Shown piece after piece: positions 1 to 64,000 of a stretch of 64,000 nucleotides of DNA. The stretch comes from Cafeteria roenbergensis (Eukaryota > Sar > Bigyra > Bicosoecida > Cafeteriaceae): positions 1 through 64,000 of the forward strand of contig VLTN01000069.1 of assembly GCA_008330645.1 (NCBI GenBank), in the 5' to 3' direction. A program made the position numbers and the translations under genes. The first letter of the stretch is position 1. Each line of letters opens with the position of its first letter. The notes below the pieces were generated by a model. The model made no database searches. It saw only the letters and a list, made by a program, of their open reading frames with translations, and had not been told where the DNA came from.

Positions 1-1442
1 TCACCGAACGGAGCGTGGCGGTGCTGCAGTGGTCCTGTGGGGAGGGAACTCTCACCGGAGGTGGCACTCAGAGCAGTCGATGAAGCGACTAGAGAAAGAG
101 TTCGGGCCGGCCGCGGAACGCCTGCTCGCGGGCATCGAGGTCTGCGGGCTCAAGCGGGCGCACCACCTACTGCTGTGGTGGGCTCGGCCAGAAGTTCAGC
201 TACCTGCACAGAGCAGCGGGTGCGGCGGCGGGCCAGGAGCTGGCGGTGTTCCATGCGGCGCTGCTGGCCAACCCTGGCGGCAGTAGCGCACAAGACGGAG
301 CTGGATGCGATCGGCCACGCGCTCTCGACGAGATGTGCACGGTGACCGAGGACGGCTTCCGTGAGGCCATGTCCAAGCCATCGAGGCGCTTGTTTCGGGG
401 GCTGCCGGACGAGCACGCAAGGCGGGAGGCGTGGTGGGCGCTCCTGGGCCGGAAAGCCGACGGTGTGACTCGGCTCGCATCGGCAGCGTCCAACCCGGCC
501 TTGAAGAAGGGAGGCTACGCTCAGATGAGGCTGGCAAAGATGCTGAGCAGGGGCTGCAAAGCCGGGGCATGGGCCTGCTGGCGTGGCGCAGTTCCGCTTC
601 GAGCGACAGCGGGCTTCATCGAGGCCGTTCGGGACATGCGGAAAGGGCGGTTCGAGATGGCACCACCGCCGGAGGAGGCCCTCGACGGACCCGGCACTGG
701 TGGCGGCGGAGGCGAAGCGGCGTCGCGGAGTGGTGCCGGAGCGGGCCCAGCCAGCGCCGGCGAGGCGGAAGCGGAGGATGCGTCAGGTGCGGCGGCTGCT
801 GCAGCGGGCGGCCCGCCGTGGGTGGACCACCCGGCGGTCCGGAGAGAGCGAGTCCAAGGAGGACTGCGAGGAGGGGCCGGCGCACGGGCAGCAGCTTGCA
901 GGTACGCTGGACGGCTGGCTCGTCAGCGGTACGGGGGAGCGGCTGAACCGGAGCATCAGCCAACACCGACAAGCGGAGGCCAGACGGGTCGGCGGAGGTG
1001 CGGCTGCCGCCAGCGCGGCGGGAGCGGCGACCGAGATGACGACGAGCGGCGGCGGCGCAGCGGCAGCTAGTGCGGCTGGCGCTCCAACCGGCCAAGAGAC
1101 ATCTGATGCCGCACAGCCGAGAGCGGATGCGGCACAGGTCTACTCGGTCAGGCGAACGCCGGCGATCGGGTTGGCCAGGGACGGACCCGACGCGGACGCG
1201 GACGGCAACGACCCCAACTGGAAGGGCATCTCGCTCAAGAAACTCGTGAGGCGCTCGCTGAAGCGCTCAGACCGCAGCGATGCGCGACAAGGAGGTGGGC
1301 GACATCCTGCTGCGATGCGAGGAGGTCGCCAAGGGAGCCTACCGGGACTACGAGCGGGACAGCAAGGAGTACAAGGACGCCTGCACCGAGGCACGGTACT
1401 TCAGGCCGGACAAGGACTGCGTCGTGGGCAAGGAGGCCGACC
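1..1442 (+). other. Unassigned region left of retroelement copy 1
   Basis: This stretch has open but mutually shifting reading frames on the + strand and no domain I recognise. About 246-700 encodes a helical, charged segment followed by Gly/Ala-rich low complexity. About 1280-1500 encodes a charged helical segment that runs directly into the sequence shared by both retroelement copies. It may therefore be the upstream part of copy 1, absent from copy 2 because copy 2 starts further in. I see no reverse-transcriptase YxDD motif here. It could equally be host sequence into which the element inserted. Confidence 0.3.
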
Positions 1443-3011
1443 TTCATGCCGCCAGGGTGAAGAAGCGCTACCAGCTGGCGCACGTGTGGAGGTCGGAACA
1501 TCGCGGGGGCTGTCGAGGGCCTGGAAGAGCTGCGCGCCGAGATCGAGGAGCTGGCGCTGGAGGCGATGATGGAGCTCAGATCTGACGACGAGTCGTCGGA
1601 TGACATGGAGGCAACTGCAAACCTGGTGGAGGAGTTCATCAGGGCATGCAAGGGAGCCCGCTGCCTGGCCGCAGCGACAGGGTTCGAGGGCTTCTTGCCC
1701 GACACCCTGGGTAAGCTGCCGGGCGAGCTGAAGGCCAAGCTCCGCAAGTGCCTGTACGGCGACGGGGTGACAGCGCGGGCGAACGAGCAGACCGAGGCGC
1801 CCTGGCAGCGCAAGATGGTGCTGCACCACGATGACATGCTGCGCATCAAGCACGAGTGTGTCTTCCTGCGCCGTCTGGCCAAGGCGCGCAGGGCCTGCAC
1901 AGCACGCTGCAGGGCCGAGGCGCTGGCCAAGGGCACGCCGGAGAAGCGTGTCGCCAACATCGATGACCCGGCCATGTTCCGCGTCATGAGCGACCTGGTC
2001 GCGTTCCGGGAGGCATGCGTGCCGGGAACACACTACTGGCTCCGCAACACGATGATGGGACCCCGCGGGCTCACGGACGAGGAGTTTGCGGTGGTCACCC
2101 GCTACCGCATCGGAGCCTCCGAGGCCGACCACGTGGTGCCAGACGGCGTGTCGATCAACTGCGCGTGCATGCAGCGAGACACCACCGCGAGAGGCACCGT
2201 CCACATCGGCGGGGTCTCCGGCGTGGCACATCACCTGGCGCGCTGCCGCTGCGGCAAGGGCTCCACCATCCGGGCGCACAACGACGTCCGCGACGTCCTG
2301 CACGCGGCGGTGCGCTCGGCGGGGCTGCAGTCGGTGGTGGAGCCCTCCAGCTGGCAGGACGGGCAGACGCGCTTCGGGTCCCAGCCGGGGTCCAGCGAGG
2401 CCGCGCGCAAGCGACCGGACCTGCGGGTGCACGTCGACTTCGAGACCACCTGTCTCGTCGACGTGCAGATCACCTCGGCGGTGAGCAAGTCCTACGTGAC
2501 GCAGGGCCTGCAGAACATGGACGCCTTTCTCGAGCGCCGTGAGAATGACAAGATGAGGGAGTACAAGAAGAGCTCAGCTACAAAGGACAACATGAGCTCC
2601 ATTGTGCCCTTCGTCATCACGACCACGGGACGCATGGGACCGGCGGCCTTCGCCTTCCTCAAGAAGGTGGCGGACACGGCCTTCGGCGACCGGCCGAGGG
2701 AGCGTGCGCGCTGGCCCTTCCGCTGGCTGTCGAGGCTGAACGAGGTCATCGCCAAGGGACTGGCGACCCAGCTGATCGGGCAGACGCAGTACCTGCGACA
2801 GCAGGTGGAGCGTTTGCGGTGAGCAGGGGCGGCTGAGTGGCGACTCGAGGCAGTGTGATGGGAGTGATCTGGGCTTGGGACTTGGGATTGTGGGTTTGGC
2901 GCGGTTTGTGACTCATTGGTGATGGAGTTGCTGGATTGGTGATTGGTGAGTCTGTGAATCGAGTGTGTGGTATGGTTACGCGAGTTTTCGACCCCCCCCA
3001 ACGATGTTCAT
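1443..3011 (+). mobile_element. LINE-like retroelement, 3' part, copy 1 (with 3' tail)
   Basis: This unit holds a coding region (1566-2822) and a 3' tail of about 190 bp ending in a C-run followed by ACGATGTTCAT. The same unit recurs at 3161-4731 in direct orientation with only scattered differences. The C-terminal domains (a Cys/His cluster, then an RPD...D nuclease-like motif) and 5' truncation of the sister copy are typical of non-LTR retrotransposons carrying a restriction-enzyme-like endonuclease (R2/NeSL-type group). No reverse transcriptase core is visible, so family placement is inference. The left limit given is where similarity to copy 2 begins; the element may extend further left. 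Confidence 0.6.
1566..2822 (+). CDS. Retroelement C-terminal region with restriction-like endonuclease domain, copy 1
   Basis: This is a 418-codon open frame. It starts with a helical acidic segment, then a long basic helical region. A Cys/His cluster follows (CAC, later HH, then CRC, about 2160-2260). Next comes an RPD motif with a downstream DVQ (about 2410-2470), which fits a PD-(D/E)xK nuclease of the kind found C-terminal to the reverse transcriptase in R2-like LINEs. The end contains a VPF...GRMG segment common in such ORFs. The first Met of the frame is probably not a natural start, because similarity to copy 2 continues upstream in another frame. Function is inferred from motifs only. 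Confidence 0.55.
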   Translation: MMELRSDDESSDDMEATANLVEEFIRACKGARCLAAATGFEGFLPDTLGKLPGELKAKLRKCLYGDGVTARANEQTEAPWQRKMVLHHDDMLRIKHECVFLRRLAKARRACTARCRAEALAKGTPEKRVANIDDPAMFRVMSDLVAFREACVPGTHYWLRNTMMGPRGLTDEEFAVVTRYRIGASEADHVVPDGVSINCACMQRDTTARGTVHIGGVSGVAHHLARCRCGKGSTIRAHNDVRDVLHAAVRSAGLQSVVEPSSWQDGQTRFGSQPGSSEAARKRPDLRVHVDFETTCLVDVQITSAVSKSYVTQGLQNMDAFLERRENDKMREYKKSSATKDNMSSIVPFVITTTGRMGPAAFAFLKKVADTAFGDRPRERARWPFRWLSRLNEVIAKGLATQLIGQTQYLRQQVERLR

Positions 3012-3160
3012 CCCCTATCTGGGCTTGGGAATTGGGATTGCGGGTTTGGCGGGGTTTGTGATTCATCGGTGATGGAGCTGCTGGATTGGTGATTGGTGAG
3101 TCTGTGAATCGAGTGTGTGGTATGGCTACGCGAGTTTTCGATCCCCCCCAACGATGTTCA
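3012..3160 (+). repeat. Free-standing copy of the element's 3' tail
   Basis: About 150 bp matching the distal part of the tails at about 2860-3011 and 4580-4731. It contains the same GGATTGGTGATTGGTGAG block, the GAATCGAGTGTGTGGTATGG block, and a terminal C-run followed by ACGATGTTCA. It carries no coding part and sits exactly between the two longer copies. It looks like a severely 5'-truncated insertion, as expected when LINE reverse transcription starts at the 3' end and aborts early. Confidence 0.6.
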
Positions 3161-4731
3161 TTCATGCCGCCAGGGTGAAGAAGCGCTACAAGCTGGCGCA
3201 CGTGTGGAGATCGTGCGACACAAGGGTAGCCAAAGGCCTGGAGGAGGTGCGCGAAGAGATCGAGGAGCTGGCGCTGGAGGCGATGATGGAGCTCGGATCT
3301 GACGACGAGTCGTCGGATGACATGGAGGCAACTGCAAACCTGGTGGAGGAGTTCATCAGGGCCTGCAAGGGAGCCCGCTGCCTGGCCGCAGAGACAGGGT
3401 TCGAGGGCTTCTTGCCCGACACCTTGGGCGTGCTGTCGGATGACCTGAAGGCCAAGCTCCGCAAGTGCCTGTACGGCGACGGGGTGACGAGGCGGGCGAA
3501 CGAGCAGACCGAGGCGCCCTGGCAGCGCAAGATGATGCTGCACCACGACGACATGCTGCGCATCAAGCACGAGTGTGTCTTCCTGCGCCGTCTGGCCAAG
3601 GCGCGCAGGGCCTGCACAGCACGCTGCAGGGCCGAGGCGCTGGCCAAGGGCACGCCGGAGAAGCGTGTCGCCAACATCGATGACCCGGCCATGTTCCGCG
3701 TCATGAGCGACCTGGTCGCGTTCCGAGAGGCGTGCGTGCCGGGAACGCACTACTGGCTCCGCAACACGATGATGGGGCCCCGCGGGCTCACGGACGAGGA
3801 GTTCGCGGTGGTCACCCGCTACCGCATCGGAGCCTCCGAGGCCGACCACGTGGTGCCGGACGGCGTGTCGATCAACTGCGCGTGCGTGCAGCGGGACACC
3901 ACCGCGAGAGGCACCGTCCACATCGGCGGGGTCTCCGGTGTGGCACATCACCTGGCGCGCTGCCGCTGCGGCAAGGGCTCCACCATCCGGGCGCACAACG
4001 ACGTCCGCGACGTCCTGCACGCGGCGGTGCGCTCGGCGGGGCTACAGTCGGTGGTGGAGCCCTCCAGCTGGCAGGACGGGCAGACGCGCTTTGGATCCCA
4101 GCCGGGGTCCAGCGAGGCCGCGCGCAAGCGACCGGACCTGCGGGTGCACGTCGACTTCGAGACCACCTGTCTCGTCGACGTGCAGATCACCTCGGCGGTG
4201 AGCAAGTCCTACGTGACGCAGGGCCTGCAGAGCATGGACGCCTTTCTCGAGCGCCGTGAGAATGACAAGATGAGGGAGTACAAGAAGAGCTCAGCTACAA
4301 AGGACAACTTGAGCTCCATTGTGCCCTTCGTCGTCACGACCACGGGACGCATGGGACCGGCGGCCTTCGCCTTCCTCAAGAAGGTGGCGGACAAGGCCTT
4401 CGGCGACCGGCCGAGGGAGCGTGCGCGCTGGGCCTTCCGCTGGCTGTCGAGGCTGAACGAGGTCATCGCCAAGGGACTGGCGACCCAGCTGATCGGGCAG
4501 ACGCAGTACCTGCGACAGCAGGTGGAGCGTATGCGGTGAGCAGGGGCGGCTGTGTGGCGACTCGTGGCAGTGTGATGGGAGTGATCTGGGACTTGAGACT
4601 TGGGATTGTGGGTTTGGCGCGGTTTGTGACTCATCGGTGATGGCGTTGCTGGATTGGTGATTGGTGAGTCTGTGAATCGAGTGTGTGGTATGGCTACGCG
4701 AGTTTTCGATCCCCCCCAACGATGTTCATTC
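3161..4731 (+). mobile_element. LINE-like retroelement, 3' part, copy 2 (with 3' tail)
   Basis: Nearly identical to 1443-3011. Its left end begins at TTCATGCCGCC, right after the tail copy that ends in GTTCA, so the junction overlaps by a few bases of TTCAT shared by both sequences. Such short overlaps are common at 5' ends of truncated LINE insertions. The coding part stays open to a stop at 4537-4539 and is followed by the same tail. High similarity to copy 1 and an intact long frame suggest a recent event, either successive insertion or local duplication. Confidence 0.6.
3163..4539 (+). CDS. Retroelement C-terminal region with restriction-like endonuclease domain, copy 2 (5' partial)
   Basis: The frame is open from within the upstream tail repeat; the element-derived coding begins at HAARVKKRYK and has no start codon of its own. 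Compared with copy 1 it retains a continuous frame through a coiled-coil-like acidic segment (EEVREEIEEL), followed by the same basic helical region, Cys/His cluster and RPD...DVQ nuclease motif (about 4130-4190). The most divergent stretch is near the left end, where the two copies differ in length and so in reading frame. Expected role if active: target cleavage and RNA/DNA binding during retrotransposition. The reverse transcriptase part is missing. Confidence 0.55.
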   Translation, partial: HAARVKKRYKLAHVWRSCDTRVAKGLEEVREEIEELALEAMMELGSDDESSDDMEATANLVEEFIRACKGARCLAAETGFEGFLPDTLGVLSDDLKAKLRKCLYGDGVTRRANEQTEAPWQRKMMLHHDDMLRIKHECVFLRRLAKARRACTARCRAEALAKGTPEKRVANIDDPAMFRVMSDLVAFREACVPGTHYWLRNTMMGPRGLTDEEFAVVTRYRIGASEADHVVPDGVSINCACVQRDTTARGTVHIGGVSGVAHHLARCRCGKGSTIRAHNDVRDVLHAAVRSAGLQSVVEPSSWQDGQTRFGSQPGSSEAARKRPDLRVHVDFETTCLVDVQITSAVSKSYVTQGLQSMDAFLERRENDKMREYKKSSATKDNLSSIVPFVVTTTGRMGPAAFAFLKKVADKAFGDRPRERARWAFRWLSRLNEVIAKGLATQLIGQTQYLRQQVERMR

Positions 4732-4829
4732 AACCCACAGCCACCAGCGCCATGCTGTGCCGGTGCTTCAGAACAGTTGGCCGGACTGGAAATGATCGAA
4801 ATCTAGGGCTGCTGTTCAGCCTGGTTGCC

Positions 4830-6028
4830 ATGTGGAGGGCTGTGACTCTCTACTACGCCGCGTCGACGGTGCTGCATTCGCTCGACGAGGAGGCTGTGGC
4901 GATCGACGGCGGCGTGAGGTCCGCGGCGGAGCGACGGCTGCGGTTCGAGGACGACGTCAACACCGCAAGGAGCTGGCTGGTGCAGGCCCGGGCCAGGGCC
5001 GTCCACGTTGACGCCAAGGTCCTGGGCACGTGGGAGCCCGACCTCGCGCATCGCATCGACCTCCGGCTTGCCGATGCGAGCAGCTACTGGCACGCCGTGC
5101 TTGGTGACAAGGTCGCAGCAACGCAGGTGTATGAGGACATGGGGCGCAAGCTGGAGGATGCCAGCCGGCGCGCCGGACCGGAGCCGCGCAAGGCACGCCT
5201 GCTGTCGAACCACGCCATGGCCTTGTTCGCCTTGCGACCCCCGAGGGCGACGCCGGCGCGGTGAGGAAGCTAGACAAGGCGCTTGCGTGGTTGGCCCCCT
5301 CCGAAACGGCGGGGCCCACGGGCAGCATCGACCACGCGCTATCCGTCTCCGCGGGCCATCCCGACGCGGCAAGCGAGATCGGCACAGACGACCTCGAAAC
5401 GTCGAGCCGCCAGCGGTTTCGCGCTGCGATGACCAGCCTCATCGATGCCAAGCGCGAGGACTGGAAGCGCATCCTGGAGCGCCAGCGCCTGACCGTGCCC
5501 AGCATGCTGCTCTTCGTGGGGGCACTGACCGACTCGGACATGGACCTGGTGAAGCACGCGTCGGACGTCGTCGCATGCGCGGAGGCCTTCCTCGACTCCG
5601 GGCGCGACCGTCCCTGGCTGAGGGCACGCGGCATGGTGCGGGTGCTGGACGCCCTCTTTGTGGCCTTGGAGCACTGTCCGGTCAACAAGGGGGACGAGGG
5701 CGCGGCGGAGGCGCTTGCCAGTCGCGTCATCGAACAGGCCGCCAAGCTCGCGACCATCCGCGAGCAGCCCGACGTCGCCGCCCGTGGCGGGGACTTTGGC
5801 GCGTTCGCGTTCGCCGTTGCGCAGAGCAGGATGCCTGCCTGTAGCTGGTTTGGCCGGCGGCGGCCCCGAGACGTGCCGTTCTCGGAGTTCCCGAGGGCGA
5901 GGCGCATGAAGGTCGAGGCAGAGAGGCTCGCCAAGAAGCCCTCGAGGCGTGCCGACGGCACCGTGCTCGACACAGGCCTGCGCCTCAGGATCGAGAAGCT
6001 GCTGGAGCAGGTGGAGAAGCTGGCCTAG
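4830..6028 (+). pseudogene. Unrecognised helical protein gene, one frameshift
   Basis: I do not recognise this family. From the ATG at 4830 a frame encodes a helical, Arg/Asp/Ala-rich segment and runs out of sense near 5230. A second frame, open through the same point, continues as ATPEGDAGAVRKLDKAL and on to a TAG at 6026-6028. The two halves read as one smooth protein if a single base change near 5230 is allowed. Either this is a broken gene or there is a sequencing error. A GTGAGG at 5261 could alternatively be a splice donor. The left flank enters directly from the retroelement tail at 4731, so the true 5' end may have been displaced by the insertion. Confidence 0.35.
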
Positions 6029-6349
6029 GTGCCGGAGGCGTGGGCCAGGAGCATGGACCTCGCTAGCACCCCACATGTCTTTCCTGCCCTCAATGCGGAC
6101 CCGGGCCAGGTGTCACTCGGGGCGGCGCGAGCCGGAGCCACGAGAACGTGGTCCTGGGCGCTCGCAACCGCCAACAAAACAACGACGATGTGCTTGATCA
6201 GCCCTGTGCTGTTCGGCGCATTCAAAACCAAGCCGTGCGCGCGGAAGGCGCGACGCAATGCCGCGTGGCGCAATGAGCGCCTGCAGGTCGACCTCAGCAA
6301 GGTGAAGGCATCAGCCAAGCGGGCGCACGAGCGCATCGATGGTGTGTGA
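6029..6349 (+). CDS. Small hypothetical ORF following 4830-6028
   Basis: An open frame of about 106 codons begins immediately after the preceding stop and ends at TGA 6347-6349. It has no recognisable domain. The C-terminal half is Lys/Arg/Ala-rich and helical (CARKARRNAAWRNERLQ), the N-terminal half has low character. It may be the 3' continuation or an exon of the preceding broken gene, or chance coding in GC-rich DNA. Confidence 0.2.
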   Translation: MPEAWARSMDLASTPHVFPALNADPGQVSLGAARAGATRTWSWALATANKTTTMCLISPVLFGAFKTKPCARKARRNAAWRNERLQVDLSKVKASAKRAHERIDGV

Positions 6350-6494
6350 ACGCCTCCTCAGCCCGCAATGCGCCGTTTACAGCTCAAACGGTTGTCAATC
6401 AGCGCGCCGCAGCTCTGCTGAAGAACTAGCTCTGCCGGCTCTGCGACCGACGCCGCCCGGGGCCCGCACCGGCACTCGTGTTCTCCCCCGACGG

Positions 6495-6605
6495 AAGCAG
6501 ATTCATCGGTGATGGACTTGCTGGGTTGGTTCTCGATGAGTCTGTGAATCGAGTGTGTGTGTTTGTGATGTAAATCTTGTGCTGCTGTCCCCCCCAAAAA
6601 TGCTG
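6495..6605 (+). repeat. Diverged solo copy of the retroelement 3' tail
   Basis: The block ATTCATCGGTGATGGACTTG, the later GAGTCTGTGAATCGAGTGTG and a terminal TCCCCCCCAAAAATG correspond, with many changes, to the tail shared by the elements at 2823-4731. No coding part is present. It is older than the other three tails judging by divergence. The rest of 6350-6774 shows nothing I can assign. Confidence 0.5.
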
Positions 6606-6774
6606 AGATCCCGGCACTTCCCGATAGCACGTGTGGGCGATGGCGCCTCAGCAGGAAAGCAGTCATGTGCGCGCGAACATGCGAGAGCTGACTCGTGGCG
6701 CGAAGCCAAGCTGCCAATGTCACAGCAAGCATTTCGACTTGGGAACGAGAGCTGGGGCAAAGCATCACGCAGGC

Positions 6775-7871
6775 TTAGAGCAGGCGGGGAAACGAGTGAC
6801 CCTTGACCGAGCGGCCCCGCAGGGATGCCTCGACGTTGCGCTCAAACAGAGCCTTGTTGGACCGCATCTCATCGGCCACGTCTGCGGTGACGGGGGCGCA
6901 GCCGGGGGGGGGGGGGGGGGGGGAACCTGGGCGCCATTGAGCGCCGAAAGCACGGGCCCCTGAGCCGCAAGCAGCGGACGACTGCGCAAACGCCAATGGC
7001 CAGTGGCACGAATAGGCTCACCGTGGTTCAACGGGTCGTTTGCGTTGGGCTCATAGAAGAGCATGATGAGGCCGTACACCACTGCGTTGAGGTCGAGGAC
7101 CGGCTTCCAGTCTTTGCGCAAGATGTTCAAGCACACTGCTCCCTCCCAGTCAATGTTGGGGTGGTAGATGGGGGTCGTGCACCGCACCTTGGGTGGCTCG
7201 TGCGGGTACGCCTTGGGAACGTTCACATCGAACTGAAAGCTGGCGGACTTCCACAGCCCAGAGTCCGGCGTGACCGTGACCAGAAAGTGCATGCGGCTCC
7301 GCTTGTCGGGCCACTCGACGGAAGCAACTTTGCCTGCGTCCATGTCTGCTACATCTGCGGCGCGCGGGTTGGGGGTTTGGAGGGCGGGCGAGGCACGGGG
7401 TGTTCACAGCCGCGGATCTGCGCTCCGGCGTTTGTGACGCAGCGACGCCCTGGCAATCTGCCGTCAGGCGCCCAGGCCTCGAGTTGGATGCTGGGCGACA
7501 GCCGTGGCGCAGTCGGAGCCGCCGCGGGCCCCGCGGCCGTGGCTGGCCGCTGGAGCGAGCGGCTGAGGCGTGAGGATGAGCTTTTTCCTCGCCGCCTTGC
7601 CGTGCATTGCACTGTGGCAAGCCGCCTCACCATGCTCCACGCGCCGCTCAGCAGCCGACATCTTCTTCGCGCCACCCTCCTTGGCCTTGCCGCCCTTGCC
7701 GACGCCGAGGAGGGAGATGCCGCCGCCCGCAGGCTTGGGCGCCGCGCTTGACGCCGCTGCTGCCGAGGCCCCCGCTGCGGCAGCAGCGGCAGGCGCCGGG
7801 GCCGGAGCGGCGTGGGCTGCTGCCTCCTTCGCGGCTGCGGAGTCCGCCTTCTTCTTCCTGAGCCCAAGCAT
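6775..7871 (-). CDS. UBC12: NEDD8-conjugating enzyme UBC12 (UBE2M type), three exons
   Basis: Encodes an E2 that takes NEDD8 from its E1 and transfers it to cullins. Exon 1 (7871-7631) gives MLGLRKKK and an Ala-rich linker, matching the N-terminal tail of UBC12 that docks on the NEDD8 E1. Exon 2 (7354-7022) carries the catalytic core, with HPNIDWEGAVCLNIL; the active Cys is about residue 155. Exon 3 (6881-6775) ends NKALFERNVEASLRGR, which fits UBC12 rather than other E2s. Donors are GTGAGG and GTGAGC, acceptors GCAG; phases agree and give about 226 residues. The second intron holds a run of 20 G (6904-6923 on the + strand). Identification is strong; the exact Met is supported by the UBC12-like N-terminus. 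Confidence 0.88.
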
Positions 7872-8240
7872 GTTGGCTTCGCGTGCCGAGCAGCGGTGGA
7901 ATTGGCGACTCATCATCGTTTCGATTGGCGCCTCTGCGCAGAGCCGCCGACCGCTCCTTGCCTCCGGAGCGAAACTTCTGCTTGGTGTGAGAGTGTTCTG
8001 GCTGCACGCGCAGCCAGGCCTCGGGGGCCGGTGAGTGGCACAGCGTGCCGTGCTGGCGGCGGGCGGCAGGGCGAACGCGTTCGGCACATCTGCTTCACAC
8101 ACCTTCACAAAAGGCCAGCCCGAATGCTGCCGCCCAATTTGATCCCAGCCAGGTGTGTGCGAGCCCGCCCCAGCGCCGCCGGTCCCAGTGCCAAGGACCG
8201 GTGTGTGTGTGTGCTTGTTGCTCAGAAGCACGCTTGTTGC
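7872..8240. other. Intergenic: UBC12 promoter side and actin 3' side
   Basis: About 370 bp between two minus-strand genes. It contains a TG-rich stretch near 8200-8212 and the left unit of a 19 bp tandem duplication. No gene is seen; the long + strand frames here are antisense to actin. Confidence 0.5.
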
Positions 8241-8250
8241 TCAGAAGCAC
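8213..8250. repeat. Perfect 19 bp tandem duplication spanning the actin stop
   Basis: The unit GCTTGTTGCTCAGAAGCAC occurs at 8213-8231 and 8232-8250. The right unit contains the actin stop codon (8241-8243) and the last two codons; the left one is the same sequence repeated in the 3' untranslated region. Confidence 0.9.
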
Positions 8251-9817
8251 TTGCGGTGCACGATGCTGGGGCCGGCCTCCTCGTACTCCTCCTTGGAGAT
8301 CCACATCTGCTGGAAGGTGGAGAGGGACGAGAGGATGGAGCCGCCAATCCAGACGGAGTACTTGCGCTCGGGGGGCGCGACCACCTTGATCTTCATGGTG
8401 GGCGGGGCAAGGGCGGTCACCTCCTTGGTGAGGCGCTCGGCGATGCCGGGGTACATGGTGGTGCCGCCGGACAGCACGATGTTGGCGTAGAGGTCCTTGC
8501 GGATGTCCACGTCGCACGACATGATGGTGTCGAAAGTGGCCTTGTGGATGCCCTCGGCCTCCTTGCCGAGGATGGACGGCTGGAAGAGGGCCTCGGGGCA
8601 GCGGAAGCGCTCGTTGCCGATGGTCACGGTGTTGCCGTCCGGGAGCTCGTACGTCTTCTCGAGCTCGGAGCTGTCGGCGGCGGTGGCAAGCTCCGCGTCG
8701 AAGTCAAGTGCCACGTACGTGAGGCGCTCCTTGATGTCACGCACGATCTCGCGCTCGGCGGTCGTGGTGAAGGAGTGGCCGCGCTCCGTCAGAATCTTCA
8801 TCATGTGCTCGGTGAGGTCCCGGCCAGCCAGGTCGATGCGCTTGATGGCGTGGGGGAGGGCGTATCCCTCGTAGATGGGCACGGTGTGGGTCACGCCGTC
8901 GCCGGAGTCAAGCACGGCACCGGTGGTGCGGCCGGAGGCGTACAGGGAGAGCACGGCCTGGATGTTCACGTACATGGCGGGCACGTTGAAGGTCTCGAAC
9001 ATGATCTGGGTCATGCGCTCGCGGTTGGACTTGGGGTTGCGCGGGGCCTCGGTGAGGAGGACCGGGTGCTCCTCGGGCGCGACGCGGAGCTCGTTGTAGA
9101 AGGTGTGGTGCCAGATCTTCTCCATGTCGTCCCAGTTGGTCACGATGCCGTGCTCGATGGGGTACTTGAGGGTGAGCACGCCGCGCTTGGACTGCGCCTC
9201 GTCGCCCACATAGGCATCCTTCTGGTCCATGCCGACCATCACGCCCTGGTGGCGCGGGCGGCCCACGATGGAGGGGAAGACGGCGCGGGGGGCGTCGTCG
9301 CCGGAGAAGCCGGCCTTGCACATGCCGGACCCGTTGTCCACCACCAGAGGCTGCACGTCTTCGTCTGCCTGCGCAGGGCAAGCAAGCAAGGGGTCCAGGA
9401 GCGGTAGGCCACGAACCAGGAGCTCGTCGAGCTTCGATTGGTGCGGGAAGTCCGACAGCGTTCACGCTTTTTGCGCGAGGGCTGAGGAATGGCACGTTTG
9501 GACAGCGCGCGACGATGCTGGAACCGCAGGGTTTGCAACACAAGCTGGAGAGGGGGGGGGGGGAGAGGCGTGCCCGGGGATGACAGCTCGTGGCCAGCCG
9601 CGCCGGAACGGGGACTCTCGCTCAGCGACATGCGGCTTGGCTCGCGCGCGACGGCTGAGGAACTGGCCGCGCGCTCGCGCGCCAGCCAACCCGCCAGGAT
9701 TGGGGCCGGCGGCCGCAGCCCTGGTCCCCAAGCCTTCCGCCCCCTGCGAACAGCCCTTGCGCTGTGGCCTTGTTGCTGCGCTGCAGCAGGTCGACTTGCG
9801 GCCGCGAGGCTCACCAT
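8241..9817 (-). CDS. ACT: Actin, intron directly after the ATG
   Basis: Cytoskeletal actin, an ATP-binding filament protein. The main exon (9368-8241) encodes [20 protein letters not shown] through SIVHRKCF without a break, with the usual phosphate-binding DNGSG loop and DSGDGVTH motif. The preceding bases form an acceptor (CCTGCGCAG). The only nearby ATG followed by a good donor is at 9817-9815 (ATG then GTGAGC), so exon 1 would contribute just the initiator Met. The join gives M-A-D-E-D and 376 residues, the normal actin length. The 446 bp intron holds a G-rich run. The gene is divergent from the AMSH-like gene, with 184 bp between the two ATGs. The family call is certain; the first exon is inference. 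Confidence 0.95.
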
Positions 9818-10001
9818 TTCGGCTGCCTCGGAATCCTCAGGAAAGGTGTCCGTCGTGGCCCGAGCTTTGCCCCTGGCGGTCGTCCACGTCGTCGGCATCG
9901 CCGTCGTCGGCAGTTTCGAGGCTCTGCCACTGCCGCGTGTCGATCGTCGGCGGCGCCCAGGCCAGGCGCTGGCCAGCAGACACCGCCGAGCCTCGAATGC
10001 C

Positions 10002-11809
10002 ATGGCCGCCATGCTGGGGAGCGGCGAGCCAAGCGAGTTTCGGGCCCAGGTGGGTCGCATGATCGACTATGCGGAGGGGACGGTTCCCCAGAAGCACGCG
10101 TTGCCGGACCGCCTCGAGAAGCTTTGCGCGCTGGCGCTCAACGAGCTGCAGCAGGCGCGCCAGTACGACAAGCTTGGGCAGGCCTGGTCTCGCGAGGCAT
10201 TTGTGCACCTCTACAAGTTTTCCATGTGAGCTGGTGCGCGAGGCTCTGGCTGTGCGCCGCGCCGGCAGGGCGCGCGTTGAGTTCTCGGAAGCCGCTCGTG
10301 CAGTTTCTCTTGCTGTTTTTTTTTTTCACCCGTGGTCCTTGCGAGCGCCCCGGCCCCGCCATTTCTTGCTGGCTCCTCAGGCTCTTCACAAAGTACGTGG
10401 CGCGGCACCCAGGCTACCCGCGGTCGACCGCTGCGCAGCGACTGCTGGGGCAGGTGGAACAAGCGACCACCCGGCTGCAGCAGATTCGCGAGGGCTGGCT
10501 CGAGGCATTTATTGAGGACGCCGTGATGCGGGACATGGCCGGTGACACAGCCGACCCACCCACGGGCGGGGCTTCGCCCCTGGACAACGTCCCGGCCCCG
10601 GCGTCGAGCGCACCCGCGGCCGCTCGGGCTCCGGCAGCAGTTCCCGGCGCCGTGTCCGCCGCGTCAGCTGCCGCTGCATGCGTTTCTACTGCCACGACGT
10701 CTGGCTCGGCGCATGCTGTCGCCCCGCCGCCGGCCCAGTGGCCGAGTGCTTCCGCCACCGGCCCAGTCCGGGACGAGGACTGGAAGGCAGCCATGGCCGC
10801 GCTGTCGGGGGGCTCGGCCGCGGCTCCCCCCGCGCCCGCTTCAGGGCCCGACGACGGAGGCGTTCCCAGCTATCTTCGAGGGGATGCGCCCCGCGGCGGG
10901 GCCCGCGACCCCGCGCCTCCGGGTCCGTCCTGGGCCGGGCCAGGGCCGGAGCACGCGCCGACGGGCGGGATGATGCCAGGTGCGCAGGCGGGAGGCGCGT
11001 CTCCGGGGGGCAGCGGGGCGCCACGCGGTCGCGGGCCGGGCGTCGGCGACCCGAACGACGGAACCATGGGCTGGCGGGCCGGGTACGAGGGCGGGCGGGG
11101 CCTGACGACGTTGCTCAGCGGCGGCCTGCTCAAGAACGTCCTCGGCCTCCCCACCAGCGACCTGGGCAGGATCCGCAGCCTGTACGTGCCTGCGGGCATC
11201 GTAGACGCCTTCCTCCGCATCGCGGCTCCCAACTCCGCCAAGGGCCCCCGTGGCATCGAAACTTGCGGCATCTTGGCGGGTCGGCTCATGCCGGGCGGGC
11301 AGGTGACCATGACCACGCTCATCGTAGCCGACCAGGTAGGGGAGAGCGACAGCTGCGAGCTGACCGAGGCGGGCGAGATGCAGGTGTTCGAGGTGTGCTC
11401 TGCCACGGAAGCGGACGGGTCCGGGCTGCTCCAGATGGGTTGGATCCACACGCACCCGTCGCAGGAGTGCTTTCTATCCGCGTACGACGTGCGGACGCAC
11501 CTCGGCTTTCAGGCCATGTTCCCCGAGGCGGTGGCCATCGTCGCGGCGCCAAGCGACTCGCGGCTCGGCTTCGGCGTGTTTCGCCTCATCGAGCCGGAAG
11601 GCGTGGACATCGTCAAGGCCAGGCGCACTAACGGCCACGTCCCAGTTCCCGACGGCGTGTTCATCTACGAGACGACGTCGCACGTCAAGATGGTGCGAGG
11701 CAGAGCCAGCTCCAGACCCGCCGGAGGCCGCCCCGGCGGCAGGGGCGCGGGCGGGCTGCCGCTCGACCAGGACGACTTTGCCGTGATCGACACACGCACA
11801 GCTAGGTAG
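10002..11809 (+). CDS. AMSH-like JAMM deubiquitinase (STAMBP family)
   Basis: A Zn2+ metalloprotease that in known AMSH proteins cleaves K63-linked ubiquitin chains at endosomes. Exon 1 (10002-10225) encodes a USP8-dimerisation/MIT-like helical N-terminus. A 155 bp intron (GTGAGC...CTCAG) follows, and exon 2 (10381-11809) continues LFTKYVARHPGYP. The middle is Pro/Ala/Gly-rich linker. The catalytic domain near the C-terminus has the full JAMM set: E368, H431, H433, S441, D444 (HTHPSQECFLSAYD). It also keeps the AMSH-type Cys/His insert region (SHVKMVRGR near the end). Length is about 550 residues, longer than human AMSH because of the linker. The ATG is preceded by another in-frame Met region upstream, but MAAMLGSGEPS fits the expected start of the helical domain. 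Confidence 0.88.
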
Positions 11810-12174
11810 CGAGCCCCCTCACCCTGACAGGCCCGAGCGACGCAGGCTGCGTGCCTGGTGAGGGGGGCGGCAGGCGAGCGCTTGAGAGTGTTGCCCCGGG
11901 TGGCTGATGCCAGCCTTTGCCGGCCGCGTGCGGGCAAGCACGTGTGGCCGAGCGCCTGGGCTCGCTGTCTTGGCGCAAAACGCGGTTGCACACCCGTTGC
12001 GCCCTCAGACTCACGCGCGCTCTGCCATAGGCCTGGGCCGAGCCAGCAGCTGCGCCGGTGCGCAACGCGACACTCGACAGGATGGCTCTGGCAGCAGCTG
12101 CTGCGCGCGTTTGCCGCCACGCCGCCGCGCGGCACTTGCCCAGCCGGTGGCTGCTCCCAGCTCCGCTCCGACTA
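11810..12174. other. Intergenic between AMSH-like gene and HINT1
   Basis: About 365 bp between two plus-strand genes, holding the 3' flank of one and the promoter of the other. No TATA-like box, RNA gene or repeat is evident; minus-strand open frames here lack any recognisable domain. Confidence 0.4.
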
Positions 12175-12899
12175 ATGGCGTCCGCATCTGGCCCCGGAAC
12201 GTCGGGTGAGGGCGTGCGGTAGGGTGCCATCTCGGCGGCTGACCTGCTGCACCGCTCAGCCGCCCCGCCTTCAGTGCGGGAAGCCGCGTCCCAGACCCGG
12301 ACTTGATCGGAACTGGGAGCGCGCACGTGTTGCGGGTGTCCGGGCCTCGGTCCTGCTGCGCAATGGCGCCCTCGTGTAGCTCGTGCGCTGGCAATCGGGC
12401 GCAGATGGCTTCCCGGACACGGTGTTCGGCAAGATTTTGCGCAAGGAGATCCCCTCCTCAGTGGTGTACGAGGACGACTCGGGGGGGGGGGGGGGGGGGA
12501 CAGGCGCGCCCCCGGTTCCTCGGCTACCTTCCATTCCACGCTTGTGCTCGATTGCAAGACTCTGCGCCGCAGGCTGAGGACCGCCACGCGGCGATTCTGG
12601 GCAAGCTCATGCTGGCGGCCAGCAAGGTCGCCAAGGCTGCCGGTGTGGCCGAAGGAGGCTACCGCGTTGTCGTCAACGCCGGCGAGCATGGGTGTGAGGG
12701 TCGCGGCAGCGCGCTCGGCTAGCGCACCACCGACTGCTTTTCTGGTGCCCTCCGTGTTTCAGGCAGCCGCTTGTGCACTTCCACGCTGTTGCTTCGCGCA
12801 GGCCAGACCGTGGACCACATCCACCTGCACGTGATCGGCGGCAAGCAGCTCACTTGGCCTCCGGGCACGGGCGCGCCCGAGGGGAGCAAGACCGCGTGA
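12175..12899 (+). CDS. HINT1: HIT-family nucleotide hydrolase (HINT1 type), internal segment missing
   Basis: HINT proteins hydrolyse nucleoside phosphoramidates. Exon 1 (12175-12205) reads [10 protein letters not shown] and ends at a GTGAGG donor. Exon 2 (12405 to about 12480) gives [20 protein letters not shown] and then YEDDS. A later exon (12573-12693) gives [19 protein letters not shown] up to NAGEHG; the last exon (12802-12899) carries the catalytic HIHLHVIGG and ends QLTWPPG with a short tail. The roughly 28 residues expected between EDD and AEDRHA (the strand with LAFRDxxPQAP in relatives) are absent. Joining exon 2 directly to the next exon also breaks frame. A 19-G run (12481-12499) sits exactly there. 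Identity is clear; the present sequence cannot encode a complete HIT fold. Confidence 0.8.
12481..12499. repeat. 19-base G homopolymer inside the HINT1 gene
   Basis: An uninterrupted run of G beginning right after the codons for EDDS. Similar runs occur at 6904-6923 and, as C, at 19262-19275. Such tracts are prone to slippage and assembly collapse. Confidence 0.9.
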
Positions 12900-13000
12900 T
12901 GCGCCATCCGCGCGCGAGCGGCCGCACCCGAGCTCGCGCCCTGCTGTGGGTGTTCCCGAGGCACGATGTGAGAAGCTTTCTCACACAAGCCCACGGGCGC

Positions 13001-13106
13001 ACAAGCAAGACTGCGAGACCGCAAGCAAGCAAGACCGCAAGCAAGACCGCAAGCAAGACCGCAAGCGCGCAAGACCGCAAGCAAGCAAGACTGCAAGCAA
13101 GCAATC
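13001..13106. repeat. Minisatellite of CAAGACCG / CAAG units
   Basis: Imperfect tandem units of about 12 bp (core GCAAGCAAGACC) lie in the 240 bp between the convergent HINT1 and translin genes. There are no conserved-repeat-plus-unique-spacer features, so it is not a CRISPR array. Confidence 0.8.
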
Positions 13107-13139
13107 GCACCCGGGGCGGTCGTCCCAGCGCCAGACCGG

Positions 13140-14626
13140 CTACTCGTCCGCGTCCGCCGGCTTGGACCGCTTGGCGGGCCGAGCATCACCCCGAGTACCC
13201 CCGCCACGCCCGCCCCCTCGGCCACCGCCACGTCCGCCCCCTCGCCCGCCACGCCTGCCCCCGCGCCCCCCAGCGGAAGCAGCCGACTCGTCCTGTGCGT
13301 CCTCGCCGTCGCCAGCATCGTCGCGGTCGCCGTCTCCCGAAGGCACGTCGCGGGACCCCATGCTGAACTGTCCCAGCGCCTTGGTGAGCGACATCTCGTA
13401 CGTGACCTGCGGCAGCCCGATCGCGCAGAAGCGGCAAGGCAGTCGAGTGGCGAGGGCACGCCGCTTTGCGGCTCAGGCCGGCTGCCGCACGGCGCTGCTG
13501 CTGCCCCGGGCACGGCGCGCGCTGGGCACGGCGCAGTGAGCCTCGCCGAACCGCGAGATCGCCCCTCGCCGGGCTGGCCTCTTCGCCCGCAGCTCACCTG
13601 CTCGAGCTTCTTGAGGCTGTACTTGATGCCGTCGTACTTGCGGCGCAGCTGCCCGTTGCGGAAATCAAAGCCCATGAGCGCGAGCTGGACGTCGTCCACC
13701 GCTTCCCTGGCGCGCGCAACGGCCTCCTCGTCGCGGCGCGTGGCTGCCAGCACAGCCGTGCGCGTGACCTCGCCCACAAAGTCCATCACGCCCCCCAGGT
13801 ACTCGTCGCGGTTCACCACGCCGGCCAGGCCCTCGGAGCGCGGGGAGGGGACGCGCCCGTCGCGCAGGTACCCCTGGAAGATGACCGCCTCGGCGTACTC
13901 CTCCAGCGCGCCGGACAGGGCGCCGCCGAAGCGCAGCTGCGCCTTGCCGTCTGCGAGCGGGAAGAGCTCTGCCTCCACGATGGTCCGCGCCTCGGCCAGG
14001 TTGCTCGTCGCGAGCTCCGTCTGCCCGCGATGGAGGCAGTAGATGGCCGTCTTGGACAGCTTCAGCACGTCGCGGGACCGCTTGATCACGACCTCGCGAG
14101 TGCCGTCGTCCGCCTCCATCTGCGCTCGCACGGGAGACGCTTGACAGCAGCGCGCGCCAGGCAGGGTGGAGCGCGCCCGCCATCCCGACCTGCAAAGCAA
14201 GAGTTGCACATGGCAACCTTGCCGCAGCTCCGCGTGGCCAGCCTGGCCACGCAGGCCGGCACAGACCGGACACGCAGCCACGCCTCAGCACGCCCAGCCT
14301 CGCTGCCTTGCGCCGGAGCGCCCGCGCCGCCCCAGCGCGCTCGCCGCGAGCGGTGCGAGAGGCCACGCCGTCCGGGGCGCGCTCACCTCCTTGCGCAGCT
14401 CCTCGAATGCCGGCATGTCCACAATCCGCGAGGTCGCCGAAATTCCGGTAGTGTGCGGCTTCCCAGCGGGAGCTGCGTCCGTCTCTGTCGATGCGCGGGC
14501 GCCAGCGGCGGCGCCTGCAGACGAGGCGGCGGGGGCAGCCTCCGACCTTGCGGCCGGCGCATCAGATGCCGCAGGCTGCGAAGCAAGCGCCGGAACAGCC
14601 GACGACGACGATGACGATGACGCCAT
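13140..14626 (-). CDS. Translin-family protein with C-terminal RGG tail, three exons
   Basis: Translin and TRAX form an octameric RNA/DNA-binding complex; with TRAX it acts as the C3PO endoribonuclease. Exon 1 (14626-14387) encodes a Ser/Ala-rich leader ending FEELRKE. Exon 2 (14119-13598) begins MEADDGTREVVIKRSRD and holds the all-helical core, with LEEYAEAVIFQGYL and LRRKYDGIKYSLKKLEQ. Exon 3 (13406-13140) continues VTYEMSLTKALGQ and then a glycine/arginine tract (GGRGGRRGGRGGG) and a basic end. Donors are GTGAGC, acceptors GCAG, all introns phase 0, giving 342 residues. The core resembles both translin (the KYDGIKY segment) and TRAX (the EYAEAVIFQ segment), so I do not choose between them. 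The RGG extension is not part of the known family. Confidence 0.82.
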
Positions 14627-15525
14627 GGTGCGGCAGCCGAAGGGGCTGGCGGGTGCCGAGCCGCCTGCTTTTGTTTGGGTAATTGCAGCAAGGCCGGCCA
14701 AAGCAGAGCCGCTGGAGCTTCGGCAGGCGGCGGGTCGCTCCTCGTTTGCGCCTCGGCCGCCTGCGCCCGCGCGCACTCCCGGAAGCTCCAGAAGCTCCCG
14801 GCCGCGTCCTCGCGGTTCGACCTTCTCCGTCAGCCTCCCCCTCGACAGGTTGTGAGTCGTCAGAGCACGCATCCAAAAGCCAAATCTTCCGGCTTGCGCC
14901 AGGCCGCTGCCCGGCGGACCTGCAACGGCGTGCCCGCCTTGTTTGGGGCGCCTCGACGTCGACGGCTCGCCGGCGCATCTGCGCCCCGCGACGCCAGGCC
15001 CGCGGGCCTCGCGCGGCCGGCCCCCGCCCTCTCGACCGCGCTGGCTGCAGCGCAGAGGCTGGGCGGCCCGGCCCGCGCGTCCCGCGAACCAGGCGCGCCC
15101 GGCCTGCAGCGGACCTCGCGAGCTTTGTCCGGGGTTGACCTTTTGCCGTGGCCGGCTTGGTTGTTGCCGCCGCCTCGCGCGCCCTGGGGCGGCGCACCCC
15201 CGCCACCCCCTCCCCTCACGGGTGCCACCCACGGGTTGCCGCCACGACCCGCAAAAGGCGGCCGCGGGGGCGGGCCCTCATTCCCGGCGGCTGCTTGCGC
15301 GCCGGCCCCACGACGTTTCCCCGGCGCAATTCCCGCGACCGCGCGCTCTGCCACCTCATGCCTCAAAAAGTCGCGCCGACTGCAGCGTGACCGGCGCAGG
15401 CGGCCCGCGCCCCGCGCGGCCCCTCCCTCCAGTTCCTGAGATGCGGCCCGTTGCCCCAGCCACCCCCTGCCCCCGCTCCTCTCGCTCTCACGTGTTGTGT
15501 GCCTCGTCTGCAGTTCCAAAGCGCG
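14627..15525. other. Divergent promoter region of translin and the SQD1 fusion gene
   Basis: About 900 bp of GC-rich DNA with no convincing gene. The right end looks like a 5' untranslated intron of the SQD1 gene: a pyrimidine-rich stretch ends in GTCTGCAG at 15506-15513, just before the ATG at 15526. Because the frame stays open across that acceptor, an upstream exon adding N-terminal residues cannot be excluded. Confidence 0.4.
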
Positions 15526-18500
15526 ATGGCGGCAACCGCTCCCATCCAGGTTGGCACGGCGGCCCCGGCACCCGTGCCCCTCCCCAAAGGTTTTAGCTCT
15601 CTAACTCCCGAGCAACAGGGTTACGTGATGGCCGCGCGCCTCGGCGCCGCCGTGACCTCCGCGACCAACGCCAAGCTTGCGGATCTGCCGTTCGGAGTCG
15701 GCGATCTGACCGAGCTTGACATCCCCGCGCTCGCCACCGACGCCGCCGACGCCCCTGCGCCCAAGGCCCTCCAGCACAGCCGCCGGCGCGTGCTCGTGAC
15801 CGACCTGGACGGCACCCTGACCGGCTCCTCGGGCCGTCTGCCTGCCTCCGTCTTCGCCCGCCTCGAGACTCTCCGCGAGCGCCAGAACGTGCTCGTGGTC
15901 GTGTGCACGGGCCGCCCAGTGTCGTGGGCGCGCACCATCATGGCGACCTGGCCGGTCGACGCCGTAGTGGCCGAGAACGGCGCCGTCATCCTCTTCGCCG
16001 CGGCCCCCGAGGGCGCTTCCGCGGCCGCTGGCCCCGCCGGCAGCTCCGCCGGTGCCCCGCCCACCGTGGTCGAGGAGGCTCTCTTCCCGTCCACAGAGGA
16101 GGACCTCGCAGCCCGCGCAGCGATGATCAAGCGCGCAACCGACGCTCCGTCCGCCGGCGGCCTTGGCCTCTCTCTCTCCCCGGACCAGGCCGGCCGCGCC
16201 TGCGACGTCGCCTTCGAGCTCGACGACTCCCCCGCCGCCGGGCCCACGCGCGGCATTCCGGCGGCCTTCCTGGAGGAGCTCACCGCCGGCGGCTTCGCCT
16301 TCTCCTTCTCCAACATCCACCTCAACGTGTGGCGCGGCTCCCAGACCAAGGCCTCCGGCTCCGACGCCGTGCTGGCTCGCCTCGGCCTGTCCGCGGAGGA
16401 CGCCGCAGACGCCGTCTTTGTCGGCGACTCCCCCAACGACCGCCCCTGCTTCCGCCGCTTCCACCCCCACAGCTACGGCGTGGCTTCCGTGTCCCGCTAC
16501 ACCGGTGTCGCCGCTCGCGGCCCCGCGGCCGAGGACGCCGCCGAGACCGGCCCCCTGAGCGCCGCGTGCGGCCGTGTGACCGTGTCCGACGGCCCCGCCG
16601 GCTGGCTCGAGGCGGTGGACCACGCCTTCCCCTCACAGGCGTTCGCCACCCTCGTGGCCAACGAGTTCTACGTCACCGGCGCCATCGCCCTCGCCAAGAG
16701 CCTCGCCGCCACTGGCACAACCCGCCCCCTCATCTGCCTCACAGGCCCCGAGGTGTCCGAAGAGTCCGCCGCCCGCCTCGCCGCCCTCGGCGTCGTGGTG
16801 GCTCGCGTGCCCCTCGTGCCCTTCACGGACGCCTTCCGCGAGCGCCACCGTCTGGACGTCATCAAGGCGTCCCGCCCCTACAACAGCGGCGTGGACAAGC
16901 CCAAGCAGTTCCGCAACCTCTTCAACTTCTCCAAGCTCCTCCTCTGGGCCCTCACCGACTTCGAGACGGTCGTCTACCTCGACGCCGACATCGTGGTGAT
17001 GCAGAGCATGGACTCGCTCTTCGACGTGCGCGGCTTCGGCGCCGCACACAACCTCCACGTCCGCTTCGACCAGCTGAACCGTATCAACTCCGGCGTCATG
17101 GTCCTTCACCCCTCCGTGGCCACCCTCCGCGCTATGTTCCGCGTCCTCCTCGACGAGGCGTCCACCGTGACCTACCACCGCACCGACCAGACCTTCCTCG
17201 AGTCCTTCTTCGCCGGCCGCACCCACGGCCTCGACCGCTCTGTCAACGCCCTCCAGTACTTCTTCGTCACCGCGCCCGAGGCCTGGGACTGGGCCACCGT
17301 GCGCGCCACGCACTTCATCATGCAGAAGCCTTGGCAGAGCCTGGCCGACGCCGCCGATGCCGACGCCGCCGCAGCCCTCGTTGCCCCCGGCGCCCCCCTC
17401 CCCGCCCTTCCCTCCGGCGCCCGGCCCGAGCTCGCCTGCGTGCACGCCGTCTGGTGGGCCGTCTTCCGCGCCACGCTCGCCAGCGACGCCACCGTGTCCG
17501 CGCACGACGCCGTCGTGGCCGCCGGCGAGGCTGCCGTGGCATCGCTCGTCTCCACCGACGCAGATGCCGATGCCGCCGAGACCAAGGACGACGAGGTCGT
17601 CCCCGCCGTCGCCGCTTCCGCCACGTCGGCAGCTTCCGCCGCCGCCGCCGCCGCTGGAAGCGCCACGCCCGCGGCCGCCACGGGCGCCGCCGCGGAGGCC
17701 TTGATGCTGTCCAAGGCTGCGGCCGGCGCAACGGCCATGCCCCTCACCCTCCTCGCGCCCCGCTCCAAGCGCGTGCTCGTGGTGGGCGGCGACGGCTTCT
17801 GCGGATGGCCCCTGGCCCTTCGCCTCAGCGCCCAGGGCTACGAGGTCCTCATCGCCGACAACCTCTCCCGGCGCCGCATCGACGCGGAGCTGGGAGTCGA
17901 CTCCCTCACCCCCATCAAGCCCATGGCCGCCCGCCTGGCCGCTTGGGAGGAGGTGACCCGCGCCGACGGCGGCGCCCCGCGCAAGATCCACTTTGAGCTG
18001 TGCGACGTGAACACCGAGTACGACCGCTTCAAGGGCGTCATGGAGCGCTTCCGCCCCAGCACCGTGGTGCACCTTGGCGAGCAGCGCGCCGCGCCCTACT
18101 CCATGAAGGACGAGCGCACGCGCCGCTACACCGTCACCAACAACCTCGGCGCCACCCACGCCGTCCTCAACGCCATCGTTGAGACGGACCGCGACACGCA
18201 CCTCGTGCACCTGGGCACCATGGGCGTGTACGGCTACGGCGCCGTGGAAAACGTCATGCTCCCCGAGGGCTACGTAGACATCAAGATGAAGGACATGCAC
18301 GGCAAGTGGCAGGACAAGAGCATCCTGCACCCCGCCTACCCCGGCTCCGTCTACCACATGACCAAGACCCAGGACGCCCTGTTCTTCCAGTTCTACGCCA
18401 AGAACTATGGCCTCTCCATCACCGACCTCCACCAGGGCATCGTCTGGGGCCTCCACACCGACGAGACCCGCCGCCACCCCGACCTCATCAACCGCCTCGA

Positions 18501-18948
18501 CTACGACGGCGACTACGGCACTGTGCTCAACCGCTTCGTCATGCAGTCGGCCTGCGGCCACCCCCTCACCGTCTACGGCACGGGCGAGCAGACCCGCGCC
18601 TTCATCCACATCCAGAACTCCATGGAGTGCATGCAGCTTGCCGTCGAGAACCCGCCCAAGCGCGGCGACGCCGTGCGCATCTTCAACCAGATGACCGAGT
18701 GCCACCGCCTCCTCGACCTCGTTGCCCTCCTCAAGCGCGTCTTCCCCGGCACCGAGGCCTCCTTCGTCGACAACCCCCGCAAGGAGCTGCGCGCCAACGA
18801 CCTGCGCGTCACCAACCAGAAGTTCCTCGACCTGGGCCTCAAGCCACGCCTCCTCGAGGGCGACAGCGTGCGCGAGATCCACGAGGCGGTGACCCTCTTC
18901 AAGTCCCGCTTTGACCCCCGCCACGTGCTCCCCAAGAGCTTCTGGTGA
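15526..18948 (+). CDS. SQD1: Three-module protein: HAD phosphatase + GT8 glycosyltransferase + UDP-sulfoquinovose synthase (SQD1)
   Basis: A single frame of 1,140 residues. Module 1 (about 85-375) is a Cof-type HAD hydrolase with DLDGTLT (D93, D95), TGRP, and GDSPND (300-305). Module 2 (about 380-640) is a glycogenin-like GT8 transferase with the metal-binding DAD (486-488), NSGV and a terminal KPW. After an Ala-rich linker, module 3 (about 745-1140) is UDP-sulfoquinovose synthase: Rossmann loop GGDGFCG (754-760), T898, and the SDR pair Y943/K947 in SVYHMTK. SQD1 converts UDP-glucose and sulfite to UDP-sulfoquinovose. In plants the sugar is then transferred by SQD2, a GT4 enzyme; here a GT8 is joined instead. 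All active-site motifs look intact. The N-terminus MAATAPIQVG does not look like a plastid transit peptide, though an upstream coding exon is possible. Module identities are firm; the joint reaction is inference. Confidence 0.9.
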   Translation: MAATAPIQVGTAAPAPVPLPKGFSSLTPEQQGYVMAARLGAAVTSATNAKLADLPFGVGDLTELDIPALATDAADAPAPKALQHSRRRVLVTDLDGTLTGSSGRLPASVFARLETLRERQNVLVVVCTGRPVSWARTIMATWPVDAVVAENGAVILFAAAPEGASAAAGPAGSSAGAPPTVVEEALFPSTEEDLAARAAMIKRATDAPSAGGLGLSLSPDQAGRACDVAFELDDSPAAGPTRGIPAAFLEELTAGGFAFSFSNIHLNVWRGSQTKASGSDAVLARLGLSAEDAADAVFVGDSPNDRPCFRRFHPHSYGVASVSRYTGVAARGPAAEDAAETGPLSAACGRVTVSDGPAGWLEAVDHAFPSQAFATLVANEFYVTGAIALAKSLAATGTTRPLICLTGPEVSEESAARLAALGVVVARVPLVPFTDAFRERHRLDVIKASRPYNSGVDKPKQFRNLFNFSKLLLWALTDFETVVYLDADIVVMQSMDSLFDVRGFGAAHNLHVRFDQLNRINSGVMVLHPSVATLRAMFRVLLDEASTVTYHRTDQTFLESFFAGRTHGLDRSVNALQYFFVTAPEAWDWATVRATHFIMQKPWQSLADAADADAAAALVAPGAPLPALPSGARPELACVHAVWWAVFRATLASDATVSAHDAVVAAGEAAVASLVSTDADADAAETKDDEVVPAVAASATSAASAAAAAAGSATPAAATGAAAEALMLSKAAAGATAMPLTLLAPRSKRVLVVGGDGFCGWPLALRLSAQGYEVLIADNLSRRRIDAELGVDSLTPIKPMAARLAAWEEVTRADGGAPRKIHFELCDVNTEYDRFKGVMERFRPSTVVHLGEQRAAPYSMKDERTRRYTVTNNLGATHAVLNAIVETDRDTHLVHLGTMGVYGYGAVENVMLPEGYVDIKMKDMHGKWQDKSILHPAYPGSVYHMTKTQDALFFQFYAKNYGLSITDLHQGIVWGLHTDETRRHPDLINRLDYDGDYGTVLNRFVMQSACGHPLTVYGTGEQTRAFIHIQNSMECMQLAVENPPKRGDAVRIFNQMTECHRLLDLVALLKRVFPGTEASFVDNPRKELRANDLRVTNQKFLDLGLKPRLLEGDSVREIHEAVTLFKSRFDPRHVLPKSFW

Positions 18949-19484
18949 GCAGCGAGCTCGCAGAGCGGCTCCGTCAGCTCTCAAGAAAGAATCGTCCCCC
19001 GCTGCCTCCACTTCGACCTCAACCTTGCCCAGCAGCGCTCAGCCTCAGAGCTCCGGCACGGGGTTGGGCTCGGCATCTCTGTGCCCCGAACCCCTCTGGC
19101 AGAGCGTCGCCGACGTGCTGCCCTCGGCTCACGCGCCGTGTGTGTGAGAGAGATAGAGACTGGGAGTGTGTGCAACCGATGAGCCCCCGGCGCAGCCGGG
19201 CCGCCTTCGCGACGCCCGCGCCCTACCAATCCTCTGCCGAGCCCACGACTGCCCGCTTGCACCCCCCCCCCCCCCTCTTGGGTGTGTGTGTGTTCAAGCC
19301 GCACACGCTGCCCACGTGCCACACACTGTTATGGCGCAAAGCTGGAGCGTGAGGCTGTGGCAATCGCGAGCGTGAAGTTCAGAGCGCGCCGCACGACAGC
19401 CTCGGCTTGGATTGCTGCGGCGCGCTGGCGCTGCCACACGAACCAGGGCCCCTCTCCCTCGGACGAAGCGCACGCTGCTCGCGC
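18949..19484. other. Convergent intergenic region with simple repeats
   Basis: About 535 bp between the stop of the SQD1 fusion and the stop of Der. It contains a run of 14 C (19262-19275) followed by a GT-rich stretch. No gene is recognised; open frames on both strands lack domains. Confidence 0.5.
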
Positions 19485-22283
19485 CTACCGCCTGGCGTCG
19501 CGAGGCCCGCTCCTGGCCCTCGGGACATTGCCGGAGCCGCCCCCACGAGCCGCCTGCCGGGGCCTGGCAGCCCCGGTAGCTGGTGCAGCGGGCTTGGCCC
19601 GCTTGGTGGTGGTGACGGCGGCGGCGGCAGGCTTGCCGGCCGCACCGCTGCTGCTGCCCCTGGGCGCAGCGCGCTCGGCTTTGGCGCCGCCCCTGACTCG
19701 CAGGCGCAGCGGCACCCCCCAGAGGTCGAACTCCTCGCGGAGGGAGCTGAGGAGGAAGCGGCCCCACGCCCGCGGAACCTCGGACTTGTTCGTGAAGAGC
19801 GAAAAGGTGGGGGGGCGCGAGTGCACCTGGGAGGCGTACAGAACGCGCAGCGGCGCCACGCGGGTGGTGGGCCGGCCCTTGAACTCGTGCGGGCGCGCGG
19901 ATCCCCTGCGCGTCCCCGACGGGGGAGGGTGCGCCGCCAGCATGCGCTGCAGCCAGGCGTTGAGCTGCGACGTGCGGATGCGCCTGCTCCAGCGAGCGTG
20001 CGCCTCGAGCACAGCGGGCAGCACGGCCCCTGTTCCCAGGCCCGCCAGCGCGGACGTGCCCACCACCGCGGCGCCCCTGGCCTCTCCCGCCGCGTGGTCG
20101 GCCTGCTTTGCGACTGCGGAGAGCGCCGCGGCTCTGTCCGGCACGCCGTCCAGCTTGTTCGCCACCACGACGAGCGCCCTGCCCTCTCGAGTGACCGTCT
20201 GCGCAATGGCGGCGTCCTGCCGCGTCAGGCCCTCCGTGGCGTCGACGACGAGCACCACGACGCCCGCCCGGCCCAGCGCGGCGCGCGCAGCCGCCGCAGA
20301 CGCCGCCTCCAGCCCCTCGCCCGCAGCCGACCAGTCCCACTTGGCGGCCCGCCGCATCCCGGCCGTGTCCAGCAGCGCCACCCGCCGCCCCTCGCACTCC
20401 ATCTCCACCTCTGTCGCGTCCCGCGTCAGACCGGCGGTGGGGCCGGTGAGCAGCCGCTCCTGGCCCAGCAGCCGGTTGACGAGCGTGCTCTTCCCCACGT
20501 TGGGCCGCCCCACCACCGCCACGGCCACCTCACCGTGCTCCGCCAGATACGCCCGGCGGGCGTTGAGCCGCTCGCGGGCCGTCAGCGGCGCAGGGGCCTC
20601 CGCGCCGAGCGACGAGGCGCCCTCGTCCGAGCGGCCGGGCAGCTCGGTCGCGACGCGGCCCGCGGAGGCGCGGCTCTGAGTCGCGCCGTGGGGCGCCGCC
20701 GCCGCCGCGCCGCCGCCAGCGCCGGCCCTCGCCTCGTCCTCCTCGTCCTCCTCTGGCGTCCACCGTCCCTCCCCCTCCGAGGCGCCCTCCGAGTCAGTCC
20801 ACGGCGCTGGCGGCACGTCGCTGCCGTCGCTGCCGCCCTCGTCCTCTGACCACGCCCCTCGGGCGCCCAGGCCGCCGAAACTGCTAGCCTCTTCGCCGTC
20901 GCTGCCGCCTGAGTCTCCGCTTGCCCCCGTGCCATCGCGGTCGCGCCGCGCAACGACCATGTCCGACACCCGGTCGCCCGCTCCGCCGGCGGGCTGGGCG
21001 GCACCGGCCCCGCCAGGGCCGTCCTCGGCCCGGTTGGGCGGCCCCGAGCCGCGCTCCCCCGCCTCGGCCACGGCCACGGCCAAGTGGTCCAGCAGCTCTG
21101 CCGTGCCCTGGCCCTGTGCGGCCGACACCGCGGCGCAGGCCCCGCCCCCCACGCCCAGCCCGGCGGCTTCCGCAGAGGCCACGGCCCACCACTCGTCCCA
21201 GCCCGCCACGTCGGCCACGCCGTCGGACTTGTTGAGGACCACCATAACCCTGCCCGACGCGGACGAGGCTGCCGGCCCGAGCACGCCCCGCAGCCACTCG
21301 GCAAGCCGCTCGTCGTCCGCCGTCACCCCCTGCCTGGCGTCCAGGACCACCCAGACGGCGTCGGCCGACCGCACCGCCGCGGCGGTTTGCTCTGCCATGC
21401 GCTGCGCGACGGACACCCCGGGGTCCGGCTTGGGCGCCGGCGCAGCGCTGGCCGGGCCACCAGCGCCGTCCACGACGAAGCCGCCCGCGGTGAGCACGCG
21501 ACCCCAGGCAGCCGCGGCCGCCTCTTCCGGCGTGCTGGCGTGCATGGCTGAGCTGGTCGCCAGCGCCTCGCCCGCTGCCAGCAGGCCGGCGGCATCCACG
21601 CCCCTGTGGTGCCGCTGCTCCGGGGGCAGCCCCACGCCCGCGACGGCCGCGCCCTCCCCCTCGGCCTCCAGCCCAGCCGTGTCCACCAGGCGGAAGGGCA
21701 TGCCCCCGATGCTCGCCCGGCCCTCCTTCCAGTCCCGGGTGGTGCCGGGAACGCGCGAGACGATGGCGGGGGTGGCGCCCCCGCCGGTGCCCGCAGCCCG
21801 CCTCCCGGCCGCACCCCTGGCCCAGCGCGAGCTCGTGTGGGTGGCCTTGTGGCCGCACAGCAGGTTGAACAGCGTGCTCTTGCCCACGTTGGGCCGCCCC
21901 ACCAGCGCCACGCGCGGCTCGCGGCCCAGCCTGGCCCAGATGGCTTCCACGGTCAGCTCCGTCGCGTCAGCGGCCGCCGCTTCCCGCTCTGCCGCCGACC
22001 CCCCTGCCCCCGCCCCCGCCCCCGCCCCCGCCCCGCTCCGGCCAGCGTACATTCCTCCGACAACCGGGTCGAAATGGGCCCGCCCTGCCTTGGCCGCCTG
22101 CGCCGCGGCCTTCTCCGCTCGCTGCCGCTTCTTGGTCGGAGACGCGCCCATCCAGCGGGCAGCCCCGCTCCCGACAGCGCCCCGGCACGCGAGGCCCGGC
22201 GCAACAGCCAAGCGGGCCCGGGAGACCGCAGCAGCTGCGGCAGCCCTGGCATCGCTGCCAGGAAAGCGGCCTCGCGACAGCAT
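19485..22283 (-). CDS. DER: Der/EngA tandem GTPase, organelle-targeted
   Basis: A double GTPase required in bacteria for large ribosomal subunit assembly; eukaryotic homologues act in plastids or mitochondria. The first G domain has GRPNVGKST (near residue 127), DTAGLE and NKSD. The second has GRPNVGKST (near 588), DTAGMR and NKLD, followed by the KH-like C-terminal region (TNKSEVPRAWGRFLLSSLRE). The order G1-G2-KH is that of EngA. Long acidic and Ala/Gly-rich inserts bring it to 932 residues, about twice the bacterial length. The chosen start (MLSRGRFPGS) opens an Arg/Ala-rich, acid-poor leader typical of a mitochondrial or plastid presequence; earlier in-frame Mets exist. It is divergent from the Era gene. 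Confidence 0.9.
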   Translation of the reverse strand: MLSRGRFPGSDARAAAAAAVSRARLAVAPGLACRGAVGSGAARWMGASPTKKRQRAEKAAAQAAKAGRAHFDPVVGGMYAGRSGAGAGAGAGAGGSAAEREAAAADATELTVEAIWARLGREPRVALVGRPNVGKSTLFNLLCGHKATHTSSRWARGAAGRRAAGTGGGATPAIVSRVPGTTRDWKEGRASIGGMPFRLVDTAGLEAEGEGAAVAGVGLPPEQRHHRGVDAAGLLAAGEALATSSAMHASTPEEAAAAAWGRVLTAGGFVVDGAGGPASAAPAPKPDPGVSVAQRMAEQTAAAVRSADAVWVVLDARQGVTADDERLAEWLRGVLGPAASSASGRVMVVLNKSDGVADVAGWDEWWAVASAEAAGLGVGGGACAAVSAAQGQGTAELLDHLAVAVAEAGERGSGPPNRAEDGPGGAGAAQPAGGAGDRVSDMVVARRDRDGTGASGDSGGSDGEEASSFGGLGARGAWSEDEGGSDGSDVPPAPWTDSEGASEGEGRWTPEEDEEDEARAGAGGGAAAAAPHGATQSRASAGRVATELPGRSDEGASSLGAEAPAPLTARERLNARRAYLAEHGEVAVAVVGRPNVGKSTLVNRLLGQERLLTGPTAGLTRDATEVEMECEGRRVALLDTAGMRRAAKWDWSAAGEGLEAASAAAARAALGRAGVVVLVVDATEGLTRQDAAIAQTVTREGRALVVVANKLDGVPDRAAALSAVAKQADHAAGEARGAAVVGTSALAGLGTGAVLPAVLEAHARWSRRIRTSQLNAWLQRMLAAHPPPSGTRRGSARPHEFKGRPTTRVAPLRVLYASQVHSRPPTFSLFTNKSEVPRAWGRFLLSSLREEFDLWGVPLRLRVRGGAKAERAAPRGSSSGAAGKPAAAAVTTTKRAKPAAPATGAARPRQAARGGGSGNVPRARSGPRDARR

Positions 22284-22602
22284 TGGTGTGGTGCGCGCTC
22301 TCTCGTGCCAAGTGTGCCGCTCCCGGGAACGCAGCGGCCCCGCGGCCCTTGAGCTTCGCGCGACGCGCTTCGGCGTGCCCCTGTGCTTCTGCTCGTGGCC
22401 GTCAACCTTCCGGGGCCCGGCCGCTCTGTTGCGCGACGATGGACGCACAGCTGGCCCTGTCGAAGGTTGCACCGCTGCGGCTCTGCCAAGGGCGCCGTGA
22501 GCCCTCGCCGTGCTCCCGGCACGCCGCCTGCCTCGCCCAGCCTGACGTCACGGGGCCAAGCTTAGTTTTGGCCACGGCGTTTGAGCGCGGTTTGCTTGCG
22601 GC
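22284..22602. promoter_or_regulatory. Shared divergent promoter of Der and Era genes
   Basis: Only 319 bp separate the two start codons, which point away from each other. No TATA-like or other recognisable box is seen. Both genes encode organellar ribosome-assembly GTPases, so common control is plausible. This is inference from layout. Confidence 0.4.
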
Positions 22603-24309
22603 ATGATGCGCTGCGCGCAAGGGAAGCGTGCCCGCGCTGCCCGGGCGTGCGTGGCGCTGCTGCTGCAGCGCACGCACTCCACAACGGGGGGGACGCCCAA
22701 GGCGCCCCGCTTTGGAAGCCGGACTAACGTGCGCCACTCCGACCTTGACGAGCGGCCGGTGGTGGCGCCCCGAACGCTTCGCCAGGGAACGAACCGCGGC
22801 GCAGGGCTCGGCGACTTTGTCGCGCCCGAGGGCCGCCGGTCCCCGGTGAAGCGAGCATGGACGCCCCCGCAGGACGTGGGAGAGCAGCTGAGCGTGTCCG
22901 CCTCGCTAGTCGGGCTGCCCAACGCAGGCAAGAGCACGCTGCTAAACTCGCTCGTTGGCAGCAAAGTCTCTGCCTCGTCCAACAAGCGACACACCACAAG
23001 GCGCCCTGCCGTGGGCGTGGTGACTGACGGCCGGGCGCAGCTGGTGCTCACCGACACCCCGGGCGCGCTCGAGGGCGCTTGGGCCAGCAGCCGGGCTCTC
23101 GACGAGTTCCGCCGGGAGGCGCTGGATTCCGCACGCAGCTCTGCCGCGGGCGCGCTCGACGACGAGTTCGCGGCGGCAGAGGCCGCCTGGATGGAGGAGA
23201 AGGGCGTCGACGCCCCGGGCGCACCCCGCGGGGAAGGCGACGAGGGCGCGAGCGACGCTGAGGATTGGAGCGATTCCTCCGGCGACCGCGACCCAGCCGA
23301 GCGCGAGACACGCGCTGCCGCCGCAGGGTGGTCGGCCGCCGCCGCCCAGTCGGCGGAATCGGCGCCAGTGCCGCGCCTGCAGCCCCGGCTGCGCCACGGA
23401 CCCGCCGCAGACGCGTCGCGCGCGGCAGCAGCGGCGCTGGGCGGCTCGGACGTGGCGCTCATCGTGGTGGACGGGGCGCGCAGGGTCGACGGCGAGGCGG
23501 TGGGGGTGCTGGACCGCGCCGTGGCGGCCTGCGCGTCGGCCGGCGCGCTTCCCCTCCTCGTGGTGACCAAGGCCGACTTGCTGGTGGGGGCGTCCGGGCC
23601 CGCCACGCGGGAGCCTGGGTACGCTAACGACTGGGACGTCGAGCACTCCGGGGGCGGCGGCGGGGCCGGCCGGGGCGTGACGTGGGCTGGCCGCGGCCGC
23701 GGCCGCGGGGGCGGCGGCAGAGCCGCGGGACCCGCCGGGTCGCGCCAGGACGGCGGGCAGGGCCTCGCGGCGCTGCACAGCCGCATCGACGATTTGAGCG
23801 ACGCCCTTGAGCAGAGCATGATGGAGTGGGGGCTCCTCGACGCCCGAGGCCTCGACGCGCTGCCCGTGCCCCACGTCCACGTCGTGTCCGGCCGCACCGG
23901 CGGCGGCCTCGGCTTCCTGCGCCGCTCGCTCTGCCGCCTGGCCGTTCCGCGACAGTGGAGCTTCGCGCGCGACGCCGTGACGGACCTGACGGGCCCCGAG
24001 CTGGCCGAGGAGGTGATTCGCGAGAAGATATTCCGGTCAACGCAAGCGGAGGTGCCCTACCGCGTCGGCGTGGAGGTGGTGTCGTGGGCCGAGGCCGAGG
24101 CGGGCTCCCTCGTCGTCGTGCACGCCGACATTGTGGTGCCCTCGCGGGCCTATTCGGCCATGCTTACGGGGCGGGGCGGGTCCGCCCTGCGCGCCATCGC
24201 CAGGGGCGCCGAGCGCGACCTGGGGCGCACCATGGGCAGGCGAGTGCGCATCCTGCTCCACGTCGGGGTGAGCCCGTCGCGCGCCCAGCGGCTCATGGTC
24301 TCGCGGTAG
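22603..24309 (+). CDS. ERA: Era-type GTPase with KH domain, organelle-targeted
   Basis: Era binds the 3' end of small-subunit rRNA during ribosome assembly; in eukaryotes it works in mitochondria (ERAL1) or plastids. The N-terminus (MMRCAQGKRARAARACVALL) is basic and acid-poor, as in a targeting peptide. The G domain has GLPNAGKST (near residue 105), the HTTRR switch, DTPG, and TKAD (near 321). The C-terminal KH domain covers about 470-562 (EEVIREKIF; GRGGSALRAIARGAERDLG). Acidic and Gly-rich inserts between G3 and G4 and after G4 lengthen it to 568 residues. No intron is needed. The TAG stop is at 24307-24309. Confidence 0.9.
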   Translation: MMRCAQGKRARAARACVALLLQRTHSTTGGTPKAPRFGSRTNVRHSDLDERPVVAPRTLRQGTNRGAGLGDFVAPEGRRSPVKRAWTPPQDVGEQLSVSASLVGLPNAGKSTLLNSLVGSKVSASSNKRHTTRRPAVGVVTDGRAQLVLTDTPGALEGAWASSRALDEFRREALDSARSSAAGALDDEFAAAEAAWMEEKGVDAPGAPRGEGDEGASDAEDWSDSSGDRDPAERETRAAAAGWSAAAAQSAESAPVPRLQPRLRHGPAADASRAAAAALGGSDVALIVVDGARRVDGEAVGVLDRAVAACASAGALPLLVVTKADLLVGASGPATREPGYANDWDVEHSGGGGGAGRGVTWAGRGRGRGGGGRAAGPAGSRQDGGQGLAALHSRIDDLSDALEQSMMEWGLLDARGLDALPVPHVHVVSGRTGGGLGFLRRSLCRLAVPRQWSFARDAVTDLTGPELAEEVIREKIFRSTQAEVPYRVGVEVVSWAEAEAGSLVVVHADIVVPSRAYSAMLTGRGGSALRAIARGAERDLGRTMGRRVRILLHVGVSPSRAQRLMVSR

Positions 24310-24719
24310 CTGCGCGCGCGCGCCCGGCAGAAGCCGCGCGTCCGGGCGGAGCGCGGGTGCTATTGGGAGCGCCAACGCTGCGAGTGAGTTCAAGAGGGCC
24401 AGGCCGGGACTCGGGTTCCAGGATGCGGCTGTGTGGCCGTGATTGTTTCTGCCGCAAGCGCCAAACCAGAGGCTCGGGGTGTGCCCAAACAGCGCGTGCA
24501 GCGGGGGAGCGATTGCAGCCGCGCTGGCTTCAGCGCGCGCAATGGACAACTCTGCCGTTTTGTTTTGGGCACACGCAAAACACACGCAGACTTGCGTGCC
24601 AACACAAGCAAACTCACACGCTCGCAAGCAAGGTTTGGCGGAATCGTTGCAGCGCATTGTGGACGCCTCAAACGAGGAAAGGGTACGGGGGGGACAGGAC
24701 GCCGCCCACGGCGGCCGGC
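24310..24719. other. Convergent intergenic region, Era and HECT 3' ends
   Basis: About 410 bp holding the 3' flanks of two converging genes. It is slightly less GC-rich than its surroundings, with CAAAC/CAAGC-rich stretches near 24560-24640. No gene or repeat family is recognised. Confidence 0.4.
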
Positions 24720-27700
24720 TCAGGCGAGGAGGAAGCTGTCCATGCCGTAGTCGAGCGCGGTCATGAGCCGGCGCCGAAGCACGGCCTCTGAGGAGTAGGG
24801 CGGCAGCTCAAGCTGGAAGAAGCACGAGTGCGCGACGGGCAGGCTGTGGTCGCCGCCAAAGTGACGGCTGACCTTGAAGGGGCGGGGCCAGCGGCTGCCG
24901 CGGGGGAGGCGAGAGCGGCCCCACACGAAGCGGATGAACCGCGATCGGTCCTGCTGGGACATGCCGCGCAGGCAGCGGAACAGGAGGCGGAGGGGGCGGT
25001 CGTTCGGGCCGTACCCCTCGCAGACGGTGTGCTCGGCCAGGGCATCCACGTCGACGCGGGCGTCGCCGCAGACGAACACCTCGAGCTCGGACCAGGAGCA
25101 CATGCGAACGGCGCGCGGCGGAACCACACCCAGCAGGCCCGTGCGCATGGCCGCAAGCTGGGGCTCAAACTCCCCCAGGCGCCGGCGCAGCGCCAGCGCG
25201 GCCCAGCGGCGGTGGTCGGCGCGACTCTCCACCTTGGCGGCGCCGCCCCCGGGCAGCAGGTCGACGAGAGAGCCATCGCTCGTGGCGACGGAGAAGCAGA
25301 GGCCGGGGACGCGGGCCCCACGGCCGTCGGCAGCCGCCAGCGCGCGCTCGATGAGCGAGGCAGTTGCGACGTCGCACTCCGCCAGGTCCCGCACGGACAT
25401 GCCTGCGGTGTCGCCAGCCAGCACCTTCCAGACGAGCGGCGGCAGCTCAAAGGGCAGGAATATGCGCTGCCGCATGCTGAGGCCCATGAGACGGCCCACA
25501 AACTCGAACATTCGCAGCTGACGCGGCCCGGTCAGCCGCGGGTTGGGCAGGCACTTCTCCTGCCCGGGCCCGGCGCCGGAGCGCGCGTTGGGCGTCGGCA
25601 AGAACAGGTCGATCCCGAGGCCCGTCCCAGCCTTGGCGCCCGCCGCCGAGTGCGCCGCGGAGGCGGAAGCGGCCGGTGAGCCCGTGGCTCCAGCGCTCGA
25701 AGCCGGCGCAGACGTCGCTCCAAGATCCTTCCCAGCCAGCGAGGCGAGCCAGCTCCGCAGCCCGCCCACCACCGAGGCGCCCGCGGAGCCGTCCGCAGTC
25801 CGGCCATCGCTTGCGGCTGCGGCTGCGGCTGCGGCCGAGCCGGACGCGGCGGAGCCATGTCCGGTCGCCGCTGCGTCCGCCGCCTTGGAGGCCATGGCAG
25901 CCCCGACGGCGGACGCGGCGCCGGCCGGGGGGAAGAGGTCCTCCACTGCCCTCGTGAGTGCCTCGCGGTAGAGCCCACCCCAGTCAACGCCGTCCTCGCC
26001 CCTGTAGGACACCACGAAGAGCCGCTCGCGCGAGTCGAGCCGCTCCCTGAAGCGGGAAGCTGGCCAGCGGGAGAGCTGCTCGAACGCCTGCACGAAGACA
26101 CAGGTGCTGATGGCGCTGTCGGTGACGCCGGCATCGACGGATTGGAAGGCCAGCGCGTTGTCAATGACCACCGACATGGTGGGGAGGCGGTTGCGCTCCC
26201 AGGAGGCGTCAATGGCCTCCTCCACCAGCCGCGACTTGGTCTCGGGGAGGACGAGCCCACCGAGGCGCCGCATCACCACGCCCAGCGGCAGCGCCGAGAC
26301 GCTCTCCCCGGGCTGCGAGCCAGCTTCGCTCCCCGTCGCCGACACAGTGCGGCCGTGCCCGCGCCCCGGCCCCTGCACCGAGCCGGCTGTGGCCTCAGCG
26401 CCGGCTGCGTCGGCCGCGTCCGCCTCGGTTTCGTCGTCATCATCCGCGCCGCCGAGGGCGGGGTCGTGCGTCGCGCCGGCGGCGGGAGCCGCGCCCGGCG
26501 TCCCCACAGCCGCCGAGTCGTCGTCCTCCTCCTCGGCCGCAGCCACAAAGTCGATGCAGGCAGCCACCACGCGGTTCAGCATCTGCAGCAGGGCGAAGCG
26601 GCATCGCAGCTCCTGCGGCCGCGCCGCTGCCAGCCGCGGGTAGAGCTCTCGGCGGTCCTCCGGGACGGCCAGCGCCGACGCAGCGAGGTCGAGCGGCGAG
26701 GAGGCGGAGCGGCCGGCCGCCGTGACGCCCTCGTCCGTCCGGGCGACGTCCACGGCGAGTCGCATGATGTCCGCGTCTGCGCTGCCGCCAAAGGCGGAGC
26801 AGGCCCGCACTGCGTGCTTGATCCAGCTGGAGGGCACCCTTGAGGGGTCGAGCTCCCTGCCGCTCGCCGCGAGCGAGGCGGCGAGCATGAGCCACTCGCT
26901 CGGCGGTGGCGTGCCGGCGAGCACGGTGGCGGAGAGCACGCGGAGGGCTGCGAGGTTGGCGACCACGGCGAGGCCCGCTGCGCTCCCCTGCCTGTCCGGG
27001 GCGGTCGGCGGGGGGGACCGGTCGAAGCTCTCTAGGCCCAGCGAGCGGTCCACGACGACGACCGCGGAGGCGGCGTCGCGGCGCGCCATTGCCTGCTCCG
27101 CAACGCGGGAGGTGGCGCAGAGCTCGGCCAGCTCCTGGAGGGCCGAGGGCACGGTGGCCGCGCCCCGGGAGCGGGACGCGGCGTGCAGCGTCGCGCCCAC
27201 CCGCCCTGCGACGGCGGCTTCCAGGCGGCGCACCTGCGACAGGTCGACGCCGCCTGTCACGACCTCGGGGGGCGCGGCTGAGGCCGTGGCCGCACAGTGA
27301 CTGCGGAAGCGCGACAGCGCGCTCGGGAGCGCCGGAATGGCCGCGGAAGCTGCGGCTGCCGCTGATGCAGCGGCAGTGGCGGCGCCGGTGGCGGCGCCAC
27401 TGCCGCCGGCGCGGGAGGGGTCGCTGGCTGCCGAGGCGGAGGCCGATGCCGTCTGTGCCTGGGCCGCCTGCTCGCGCCTCAGGAAGTGGAGCGGGCGCCG
27501 CAGCAGGGCGGTGAGGCGCCGCACGACCTCGGGCTTGCGCGGCAGGCCGGGGGAGCGAAGGTACGTGACCAGCGCGCCGACGAAGGCGGGCGAGTATGCC
27601 GCCAGGGCGACGCCTCCGGACTGCTGGAGGACGAGGTCGAGCAGGCTGGTTGCCCAGCCGAGGGACGGAGCGCGCAGAGCCTGGGACTCGCAGAGCCACT

Positions 27701-30700
27701 GCACGCCCCAGAGAGGGCTGACCCGGAAGCGGAAGCCCCACGGCGAGCCAGGGGCGCCGATGCCCGAGGGGTTCTGCGGGCCCGACGCGCGCATTCGGTA
27801 CCAGACACGGTCCGAGTGGGCGAGGAAGGGGCCGAAGCCCTCGTGGGGCGCAGCGGCCGCCGTGGCGGACGGGAAGACGGCGAGAGGGCGGAGCAGGGCG
27901 GGGTCCGCGTAGAAGACGAGGCGCGCGTCCGGCGCGAGGGCGGAGCGCGGGTCGAACGAGATGTGGATCGCGGAGGCGCCGGGCACCGCGACGGAGGAGG
28001 CGTAGTCGCAGGCGTGGTGGTGCGGGTGGAGCGACTCGCGGATCTCCCACTCGGAGGCCACGCGCGGCGAGGAGCTCTGCAGGAGGGACCAGGCGGCGTC
28101 CTCGAGGAGCACCCGCGAGAGCGTGGCCGAGGAGCCGCCGCCGGCGGGCGAGCCTGGCCCGCCCTCCTCGCCCTCCCACTCGGTGGGGGTGCCCGCGGCG
28201 GGCGAGGCGGCCGCCGCACCGAGCGTGGATGCCGCGAGCAGGCCGGCGCGGCGTGGCGCCGAGGCGGCGCCCTCGGCCGACAGGGCCGCTGCTGCCCGCC
28301 GGCTGGCCCCGGTCCGGGCCTCGGCGCGCAGCAAGACGGACAGCAGCGCCCTGGACACAGCCACCACTGGCCGCGGCCCTGACTGCGTGAGGACGTCGGC
28401 GCCCCCCAGGGCGACGGGCTCGCCGTCCCCGCCCGGCGCTCCGGAGTCGGCATCGCCCAGCCGACGGCTGGGGCTGCCCCCGGCACCGCCAGCGGTGCGC
28501 CCGCTGGGCTCGAGAGTTTGGCCGCCGCCGTTGCCGCTGGCGTTGCCGGTGCTTCCTCCCGCCCCGCCGGCTGCAGACGCCGCAGCGACTGCTGCGCCTG
28601 CGGCGGCAGGGGGGCCGGCGGCTTCGCTCGTCTCGTCGGCGTGCGAGTGGTCGCCAGCGCCCGCTCTGTCCCCGAAGCGCGACTCCCGCGCTTGCCTGTC
28701 ACCGGCAAACGCGTCCTCTGCCGACTCGATGAGACGCGCGAGGCTCACGAGCTTGGCCGCGCCGCCAGCGTCGCGCAGCACCGCCTCTGCCTCGACGCTG
28801 CCGCGGTTCGCAGGGCGGGAGGCTGCGAATCCGCCCGCCGGGGCGGCCGGGCCAGGAGCGCCCGCGACCCTTGCCGCGAGCAGCGCCACGGCCGCGCGAC
28901 GCGCCCCGAACGCGGCGAGCGCCAGATCGTCCGCGGCCGCAATCCAAGGCAGCACGCCCGCGCGGTCCAGCGCGTCGCCCGCCCCCCGGCCAGCGCAGGC
29001 GCCGTCGGGGTCGGCCGCCATGCGCTCCAGCAGCCTGCTCCTCTCAGGGTCGGCCGCGCTGGCCGGCGAGCGAACGGCGAACCCTCCAACCCCAAGCCTG
29101 GAGTCGAGCGTCGCGCTGCCCGTCGCTGCCGCATCGCCGCCGTCGGGGCCGGCGTCCGCGTCTCGCGCCGCGAGCACAGCCGCCTCCGCAAAGCCCTCCC
29201 ATGACCGAGAAGCTGCGCTCTCCCACCTTCGGGCGGACGCCGCGTCTGCCGGGTCGACGCACCCGACGATGTCGTCCGTCGGCACGCCAAAGAGCGACTC
29301 CACTGAGCGCACGTCGTCCACGCTCACCCGCAGCGTCGCGGCGCCGCCCCCCGTCCAACCGCCGAGACGGCCCAGGGGGCCCGCCGGGGCGCGAGTCTGC
29401 AGCAGCTGCACGGAGTTTGCCCCTGCGGAGCCGCCCACCACGGTGGCGAGCCCCCGAACGAGCAGCAGAGACGCGACCCTGCCGCGGAGGGGCGACGCCG
29501 CGACGAGCAGGCCGTGGCCGAGGTGGGACCCGGCCGGGGCGCCGGCGGGCGTGGATGCCAGCTCGAGGGTGGCCTCCCAAGGCCCGCGAGCCCCGCCGCC
29601 GCGCCGCAGGGCCGGGTGGTCGGGCTGGCTGCCGAGGCGGAGCGAGCCAACGGCAGCCGCCGCCGCCTCTGCGCTCTGGCGGATCGCGTCTGTCATGATG
29701 CGGTGGTCTCTGCCCCCTGGCGGGGCAGCGAGGCCAGCGATGGCCGCGGCCGCAGCGGCGGAGGCAGTCGCCATGGCGGTGCGGCCGAGCGCCGTTGCGC
29801 GGTTGGCGTCGAGGCGCCGCTCAATCACGTGCGAGCCGAGCACGGCGCCGCTGCCCAGCGGCGGCAGAACGAGCCCGCCGAGCGCCCCTCTGCCTCGTGG
29901 TCCAGAGACCTGCGCTGCCAGGGCTTGCATCAGCGACCGGGCCGCGCCCTGCAGGCCGTGTCGCTGAATCATCGCTCGGTGGACCGCGTCCAAGTCTCCG
30001 AGACCCCCGAAGCGGCCGGCAGCGGCCGGGTCGCCTCCCAGTCCGCGCAGCATCGCCAGGTACGTGGCGGCGCTGGAGCTGCGCTCGCCGGCATCGCTCC
30101 ATGCCGTGGGGTCCGTGCCTGCACCCACAGGGCCGTCCACCGCCTCGAGAGCGGCGCTGTCAGAGCGGTGGCCCACGCGCCCCTGCTCGCGAGCGAAGGG
30201 CCCAGTCCTGCTGCCCCCAGCACCGCCAGCACCCCCAGAGCCGCTTGCAGCGGCGGTGACGAGTGGCGAGGGGCCTTGGCGCCAGGGGGACGCGGACACC
30301 GCTGAGGCGCGACGCGGGCCCGTCGTCGCCACGCTGCCAGCGCCGCCCGCAGCGGCTGCAGCGCGCCCGCCGTCTCCGGAGCCGGGCGGAGGGCGCAGTC
30401 CGCTCGCACCGCCACCGCCACCGCCGCCACCGCCGCCGCCGCCTCCGCCCAGGGAAGCCCGCCCGGTCGGTGCCGCGGCTGGGCTGCCTGCCCCTCCCTC
30501 GGCTCCCCTGGCCGCGCTGGACAAGCCAACCGCGGCCCGGATGCCGGTGCCGATGCGGCGCATAAACCCCGCGAAGCCTGACGACTGCCGGCGAGGCTCG
30601 GTCTGCGGAATCCTCTCCGCAGCCTCACTCGCTGGCAGCCCTGACGCGCTGCCCCGCCGGGCTGGGGGCGGCGTGCGGGACGCCACCGACGGCGCGGCCG

Positions 30701-33700
30701 CCTCCGAGCCGCCTCGTGCCCTTCTGGCCGCAGACTCCGCTGAGGCCGCCGGCGCCGCCCCGGCGCTGCCGGTGCCGCCGGCGCTGCCCCAAGCCGCGGG
30801 ACCGGACGCGGCGTGGCCCAGTGCGGCGCCACGCCCGAGGCTCAGGGAGGGCGGACCATCTCCAACCGCCGCTGGGGGCGCGAGCAGGGGGCTCGGGCCG
30901 GCCACGCCGCCCAGCGCCCCGCCATCGGCCGACCCCCACCCTTCCGCGTCCAGCAGCGGGTCTGCCACGTGGCCCCGCGAGTCGTGCGGGCTGGGAAGCG
31001 CCAGTGGTCCCCGTGACTGCTGCCGGCCGGCAGAGCTGGGGGTCGAGGCCGCGACGGCAGAGAGGGGCGTCGCGGCTGCGCCGAGAGGGAAGGCCTCCGA
31101 CAGCGCCCACGCCCGGCCCTGATCGAGCAGCCACTGCACGGCGGCGTCCTTGTCCCCGCTCATGAGCTCAAGCGCCTGCCAGCAGAGGGTGGTGCTGGCG
31201 CCGCTGATCTGCGAGAGCTCCACCGCAGCAGCCCACTGCCCCGTTGTGACCACGGCGCGCGAGGAGCTGAAGGGGTCTCTCGAGGCCAGCAGGGTGCCCC
31301 GGGCAGAGCTGGCGGTTTCGGCGCGAGGGCGGGAGCGACGGCTCGATGCGGACGCGGCCAGGTGCGAGCCGCCCGACGGGTGCCGCGGTGGCGTGGCAAA
31401 GGCGGGCACGGAGGAGCCAGCCGCAGCGGCTGCAGCCGAGGCCGGGCCGCCACCGCCACCGCCAGCGCCAGGGCCAGGGCCAGCGTCAGTGTGGGCGTCG
31501 GCGCCTGCACGGGACGGCGGCATGTCGCGCCTGGGGCTAGCGCCGTCGGACGCAGCACGGACCAGGCGCCGCCTGGGGCTGGAGCTGCCCTCTGGTCCGG
31601 GCATGGCGACGCTTCGGCCGGCGGGCGGGCCAGGAAGGTCCGGCTGGCCCGACCACAGGATGCTGTCATCGCCAGAGAAGCTGTGCCCCCTGGTAGAAGT
31701 GACCGCGTCGGCGTGGCTGCCGTCGTCGATTGACAGGCCGTCTGACACGGCGTCGCCGCCTTCCCTGGTGGAGGGAAGCCTGGCACCGGCGAGTCGCGAG
31801 TCGGCGCTGGACACCGAGCCGGCGGCACCCACGCCGCCGCCGCTGCCGTTGCGACCGCCTTGAGCGGGCGGGGCCACATTGCCCGCGAGAAGCCAGTCCG
31901 TTGCCGCCTGCACGCTGCCCCCGCAAGCCGCGAGCGCCGCCCTCGCGTCGGAGTCGGCGAAACCCATATCAACCAGCTGCCCCACCGCCTCGCTGACCGC
32001 ATCGGCCAGAGCGGGGGAGGCCAGCAGGGACCCGCTGGCACCAGACGCGGCCGGGCCGAGCGCGGCGTCGTGGGCCGCTCGGGCTGCGGCCGCAGCTGCG
32101 CCGGAGCGCTGGCCCCGGATGCGCACGCCTCGGCGGGCTGCCGTAAGCAGGCCCAGCAGCGTGTGCTGGCGTCTCCCCACCCAGCCAGAGGCCACGAAGC
32201 CCGGCAGCGGCGAGGGGCGCAGCGCGGCGTCCATCACGGGGCCGAGGCAGCCCTCCCTGAGGGCGAGCTCGGGGCTGCCCGGGGACGTGAGCAGCAGGCC
32301 AAACGCGTCCGCAGCACGCGACGCCAGGGCAGCGCGCAGCCGGTCAGGCAGCCTTGGCGCCGCCAGCACGCCGCGGGGAGCGTCGCTGGGGCTCTCGACC
32401 CACGACGGCATCATGACTGGCTCTGCCGGCCCAACGACGAAGCGGGTGCCCGGAGCGCGCGGCACAGGCGCCGCCGCAAGCAGGGAGACGAGGGCGCGCG
32501 CCAAGCCTGCCGTGAGCGGCGCCGGGGCGTCCTCCGAGTGGGCCCTGGCGGTGAGGAGCAGCGGGGCGCAGCGCTCGGCACCGCGCAGCCCCGTGGGCAG
32601 GGCGGACCCCCCGTGCACGAGAGTGTAGCCGCCGCCCGCGCTCTGCGAGGGGGGCAGGGAGGCAGCGCTCGGCACGGGCGCCACGCTGCCAGCCGGCACC
32701 AGCGACACGGATCCCGCAGCCCCTCGGAGCGCCCGAAGAAGCGTGGGCAAGCTTCCCAGGTGAATGTCCAGCCGGCCGCGCCTGCCCAGCAGAGCCGAGT
32801 GTCCGTGGAGGGCGTCCTGGCCGTCGCGCCCGGCGCGCAGCGACCCGGCCGCGGATCCCGGGGCGAGAAGAGGCCGCGCGAGCGCCGCGCAGTCTGCCAG
32901 CCCGATCGACCCGGCGGCCGGGCCAGTGCTCAGCTGCTCCCGCGAGAGGCCGAGCGACGAGCCCGCGAGGGCCGACGCCCCAGTCCCCGTGCTGGCGGCG
33001 CCGTTGCCGCCGTGCTGGGCCGGGGGCGAGAGGGCGTCGCCTGGCGAGGCCCCTCGGGCAGCCGCACCAGCCGCGCCCGCCGCACCGGCCGCGCCGGCAG
33101 CCCCAGAGGTCGCTGTCGGAACGCGCTGCCTTGGCGCGCCTGCGGATGCCGCCCCGCCGGCGTAGTAGGACCGCGAAACCACGGCGTCCTTCCTGGCCCT
33201 GGAGAGCGCGAGGCCGGGGTCCACCTCTGAGTCAAAGGCCATGGCAACGACGTCGCGGTCCGGGCTGGCCCAGAGCACCAAGGCCTCGCCCTCGTCGCAG
33301 CACAGCGTGCGAGCGAGGGAGGCCCTCGAGGCGGACGTGGCCGCGTCACCCGCAGTCGCGCCCCGCGGGCCCGTTGAGGCAGTGTGGGCCTGCGAGCCCG
33401 CCCCAGAGGTCGAAGGGGCTCCGTCCGTTGCGCCACCATCGCGCTCCGAGCCTTCGCCCGCGGCAGCGCCGGCGCCCAGAGCGCCGGCGGAGCCGTCTGA
33501 GAGGTCGAGCAGGGCGTGCGCGTGAAGGCCCATCGCGCCCACTGCTGCTGCCTCGCCGTCGTCTGCGGAGCGCGCGGCGCGGCAGCCTGTGGACAAGGCG
33601 GGGGCCTCGCCGCCGAGCGACGCCAGGGCCGCGCTGGCCATCGCCGCGGCCGCCACGGCAGAGGACGCAAGCATGGCGTGAACCAGCGGGGCGGGGGCCC

Positions 33701-36700
33701 GCGCATCCAGCCCGAGGGACTTGAGCCCTGCTGCCGAAGGCGAGGCCACCACGAGGCCGCCGGCCACAGCCGCCTCGACGTGGCTGCGCGCCTCGTTGGA
33801 CCACGCTGCGCGCAGCTGCGGCGACAGTCCGAGGCCGCCCGCGAGCGCGCGCCGGACCAGAGCCGTGCAGGCGCTGGCGACCACCTCCAGCCCCGCTGCC
33901 GAGGCCATGCTCGGCTGGCGTGCTGCGCAGGCATGGCCCACCGCGATGACGGTCCTCGACTGGCCCGGGGGCGCTGCCTCGTCGGCCCAGCACATTCTGC
34001 CGGCGGAGCGAGCCCGAGACGCCCCCGACGAAAGCGGACTGTCCTCGCCAGCATGCCGGGCCGTCGCCGCTGGCCAGAGCGTCCTGGGGCTCGTGCGGCG
34101 CTTGCGCGCATCGCGAGGGCCCCTCGAGGCGCGGGATCCGCGCTTGCTCGAGCCGCTGCTGCTACGGGCGTGTCTGGCAGTGCCGGACACCGCTGAGCTG
34201 CCTGGGCGAACACGGACCCGCGGGCCGGTGGACGCAGAGCCGGGCTCGAGCATCGGCGAGCCGGCTGGGGACCCCGAGGGGGGCGGACCCACTAGCTCTG
34301 CCATGTGCTCAGTGACGTCGGAGGGGTTGTGGCCCGGCCGGCGGCGAAGCAGGGCGGCCGAGTCGTCGGCCAGAGCGACGCCAGCACCGGCCGCGGCGTC
34401 CAGCCTCGCCTCTGCGGCGCGCAGCAGCAGCGCGCGGATCGCAGACGCGGGCGCAAGGAGAGGGCCTGCGGGCTCGCGCTGCAGCGACGGGAACGCGGTT
34501 GCAAGGCGCGAGATGGCTGCAGCAGCCGCGTCGGGAGTCGTGGCAGCCGCGGCCGCGCCCAGCAGGCGAACGGCGGGCAGCTGGAGCCCAGGCGGCGACG
34601 CCAGCAGCAGCAACGCCGCGGTCCGGATGGCTCGCTCGCCAGCGAGCACCGAAGCGTCCGGGTAAGCGCCGCTGATGTGCAGGAGGCCGGCAAGCAGCGG
34701 CCACGCGTTGGCCGCGGCGCGAGACGCAGCTGCGTCAAGCGCCGCGGCCGAGGGGATCACGGGAGAGTTGCTTCGGTCCTTTGGGGCCACCCCAGGACCC
34801 GCGGCACGTGGCGTTTCATGCGAAGCGAGGCGCGGAGAGCTGGCAGGCTTGCTAGCCTCGAGAAGCGTCGGGTCCAGCCACGATGCCCAAGCACAGCTTG
34901 TGGCGTTGCAGGCGGCGATGGCAAAGGCTGGCTCCGCGACTGGCCGGCCCGAAAGCGCTGCGCCTTCGGCATGCACGGCAGCTTGCTTGGAAAAGTGTCC
35001 GATCCCCACGAGCGAGTCGAGCGCAGCGTCCTGTTCCGCAATGGCCTTGCTCTTGCCGCCACTGGGGGATCGTTCTCCCTCTGGGCTGGGCCCACCGCTG
35101 CCCCCCCCATTCCTTGTGCGCCCCTCCCCGGCAGCTTGCGCGTCGGACCCGGATGGCGAGGCCGACGAGTCGGTGGATGACGAGTCGTGGCCGTCGGCGG
35201 ACGCACGCACCAGGTCCCACGCCTCTGCAGCAGATGTGATGTCCGCCCCGCGGCCGGCGTCGCTGCCTTGGGAGCTGGCCGCAGCGTCTGCGTCGCCATT
35301 GCTCGCTTGCTCTCGTGCGAGCCCGCGCGCGGACTGCAACACGTGAACTGCCGCCATCATCTCTGCCTGGAGCAGCAGAGCGTCCAGCAACGCCGAGGCG
35401 CAAGCATCCGCGCCGCAGAGCGCCGCTGACCAGGTGACGCACTGAGGAACGTCGGGGGCGCTGCAGGCCGCCTTTGCGCCCGATAGCTCTCGGTCCTGGC
35501 CTGCAAGGGCAGCAGCATGGGCCGCGTGAGAAGCAGCAGCCCACGGGCCAGCCGCCGCGTGCTCTGCTGCGCGAGCGAGCCCCGATGCCGCGACCAGCGA
35601 TAGGACCGCAGACGCGGCTTCCCCCGGCCAAGAGCGCGCGGGCAGCGGCGTCGTACGAATTGCTTGCAAGCAAACTCTCTCCGCCACATCGATGCCGCGG
35701 GATGCCTGGCTGCCAGACCCGTCTGCGCTGTCCGATGCCAGTGGGGCACCGTTGAGCTTCGGCTTGGGGCCGCCGAGAAGCGGGCAGAAGCGAGGCAGCG
35801 GCGGCAGGGTGATGCCGGGCGACTGGTCCGCTGTCCGCAGCAGCGCGCTCATGCTGCTTGAGAGGATGCGGAGATGGCCGTCCACTGCCGTTCCAGCGGT
35901 TGCGCCGTCGGCACCAGCGTCATCCTCGTCAGCAGCTCCTGCAGCAGCATCCCGTGGGCTTGCGACTGGCCCACCGCCCCCCTCCGCAGCACTGCGAGGA
36001 GAGCCCTCGTCACGAGGGCGCAACATCTGGCGAGGGCTTCTGGCCGATGCCACGGCCAGCGACGCAGCGGCCTGCTTCAAGCCAGCGCGGGACTTGCTCT
36101 CGCCTCGCGGGGAGACGACGCCTGGCAGTCCCGCCGCACCCGCATCGAGGGCGAGGGTGACGAACGAGGGCATTCCACAGGCCGCAGCCTTGTTCTCGAG
36201 AAGCATCACTTCGGCGCGCGAGGGAACCCTTGCGACCGTGTTCGGGGCAGGGGCCGTTGCCACTGACAGGCCGGGAGCGGGCGAGGGCGTGGATGCCCTG
36301 CGCTGCGGGCGAGCGGCGCTCGTGACCGCCACCCCCGTGCTCGCAGTTGCCAGACTCGGCCCCACGAGCGGCCCCGTGGCCTGCCCTGCCCTGGTGGTCG
36401 CGAGCGCGCAGAGGGGAGCGACGGGAAACACGCGCCACCTCGGCGGCAGGGCGTCCGGGTCGCAGGCGAACCACAGCTGGCGCTTTTCGGCCGGAATGCC
36501 AATGGGCAGGACACTCTCACGGGTGGCCACGCGCAGCGCAGGCACCACGCGCGCTGTGCGAAGCACTGACGCGTCATTGGGCCCCCAGTCCAGGGCCAGA
36601 GCCCAGGCTGCGGCGTGGACCACCCGCTCCGCACTTGCGCCGGCCGTGGCGCCGCACTCGAGAGCCCTGCTCGCGGCGTCGGCCAGCATCGTCATCTCCA

Positions 36701-39700
36701 CGGCACACTGCGCCTGCAGGCCCGCGGTGGCCCCTGAAATGCCGCGACGCCAGTGGTGACGCTGGAACTCAGGGCTTGGCGTCTGGAAGCGGTCCATGCG
36801 GCTGCGAGCGTCGCGCTCGGCAGCTGCGAGGTCCTGGCCGAACTCACCGGAGCCGCGTCCGCCGGCCTTGGCTTGCTCGCGGCTCTCTGCCAGCCTGCGA
36901 GCCTGCATTGCGCACGAGGAGGTGGCCATGGTCCACCGCTTGCTTTCAACGCGCAGGCCGTCCCTCACGCGCGAGAGGGCGGCCTCCACGGCCTCAGGGG
37001 TGCGCACGCCCGCAAGGAGCATGCGCTGGCCGCGCAGCGCGGTTGCGCGAGCAGCCGCGCGGGCAGAGCGCCTGGCCGCGACGGCCCCGACGACGAAGCT
37101 CCCGACAGGCGGCATGGCCACGGCGATGCTGAGAGCAGCATCGGCAGCCGACCCAACGCCTCCCTGGGCCTCATGCAGCCATGCGTGCCGCGTGCTCGAC
37201 CGCTTGTCGCGAGCAGTGGCTTGGGCGGGACCTTCGCCCGTCCCTGCCCCGCTGCCACCGATGCCCATAACGACCGTCTCGCCTGCGCCGAAGCCCCGCC
37301 CGGGAGCTGCAGTTGCGTCTGGACCAGAGAAGTGTGTGCTGGTGTCGGCTCGGCTTGAAGGGGTCCGCGACGCGCGAGAGCGACCCGTGTCGAGCGAGCG
37401 GGGCGTCGCCCTGCTGCCGACGGATGCCGGACCGCACACCGCAAACGCCACGGATCCCCGCTCGGCCTCTGCAAACTCTGCAAAGAGGTCGTCGGGGTCG
37501 CGAGCGTCGGCCACGTAGAGAGCCGCGGCCTCGTCGGCCGCGTGCTGGTCGCGGGTGAGCCGCTCGAGCCTGAGCAGCGCGTCGCGAGCGCTCGCGGCCC
37601 CTACGACGTCGGGCAGGAGCGCCGCCACCGCCGCCCACGTGGCTTCCCAGGTTGATGCTCGGTGCGCCGGGCCAGTGCACCCAGGGTAGAAGGGCCCCAC
37701 ATCTGCGTGCACGACGGCATAGCCGCGAACCACTTCTGCTGCGGCCGAGTGCATTTCCGGCTCAAAGCCAGAGGAGTCAAGCGCGCTGCCCGTCCCGGTC
37801 CCTGGTCCGAGCGGGCCAAACACGGCCGAGGGCGCGGCCCTTTCAGAGAGAAAAGCCGCCTCTGCCTCGGCCGCGAGGCCGCGGCGGCCATGCTTCCGCG
37901 CGCTGCTGCCGCCCGACACGACGCTTGAGGCTGGCTGGCGAGAGAGGGGCGAGAGGCCCACCGCCCGCGATTGTGCCAAGGACCGCAGCTGCTGGTACGA
38001 CGGCAGCGGCCCCAGCTCGCCCCACCTGCGACTGCCGGGGCCGATCCAAGAGAGCGGCACCTTTTGCTGTGCGGACGACGCTGGCAGCAAAACCGCCCTG
38101 ATCGCTTGGCGAACCGACTCGGGGACGGGGGTGCGCACAGCCGCCAGCATCACTGGGGCCGAGCTGCTGCCCAGTTCCCCCACGGCGTGCCATCGGCGGG
38201 GCAGCCGGTCGGCGTCGGGGTGGGCAGGAGGGCAGAGGAGCAGGAGCCGGAGCTTTCGGCACACTGCCTTGCGCAGCCCGGCCCCGCCGCCCACGCACAG
38301 CCGGTGCCGAATGCGGGGAGGGCCCCGCGGTGCAAACCACTCCGGCGTGGCAGGCACGTCAGCCGGGACGGCCTCCAAGTCGATGTGGGCCTCTGCAGCT
38401 GGGTCCGCGACGGAGCGGAGCACGCCCTCCATCGAGGCCACGAGGTTTCCGGCAGGCGAGGCCCGCGTTGAACCAGCTGCAGCCGCAACCAGAGTCGCAG
38501 CCGCCACCGAATTGGCCGCCGCTGCGGACGCCGGGGAGGCGTGCGCGCCACCGGTGGCTGTCCCCTGGCCGGGGGCGCTGCTGCTCGAGAAGCATGCTGC
38601 GGACGCAGCGACGGCCTCGTCGATGCCTCGCTGGGTGAGCGGCGCGCTGCTCGACTGGGCTCCGAGCCAGGGGCCGGCGATGGCGGGCTCGGCCGTGGCC
38701 GACGGCACGGCCTCCCACGCGGTCGTGCTGCGCTCCCCTGCCTCCTTCAGCCACGCGCGCAGTCGCATTGCGCGCTCCCAGGCGATCCGCAGCCAATCGC
38801 TGGGCGGCTGAGGGGCGCGCTCAGCGGCAATTGCCTCCAGGGCCGACAGCACCTCCGATGCCAGCTCAGGGTGCGCGTGGCGCACGGTGGCGGCGAGCAT
38901 CAGCGCCTCGCACGCCGGAGCCGCGCGGTGGCGCCGCGAGGCAGGCGCTGTCCCTGCGGCCGAGCTCAGCCAGGCGGTCATGCGGGGCCCGGCGCGCTGC
39001 TTGACGGGAGCAAGCTGGTCCGGGCCCACCCGCTCTCGCGAGAGCGGGGACGCGTGAGTGCCGCCCAGAGCGGCGCCTGTGGCCAGCTCGGACCGCGCGA
39101 GCTGCACGGCATCCGCAAGCGTGAACTTGGAGACAAGAGCGTCTGACACGATCTCGACGATGGTCCTGCGCCCCGCCATGGCCTCAGAGGCGGCCTGGGC
39201 GGCCAGAGCGCCGTCCTGCCAGGTGGGCGGTGCGGCCGCGACTGCGTCCACGGCAAGCCTCGGCGGAAACAGCTCGACGGGCGGCCCGCCCCCGAGAGCC
39301 GCAGAGGCAGCGGAGGCAGCCGCGGCAACGCCCTTGCAATCGATTCCCTGCCGCTCTGCTACCACGCACGTGATGAGCGCCTCGCGGCGCGAGACGGTGA
39401 CGGCGTTGCTCGCGTCTCGACCACCCTGGGGCCCGACCCTGGCGGCCACGGCTCGGCCGCGCGTCGCAAGAAGCGGGTCCTCGCCCTCGCGGGAGAGGCA
39501 CCCGGCCTCGAGAGCCGGCCCCGAGTGCGCGAACCTCTCCAGCGGGGTGCCCGAGAGGAAGGGCTCGAGGCACTCTTCCTCCTCCGTCTCGGGAGGTCCC
39601 TGCGAGGCGGTGGAGCACACGCGGCTTGCCAGGGCGGCGAGGGCCACGGAGAGGGCGCGAACGGTGCGGCCGGCGGCCGGCCGCCGGGCGGACGGGGTCG

Positions 39701-42700
39701 GTGGCGAGTCGCCTTCCGTCTCGAACGCGGGCGCCCAGAGACCCTCCAGCGAGGCCGGGGCCCCCGGCCGACTGGCGCCCTGCGGAGCCGATCGAACTGC
39801 GGCCTCGCGGGCTCGCGCCTCCCCCTGCTCCTGCTGCGACCGGGCAGCCTCCACGTCAGCTCCGACTCCGGCGGACCCGGCGCCGCCGGCTCCAGCGCCC
39901 CACCACCACGCGGCCAGGCCGTCGTCGCCACTCGAGTCCCCTGGGGTCGGGGGGGCAGCGCCCGGCTGCGGGCTGGCCTGCGGCCACAGCGCTCCTGCAA
40001 GGTCCGAGCAGGCGGCCGCCACCGCGTCCCACGCCACGGCAGCTTCCACGGCGGCAGGGATGAGCATCAGGCAGAGCTGCGTGTCCTTTGTGTCGCTCAG
40101 CACCGCCGCGCCCGCGTCGAGCGCCAGCTGCCACGCAGCGCGCGTGCCCGGCCAGCGCTCCAGAGCGGGCACGATGGTCTCTAGCATGGACCATGCCACT
40201 GCTCGAGCCAGGGGCACGCTTGGCAGCGTCTCCTCCTCGCCAAGAGGCGTCACTGTCGGCAGTCCCTCGCTGCTGCATAAGCGCGCCGCTCCCGGCGCGA
40301 ACGAGGACGAGCTCTGAGAGGTTGGGCTGAAGTCCCTGGCCGCGCTTTCGCTCGAGCAGGCAGGCCTTGCGTGCCGGCCGGCCGCCATGGAGACGTTGCC
40401 AGCACCACCGGCTGATGACTCCACACCCGTCGCAGCTGCGGCGCCGGCGGAGGTGGCAGCAGCAGCGGCAGCTGCGGCCGCTGCCGCAGCGGCTGCATTC
40501 TGCCGCAGGGCAAACTGCAGTCCGACGCTGGCGCCCTGAATGTGGCCCGCCGCGGCCCGAGCCACCACGGCAGTGGCCCGCATCACGGCTGCAAAGTGCG
40601 CGGCAAAGTGCTCTCGCGAGCTCACGTCCTCGGCGATGACGCGGTGGAGCTGGCCGGGGTGGTGCGGCCTGCACGCTGCATCCTCGCCCTCCGCGTCCGG
40701 ACCAGACGGGGAGCCTCCAGCCGCCGGCGGCCGGGCGCTGGATGCGGGCGAGGCGCTCAGCCGAAGCGCGGCAGCGACGGCAGCCGCTGAGGAGGCCCGC
40801 TCAGCGGCCACGAGGACCTGCTCTGCCGCGAACCGCGTGGCTGAGGCGGCCCGGCACTCTGCCGCGCTGGCCGCGGCGCACGCCTTGCCCGTCGTGGTCG
40901 CGTGTGCCCACAGCCGAACGCTGCGAGGGTGGACTGCATCGTCGAGCAAGCTCTCCGCGCCCGCGGCGATGAGCAGGGCCGCGCTGCTGGCCAGCGGCGA
41001 GGCTGCGCCCGCGGAGCTGGCAGCCTCCGCCGGGCCAATGACCACCCTCTCTGCCGCGGAAGCGATGGCCTCTGTGAGCGCCACAAGCACGCGCTCGGCA
41101 GAGCTTGCGTCTCGCAACAGAGCCATGCCAGTGGCGGTGGGCCCGCCGACAGCCTCTACCAGCATTGCGCTGGTGGCCGGGTCGAGCGTCGCGGACAGGG
41201 CCGACTGGGACACACGGGCGACGGCCGCTGCACGCTCCGGGCCGAGCCGGGAGCGAACCGGGCCGGCCGCTTGGCGGGCCGATTCAGCCGACCCAGTCTC
41301 CATCAGCCGCAGAAGCGACGCCGGGGAGAGCCCCTGCCCGGGCCCAAGCGCCGCCTCGCCGGCGAGAATGTGGCTGGAGCGACGCGTCCGCCGCGGAGAC
41401 AGGCCCGTGGCCGCGGCCGCAGCCGGCGAGGGCCGCTTCCCAAAGGCGAGCTCTGCCACCGGCGAGAGGTGTGAGTCCCCCGGTGCCGTGCGGGGGCCGC
41501 TGGCGATGCCTGCCTCTCCGAGCAGCGACCTGCCGGCCTGGGCAGTGCCCGTGAGCGACAGCATCCCCAGACCGGAAGGGGTCGTCGCTTCGTGGAGCCG
41601 GTTGGCGGAGGCGGCCGCCAGCAGCTTCCCGGTGGCGTCCATGGGAGGGGTCGGGTAGTGGTGGAGGCTGACAGGGCCCGACACGGCCGAGGCTGACGAG
41701 TGCGCGGCGATCTCCACCGCGGCCAGCGCGATCCGCCTGTCGATCGTGCTCGAGGCCGCCAGCGGGAGCAGGCTCAGCAGCAGGTCGGCAGCCTCGGCGC
41801 CGCTGGGCAGCAGGCTGGGCCACGCGGGCGACGCCGCGATGACCGATGCGACTGCCCCGCGCCCGCCCGATCTGCGGGCGCCGCGCTTGCCGCCGCCCAG
41901 GGGCGCCAGGGGGGCGGCGGGCCTGCCGCCGAGCTGGCCGCGAGTGAGAATCACCGCACCGCGGCGCTGCAGCCAGCCTGGCGGCGCGCCCAGAGCTGCG
42001 AGGGCCGACGCCGCCGAGTGGGGCACGAGCCGGCGCAGCGCTCCCACCGTGCCGTCGAGCGTGGGCACGTGTGTGGGGTCTGCCGTCGCAACTGCGGCGC
42101 TCAGGTCGTCGCGGTCGGCGTCCTTCGCGGTGGGTACCACCGCCAGCCTGGCCACCTGCATGGCTGCGCGGAGCGCGTGCGGGGCAGCCAGGCCGCAGGC
42201 CTGCGGGTGCACCCCGCAGAGCTGAGGGCGGCGCACGGACACCGCCAGGGCGGCAAAGAGGTCGCTAAGCGCGGCCTGCGACGACGGCGCGGAGGGCCCG
42301 TGCTCGGAGGCCAGGGCCCTGGCCAGGGCTGCCGCGTGGATCAGCGTGACCGGGCTGCTCTCAACGCACAGCGGGCAGTGGAGCGCGCCGGCGCGAGGCC
42401 GAAGCGCCTCGGACGGCGTGAGAGCAAGCAGCCCGGAGGCCAGCGTCTGCTCGTCGCGCTCCGCTGCTGCGCGAGCCAGCTGCAGCAGCAGCGCGACCAG
42501 CTCCCGTCGCGTCGCTGGGAGCGCGTCGGCTGCAGCCGCGGCTCGATGCTCTGCGCTGGCGCCGAGCCCGGCGTGGCCCTCCAAGCCAGCGGCCGGGGCA
42601 GCATGTGGAGCGCCGTCGCCCCCGCCGGGCGCGCTCGCCGCGGTCACGCCTTCCGAGGGCCCTTCAAACGCGGGGCGCGAGCCTGACTGGGGCGCCGCTC

Positions 42701-45700
42701 CAGCCGTGCCGCTGGGGCTGCGGCCAGCTCTCGCCGCCTCCCGTGGCGGGGGCGCAGCGCCGCACGCCGCGCAGGCGGCCGGCCCCGCCTCGTTCACCAG
42801 CGTGCAGACGGGGCACTGCCACGGCTCCGTGCTGCCCGGGGGGTCACCCCGGGCGCCCGGGGCCTCGGAGGGCTGCACGGCCGCGACTGTCGGGCGTGCC
42901 GCGGTGCACACGGAGCAGCGAGCTGCGCCAGCCGGGTTGATGAAAGTGCACTGATCGCAGCTCCACTCGCTCGCGGACAGGGCGAAGGCCTCATCCGCGT
43001 CCTGGCGCGGCGCTGGGGCCGCCGCAATTCCGGCCGCGCCCTCGCTCTGACGAGAGGTCGGCGCGGCATCGCCCCCGAGCGCGGCCGCGGACGCGGACGC
43101 GGACGCGCCTGGAATGGCCTGCCCACTCTGGCCAGGGGCGCGCAGCGCGGCGACGGCGGACCGGCGTGCTGCCCATGCGCGCAGCGAGCCTGGCAGCGGG
43201 TGCAGGTCGTCCGCCTCCCCCGCGGCCGCGGCCCTGGCAGACGCTGCGGCGCCGCTGACGGTGATCTGGCCCCAGAAGTCCTTGGTGGGGTCGGGCTGCG
43301 CGGGGTCGGCCAGGCAAGCGCCGCGCCCGGCCCTTGCCAAGGCGTCGAGCACCCCGTCTCCCCCGCCGCTGAAGCGCGCCGTCGCCGCCCCCGGGTCGGC
43401 GGCGGCGTCGCCAAGGTTCTGGCGCTCGGCGCTCGCCAGACAGCGGAGGACGCAGTCTGAGAGAGACACGCCGGAGGGCTGCCCGCTGCCCGCCACGTCG
43501 TCGAGCGCGCCCGTCAGGGGAGCGCCCGGCGCCCTGAGGAACGGGGGCGCGCCGTCGAACGGGTCGCCGCCCTCCTGCCAAGCGAAGGAGGCGCCGTCCG
43601 ACCCGCGGAAGGCGCGGGCGGGGAGCATGCCTGCGCCGTACGGCAGGAACCTGCTAGCGATGGACGTGGCGTCGTCGTCGCTGAGGCTGCCAGACCGCAT
43701 GGCAGCGGCCGCCGTGCCCGCCACGTCCGTTGACATGGCCACGCGTGCGTTGGCGGCCTCAAGCCTGCCCTCGTATGCGTCGTGCCAGGCGTGGAACGCG
43801 TCCAGCGAGGGAAAGTCCAGGAGCGGGCTCAGCACAAAGGCGGTGCGCTGCGGGGCGTAAAAGGCGACGCAGGGGTGGACGGCGGGGGCGGCGCCGCTAG
43901 ACGCGCGATGCAGCGGCGCCGAGATGGCCCCGCCTGCGCCCGTGCCGCCAGGGATGAAGAAGATACGCACGCGGTCCGGCGCGCGCATGTCGACCGCGAT
44001 GGTGACGGCCTCGCCCACCCGCCCGCGCCGGAGCTTGACCCCGGCCCAGTACGTCTTGCCGTTCGACGGCCGGTACACCATGAGGTCGCGGGTGCGGTTG
44101 TACCGCGTGACCCGCACGGGAGGCAAGGCCACTCCGAACATGACGCCGCTCGAGGCCGCGGCAGGCGCGGCCCCCGCCCGCATGGTCCACGCCCAAACCC
44201 GGCCCGCTGCCAGCGGGCTGGAGGTAGCCGCGAAGGCGTGCTCCGTGGAGGACCGAACGGACATGCCGTCGGGGTCCGGCGTCGCGCCGTCGCAGAGGCC
44301 GGGCGAGGCTGCGAAGCGCATTGGGCGGGACTTGCCGCCGTAGGCCGCGGGGTTGTCGGGGATGAGGCCCACGGCGTCGGCCAGGCCGAGGAAGCCGGCG
44401 TCGGCCTCGGCCGCGGCCCCGAGCGGCTGGCTCCCGGACCGGAACTCGGCGGACCGCGGGCGAGCCGCGGTGGCGGGGGCGGCGGCGGTGGCGGCGGCGG
44501 CGGCGCTTCGCCACGGTGACGTGGCTGCCGCCCCTGCCGCAGCGACCGTGAAGGCTGCCGCAGTCGCAGATGGGCCTCTCGCGCCCGATCTGCCGCCCCC
44601 GCTGCCCGAAGCGTCCGAGTCGACGTCGTCGCTTGCGCCGGTGCCGCCGGCCGCCACCGGCGAGTCCAGCGGCGACGCGCTGTCTCGCGACCCGCCCCAG
44701 GCCACCGAGGACTGGCGCAGCTGCAGCAGCCGCTGGGGCAGCGAGGCAGAGCTCGGAGCCGACGGGGGCACCGCCATGGCCCGCCCAAGCTTGACGACCA
44801 TGCCCTCGCGAAACGCGCTGGCTCTGGCCTCGCTCGGCGACAACGCCGTCCGTCGCCAGTCAGCAGGCCCGTGCGCATCGGCGCCCGACGCGCCCTTGGC
44901 GGGGGGCCACACGCCGCCCCCGGCGTGGGCCAGCTCTGCCAGCAAGGCGGCCAGCTCGGCGGCAGCGCGGCCCTTGCGGTGTGGCATGGGCGAGGCCAGG
45001 AGCAGCCGCGCCAGCGCGAGGACGAGCGCGAAGCTGCCGGAGCAGGCGGCCATGCGCACCGCGGCCGCGAGAACTGCGTCCAGCGCCCCGGCGGGCGAGG
45101 CATGCGCTTCTTCGGACGAGGGCCCACCCGGCGGAGCGGCTGCCGGCGCCGAGGCAGCGGAGGGCGGTGCGGCCTCCCCCGCTGCTGCTCCTGAAGCTGG
45201 CGATACCACCCCTGCCGCTGCAGCGGGCCGGCCCGGGGCAAGCCTGGACGCCGACGGGCCCGGGGCCAGGTGCACGGGAGACTGGTCAACGGCCTTGGCC
45301 GCTGCGATGCAGGACGCGACCTCTGCCGGCTCCGCGGCCTGGCCCTCCAGAGCGAGCTGCACGGCCAGACGGGCCACGGCGGCGCGGTCAGCTGACCCGC
45401 GCGGCTCCAGCAGCGCGGCCATTCCGCGGGCCGCAGCAGCCTCGGCGGCGGAGTCGGCCGCGGCAGCCACGAGCTTTGCCATGGCTGCAGAGGCGAGGCG
45501 CCGCGGCAGCACCAGGCTGAGCGTCGGGCAGGCGTGCCCGGCCGCCATGGCGTCGTGGAGCTCTTGCTGCAGCTCTGCCGCGGCGGCCGCGGCGGGGGAA
45601 CTGGAGCTGGCCGTTGGAAGGCCGTCGTCGTCCGCCTGTCCGCAGGGCTGCGAGCTCGCGTCCGTCGCCAGCAGCGCCTCCAGGGCTTCGCGCGTGCCGC

Positions 45701-47909
45701 CGCGGGGCCTCCGTGTGGCGGGGCTGGCAGCCGCGTTGCCTGAGAGCGGGTCGTGGGTGGCGGCGTCCGTGCCAATGACGACCACCGCCTCCAGGGTGTG
45801 ACAGCCGTGCTCTCGCGACACGTAGTTGTGCATGCGAATCTCCACGGCGTCGGCCAGCACGCCGCCTGCCGAGGGCACGCGGACGGATATGGGACGGCCG
45901 TGGGAGGCGGTGAAGTGGCGGATGGACACGGGGCCGAGGCGCGCGACGACGCGGAGCGTGCCGGTGAGCGGGTCCCGGCGGAGGAGCGACACGTCGTAGC
46001 GCACGGCGAGATAGGGCCCAAAGGGTACGAGCGAGACCCGGTCCACGGTGGCGCGGCGGCGGAAGGAACACCTCCAAAATGTGGTGGGCTCGCCCGTGGG
46101 CCCGGACCAGTAGCGCCCGAGGTCGGGGAGCGAGGCAGGGTGGCGGGGCCCGTAGTGGGGGCTGTACGTTCCCGTGCACTCGACCGTCTCCGGGTCCAGC
46201 TCCACGACGAAGGAGGAGCGGGTGGGCGCGGGGCACCACAGCTCGAACAGGGAGAGCGCGGGCAGCGCGGCCTGCACGGCGTCCAGGCGGGTGAGGGCCT
46301 GGCGCACCGGTACCGTCGGCGCCTCGGACGCGGGGCAGGCGAGGGAGTCGGCGGGCGTCGCCGGCGCCAGCGCCGCGTCCTCGGACGGCGCCTTGACGGC
46401 CGCCGCGAGCTCTGCCGCCGCGAGCGCAAGCTCCTGCGGCGAGGCGGCGAGGCAGGCGGCCGTGGCGGCCGCCGGCCGGAGGCCCTTGGGAATGGCCGCG
46501 GCGAGGCCGGTGGGCCGCTGCTCGCCTGGGCGGGCGTCGTCGTCCGGGCCCCACGGCGCAGCGTGCGCTGCCACGCTGGAGGAAGCGCGTCGGCGGGTCC
46601 AGGCCATGCTCACGCCCCACCGCTCGTCGTCCTCGCTGTCCTCCTCGTCGTAGCGGGGCCGGCGGGTGCCCGCCGTCTCCCCCGGCATGAGGGCCCCGTC
46701 CCGGCCCCCGCGCGAGTGCGGCGGCGAGCCCCCGTCTTGCAGCGCGTCGACCTCCACCTGCTCCTCGTCGGCGCCGGCGTCGGAGCCCGAGTCGGACCCG
46801 TCGCCTGAGAGGCTGTCTCCCGTGGAGGAGGAGCTTGCGGGCAGCCCGCCCTCCACCCCGCCCGCGTCGAACTTCGTGCCGTCGCTCTCCTCGTCAGAGT
46901 CGGGCCTGGACAGGTCCTCCGACGCGACCGACGCCCCCGCGGCGGCCTGCTCGGCCTCAGCCAGGAGGCGCGCGTGCTCCGGCCGCGTTGCCGCGCCCGC
47001 AACGCTCAATTCGCACGAAGCCGGCGTGGTCGCGTCCTCGGTAGCAGCGTTGCCGGCCTCCGACAGCAAGTAGGCGGCGCGCTCAAGCTTGCGCTTCAGC
47101 CGGGCGGCCCGCTTGCGGCCGCGGGCGGCAAAGGCCCAGGCGCGGGGCTGGGCGAACACCCTGGAGACGCGCGCCAGCGCAACGTCGACGGGGGAAAGGG
47201 CCCCGCCCCACGCGCCGGGGGCACTGGCCCACCCCTCGAGCGTGGTGGGCCGGTCTGGTGCGCCGCCGCCGTGGGCGGCCATGCGGGGCCGCCCGAGGGA
47301 GGCCAGCGCTGCTGCCAGGTCCAGGCTGGCCGAGAGGGCCCTGCTTGCCGCCGCAGCCTCCCAGGCTTGGCGGACGGCCAGGCAGCGCCTCAAATACGCA
47401 ATTGATACAGGGGGTGGCCCAGGAGGGCATGCCGCGAGCACGGCCGCAATCGATCTATCCCGAGACGCCGCGGCGATGGCCCGAGCTGCAGTTTTCGGCG
47501 GGCCTGTCGCGCTTGGGCGAGCGGGCAGCGAGGGAATTCGCGAAAACATGCCGGCTGCCAGGTCCTGGACGTGCTTGTCGGAGCGCTCGGACGCCCTGGC
47601 GCTGCTGCCGGGGCCGGTGCCGTCGTCCTGCTGCTCGCTTGCTGCCAGGGACTCCGAGCGGACGAGGCCGTCTCGCACGCCCTCCGCGAGCAGCGCATCG
47701 CCGGCCCCGGCCAGAAACGCGGCATCGGACCTGGAGACCATAGCGCTGAATTCGCTGGCACCGCTCAGCACGCCGTACGGAAAGTCGTAGCGGGCGGCAT
47801 CGGCACTCGGAACAAGGAACCCGCGTTCGTGCATCGCCGCCGCGTCCAGCGCGCACTCCATGGAGGAAAGGTCCACCAGCCCGCGGGCGCCGTCGGGCAG
47901 GTCCGCCAT
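24720..47909 (-). CDS. Giant HECT ubiquitin-protein ligase, 7,729 residues, no introns
   Basis: A single open frame of 23.2 kb. The start MADLPDGARG is supported by an in-frame stop three codons upstream. Recognisable parts in order: a discoidin/DOC-like galactose-binding fold (about 565-715), a SPRY-like domain (about 1210-1365), two RanBP2-type zinc fingers with exact C-x2-C-x10-C-x2-C spacing (about 1645-1671 and 1691-1719), two UBA-like domains (about 5303-5343 and 5553-5598), and a C-terminal HECT domain (about 7240-7729). The catalytic Cys is C7696 in HSCFFQLELPPYSS, 34 residues from the end as in other HECT enzymes. The HECT N-lobe carries a long Ala/Ser-rich insert. Between domains there are helical, Ala-rich stretches and Ser/Gly-rich disordered linkers. 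It should transfer ubiquitin via a thioester; substrates are unknown. It resembles very large HECT ligases (HERC1/HECTD4-like) but matches none clearly. Confidence 0.88.
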   Translation of the reverse strand: MADLPDGARGLVDLSSMECALDAAAMHERGFLVPSADAARYDFPYGVLSGASEFSAMVSRSDAAFLAGAGDALLAEGVRDGLVRSESLAASEQQDDGTGPGSSARASERSDKHVQDLAAGMFSRIPSLPARPSATGPPKTAARAIAAASRDRSIAAVLAACPPGPPPVSIAYLRRCLAVRQAWEAAAASRALSASLDLAAALASLGRPRMAAHGGGAPDRPTTLEGWASAPGAWGGALSPVDVALARVSRVFAQPRAWAFAARGRKRAARLKRKLERAAYLLSEAGNAATEDATTPASCELSVAGAATRPEHARLLAEAEQAAAGASVASEDLSRPDSDEESDGTKFDAGGVEGGLPASSSSTGDSLSGDGSDSGSDAGADEEQVEVDALQDGGSPPHSRGGRDGALMPGETAGTRRPRYDEEDSEDDERWGVSMAWTRRRASSSVAAHAAPWGPDDDARPGEQRPTGLAAAIPKGLRPAAATAACLAASPQELALAAAELAAAVKAPSEDAALAPATPADSLACPASEAPTVPVRQALTRLDAVQAALPALSLFELWCPAPTRSSFVVELDPETVECTGTYSPHYGPRHPASLPDLGRYWSGPTGEPTTFWRCSFRRRATVDRVSLVPFGPYLAVRYDVSLLRRDPLTGTLRVVARLGPVSIRHFTASHGRPISVRVPSAGGVLADAVEIRMHNYVSREHGCHTLEAVVVIGTDAATHDPLSGNAAASPATRRPRGGTREALEALLATDASSQPCGQADDDGLPTASSSSPAAAAAAELQQELHDAMAAGHACPTLSLVLPRRLASAAMAKLVAAAADSAAEAAAARGMAALLEPRGSADRAAVARLAVQLALEGQAAEPAEVASCIAAAKAVDQSPVHLAPGPSASRLAPGRPAAAAGVVSPASGAAAGEAAPPSAASAPAAAPPGGPSSEEAHASPAGALDAVLAAAVRMAACSGSFALVLALARLLLASPMPHRKGRAAAELAALLAELAHAGGGVWPPAKGASGADAHGPADWRRTALSPSEARASAFREGMVVKLGRAMAVPPSAPSSASLPQRLLQLRQSSVAWGGSRDSASPLDSPVAAGGTGASDDVDSDASGSGGGRSGARGPSATAAAFTVAAAGAAATSPWRSAAAAATAAAPATAARPRSAEFRSGSQPLGAAAEADAGFLGLADAVGLIPDNPAAYGGKSRPMRFAASPGLCDGATPDPDGMSVRSSTEHAFAATSSPLAAGRVWAWTMRAGAAPAAASSGVMFGVALPPVRVTRYNRTRDLMVYRPSNGKTYWAGVKLRRGRVGEAVTIAVDMRAPDRVRIFFIPGGTGAGGAISAPLHRASSGAAPAVHPCVAFYAPQRTAFVLSPLLDFPSLDAFHAWHDAYEGRLEAANARVAMSTDVAGTAAAAMRSGSLSDDDATSIASRFLPYGAGMLPARAFRGSDGASFAWQEGGDPFDGAPPFLRAPGAPLTGALDDVAGSGQPSGVSLSDCVLRCLASAERQNLGDAAADPGAATARFSGGGDGVLDALARAGRGACLADPAQPDPTKDFWGQITVSGAAASARAAAAGEADDLHPLPGSLRAWAARRSAVAALRAPGQSGQAIPGASASASAAALGGDAAPTSRQSEGAAGIAAAPAPRQDADEAFALSASEWSCDQCTFINPAGAARCSVCTAARPTVAAVQPSEAPGARGDPPGSTEPWQCPVCTLVNEAGPAACAACGAAPPPREAARAGRSPSGTAGAAPQSGSRPAFEGPSEGVTAASAPGGGDGAPHAAPAAGLEGHAGLGASAEHRAAAAADALPATRRELVALLLQLARAAAERDEQTLASGLLALTPSEALRPRAGALHCPLCVESSPVTLIHAAALARALASEHGPSAPSSQAALSDLFAALAVSVRRPQLCGVHPQACGLAAPHALRAAMQVARLAVVPTAKDADRDDLSAAVATADPTHVPTLDGTVGALRRLVPHSAASALAALGAPPGWLQRRGAVILTRGQLGGRPAAPLAPLGGGKRGARRSGGRGAVASVIAASPAWPSLLPSGAEAADLLLSLLPLAASSTIDRRIALAAVEIAAHSSASAVSGPVSLHHYPTPPMDATGKLLAAASANRLHEATTPSGLGMLSLTGTAQAGRSLLGEAGIASGPRTAPGDSHLSPVAELAFGKRPSPAAAAATGLSPRRTRRSSHILAGEAALGPGQGLSPASLLRLMETGSAESARQAAGPVRSRLGPERAAAVARVSQSALSATLDPATSAMLVEAVGGPTATGMALLRDASSAERVLVALTEAIASAAERVVIGPAEAASSAGAASPLASSAALLIAAGAESLLDDAVHPRSVRLWAHATTTGKACAAASAAECRAASATRFAAEQVLVAAERASSAAAVAAALRLSASPASSARPPAAGGSPSGPDAEGEDAACRPHHPGQLHRVIAEDVSSREHFAAHFAAVMRATAVVARAAAGHIQGASVGLQFALRQNAAAAAAAAAAAAAATSAGAAAATGVESSAGGAGNVSMAAGRHARPACSSESAARDFSPTSQSSSSFAPGAARLCSSEGLPTVTPLGEEETLPSVPLARAVAWSMLETIVPALERWPGTRAAWQLALDAGAAVLSDTKDTQLCLMLIPAAVEAAVAWDAVAAACSDLAGALWPQASPQPGAAPPTPGDSSGDDGLAAWWWGAGAGGAGSAGVGADVEAARSQQEQGEARAREAAVRSAPQGASRPGAPASLEGLWAPAFETEGDSPPTPSARRPAAGRTVRALSVALAALASRVCSTASQGPPETEEEECLEPFLSGTPLERFAHSGPALEAGCLSREGEDPLLATRGRAVAARVGPQGGRDASNAVTVSRREALITCVVAERQGIDCKGVAAAASAASAALGGGPPVELFPPRLAVDAVAAAPPTWQDGALAAQAASEAMAGRRTIVEIVSDALVSKFTLADAVQLARSELATGAALGGTHASPLSRERVGPDQLAPVKQRAGPRMTAWLSSAAGTAPASRRHRAAPACEALMLAATVRHAHPELASEVLSALEAIAAERAPQPPSDWLRIAWERAMRLRAWLKEAGERSTTAWEAVPSATAEPAIAGPWLGAQSSSAPLTQRGIDEAVAASAACFSSSSAPGQGTATGGAHASPASAAAANSVAAATLVAAAAGSTRASPAGNLVASMEGVLRSVADPAAEAHIDLEAVPADVPATPEWFAPRGPPRIRHRLCVGGGAGLRKAVCRKLRLLLLCPPAHPDADRLPRRWHAVGELGSSSAPVMLAAVRTPVPESVRQAIRAVLLPASSAQQKVPLSWIGPGSRRWGELGPLPSYQQLRSLAQSRAVGLSPLSRQPASSVVSGGSSARKHGRRGLAAEAEAAFLSERAAPSAVFGPLGPGTGTGSALDSSGFEPEMHSAAAEVVRGYAVVHADVGPFYPGCTGPAHRASTWEATWAAVAALLPDVVGAASARDALLRLERLTRDQHAADEAAALYVADARDPDDLFAEFAEAERGSVAFAVCGPASVGSRATPRSLDTGRSRASRTPSSRADTSTHFSGPDATAAPGRGFGAGETVVMGIGGSGAGTGEGPAQATARDKRSSTRHAWLHEAQGGVGSAADAALSIAVAMPPVGSFVVGAVAARRSARAAARATALRGQRMLLAGVRTPEAVEAALSRVRDGLRVESKRWTMATSSCAMQARRLAESREQAKAGGRGSGEFGQDLAAAERDARSRMDRFQTPSPEFQRHHWRRGISGATAGLQAQCAVEMTMLADAASRALECGATAGASAERVVHAAAWALALDWGPNDASVLRTARVVPALRVATRESVLPIGIPAEKRQLWFACDPDALPPRWRVFPVAPLCALATTRAGQATGPLVGPSLATASTGVAVTSAARPQRRASTPSPAPGLSVATAPAPNTVARVPSRAEVMLLENKAAACGMPSFVTLALDAGAAGLPGVVSPRGESKSRAGLKQAAASLAVASARSPRQMLRPRDEGSPRSAAEGGGGPVASPRDAAAGAADEDDAGADGATAGTAVDGHLRILSSSMSALLRTADQSPGITLPPLPRFCPLLGGPKPKLNGAPLASDSADGSGSQASRGIDVAERVCLQAIRTTPLPARSWPGEAASAVLSLVAASGLARAAEHAAAGPWAAASHAAHAAALAGQDRELSGAKAACSAPDVPQCVTWSAALCGADACASALLDALLLQAEMMAAVHVLQSARGLAREQASNGDADAAASSQGSDAGRGADITSAAEAWDLVRASADGHDSSSTDSSASPSGSDAQAAGEGRTRNGGGSGGPSPEGERSPSGGKSKAIAEQDAALDSLVGIGHFSKQAAVHAEGAALSGRPVAEPAFAIAACNATSCAWASWLDPTLLEASKPASSPRLASHETPRAAGPGVAPKDRSNSPVIPSAAALDAAASRAAANAWPLLAGLLHISGAYPDASVLAGERAIRTAALLLLASPPGLQLPAVRLLGAAAAATTPDAAAAAISRLATAFPSLQREPAGPLLAPASAIRALLLRAAEARLDAAAGAGVALADDSAALLRRRPGHNPSDVTEHMAELVGPPPSGSPAGSPMLEPGSASTGPRVRVRPGSSAVSGTARHARSSSGSSKRGSRASRGPRDARKRRTSPRTLWPAATARHAGEDSPLSSGASRARSAGRMCWADEAAPPGQSRTVIAVGHACAARQPSMASAAGLEVVASACTALVRRALAGGLGLSPQLRAAWSNEARSHVEAAVAGGLVVASPSAAGLKSLGLDARAPAPLVHAMLASSAVAAAAMASAALASLGGEAPALSTGCRAARSADDGEAAAVGAMGLHAHALLDLSDGSAGALGAGAAAGEGSERDGGATDGAPSTSGAGSQAHTASTGPRGATAGDAATSASRASLARTLCCDEGEALVLWASPDRDVVAMAFDSEVDPGLALSRARKDAVVSRSYYAGGAASAGAPRQRVPTATSGAAGAAGAAGAAGAAARGASPGDALSPPAQHGGNGAASTGTGASALAGSSLGLSREQLSTGPAAGSIGLADCAALARPLLAPGSAAGSLRAGRDGQDALHGHSALLGRRGRLDIHLGSLPTLLRALRGAAGSVSLVPAGSVAPVPSAASLPPSQSAGGGYTLVHGGSALPTGLRGAERCAPLLLTARAHSEDAPAPLTAGLARALVSLLAAAPVPRAPGTRFVVGPAEPVMMPSWVESPSDAPRGVLAAPRLPDRLRAALASRAADAFGLLLTSPGSPELALREGCLGPVMDAALRPSPLPGFVASGWVGRRQHTLLGLLTAARRGVRIRGQRSGAAAAAARAAHDAALGPAASGASGSLLASPALADAVSEAVGQLVDMGFADSDARAALAACGGSVQAATDWLLAGNVAPPAQGGRNGSGGGVGAAGSVSSADSRLAGARLPSTREGGDAVSDGLSIDDGSHADAVTSTRGHSFSGDDSILWSGQPDLPGPPAGRSVAMPGPEGSSSPRRRLVRAASDGASPRRDMPPSRAGADAHTDAGPGPGAGGGGGGPASAAAAAAGSSVPAFATPPRHPSGGSHLAASASSRRSRPRAETASSARGTLLASRDPFSSSRAVVTTGQWAAAVELSQISGASTTLCWQALELMSGDKDAAVQWLLDQGRAWALSEAFPLGAAATPLSAVAASTPSSAGRQQSRGPLALPSPHDSRGHVADPLLDAEGWGSADGGALGGVAGPSPLLAPPAAVGDGPPSLSLGRGAALGHAASGPAAWGSAGGTGSAGAAPAASAESAARRARGGSEAAAPSVASRTPPPARRGSASGLPASEAAERIPQTEPRRQSSGFAGFMRRIGTGIRAAVGLSSAARGAEGGAGSPAAAPTGRASLGGGGGGGGGGGGGGASGLRPPPGSGDGGRAAAAAGGAGSVATTGPRRASAVSASPWRQGPSPLVTAAASGSGGAGGAGGSRTGPFAREQGRVGHRSDSAALEAVDGPVGAGTDPTAWSDAGERSSSAATYLAMLRGLGGDPAAAGRFGGLGDLDAVHRAMIQRHGLQGAARSLMQALAAQVSGPRGRGALGGLVLPPLGSGAVLGSHVIERRLDANRATALGRTAMATASAAAAAAIAGLAAPPGGRDHRIMTDAIRQSAEAAAAAVGSLRLGSQPDHPALRRGGGARGPWEATLELASTPAGAPAGSHLGHGLLVAASPLRGRVASLLLVRGLATVVGGSAGANSVQLLQTRAPAGPLGRLGGWTGGGAATLRVSVDDVRSVESLFGVPTDDIVGCVDPADAASARRWESAASRSWEGFAEAAVLAARDADAGPDGGDAAATGSATLDSRLGVGGFAVRSPASAADPERSRLLERMAADPDGACAGRGAGDALDRAGVLPWIAAADDLALAAFGARRAAVALLAARVAGAPGPAAPAGGFAASRPANRGSVEAEAVLRDAGGAAKLVSLARLIESAEDAFAGDRQARESRFGDRAGAGDHSHADETSEAAGPPAAAGAAVAAASAAGGAGGSTGNASGNGGGQTLEPSGRTAGGAGGSPSRRLGDADSGAPGGDGEPVALGGADVLTQSGPRPVVAVSRALLSVLLRAEARTGASRRAAAALSAEGAASAPRRAGLLAASTLGAAAASPAAGTPTEWEGEEGGPGSPAGGGSSATLSRVLLEDAAWSLLQSSSPRVASEWEIRESLHPHHHACDYASSVAVPGASAIHISFDPRSALAPDARLVFYADPALLRPLAVFPSATAAAAPHEGFGPFLAHSDRVWYRMRASGPQNPSGIGAPGSPWGFRFRVSPLWGVQWLCESQALRAPSLGWATSLLDLVLQQSGGVALAAYSPAFVGALVTYLRSPGLPRKPEVVRRLTALLRRPLHFLRREQAAQAQTASASASAASDPSRAGGSGAATGAATAAASAAAAASAAIPALPSALSRFRSHCAATASAAPPEVVTGGVDLSQVRRLEAAVAGRVGATLHAASRSRGAATVPSALQELAELCATSRVAEQAMARRDAASAVVVVDRSLGLESFDRSPPPTAPDRQGSAAGLAVVANLAALRVLSATVLAGTPPPSEWLMLAASLAASGRELDPSRVPSSWIKHAVRACSAFGGSADADIMRLAVDVARTDEGVTAAGRSASSPLDLAASALAVPEDRRELYPRLAAARPQELRCRFALLQMLNRVVAACIDFVAAAEEEDDDSAAVGTPGAAPAAGATHDPALGGADDDDETEADAADAAGAEATAGSVQGPGRGHGRTVSATGSEAGSQPGESVSALPLGVVMRRLGGLVLPETKSRLVEEAIDASWERNRLPTMSVVIDNALAFQSVDAGVTDSAISTCVFVQAFEQLSRWPASRFRERLDSRERLFVVSYRGEDGVDWGGLYREALTRAVEDLFPPAGAASAVGAAMASKAADAAATGHGSAASGSAAAAAAAASDGRTADGSAGASVVGGLRSWLASLAGKDLGATSAPASSAGATGSPAASASAAHSAAGAKAGTGLGIDLFLPTPNARSGAGPGQEKCLPNPRLTGPRQLRMFEFVGRLMGLSMRQRIFLPFELPPLVWKVLAGDTAGMSVRDLAECDVATASLIERALAAADGRGARVPGLCFSVATSDGSLVDLLPGGGAAKVESRADHRRWAALALRRRLGEFEPQLAAMRTGLLGVVPPRAVRMCSWSELEVFVCGDARVDVDALAEHTVCEGYGPNDRPLRLLFRCLRGMSQQDRSRFIRFVWGRSRLPRGSRWPRPFKVSRHFGGDHSLPVAHSCFFQLELPPYSSEAVLRRRLMTALDYGMDSFLLA

Positions 47910-48397
47910 GGCGCGCTAGCCGCCGCGGCGCCGCCCCTAGCACAGGTGACCGAACATGCCGGGCGGGCGCGAGCTGTCGCGGCGCAGCAGGCCAAATCGA
48001 ACCCCGCTCTGCACCTGCGGCAACAAAACTCGCGTCAACCTCGGGTGTGTCGCTGCCCGCGCCGCCCCCCTGCTTCGTGCGCGCAAGGCTTCCCCGGCGC
48101 AAGCCAGAGCCGAACCGAAGCAAGTGCGCGTCAGGCGCTCGCGTGCTCCCGCGAGCCTGGCCGCAGGCGGCCGCGCAGCTGCGCGGAAACTGGGGCGCCC
48201 TCCTTCCGTAACGCCGGTCGGCGAAAAGAAAGTCGGGACTGAGTGATTGGCTTGAACAGCGTTGCGAGGCGGGGCGCAACGCGCGCAGCCGGGATCGCAA
48301 CCGCCCCTCGCTCCCCGCACACGGTGTGGCTTGAATGGGGAGGGCAGCGCCTTCGGGCGTCGGCTTTGCGGCGGTGCGGGGGTCTCGCCGGCAACAC
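47910..48397. other. Intergenic between HECT promoter and DAGL 3' end
   Basis: About 490 bp between two minus-strand genes. No RNA gene or repeat is seen. Short frames on either strand show no domain. Confidence 0.4.
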
Positions 48398-51300
48398 TCA
48401 ATCGGCCAGCTGCGCGATGCGGCCCAAGACGCGCAACATCTTGTCGGGCATGTGGTCGCGGACCATGAAGGTGCTGACCTCGAGTTCCCGGAACTCGTCC
48501 CGGTGCGCCTCTCGAATGGTGTAGTGGTTGTTCCCCGACCCGATGAAGCACGGGTAGCCGATGGTGCAGCGCGACCGGGGAACCTTTTCCATGTGGAGGA
48601 CGCGACCTCCCATTCGCATGGTTGGTACCGACGCGGCGGCCGCCGCCACAAGGTCGTCGGCGCGGAGCACCACGGAGTCCCCGTCGTCCTCGAGCATCGC
48701 AGCATCGACCGCTTCGCGGAAGCCCGCGGTCGACGACACTGCCTTGCTGATGGCTCGCGGCGCGAGTGGGTCCGTCGCCGACCGCATCCGCCTCCGAATG
48801 TCTGACGAGGTGCTGCTCAGCGACGGCTGGGGGCCAGCCGCAAGCGGCACGGACTCGTGATGGTCGCTGCGAGCGCCGCCCGGCAGGCTGGGCGGCTCCT
48901 TGCCCTGCGCCTCGGGGGCCGCTTCGATTCCCTGCGCGCCAGCCGGGCCGAGGCTTGACGCCGCTGCCACGGTGAGACAGCCACAGCAAACTCCTGGCGG
49001 GCAGCCGGCCACGCCGGGGTCCGTCCGCACCAGCTTGCAGCCCGCGGCACGGGCGAGGCACGTGACCGCCCCGCATGCGCCGGTTGCGGCGAGGAGGCGC
49101 GGCTTGGACACGCGCGCGACGCGCAGCTCGGCGAGCATCGCAGCTTGAGTTCGCCGCACGGACGACAGCGCAAGGCGGGGAACCATGTCCTTCCCCACGA
49201 CGTACGACGTCACCATGCCCGCCGTGGCCCTCGCGAGCGCTGGGGACACCAGGCCGCCGGGCGGCGCGAAGGCGTGCACCTCGAGCTTGCGGTATCGCCC
49301 GGACAGCAGCACTCCCAGGAGGGTTGCCACTCCCGCGCCGAGGGAGTGGCCGGTGACCACGAGGCGCCACGCGCCCGCCCCGGCGGGCGAGGCTGCCGGG
49401 GCGGGCGCGGCGGGGGCTGAGGCGGCGGCCGGCGGCACCGCAGCGGGGACCGCTGCCCTTGCCGGCTCCGAGGCGCCGCCTCGAGCCCCGCCGACGTCCA
49501 CCGCGACGGCGTCGTGGGCCGCTGGCATCGAGTCGGGCTCGGTGGGGTCAGCGGCGCTGGCGCCCGGAGCAGCGGCGCCCGGAGCCGCGACGGCTGGGCA
49601 CGGCGCAGCGGCTGAACGCTTTGCCTCGCCGTCCGGCCCCGACACGCTGAAGCGGCCTCGCATCTCTGCCCGCGTGGGGTCCGGGGCGCGCACGTCGTTG
49701 AACACCTCGAGCGGGGCGCCGACCCGCCCCGACGCCACCACGGCAACCGGCCGGGCAGCCGCCCCGGGCAGCGCCGCCTCGACACGCGTGTCCTCAGCGC
49801 CGCACGCCTCCAGCAGGCCGAGCTTGCGCATACGCCCCACAATGGCCAAGGCGCCGGCCCACATCGCGCGGTGGGCCAGCAGAGCCTCGCCGCCTCGCGC
49901 CCCAGCCCGGCCCGCCCCCGGAAGCAGCTGCCACCGCCGGACCCACGGCTCGATGTCCACAGGGGAGGCGTCGGCGTCAACGAGGCAGTCGGCCAGCGAC
50001 ATGGTGCCCCGCACCGACACCACCACCGCGCGCCTGGTCGAGTCAAGCGCCACAAAAAACGGCCTTCGGTGCAGCGACCCGCGGTAGGAGAGCGACGCGA
50101 TGTCGCTCAGCGGCAGCCGCGCCGAGAGACGCACCGCAGTGGCGTCGCAGCCGCAGAGCCCAGTCTCCGACGACCGCAGCGCCAGCAGCCTGGCCGGAAC
50201 TCTGCCGTCAGCTTCCCCCCCAGCACCGTCAGCCCTGGCCCTGGCGCCGGCGCTGGCGTCGGTGCCGGCGCCAGGGCCAGCCGGCGCCTCTGCGGCTCCT
50301 GCTCGCCCCGCCAAGGCTGCCCCGGCTGAGCCGGCTCGGCGAGCCCGCCGGCCGTCCGGCTCGCCGTCCGCCCAGGTGCCGCCCCGCCTGCACCCGCACG
50401 GCGCGCACCTGCCCTCCCTGTCCGAGCAGCACAGGTCGCAGGCCGTAGACGCGCCCAGGCGGCAGAACCCGCAGCAGGGGTGCATATATGCAAACAGCAA
50501 ACATCCGTACGCCGCCACGGAGTAGCGCGACCAGGCAACGGCCTCGGACAGCGCGCCCTGGCTCAGGGCGGCGGCGGCGGGGCCCGCCACGGGGGGGGCG
50601 GCGGCGGGGCCACCAGCTGCGGCAGGGGCCGCTGGCCCTGGTCGGGCTGCAGCGAGCGGTCCGGCTGCTCCCGCCGCCGGCCTCCCGGCCTGCCGGCGGC
50701 GCTGTCCCTGGCGCAGACGCAGCAGGGCGAGCCCCGCCGCGACGTCGCTGGGCGTGAGCGCGAGCCTCGATGCCGACCGCAGCGACTGCGCCATGATGGC
50801 GCCCACGCGCACCAGAGCCTCGCCCTCCTCGCCCTCGTGGTCGCAGCAGCAGGCCAGCTGCCCGCACCGGCCGGCCCACGTCGCAGCCGACCCAGTACCT
50901 TCCTCCCCCTCGCCCCCCAAGCCAGCGCTGGCGTCCAGGTCGTCGGCGTCGTCGTCGTCGTCGTGGTCGCCGCGGCCCTCGCCCCGGCTGGAGCAAAGCC
51001 GGGCGCAGCAGGCACACGCCGATGACGCCTCATGCGCTCGGCGCCCGGGCCGGGCGGTGCTGCGGCGGCGCCGGATGCGGTGCGCACTGCACGCCACGGG
51101 CAGCACCTGGCACAGCTGCAGCAGGGAGACGACGACGCTCATGTAGGCCACGACTTGCACCAGCAGGTGCGCGTCCGCCTCGGTGCCGACGGTGCACCTG
51201 CTCGAATCGGCAACGCCCAGCGTCACCACCAGCGAGATGTTGGCCAGCAAGTCCGCCCCGAAGGTCCCGAAACGGGCCACCGCGCAGGGCGCGACCCCGC

Positions 51301-51559
51301 GCCGCTTGTCGAGCTCCGGAATGGTGCCCTGAGCGGAGCGCCAGGCAAGGAAGCAATCCACCACCATTCCAAGGCCGTTCACTGCGCAAACGGCAACGGC
51401 CGCCCCGAAAATCTCCCCCGCGCACGCGGGCGTGTGGGCCAGCACCACGCCGAGCATGCCGATCACCACGGCGCGCAAGGCGGCGCTGCTGGACGCGGCC
51501 CACGCGAAGTCATCTGTGGACACCAGCAGTCGCCGCCCGAGCACCTCGAGCGCCGGCAT
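48398..51559 (-). CDS. sn1-specific diacylglycerol lipase (DAGL type)
   Basis: An integral membrane serine lipase that releases a fatty acid from the sn-1 position of diacylglycerol; in animals it makes 2-arachidonoylglycerol. The start MPALEVLGRRLLVSTDDF parallels the animal DAGL N-terminus. Four membrane segments lie at about 25-45, 50-73, 97-117 and 130-153. A segment TPSDVAAGLALLRLRQ matches the region after the membrane part of animal DAGL. A Cys-rich stretch follows, then the alpha/beta-hydrolase domain with RGTMSL, the nucleophile GHSLGAG (S739), GKDMVPR (D791) and RVLHME (H989 as candidate). Ala/Pro-rich inserts and a longer regulatory loop explain the 1,053 residues. It is followed in the same orientation by the AIG1-like gene upstream (466 bp apart). 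Confidence 0.9.
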   Translation of the reverse strand: MPALEVLGRRLLVSTDDFAWAASSSAALRAVVIGMLGVVLAHTPACAGEIFGAAVAVCAVNGLGMVVDCFLAWRSAQGTIPELDKRRGVAPCAVARFGTFGADLLANISLVVTLGVADSSRCTVGTEADAHLLVQVVAYMSVVVSLLQLCQVLPVACSAHRIRRRRSTARPGRRAHEASSACACCARLCSSRGEGRGDHDDDDDADDLDASAGLGGEGEEGTGSAATWAGRCGQLACCCDHEGEEGEALVRVGAIMAQSLRSASRLALTPSDVAAGLALLRLRQGQRRRQAGRPAAGAAGPLAAARPGPAAPAAAGGPAAAPPVAGPAAAALSQGALSEAVAWSRYSVAAYGCLLFAYMHPCCGFCRLGASTACDLCCSDREGRCAPCGCRRGGTWADGEPDGRRARRAGSAGAALAGRAGAAEAPAGPGAGTDASAGARARADGAGGEADGRVPARLLALRSSETGLCGCDATAVRLSARLPLSDIASLSYRGSLHRRPFFVALDSTRRAVVVSVRGTMSLADCLVDADASPVDIEPWVRRWQLLPGAGRAGARGGEALLAHRAMWAGALAIVGRMRKLGLLEACGAEDTRVEAALPGAAARPVAVVASGRVGAPLEVFNDVRAPDPTRAEMRGRFSVSGPDGEAKRSAAAPCPAVAAPGAAAPGASAADPTEPDSMPAAHDAVAVDVGGARGGASEPARAAVPAAVPPAAASAPAAPAPAASPAGAGAWRLVVTGHSLGAGVATLLGVLLSGRYRKLEVHAFAPPGGLVSPALARATAGMVTSYVVGKDMVPRLALSSVRRTQAAMLAELRVARVSKPRLLAATGACGAVTCLARAAGCKLVRTDPGVAGCPPGVCCGCLTVAAASSLGPAGAQGIEAAPEAQGKEPPSLPGGARSDHHESVPLAAGPQPSLSSTSSDIRRRMRSATDPLAPRAISKAVSSTAGFREAVDAAMLEDDGDSVVLRADDLVAAAAASVPTMRMGGRVLHMEKVPRSRCTIGYPCFIGSGNNHYTIREAHRDEFRELEVSTFMVRDHMPDKMLRVLGRIAQLAD

Positions 51560-52024
51560 GGGGCAGGCGAGCGCGTCGGTCTGGGCGATCCGGGTGCGAC
51601 CAAGGGCGCCTGGCCTTGCTCCAGGCGTGGCGCCGAGAGTGTGTGCTAGAGGTCTGGGGTTGGGGCGCGCAGAGGCCGAGCGCTTGCTGGCTCCTGGGTG
51701 CAACTTGGCGTTTGGGGATGGGGGGGCGTGGAATCGGGTCAGTGTGCTTCAAGCAGTGTCAGCGAATGCCACGACAAAAAGAGCGTGCATCACAAGCACA
51801 CGGGGGCAAACACGAGCAGGGGCCGGCAGGCGCGCGCTTGCGGAGCCAAGCAGCGGCCCGCCTCGAAGCATTCAAGCAGGTTGGCGCGCGCCGCAGGCTG
51901 CAGTGACTGGTGCAAAGGACGGCAGCGTGCGCAGGAGGGCCGACACGGCGCCGGGGTGCGCGGGGCCCTCCCCCGCTGTGCCAGTGGCAGTGGGTTTCGG
52001 TGGCGGCTCGGTCCTCGTTCGCGC
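51560..52024. other. Intergenic between DAGL promoter and AIG1-like 3' end
   Basis: About 465 bp between two minus-strand genes. No recognisable gene, RNA or repeat; a G-run is at about 51720-51726. Confidence 0.4.
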
Positions 52025-53626
52025 TCAGCGGTCTCTGGCAACCACAGCGTAGCCCCCGCGGCCGCCGGCCTGCTTCCGCCACTCGTCGTCGTCCGCCACG
52101 GCGAGCCCCGTCGGGGCAGCAACGCTGCAGTAGCCGCAGCAGCAGCACTCGTAGGTGCAGCAGGTGCAGCAGGTGCAGCAGCAGGCTGAGGCAGTGATGC
52201 AGCCGCCCCCCCACACGGGCCCCACGCTGAGCCACCTGCCCAGGAGCCACACCACGGCGAGCAGCACCCACGCGCCGGCGATGACCCCTCCCACGGCCGC
52301 GTCGCCGTGCCGTTCGATGGGGTCTTGCACCCCCGGGTAGGGCCACACGCCGTTCTGGTCGAACGTGAGGAGGTTCCAGAGGCCGTACGCAAGACCGAAC
52401 AGGCCGGCCAGGCAGGCGCCCAGCATGACGCCGCGCGGGTACCGGTGGCGCACCAGGAGGAGCTCGATGACGACGAAGACGAGGGTGGCGCCGTGCTCCC
52501 AGGATGAGCGCACCGCGTCGCCGGCGTCCGTCTCGAAGCGGTGTATGGTGCTCTTGGCGGGGAAGATGAGTGTCCAGAAGCCCACGCTCACGCACAGCGC
52601 CACGGCGATCTCGAGGGAGAAGAGCCGGTCGCGCAGGGCGAGCAGGCGCAGCGTCAGGGGCTCCAGCACGCGCGCCGCCCGGCCCAGCCCGTGCTCGAGC
52701 GGAGCCCCGTCGCAGCACGACCAGGACGGCCCCGCGCAGCAGAGCTCGTTGTGGGGCGTCACGGGGGGCGCGGGGGCGCCGCCGAGCGCGTCGCCGCCGC
52801 GGCCGCGAGCGCGCGGCACCACCACCCCGTGGTCCTCGTCGAACGGGATCGACGCCACGCCCTCCGACGTGCCCAACAGGCGAGTGCCCCCGCGCGCCGC
52901 GCCGAGGAACACGCGGTCGGTCCAGTCCGCGGATACGCCCTGCAGGTCCCGCGCAAGCGCCGCCGACGTGACGAGCGCGACGAGGAAGTAGAGCGTCTGG
53001 AGGGTCAGGCCCCAGATGGTCAGGAACACGTACACGCCGGCGAAGTGGTATTGCGGCGAGGCGCCCACCACCAGCTGCCACGCCAGGAAGCTTGCGTTGC
53101 CTGCGGCGAGAAGGGCGCCATGGGTCAGCCCGGGCGGCCGGGGCGAGCAGCAGCAACGGCGGTCGCGCGCGCGGGCGGCGACCCACTGCAAGTTCGGCGG
53201 CTGCCGTTGCAGTGCCGGGCTCGCTGCGCCCCCGTGGCCTCAGCGGCGGCCGCAGGGCGCTCGGGGCGGACGCAGAACGAACGCACGCCCGTCCGGGAGC
53301 TTCAGGCAGCAGGGCGCCGGCGAGAGCCGGAGCCGCAGGCCTGGCAGCGGGCAGGCCGTGGCTGGTTCAAGGTGACCCTTCGCATCGCAAAGCGCTGCCG
53401 ACGGCGCTGGCGGGCAAGCCAAGCCGGGCCCGCAAACGCGACGGGCGCGCTGTCGAGAGACGCTGCAAGCAGTGGCCCGCGCTCGAGCCTCACACACGAA
53501 GGCGATGGCATGGAAGACGATGAAGCAGGTTGGCGAGGCGCGGCCAAACACCTGGAATCTCTGCGTCGAGTTCGGCACCACAGCCTCCTCAAGCCCCATG
53601 CTGCGCATGGATCCTGCAGCAGCCAT
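52025..53626 (-). CDS. AIG1/FAR-17a (ADTRP)-type membrane protein, two exons, Cys-rich tail
   Basis: AIG1 and ADTRP are multi-pass membrane threonine hydrolases that cleave fatty-acid esters of hydroxy fatty acids. Exon 1 (53626-53494) ends PTCFIVFHAIAFV at a GTGAGG donor; exon 2 (53100-52025) restores the frame as C-N-A-S-F-L-A-W, giving about 402 residues. Several hydrophobic segments follow. The diagnostic stretch is SWEHGATLVFVVIELLLVRH (the family's His) followed by FDQNGVWPYPG, close to the WVYPF motif of AIG1. After the last membrane segment there is a cysteine cluster (CCCTCCTCCTYECCCCGYC), not typical of the family and a likely palmitoylation or metal-binding site. Other in-frame Met codons lie upstream of 53626. 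Family membership is moderately sure. Confidence 0.68.
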
Positions 53627-53790
53627 GGTCGGTGCTGCCAGGAGGGTTTGCGGCCAGACTGCGGCTTGGCGGCCCAGCCAGGTGCTCGTGGGCTCCCGTT
53701 GTCGGCGGCGCCTGACCCAATATTCGGCTCCCGACATGGATGACGCCGTGGCCGGAGCCGCCGCCGGCGACAACACACTCCTCAGCGAGG
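53627..53790. promoter_or_regulatory. Compact divergent promoter, AIG1-like and UBL genes
   Basis: Only 164 bp lie between the two chosen start codons, which point away from each other. No specific element is recognised. If the AIG1-like protein starts at an upstream Met, the spacing is even less. Confidence 0.3.
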
Positions 53791-54672
53791 ATGCTGATCC
53801 GCGTCATCCGCGTGTCCACGGGGGCAGAGAGTCGGCTCACCGTCGATAGGGCCAGAGACACGGTGGGCGACATCAAGCGCAGGGTGAGGGGCGAATGCGG
53901 CACACGTGTGGCGCATTCCTGAGGGGTTGCGCTGCTGCAGTCCCGCGGCAGCGGGGAGCCGACAGCGTGGGGGCTGCGCATAGCGTTGAATTTGGGCGCG
54001 GCATGGCTTGCCAACGCCTTTGCGCAAACCGTGGCCGGGCTCCTGTCGTTGCCGCAGCTGTTTGCTGCCGAGCTCGCCGCCGGCAAGTCAGTCCGCCTGG
54101 TATGCAACGGGACGCTCCTTCAGGACGACCGGTCCGTTCGCGACTTGGACGGCGACCCCGCCGTAGTGCACGCAGTGGTGACGCGGCCAGACGGCGGCCC
54201 CGCTGATGGCCCAGGCGGCGCCGCCGAGGGCCGCGCTGCCGAGGGCCGCGCCCCTGGCGGCAACCGCGCCTTCGGCGCAGCGAGGCACGCGCGCGGCGGC
54301 ATGGGAGGCGGCATGGGGGGCGGCTACGGCTTGGCGGGCGGCCTTCGGGGCGCGTGCCGGTGGCTCTGCAGCGCGTGCTCGCTGTGCGACGGGCTGCCCC
54401 GGCGCGCCGCCGACGGGCTGCAGGGGCTGCACGGCGCGCCCCTCCACGAGCTGGTGCGGGACGGGGCGAGGAGCTGCTCAGCAGAGCACGTGACGGGGCT
54501 GCTGCTGCTGCTGCTGTGGCTGCTGCGGTGGTGGGCGCCACACCTCGTCGACTCACTCGCCACCGGCATCCTCCTCCTGCTCAGCGCCCTGTGGCTGGCG
54601 GTGGCATCGCACTGCGGCTCGCGGTGGCCCCGGTCGCTGTTCGACCCGAGGCGCCTCGCCGCCGCCGACTGA
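53791..54672 (+). CDS. Membrane-anchored ubiquitin-like domain protein (TMUB-like), two exons
   Basis: Exon 1 (53791-53883) encodes MLIRVIRVSTGAESRLTVD and the first helix of a ubiquitin-like fold; a 174 bp intron (GTGAGG...GCCGCAG) follows. Exon 2 (54058-54672) continues LFAAELAAGKSVRLVCNGTL, LQDDRSVRDL and VVHAVVTRPDGG, completing the fold in about 78 residues. A Gly/Ala-rich linker, a short Cys-containing segment and two hydrophobic helices near the end (VTGLLLLLLWLL; ATGILLLLSALWLAV) follow. Total 235 residues. This order (UBL, linker, C-terminal membrane helices) matches TMUB1/2, which act with ER-associated degradation ligases. There is no di-Gly end, so it is not a conjugated modifier. 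Function is by analogy. Confidence 0.72.
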
Positions 54673-54948
54673 CCGTGCGCGGCACCAGCGTTCTCTTCCC
54701 AGCCCCCCCGGGGGGGGCGGGGCCGCTCCAGGCTGGCGGCAGTGCGCTCAACTATCTGTGTGTGAGAGCGCGTGTTTGTGTGTGTGTGTGTGTGATTGGC
54801 TGATTGGCTGATCACTGCGGCTGTGGGCGCGGCGCTTTGGTGCAGGGCAGAGCGCGCGCGCGCCAGCCCGTGGCTGTCCAAGCAGCGATGAAATGCGACG
54901 CTGGCACTGCCGCGGGCACGGGCGCCGAGGCGGCGCAGCGCGCATCGC
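54673..54948. other. Short convergent intergenic region with GT repeat
   Basis: About 275 bp between convergent stops. It contains a GT dinucleotide tract near 54773-54793 and a doubled GATTGGCT just after it. No gene is seen. Confidence 0.5.
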
Positions 54949-57195
54949 TCACAGACGGGCCGGCCGGGGGCTGACCGCCGACGACGCTGCGCCCAGGATA
55001 CCCGCAGAGGGGAGCACGTCCACGGGCACGGGGCCCTGTGGGGCGCTGGCGCTGATCCCGTCCAGCACCGCCGCCGCGGCCCGCTGGCCCGTGGCCATGG
55101 CGCCGTGGACCGTCATCGGGCTGTCCAGCTCCTCATCCGCCCCTGCGCACGCCTCCCCGGCGAAGAGGACCGCACCACCCATGTGCGGCGACTGCATAGC
55201 TCGCCTGGCTGCCGAACCGCCGGCGGGCGCGGCGATGCCCCGCGCGTGCAGAGCGGCGCGGAGCGCGCCGTCGGCCCTGGCCTCTGCCGCCGACGGGCTG
55301 GTGTAGGCTCGGCCCCAGCAGCCCACTGCCCCGCCCAGCAGCGCCCCGAACCGGCCGGCGCCCATGCCAAAAGCGCGCTCAAGCTGCGCCGCCAGCGCCG
55401 CCACCAGCTGCGACGGGCCCAGCCGCATCAGCCGCTTGGCATTGTCCGCCGTGGCGAACCCCACGGCGATAAAGTCGCCGCCGCGCTCCGCGGGCCCCCC
55501 GCGCACTGGCTCGAACAGGCAAGGCTGCGACAGCCCGGGCCCCCGTGCCCCCGCCCCGAGCTCCACCGCGCCTGCCGGGTCCAGCGACGCTGTCACGCGC
55601 TGGCCCGTTCCGGCAGAGCTGTTGAACCACACTTCGGGAAACCACACGGACTGCGAACCCGCCGCCGCGCCAGGGAGGCCCACGGGCGGCGCCTCGAACA
55701 CGGCGCCGTGAGCGTCCTCGGGCCACACTGGCCGGCGAAACCGCGCAATGACCTTGAGCGCCGGCTCTGTCTGGATGCACGCGAGGCACGCCGCCTGCAG
55801 AGGGGGCAGCGGCGGGTCGAACAGCGGCCCCGGGGCGTCGCCCGGGCGGGCCGAAGCCCCCGCCGCCGCGGGCTCGCAGTCCGACGGGGCAGCGCCGTCG
55901 GAGGCAGAGCCGGCGAGCAGGTGCGGCGGAAGCGTGACCACCACCGCGTCGAAGCGCTCCTCCCACCGCCCGGCCGCGGCCCGAGCTGCGGCGGTTTCGC
56001 GGCTCGGTGTGGCGTCGAGGAGACCCGCCGCCGCCGCCTGGGCGGGGCCGAATGCGGTGGGCGGCAGAGCCGTCAACTGCGCCGCCGTCGGCGCTGACTG
56101 GCCGCCCCAGGTGAGCGACACTGAGCGACGCCCGGCCATGCGGCCCCAGAGAGCCGGTGCCTCGCCGACGAGGGCGCCTGCCGCCGCGGCGGCGGCCCCC
56201 GACGCAGCGGGTGACGGGGCCGCCGCCGCCTCCGCCGATGCGGCCTTGACCTCGAGGACGGGTGACCCGGCCCGAAGCTGCACCCCGGCCGCGGCCAGTC
56301 GCCGGCAGAGCCAGGTCAGAAGCACATCGTAGCCCCCCTCAAGGCGGAAGTCAGCCCCGTCCTCCTCCTCCCCCTCCTCCTCCTCCTCGCTGGGATGGCT
56401 GGCATCGCTTGCGGGGCCAGCTTCGCCAGCGGCAGCGGCGCGGCCGCCGCTGGGGTGACCGTCGCCCGCGCGGCTGCCAGCAACGGCCGCCGTTGAGGCC
56501 GCCTCCTCAACCGCCGCCTCGTCCTTCTCCCACGCCCGCTCCGTCGTCGCGCACAGACCCGAGGCGAGCTCAGACGCAGCGATGCAGGCCGTATTGGCGA
56601 AGCCCGCTCCGAAGAGGCTGCCGCCGCCCGAAGCAACGGCGCGGTGCGAGCAGCGCACGTCTTGCAACGCCTGCCCCAGAGGCCGCAGGTCCGACTGCGA
56701 CCACTCCATCAGGGGGCCGTGCAGCGCAGCGTGGGAGCTCTCCGCTGCGGCGATGGCAGACGAGGTCGCTGCCTCGGCGGCCAGGCGGTCGAAGCGCACT
56801 GCGCGCCATGCCGCCCCGTCGTCCGTGCGGACGACGTAGTAGGCGCTCCCACCGTCAGGCGCTGCCTTTGCAGGGGGTCCGCCGTCGCCCTGGGCCCACA
56901 CGGCAAGGCGCCGAAGCTGCCACCCGTTCTCGGCCGCGAGCTGGGACAGCAGCGTCGAGCTGCCATGGACAAACTCGGCCCCCAGATCAAGCTTGAGCCC
57001 AGGGCCCAGGGTGGCGGGCAGCAGCCTCCCGCCCAGGCGAGGCGCTGCCTCGAACACAGTCACGCGGGGCACCGGGGCGCCTCGAGGAGTGGCCTCCTTC
57101 CCGCGAACTCGCCAAGGCTCGACCAAGCAAAGCGCGCACCACAGACCCGCGATTCCGCCGCCCACGACGGCCACGCTCGGCCGCTCCGAAGCCAT
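54949..57195 (-). CDS. FAD-dependent amine oxidase (polyamine/monoamine oxidase superfamily)
   Basis: These enzymes oxidise amines, producing an imine and hydrogen peroxide, with FAD as cofactor. The start MASERPSVAVVGGGIAGLW places the dinucleotide-binding GGGIAG at residues 11-16. It is followed by VFEAAPRLGGRL and DLGAEFVHGSS, both hallmarks of the amine oxidase family. The C-terminal FAD motif is LFAGEACAG...MTVHGAMATGQRAA. Length is 748 residues, some 250 more than typical, due to Ala/Glu-rich inserts around residues 270-320 and 390-450. No SWIRM or Tower domain is present, so it is not an LSD1-type histone demethylase. There is no obvious signal or membrane segment. The substrate cannot be read from the sequence. 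No intron is needed. Confidence 0.85.
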   Translation of the reverse strand: MASERPSVAVVGGGIAGLWCALCLVEPWRVRGKEATPRGAPVPRVTVFEAAPRLGGRLLPATLGPGLKLDLGAEFVHGSSTLLSQLAAENGWQLRRLAVWAQGDGGPPAKAAPDGGSAYYVVRTDDGAAWRAVRFDRLAAEAATSSAIAAAESSHAALHGPLMEWSQSDLRPLGQALQDVRCSHRAVASGGGSLFGAGFANTACIAASELASGLCATTERAWEKDEAAVEEAASTAAVAGSRAGDGHPSGGRAAAAGEAGPASDASHPSEEEEEGEEEDGADFRLEGGYDVLLTWLCRRLAAAGVQLRAGSPVLEVKAASAEAAAAPSPAASGAAAAAAGALVGEAPALWGRMAGRRSVSLTWGGQSAPTAAQLTALPPTAFGPAQAAAAGLLDATPSRETAAARAAAGRWEERFDAVVVTLPPHLLAGSASDGAAPSDCEPAAAGASARPGDAPGPLFDPPLPPLQAACLACIQTEPALKVIARFRRPVWPEDAHGAVFEAPPVGLPGAAAGSQSVWFPEVWFNSSAGTGQRVTASLDPAGAVELGAGARGPGLSQPCLFEPVRGGPAERGGDFIAVGFATADNAKRLMRLGPSQLVAALAAQLERAFGMGAGRFGALLGGAVGCWGRAYTSPSAAEARADGALRAALHARGIAAPAGGSAARRAMQSPHMGGAVLFAGEACAGADEELDSPMTVHGAMATGQRAAAAVLDGISASAPQGPVPVDVLPSAGILGAASSAVSPRPARL

Positions 57196-57698
57196 GGCGG
57201 CCTCGGATGGACCTCTTCGGGCCAGGCCTGGGCTCCCGCGCTGTGCCGCGCCCTGCCCGCAGTTGACTGCCTCGAGCAGTGGACGAGACAGAGCTCCGAC
57301 CGCGCGGCAGAGTCGCGACGACAGTTGCTGCTGGCCAGGAAGCGCGGGCAAGGGCGATGCGGCGACGGCCCGTGCCCGCACGCGCGCACACTCGCCTCCG
57401 GCTTTGCAGCTGCAACACACGCAACTGCGGCGGGGCCTCGATGCATGGGGTCGCGCGCGCCACGCCCTGTCGCAACATCGCCGTCCGCCCGAATCGAAGA
57501 GCAAACCGAGCTCCGCCTGCAAAAGTTCAAGCTCCACCGCGCCACACGTTGCGCGGCGCGCCAATCGGCGAGAACGAAGCCAGCACGGGGCAGGTGGCCG
57601 TGTGGAGGGAGTGTAATTCGAAACGAGAGGGCACATGTGGTTTGCCCCAACAGGAAGCAAGACCGAGTGGTTTGTGGCGCGGTTTCAACACCGGCGCG
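57196..57698. other. Intergenic between amine oxidase promoter and EF-hand gene 3' end
   Basis: About 500 bp between two minus-strand genes. Open frames on both strands lack domains. No RNA gene or repeat is recognised. Confidence 0.4.
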
Positions 57699-60600
57699 TC
57701 ACACGCGGCGGCGAGAAGCACTGGCGCGCACCACCGGCGACAAGTGCCCGCCTGCCAAGTCGCGGGCGGCCACAGCCCCGATGGACGAGTCCCGCGACCA
57801 CGGCGCTTCGGGGCTTGTTCGCCGGGAGGCCACGGGCTCGTCCGCGGTCTTGACCTCGTCCGGCTCCGACTCAAGCGCGGCGAAGCTGCCGAAGCTGCTC
57901 GAGCTCTGCTGCCACAGCCGCTCCAGCACGCGCTTCCTGCTGCCCCTGCTCAGCAACGCCGCGCGCCGGCCCGCCAGGTCCGCCCGGCCGCTGACGATAC
58001 TGGTGCCCGAGTCACCGAACCCAAACGATCCGGCCCGAGGCGAAGTCGCTTTGCCCGCCCATAGCGAGTCCACGTCGCCCCCCGCCTGAATCCTGTCGGC
58101 GGCCGCCTGCAGCTGCTGCTCCAGCGAGTCGCCGCGCAGCTCTGCAGGCCAGTCGCGCATCGCCTCTCGAACGAGAGACATGCGCTGTCCGGCGTCGGCG
58201 CTCCCCTCACGAGTCGCAGCGCCGTCGTCCGTGGCGCCCCTCGCAGGCCAGCGCGCCCGGGCCCGTCGTTCGGCGCCCCCTCCGCTGCCAGCCAGGACCC
58301 GCCGGCTGGCCAGCGCGTCAGCGCCGCGGCCCCCCCTCGAACGCGACCCGCCTGCATCCGCCGCCGGCGCGCCCCTCGGGGACACAGCCCGCGAATGGCC
58401 CGCGCCCGACCGCGGGCTGGCCGACCCGTCCCCTCGTTGCAGGGCGCGCACCGGGTCCAGCGAGGCGCTCCCTGCCTCAGCGAGCAGGCGGCGGCTGCGC
58501 GCCGCAGCGCGAGCTCTCCTGGCCCGGGCCACGGCGGCCGACTCCGGCACGGACAGTACGGCCGAGGAGACGTCAACCCCGGCCAGCCCCGCGGTGGTGA
58601 TGCTGGCTACCCGGCTCATGACATCGTCGACCGACTCGTCATGACTTCTGCCCAGGCGGGCGCGCGCGTTCCGCACCAGCACCGCCGCCGGGGAGCCCTC
58701 ACCGCCCCGGGCGTGAATCTTCGTCAGCAGCGCCGCGGAGTACTGCCGCAGCACGACGGTGGGCAGAGCCACCGCCGCCGACCGCCGGGACTTGAGCACG
58801 CGGGCGTCGGCGCTGCCAAACGCCGGCGCAAGCACCCCCTCCATCCCCGGCGGGAGCACGGGCGTGATGGCCAGCTGGTACGCCGGCGCCTGCGCTCTGA
58901 GCTCCTCCTGCAGCTGGGCGCGGGCGCGGGAGAGGTCCCGCTTCGTGGAGTCCGCGATTCGCCGCAGCGCCTCGAGCTCTGCAGCCGCCACCGCAAGCTT
59001 GCGACGGGGCGACGCCTCGGTCAGAAGGACGGCCGGGCGGGCGCGAGGCGCCGCCCGGGCCGTCCGCGGGCTGCGGGGCGGCCGCTCCTGGCCCTGGGGC
59101 GACGGCGACCGGCGACGAGGCGGCGACGCCGGCGGGGGGCGCCGCGACACGGCAGCGGATGGGTCTCCCTCTGACGGGCCACTGGTGCTGCGACCCGGCT
59201 GCCGTGCGCGCTGCGACGCGGCAGACGGCCCATCCGCCTCCGACGGCACCCCGCGGGCGGTCAGGAACCTTCCGGGAAGCTGCCTACGCGACGTTGTGCT
59301 GCGGTGGGTGGCTGAGCCCGACGACAGTGCCCGCGCAAGGGCTGCCCTGGACTGGGTAGCGCCCCGGCCGTGGGCGGTCGACCAGGCTGCCGGGCCGCCA
59401 CTGCCGCCTAGCGGGAGCCGGGGCACTCGCGCGGCGAGGGAGGCTGAGACGGAGGCGCTGCCGGCGAAGGCGCCGCCGGCGAAGGCGCTGCCGGCGTGGC
59501 CAGCGGCTCTTCGTGAGCCCTCCGCCGGCGGGGTCCACGGCTGGCCAATGGGCGAGGCCGCCGGGTGGCTCAGGGGGGTGCGGCTCGCGTCGTCCAGCGC
59601 CGCAGCGTCGTCGTCCGCCGCTGCGAGCGGCAGAGCCAGCTTCGGCCGCAGAGGCGGCTGCAGCGAGCCGCCGGATGCGCGGGGCCTGGGCGAGACGTCG
59701 ACGATTTCAGGGGCGGGCGTGCGGAGCTGACGGTGCTGCGGCGGGGGCGTGACACCCGCTGCGCGCCGCACTGTCGGCGGGCGCCGGGTCCCGGCTGCAA
59801 GCATGCCTGCTCCACCGACTGCCGCCGCCTGGGGTCCTGCTGCTGCCCCTGCTGCTGCTGCTGCCGCCGCCGGGCACGGTGACGACGCCCCGTCCGTCCG
59901 TTCGTCCTCGCTGCCTCCCCTGCCCGCAAAGGGAACCACGCCGCCCGTCGACCCGGCGCGGCCCCCAGACGGACCGCTGTCACTGCTGGAGCGGGCGGAG
60001 ACGACGGAGCTGGCGACGCTGTCGCGGCCGCCTGCGGCAAGGGCTTCGAGCGCCTCGGGCGCACCGGCCAGGCCCTCCGCCGCGGCGAGCACCACAGACG
60101 CACGCGGGCACGGCCGGACAGAGCCTCGTTCCCTGGCAGCAGCGGAGCCCGCGGCGGAGTGAGCGCTCGCCGGCCGGACCGCCGCCGCCCCGCGCCGCAG
60201 CACCCCCCCGCCCTCCTCCTCGTCGGGGAACAGGCCCGTCTGCCCGAACACGCGGCTCACGCTGCGGAGCACAGACGGGCTGCGTCGTATGGCGGCGACC
60301 CACTCCGCCAGGTCGACGCTCCCGTTGCCGTCCGCGTCCAGCGCCCGGATGACGTGGCGCGCGTCGTCCTGCGTGACGGCCAGTTTGCGCGACTGGGCGT
60401 AGAGAAGCAGCGACTTGATCTCGTCCATGTCCAGAGTGCCGCTGCCGTCCTCGTCGAAGAGCTGGAAGAAGAACTCCGCACGCTCCTCCAGCGACCCCCT
60501 GGTTGCCCGAAGCATGCCCGCGTACAGCTCGCGCAGATCGACGCTCCCGCCCCCGTCGGCGTCGAAGAGTCGGAACACTCGCGCCGCGAGCGGCAGCGCG

Positions 60601-61932
60601 TCCGACGGGCAGTCGAACACCTCTGACATGAGCCGCTGAAACTGGCTCTGACTCATGCAGCGGTCCAGCAGCGTCACGGCGCCCTCCTCGTCGCCGGCCG
60701 CCGCTCCCGTCCTCGGGGACGCGTCCGTCCCGGCCACGGAGAGCGCCCGGCTCAGGTCCACGCTGCCTCGGCGCCGCTCCCGCGCCCTCTTCATCGCCGC
60801 GTGCGGCACGTGGGAGTACTGCATGGCTATGCGCTGGAGCATGCGGATGTCGAACCGGGGGCCCGCGGCGTAATGTTGCGCCGTCAGGCTGTCCCCCAGG
60901 CACTCCATCAGAACCGGCTCCTTCTCCAGCGTGGAGACGAACTCCTCCCGCGTGATGACGTTGTCCCCATCGCTGTCCAGCATGCGAGCCAACTCCGAAG
61001 CAAAGGTCATGGCGTCAAGCCCCCCGCCGGCGCCCGCGGAGGCGCCTCCCAGGAACGACCCCGCCGCGCCTGCGGCACCGCCCGCCCCCGCGCCGGCGGG
61101 GCCCGAAACCGCCCTGCCGCTCAGAATCACCTGCATCAGCTCCAGCAGCTCCAGCCGGCCGCTGCCGTCGGTGTCGTACGCGTCGAAGAGGAACTCGAGC
61201 CGCTGCCGCAGGCTGCCCTCCACAAACCGGCCCAGACCCAGAACCACCTGCATGTAGTCGCAGCGACCCTCCCCGGCCGGGTCGAACGCCGCGAACACGG
61301 CCTCCGCCGCAGAGAGCAGCTGAGCCGCCGTGGCGGGGGGGGGCACGCTGCTCGGGTGGAAGGCGTCGGCGAGGGGGTCGGTCACCTCCAGCTCGCCGCC
61401 CGCCCCGGCGTCGCTCCAGTCGTCGCCGTCCCCGACAGACCCGCGCCGCCCGAAGCCTCCACGAGTCGAGGCGACGCTGCCCCGGCGACCAGAGACGCTT
61501 CCCCGGCGGCCAGAGACGCTTCCCCGGCGGCCAGAGACGCTTCCCCGGCGGCTGCTGCGGGCGTCGAGCTGGCCGTGGCCCAGCCCGCGCCCGACGCTCT
61601 GGCCGGCAGCTGCTGCATCTGCCGGCGCTGGAGCTGACGGCACACTGCCATCAAGGGTCACCGGCCGGCACTTGGCCAGCGCCCTCGTGACGATGCTTGC
61701 TCGCTTCCTGGCGGGCTCTACCGGCTCTGCCGGGAGCTGGCTGGCGCCGACGTCGCCTCGGCCCTGGCCCCTGCCGCCGGGTGTTTGCACGGCTGCCCAC
61801 AGCTGCGCCCGTGGCGACGCCTGCTGGGGAGAAGAGGGAGCCTGCGTGCCGGGGGGCGGGCGCAGCGGCCGGGCTAGCGTGCTCCCGCGGCTCACACGCT
61901 GCTGCTGCTGCTGCCGGTGCCGGTGCTGCTGC

Positions 61933-61965
<33 letters not shown>

Positions 61966-62129
61966 CCTGACGAATGCGAAAGTGCCGCCACAATGCAGTC
62001 CCGCCTGTTCGACGCGAAGCTCTGCCGGATGGTGTTGCTCACGTCAGAGTAGAGCGAGACCACGCCAGGACCCGCAGCGTTCCACGCCCTGGGATTGGCG
62101 GCGATTGCCCCGCCGCCGCTACCGCCGCT

Positions 62130-62176
<47 letters not shown>

Positions 62177-64000
62177 TGCCAGCCCCGCAGTCGATGCTCC
62201 CTCCCTCCATCTGCTCGCGGACCAGCCTGCCGACGTCCTCGCTGCGCATGCGGTCGGTGAGAGACGCCGACGGGGCCACGAAGGCGAAGGATGCCCTGGA
62301 CGGCCGCCCGCCCGCCAGCCGCGAGAGGCGCTCCGCCACGATGCGGTCTTGCTGGTCGCGGCTCACCCCGAGCCCGTTGACGGCGCGGCGGGCTGCGGCG
62401 GCGCGGTCCGACTCGCCCACCAGCCTGGAGCTGTCGTCGTCGCCGACCCTGGACACGCCAGCGGCCGCCAGCGCCGCTGCTGCCACGGCACGATACTTGG
62501 CGCAGGCCCCGTCCGCCGCCGCCTCCGCCACCGCTGCGTGAAACGCCCAGCGATCGACCAAGCGGCCGTCCGCGGCCCGAGCCGCCATCCGCCGCTGCAT
62601 CTGCAGCAGGTGCCTCCGCCGCAGGTGGCAGAGCCCGACCAGCCGCTCCAGCATCGTCGCCAGGCGCAGGCGGCTCGCCTCTTGCGCCTGCTCGATGCGC
62701 CGCTGCTGGGCTCGGAACTCCTCCATCGCGCTGGTCAGGCGGCCCGTCGGGTCGCCATCGGTGCCGTCGCCGGCCCCAGCCCGGCCCCCGGCCTGGGCAG
62801 CCCGGGGTGCGGCCGCGGCCAGCGCCTGGCCGCGGACGTCGCGTCCTGATGCCGCGATGATGGACCTGCGACGGCTGACGGCACCCACCGGACCCAGCAC
62901 CGTGCCGCAGCGAGCGAGAATGCGCCGAGGGAGCGGGTGTGTCACGAGCCAGTCAATGAACCCTGCCAGCGTCACTTGCCTGTCAAGCAGAGCCGCCTGC
63001 TGCCGCAGCGCCGCTCGAGCACGCGAAACCGTGGCAGCATCCACGAGCAGCGGCGGAGCCACCTCCGAAGCCCGCAGAGCGCTGGTGTCGGCGCCGGCTG
63101 CGCCGGTTGCGCCGGCAAGTGATGGCCCCGGCTGTTCGGAAGCGCCGGAGCCACCAGCGGGCCCCGCAGACGGTCCTCCCCGTCTGGCGGCCCACTCCGC
63201 CGCCCGCTCCGCCTGCAGGGCAGCCAGCCTGACCACGAGCGAGGCAGCCACCCACTCCCGCAGCAGCACGCAGGCGGCGGACTCGAGGCTCAGCTCTGCT
63301 CGCTGCACAACCTCCGCCTCCTTCCGGTCGGCGGTCCAGCCCCGCGTGCGGGCGGCGTTGAGGACGGGACGCCACGCGTGGGGCGGCGCCAGGGCGGTGG
63401 TGCCGAGCGCGAGCAGGTCGAAGAACCAGCGAATGGCGGACCACACCCGCCCCGGGAACGGCCCCGGGTCGCGCTGCACCAGCGCCGCGGGGGCAGGGCC
63501 CAACGCGCCCTCGGCAGACGGGGCTGCCCTCTTGGAAAACGTGAAGCGCGCCGCCTGGGCCTGGGCCCGTCGCAGCATCCGCAGGCAGCCGGCCAGGTCG
63601 GGGCTTGCGTCGCACGCCAGCTGCGCTGTGCGGCTCAGAGCAACGTCGAATGTCCCCAGCGGCCCCGCGGCGCTGCGCCGGACCCTGGGACTCCCCCCTC
63701 CGTCGGCAGAGCCGATCCCCTCGGCAGAGCCGCCGCTCCGCGCCGCCTGCTGCTGCTGCTGCGCCGCCGCCGCCGCCGCCTGCAAGCCCGCCTGCCCCAC
63801 GGAAGACGACGCGCCCGCCAGTGCCGCCGCCGCCCGCGCAGCGCCCTGCACCCTCGCCAACTTCGTCGCGGCCCGGGCCCGCACCTCCTCGGTGCGGCGC
63901 CGCCGAGCGACGCCCCTGGACAGCGCCGCCCTCCCCATGGATATGGCAGCCATGACCGCGCGGTTCGGCGGCGCCTCCGCCTCGTCGTCCTCCTCCTCCT
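57699..64000 (-). CDS. Large multi-EF-hand protein with RRGSV repeats (5' end beyond window)
   Basis: I do not recognise the family. From the Met at 63953 to the TGA at 57699-57701 there are 2,084 codons. The frame stays open to the window edge with an acidic stretch (EEEDDEAEAPPN), so the gene probably begins further right. About six EF-hand loops lie in the middle, five with good Ca2+ ligands: DTDGSG, DSDGDN, DADGGG, DEDGSG and DADGNG (roughly residues 923, 990, 1130, 1168, 1205), plus a weaker one near 890. Before them are Gly and Gln runs and five repeated RRGSV motifs (DNA about 61435-61560). The C-terminal 700 residues are Ser/Arg/Pro-rich and probably disordered. A Ca2+ sensor or scaffold role is likely; no kinase, oxidase or channel domain is seen. 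Confidence 0.75.
61435..61560 (-). repeat. In-frame 24 bp tandem repeats encoding RRGSVSG
   Basis: Three near-identical 24 bp units plus two looser ones encode successive RRGSVSG-type motifs inside the EF-hand protein. RRxS is the consensus for cAMP-dependent and related basophilic kinases. Confidence 0.85.

Follow-up and report, generated by a model that had tools for sequence, protein, structure and literature searches.

Introduction

Rhodobacter sphaeroides and Sinorhizobium meliloti are described as making sulfolipid with SqdD, an enzyme unrelated to SQD2/SqdX (PMC5638391, PMC11771548), and SQDG is reported to require sqdBDC (PMC11346425). The pool of UDP-sulfoquinovose (UDP-SQ) is reported to be much larger in an R. 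sphaeroides sqdD mutant (PMC5638391). In the bacterial operon the genes are separate and lie in the order B-D-C. SqdD resembles glycogenin, and a sqdC mutant reportedly accumulates sulfoquinovosyl-dihydroxyacetone. In plants and algae, SQD1 and SQD2 are separate, plastid-located proteins, and SQD2 is a GT4 rather than a GT8 enzyme. Other bacteria, some cyanobacteria among them, have SqdB with an unfused SqdX-like GT4 as its partner. The HAD-IIB phosphatases MpgP, SPP and TPP pair with glycosyltransferases in their pathways. In Sulfolobus, the UDP-SQ synthase Agl3 is of the Glu147 type, with a membrane glycosyltransferase partner and a glycan acceptor (PMC4388408).

Here, we analysed a window, the whole 64-kb stretch of Cafeteria roenbergensis DNA, in which homologues of these enzymes occur in the order HAD-D-B in one eukaryotic chain. 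Our proposal, with a probability of roughly 0.55, is that its product is a sulfoquinovosylation enzyme in which SqdB and SqdD of the bacterial kind are fused, with a glycerol-type acceptor and a phosphatase step.

Results

Three enzyme domains in one open reading frame

Pfam, NCBIfam and phmmer matched three domain families in one frame of 1140 aa (Table 1), and the HAD, GT8 and synthase motifs were all located in the translation, which bears out the claim of a preliminary description that three modules with intact active-site motifs share one polypeptide. Domain family membership and the single frame are thus directly supported. The DNA is GC-rich (~73% over 16001-18000 and 65-78% across the window), and an antisense ORF of 792 aa overlaps much of the fusion stretch, so that a long open frame alone is little proof. 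Cafeteria genomes are described as having a GC content of ~70% and 1.67-1.89 introns per gene (PMC6972860). The third-position GC of the fusion frame is 0.92, and a coding score trained on this frame among others gave one unbroken high-scoring segment at 15511-18942. Since long frames come cheaply at high GC, as the antisense ORF illustrates, the frame might be chimeric through misassembly, or might span three genes that are in fact separate; stops and frame changes are absent, the coding signal spans all three modules, and SqdD and SqdB are natural partners, which makes such an artefact highly improbable. Taken together, the codon usage and the three homologies, each independent of the others and all in one frame, confirm the predicted single frame at the level of sequence.

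Table 1. Features of the fusion gene in the window
Feature	Coordinates	Strand	Basis
Single ORF, 1140 aa, HAD-IIB - GT8 (SqdD-like) - UDP-sulfoquinovose synthase (SqdB-like); ATG at 15526, TGA at 18946-18948	15526-18948	+	ORF list, Pfam, NCBIfam, phmmer vs PDB, codon usage
Possible 3' splice site tgtgtgcctcgtctgcag, directly upstream of ATG	15496-15513	+	Read by eye; putative
N-terminal extension, residues 1-86; no signal or transit peptide evident by eye	15526-15783	+	Translation; predicted start
HAD-IIB phosphatase domain, ~residues 87-345	15784-16560	+	Pfam, NCBIfam, alignment, structure model, fold search
GT8 domain, SqdD-like, residues 369-609; DxD, NSG, DQ, H...KPW conserved	16630-17352	+	Pfam, phmmer, genome searches, tree, alignment
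Ala-rich low-complexity linker, GT8 to synthase, ~105 residues (~640-745)	17443-17760	+	Translation
UDP-sulfoquinovose synthase domain, residues 748-1140, bacterial TMGVYG type	17767-18945	+	NCBIfam, phmmer, alignment, tree

The neighbouring genes are eukaryotic (actin, translin, HECT ligase), and a Der/EngA GTPase gene also lies near the fusion gene. Because a splice-acceptor-like TCTGCAG, read by eye, ends at 15513, 12 bases 5' of the ATG, there may be a further exon upstream, and the start assigned here is provisional. Residues 1-86 hold 5 K/R and 7 D/E, and inspection by eye agreed with the earlier statement that no transit peptide is evident. Such an exon outside the visible frame could supply targeting if the protein served plastid sulfolipid synthesis in an unusual domain arrangement, a reading that the nearby Der/EngA GTPase gene and the SQD1/SqdB clade described as shared by red algae and alphaproteobacteria (PMC8227023) would also favor. 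However, plant and microalgal SQDG synthases are described as being of the SqdX kind (PMC11771548), green and red algal GT8s were of the PGSIP type only in one survey (PMC3797821), and the visible N-terminus, from its putative start, has no evident transit peptide, and we therefore consider a plastid role quite unlikely.

The GT8 domain resembles SqdD

The middle domain matched Glyco_transf_8 (Pfam, 8e-12, residues 376-605), with DAD at 486-488, invariant across 20 aligned rows, and HFIMQKPW at 596-603. No GT4 family, the fold of SQD2/SqdX, was found among the 10 Pfam matches of the fusion. In tblastn-type genome searches of one alphaproteobacterial family, 45 of 295 genomes matched the domain, at 141-174 bits and 34-43% identity. 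Of 398 genomes drawn from the phylum, 10 matched (one only weakly, at 59.5 bits; some genomes were shared with the family search), and in the Shewanella surugensis order 1 genome of 197 did so, that of S. surugensis itself. The best glycogenin match reached 60 bits in phmmer, a different program from that of the genome searches, and Skp1 transferase was also among the matches. A UDP-SQ synthase gene lies within ~1.5 kb in 35/39 bacterial loci fetched with the GT8 domain, and the gene order is sqdB-sqdD-sqdC-like in Loktanella and Palleronia, which directly supports a bacterial pairing of SqdD-like GT8 with SqdB-like synthase. One SqdD-like bacterial gene is annotated Glycogenin-1. In a tree whose outsiders were one glycogenin and one weak GT8 (L190) only, the window domain, on a long branch, was nested among the SqdD sequences and separated from glycogenin (support 99/95). 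Judged from these comparisons, the GT8 domain is SqdD-like and far closer to SqdD than to glycogenin.

The same pairing, of SqdD-like GT8 and TMGVYG-type synthase, is found in the S. meliloti locus L068, which we take to be the studied sqdB locus; the comparison with sqdBDC was made with this locus and the fetched loci. The preliminary description had read a GT8 in place of SQD2 as pointing away from sulfolipid. This is not supported, since the domain matches SqdD of the sqdBDC operon, the sulfolipid enzyme of R. sphaeroides and S. meliloti, so that a GT8 is by itself no pointer to a non-lipid acceptor; the rule that GT8 means a non-lipid acceptor was rejected because SqdD itself is a GT8. The route proposed earlier, in which sulfoquinovose passes to a glycan, a protein or a small non-glycerol metabolite, is in line with the Sulfolobus N-glycans fed by UDP-SQ (PMC4388408) and with the protein and sugar glycosylators among GT8 enzymes (glycogenin and Skp1 transferase matches). 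It appears improbable to us given a GT8 domain that is specifically SqdD-like, and because inspection by eye revealed neither a signal peptide nor a membrane segment for a secretory route.

The synthase domain is of a bacterial type

The C-terminal domain matched Epimerase (Pfam, 4e-20, residues 750-1045), UDPsulfquin_syn (NCBIfam, 3e-93, residues 748-1131) and, over its full length, SQD1 (PDB, phmmer, 2e-87, residues 748-1140). It carries GGDGFCGW at 754-761, TMG at 898-900 and YHMTK at 943-947, and thus combines full-length SQD1 homology with the SQD1/SqdB fingerprint [ST]MG...Yx3K given in Table 1 of PMC8987622. The residues essential in Agl3 are His95, Arg101, Met145, Tyr182 and Lys186 (PMC4388408). 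Aligned by eye through SQD1, they are matched in HLGEQR, TMG and YHMTK, opposite HFGEQR, TMG and YHLSK of SQD1, and UDP-SQ synthase chemistry like that of Agl3 is predicted for the fusion. Changing Glu147 of Agl3 to Ala leaves 12% activity (PMC4388408), and the equivalent residue in the fusion is Val, not Glu. Among 175 bacterial and viral-contig rows fetched with the window's own synthase domain as query, 167 have Val here, S. meliloti among them, one has Glu and seven have no readable motif. On these alignments, Val at this site marks a type, not the family. An inactive paralogue, as Val for Glu147 might imply, was rejected because the S. meliloti copy also has Val. The score of 317 bits against NCBIfam NF041015 (curated cut-off 575) was likewise discarded as evidence, since five bacterial relatives also fall below the cut-off (304-350; S. 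meliloti copy 332).

With the 80 bacterial genome loci that match best, identity is 53-57%; it is 41% to Arabidopsis SQD1, which catalyses the same first reaction but has TMGEYG; it is 38% to L071, a more distant bacterial relative. An SqdX-like GT4, recognised by eye with one member checked in Pfam, neighbors the TMGVYG-type synthase in 10 of 80 genome loci (e.g. L131), which fits a true UDP-SQ synthase. The window branch was long in the synthase tree, which does not settle the domain's place among synthases. A phage search gave only two weak matches, both to general epimerases, and a pattern method found no relatives of the whole protein, the GT8 domain or the HAD domain in viral contigs. 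Together, homology and motifs confirm the predicted membership of the fusion synthase domain in the UDP-SQ synthase family, in its bacterial TMGVYG type.

The HAD-IIB domain and its bacterial relatives

The N-terminal domain matched Hydrolase_3 (Pfam, 3e-12, residues 90-155), S6PP (5e-5, residues 87-155) and HAD-SF-IIB (NCBIfam, 7e-16), with DLDGT at 93-97, TGRP at 128-131, K275 and GDSPND at 300-305. Alignment and structure model place motifs I-IV and a C2 cap in the domain, which is therefore HAD-IIB; the earlier label "Cof-type" was too specific (TIGR00099, 37.6 bits against a cut-off of 137). The structure model (pLDDT 78.9) retrieved C2-capped HAD-IIB phosphatases in a fold search, with SPP at rank 4, TPP at rank 9 and MpgP at ranks 14, 15 and 17, and identity was 12-23% among the 50 best listed. 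The fusion domain shares fold and motifs with these enzymes; the identity, however, is low, and the domain is a member of a different subfamily, some of whose loci have glycerol-phosphate genes alongside. With a proteobacterial HAD-IIB subfamily it has in common TGRPxxW...WPVDAVVxENGA, SxIHxNxWxG, K and GDSxND.

These relatives adjoin ugpE/ugpC, glpD, sn-glycerol-1-phosphate dehydrogenase, or phnCDE with or without glycerophosphodiesterase. Glycerol-phosphate/phosphonate-type transport genes lie beside them in 6/15 genome loci compared with 1/20 control stretches (Fisher p 0.027). These query genes were chosen after the loci had been seen, and one of the 15 loci supplied the ugpE query; leaving ugpE out gives 4/15 against 1/20 (p 0.14). 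Nine of the 15 loci have none of these glycerol-phosphate/phosphonate-type genes. Since the relatives are often found beside such genes, we infer that the HAD domain may dephosphorylate an acceptor or product of the glycerol-phosphate kind. The earlier suggestion of a phosphatase acting on a phosphorylated intermediate thus gains some support from the neighborhoods and is otherwise as conjectural as before.

Against such a role, the subfamily and SqdD do not co-occur in bacteria: the subfamily was present in 3 of 52 genomes with SqdD and in 4 of 45 that lack it. No HAD match was found in the 151 loci first fetched with the synthase (E 0.01) or in the 39 GT8 loci, so the subfamily does not regularly accompany the bacterial pathway. 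This would be expected if the fusion made ordinary membrane SQDG, with SqdB and SqdD acting on diacylglycerol directly as in Rhodobacter and the HAD domain in a side role (trimming a phosphorylated metabolite, or regulation), and SqdD is described as the SQDG synthase of Rhodobacter and Sinorhizobium (PMC11346425, PMC5638391, PMC11771548). Yet the retention of an intact-motif phosphatase in the same chain would be left unexplained, and no SqdA or SqdC partner was recognised within the 64-kb window, which also tells against the preferred reading; we regard ordinary SQDG synthesis as possible but somewhat unlikely.

Discussion

In the preferred reading, that of a fused enzyme with a glycerol-type acceptor, UDP-glucose and sulfite would be converted to UDP-sulfoquinovose by the C-terminal SqdB domain. 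From there, the SqdD (GT8) domain in the middle would transfer sulfoquinovose to a glycerol-type acceptor, either diacylglycerol or a soluble one, for instance glycerol phosphate or dihydroxyacetone phosphate. By taking phosphate off the acceptor or product, the N-terminal HAD-IIB phosphatase would drive the reaction onward, much as MpgP, SPP and TPP act in the synthesis of other glycosides. That the fusion is catalytically active, uses a glycerol-type acceptor and includes a phosphatase step is what we infer from the domains and their bacterial relatives. More speculatively, and in our view doubtful, the chain might form a plastid-independent, cytosolic eukaryotic route to a sulfoquinovosyl-glycerol headgroup made first, in which UDP-SQ is made, sulfoquinovose is transferred to glycerol phosphate or dihydroxyacetone phosphate, and the product is dephosphorylated. 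The product of such a route would be a free sulfosugar glycoside (an osmolyte or phosphate-sparing metabolite) or a precursor acylated later.

The HAD-SqdD-SqdB fusion, the occurrence of an SqdD-type enzyme in eukaryotic DNA and the attached phosphatase are new; the HAD-GT8-SqdB architecture was not found in the best-matching literature on sulfoquinovosyl-dihydroxyacetone, on sulfoquinovosylglycerol as a possible osmolyte, on sulfoquinovose together with glycogenin, and on fusions. The fused sulfosugar enzyme suggests a pathway unlike the known plastid one. The phosphatase module is a concrete hint on acceptor chemistry of a kind that the bacterial operon lacks, and with the fusion, if true, one purified protein would suffice for a direct test of what SqdD really uses as its acceptor. 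An SqdD-type fused route in a eukaryote would, if true, be a second eukaryotic way to sulfoquinovose compounds, and eukaryotes with the fusion could be a further, new source feeding the sulfosugar cycle.

The fusion frame and its genomic setting

A single frame encodes 1140 amino acids, and domain searches of the translation place a HAD-IIB phosphatase, a GT8 transferase and a UDP-sulfoquinovose (UDP-SQ) synthase in that order. A 792-aa open frame lies antisense to it; since open frames are cheap in GC-rich DNA, the case for a fusion rests on homology and codon usage, the latter favouring the frame with no break on a score partly trained on the same gene. The single frame, the three domain families and the unbroken codon-usage signal bear out the preliminary description of three enzyme modules in one polypeptide. 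That description also reported no clear transit peptide, and by eye the visible N-terminus carries neither a signal nor a transit peptide; a splice-acceptor-like site just upstream of the ATG means that another exon may precede it. The actin, translin, FAR-17a, HECT/UBA and EF-hand genes mark the window as nuclear DNA of a eukaryote; searches of the window found no tRNA and no Rfam family at gathering score. The Arg/Ala-rich presequence of the Der protein, seen by eye, could be mitochondrial.

Features of the window and domains of the fusion protein
Feature	Position (strand)	Remarks
Fusion frame	15526-18948 (+)	ATG 15526 to TGA 18948
HAD-IIB	residues 90-155	Pfam Hydrolase_3
HAD-IIB	residues 89-311	mannosyl-phosphoglycerate phosphatase family model, E 7e-6
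GT8	residues 376-605	domain search
UDP-SQ synthase	residues 748-1140	homology search
Coding-looking frame	1461-2819 (+)	453 aa; no Pfam match
150-bp tandem repeat	2867-3161	found with the two coding-looking frames
Coding-looking frame	3100-4536 (+)	479 aa; no Pfam match
Actin	8244-9371 (-)	single exon, strongly conserved
Translin family	12719-14281 (-)	near-complete domain in first half; no Pfam match in second part
Der/EngA GTPase	19485-22472 (-)	
Era-like GTPase	22585-24306 (+)	MMR_HSR1 and KH; divergent from Der/EngA gene
HECT ubiquitin ligase	24723-47915 (-)	uninterrupted, about 7731 aa; HECT at end, UBA and RanBP-type zinc finger internal
Class 3 lipase-like	48437-51610 (-)	
EF-hand protein	60201-63440 (-)	

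The synthase domain is of a bacterial Val type

The window synthase is 53-57% identical to those of the best 80 of at least 586 confirmed bacterial genome loci, 41% identical to Arabidopsis SQD1 and 38% identical to a more distant bacterial relative (L071). By alignment with SQD1, the residues essential in Agl3, the Sulfolobus UDP-SQ synthase, are kept. Arabidopsis SQD1 has the motif TMGEYG, whereas the window synthase is of the TMGVYG type; the equivalent position matters in Agl3, where an Ala mutant of Glu147 has 12.4% activity (PMC4388408). Among 175 bacterial and viral-contig sequences with a clean full-length match, the Val motif was found in 167, Glu in one (L053), and the position was unread in seven. 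The S. meliloti synthase copy adjoining its GT8 gene is likewise of the Val type. With the NCBI synthase model, five bacterial relatives score like the window synthase, all below the cut-off. Across the 80 best loci, the family seen most often within 3.5 kb of the synthase is GT4 (10 loci); these neighbours are SqdX-like by eye, with one member checked by Pfam, and such a partner supports reading the Val type as a true UDP-SQ synthase. On a Pelagovum plasmid (L069, 8998-10904), the synthase gene adjoins a phosphoadenylyl-sulfate reductase gene that could provide sulfite locally.

One review divides SQD1/SqdB into two clades, one of which unites red algae and some cyanobacteria with alphaproteobacteria (PMC8227023). 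In our 81-row tree, the window synthase lies on a long branch within the Val-type set, with unresolved placement. A group of 27 rows (support 98) holds synthases from alphaproteobacterial sqdBD operons; it includes neither the window synthase nor the row from the Shewanella operon.

The transferase domain resembles SqdD

Of the 151 loci that the synthase domain retrieved at first, 3 contain a GT8 like the window's, one each in S. meliloti, Shewanella surugensis and a Hyphomonadaceae MAG. Genome searches with the GT8 domain (E up to 1e-15), in overlapping samples, matched 45 of 295 genomes from a single alphaproteobacterial family, 1 of 197 from the order that includes Shewanella and 10 of 398 across the phylum. 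A synthase lies within the flank of about 1.5 kb in 35 of the 39 fetched GT8 loci (L152-L190). The others are L154, a short locus (L169), a weak, distant GT8 (L190) and L153, which comes from the Shewanella genome; there the longer locus L129 includes a synthase about 1.6 kb upstream. In plasmid records, the top 7 of 10 GT8 matches by score adjoin synthase matches. In Loktanella and Palleronia an oxidoreductase gene comes next after the pair; at loci L196 and L111 this third gene is of the epimerase family.

All residues invariant in 19 SqdD-like rows are kept in the window GT8, including DAD, NSG, DQ and H...KPW, and in the GT8 tree this domain joins, on a long branch, the SqdD-like rows and not glycogenin. 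The gene set is known in the literature as sqdBDC, with SqdD as the SQDG synthase, unrelated to SQD2/SqdX (PMC11346425, PMC5638391, PMC11771548, PMC10315480). Taken together, the residues, the grouping, the synthase-adjacent relatives and the known role of SqdD overturn the earlier premise that a GT8 signals something other than sulfolipid synthesis.

The phosphatase domain

The window HAD domain is a member of a HAD-IIB subfamily marked by a common sequence signature. Searched by fold, the AlphaFold model of the domain (mean pLDDT 78.9) resembles HAD-IIB phosphatases with a C2 cap, SPP, MpgP and TPP among them. Among plasmids, 132 records match the domain at E 0.01 or better, the best at 38% identity; among genomes, 18 of 299 match at 1e-8, a few of them only in part, and the best reaches 39%. 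Cyanobacterial genomes gave only partial matches (2 of 98). Of four annotated plasmid loci that were opened, two carry sn-glycerol-1-phosphate dehydrogenase and glpD, a third has glpD beside an iron-containing alcohol dehydrogenase, and the fourth combines phnCDE and a DeoR/GlpR regulator; a fifth locus (L195) is unannotated. Of the 15 genome loci, one carries glpD, two carry ugpE, with ugpC confirmed at one of the two, and three carry phnCDE, two of them with glycerophosphodiesterase; TRAP transporter genes adjoin others. Query genes of the glycerol-phosphate/phosphonate kind, picked after the loci were seen and with the ugpE query taken from one of them, occurred at 6 of 15 HAD loci versus 1 of 20 control stretches taken from the genomes that hold these loci (Fisher p 0.027); with ugpE left out, the figure is 4 of 15 (p 0.14). 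The link to such genes is suggestive only. Proteobacterial members adjoining phnCDE or ugp transporter genes (L191, L226, L229-L232) may be glycerol-phosphate phosphatases. Matches to the subfamily, weak or partial ones, occur in 3 of 52 genomes that carry SqdD, versus 4 of 45 that lack it, which counts against its being a regular part of the SqdD pathway.

Proposed pathway

We propose that the SqdB domain would hand UDP-SQ to the SqdD domain within one chain; from family membership, we give each of these two roles a probability of about 0.75-0.8. The HAD domain might dephosphorylate an acceptor or product of the glycerol-phosphate type, a tentative assignment that we rate below even odds. The product may be SQDG or a soluble sulfoquinovosyl-glycerol. 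The chemistry is already known; nothing in the literature searched describes the fusion, a eukaryotic host for it or the phosphatase. That search reached mainly journals outside subscription, and the sequence comparison mainly bacterial genomes, plasmids and viral contigs, so other protist genomes may carry the same HAD-GT8-synthase fusion unremarked.
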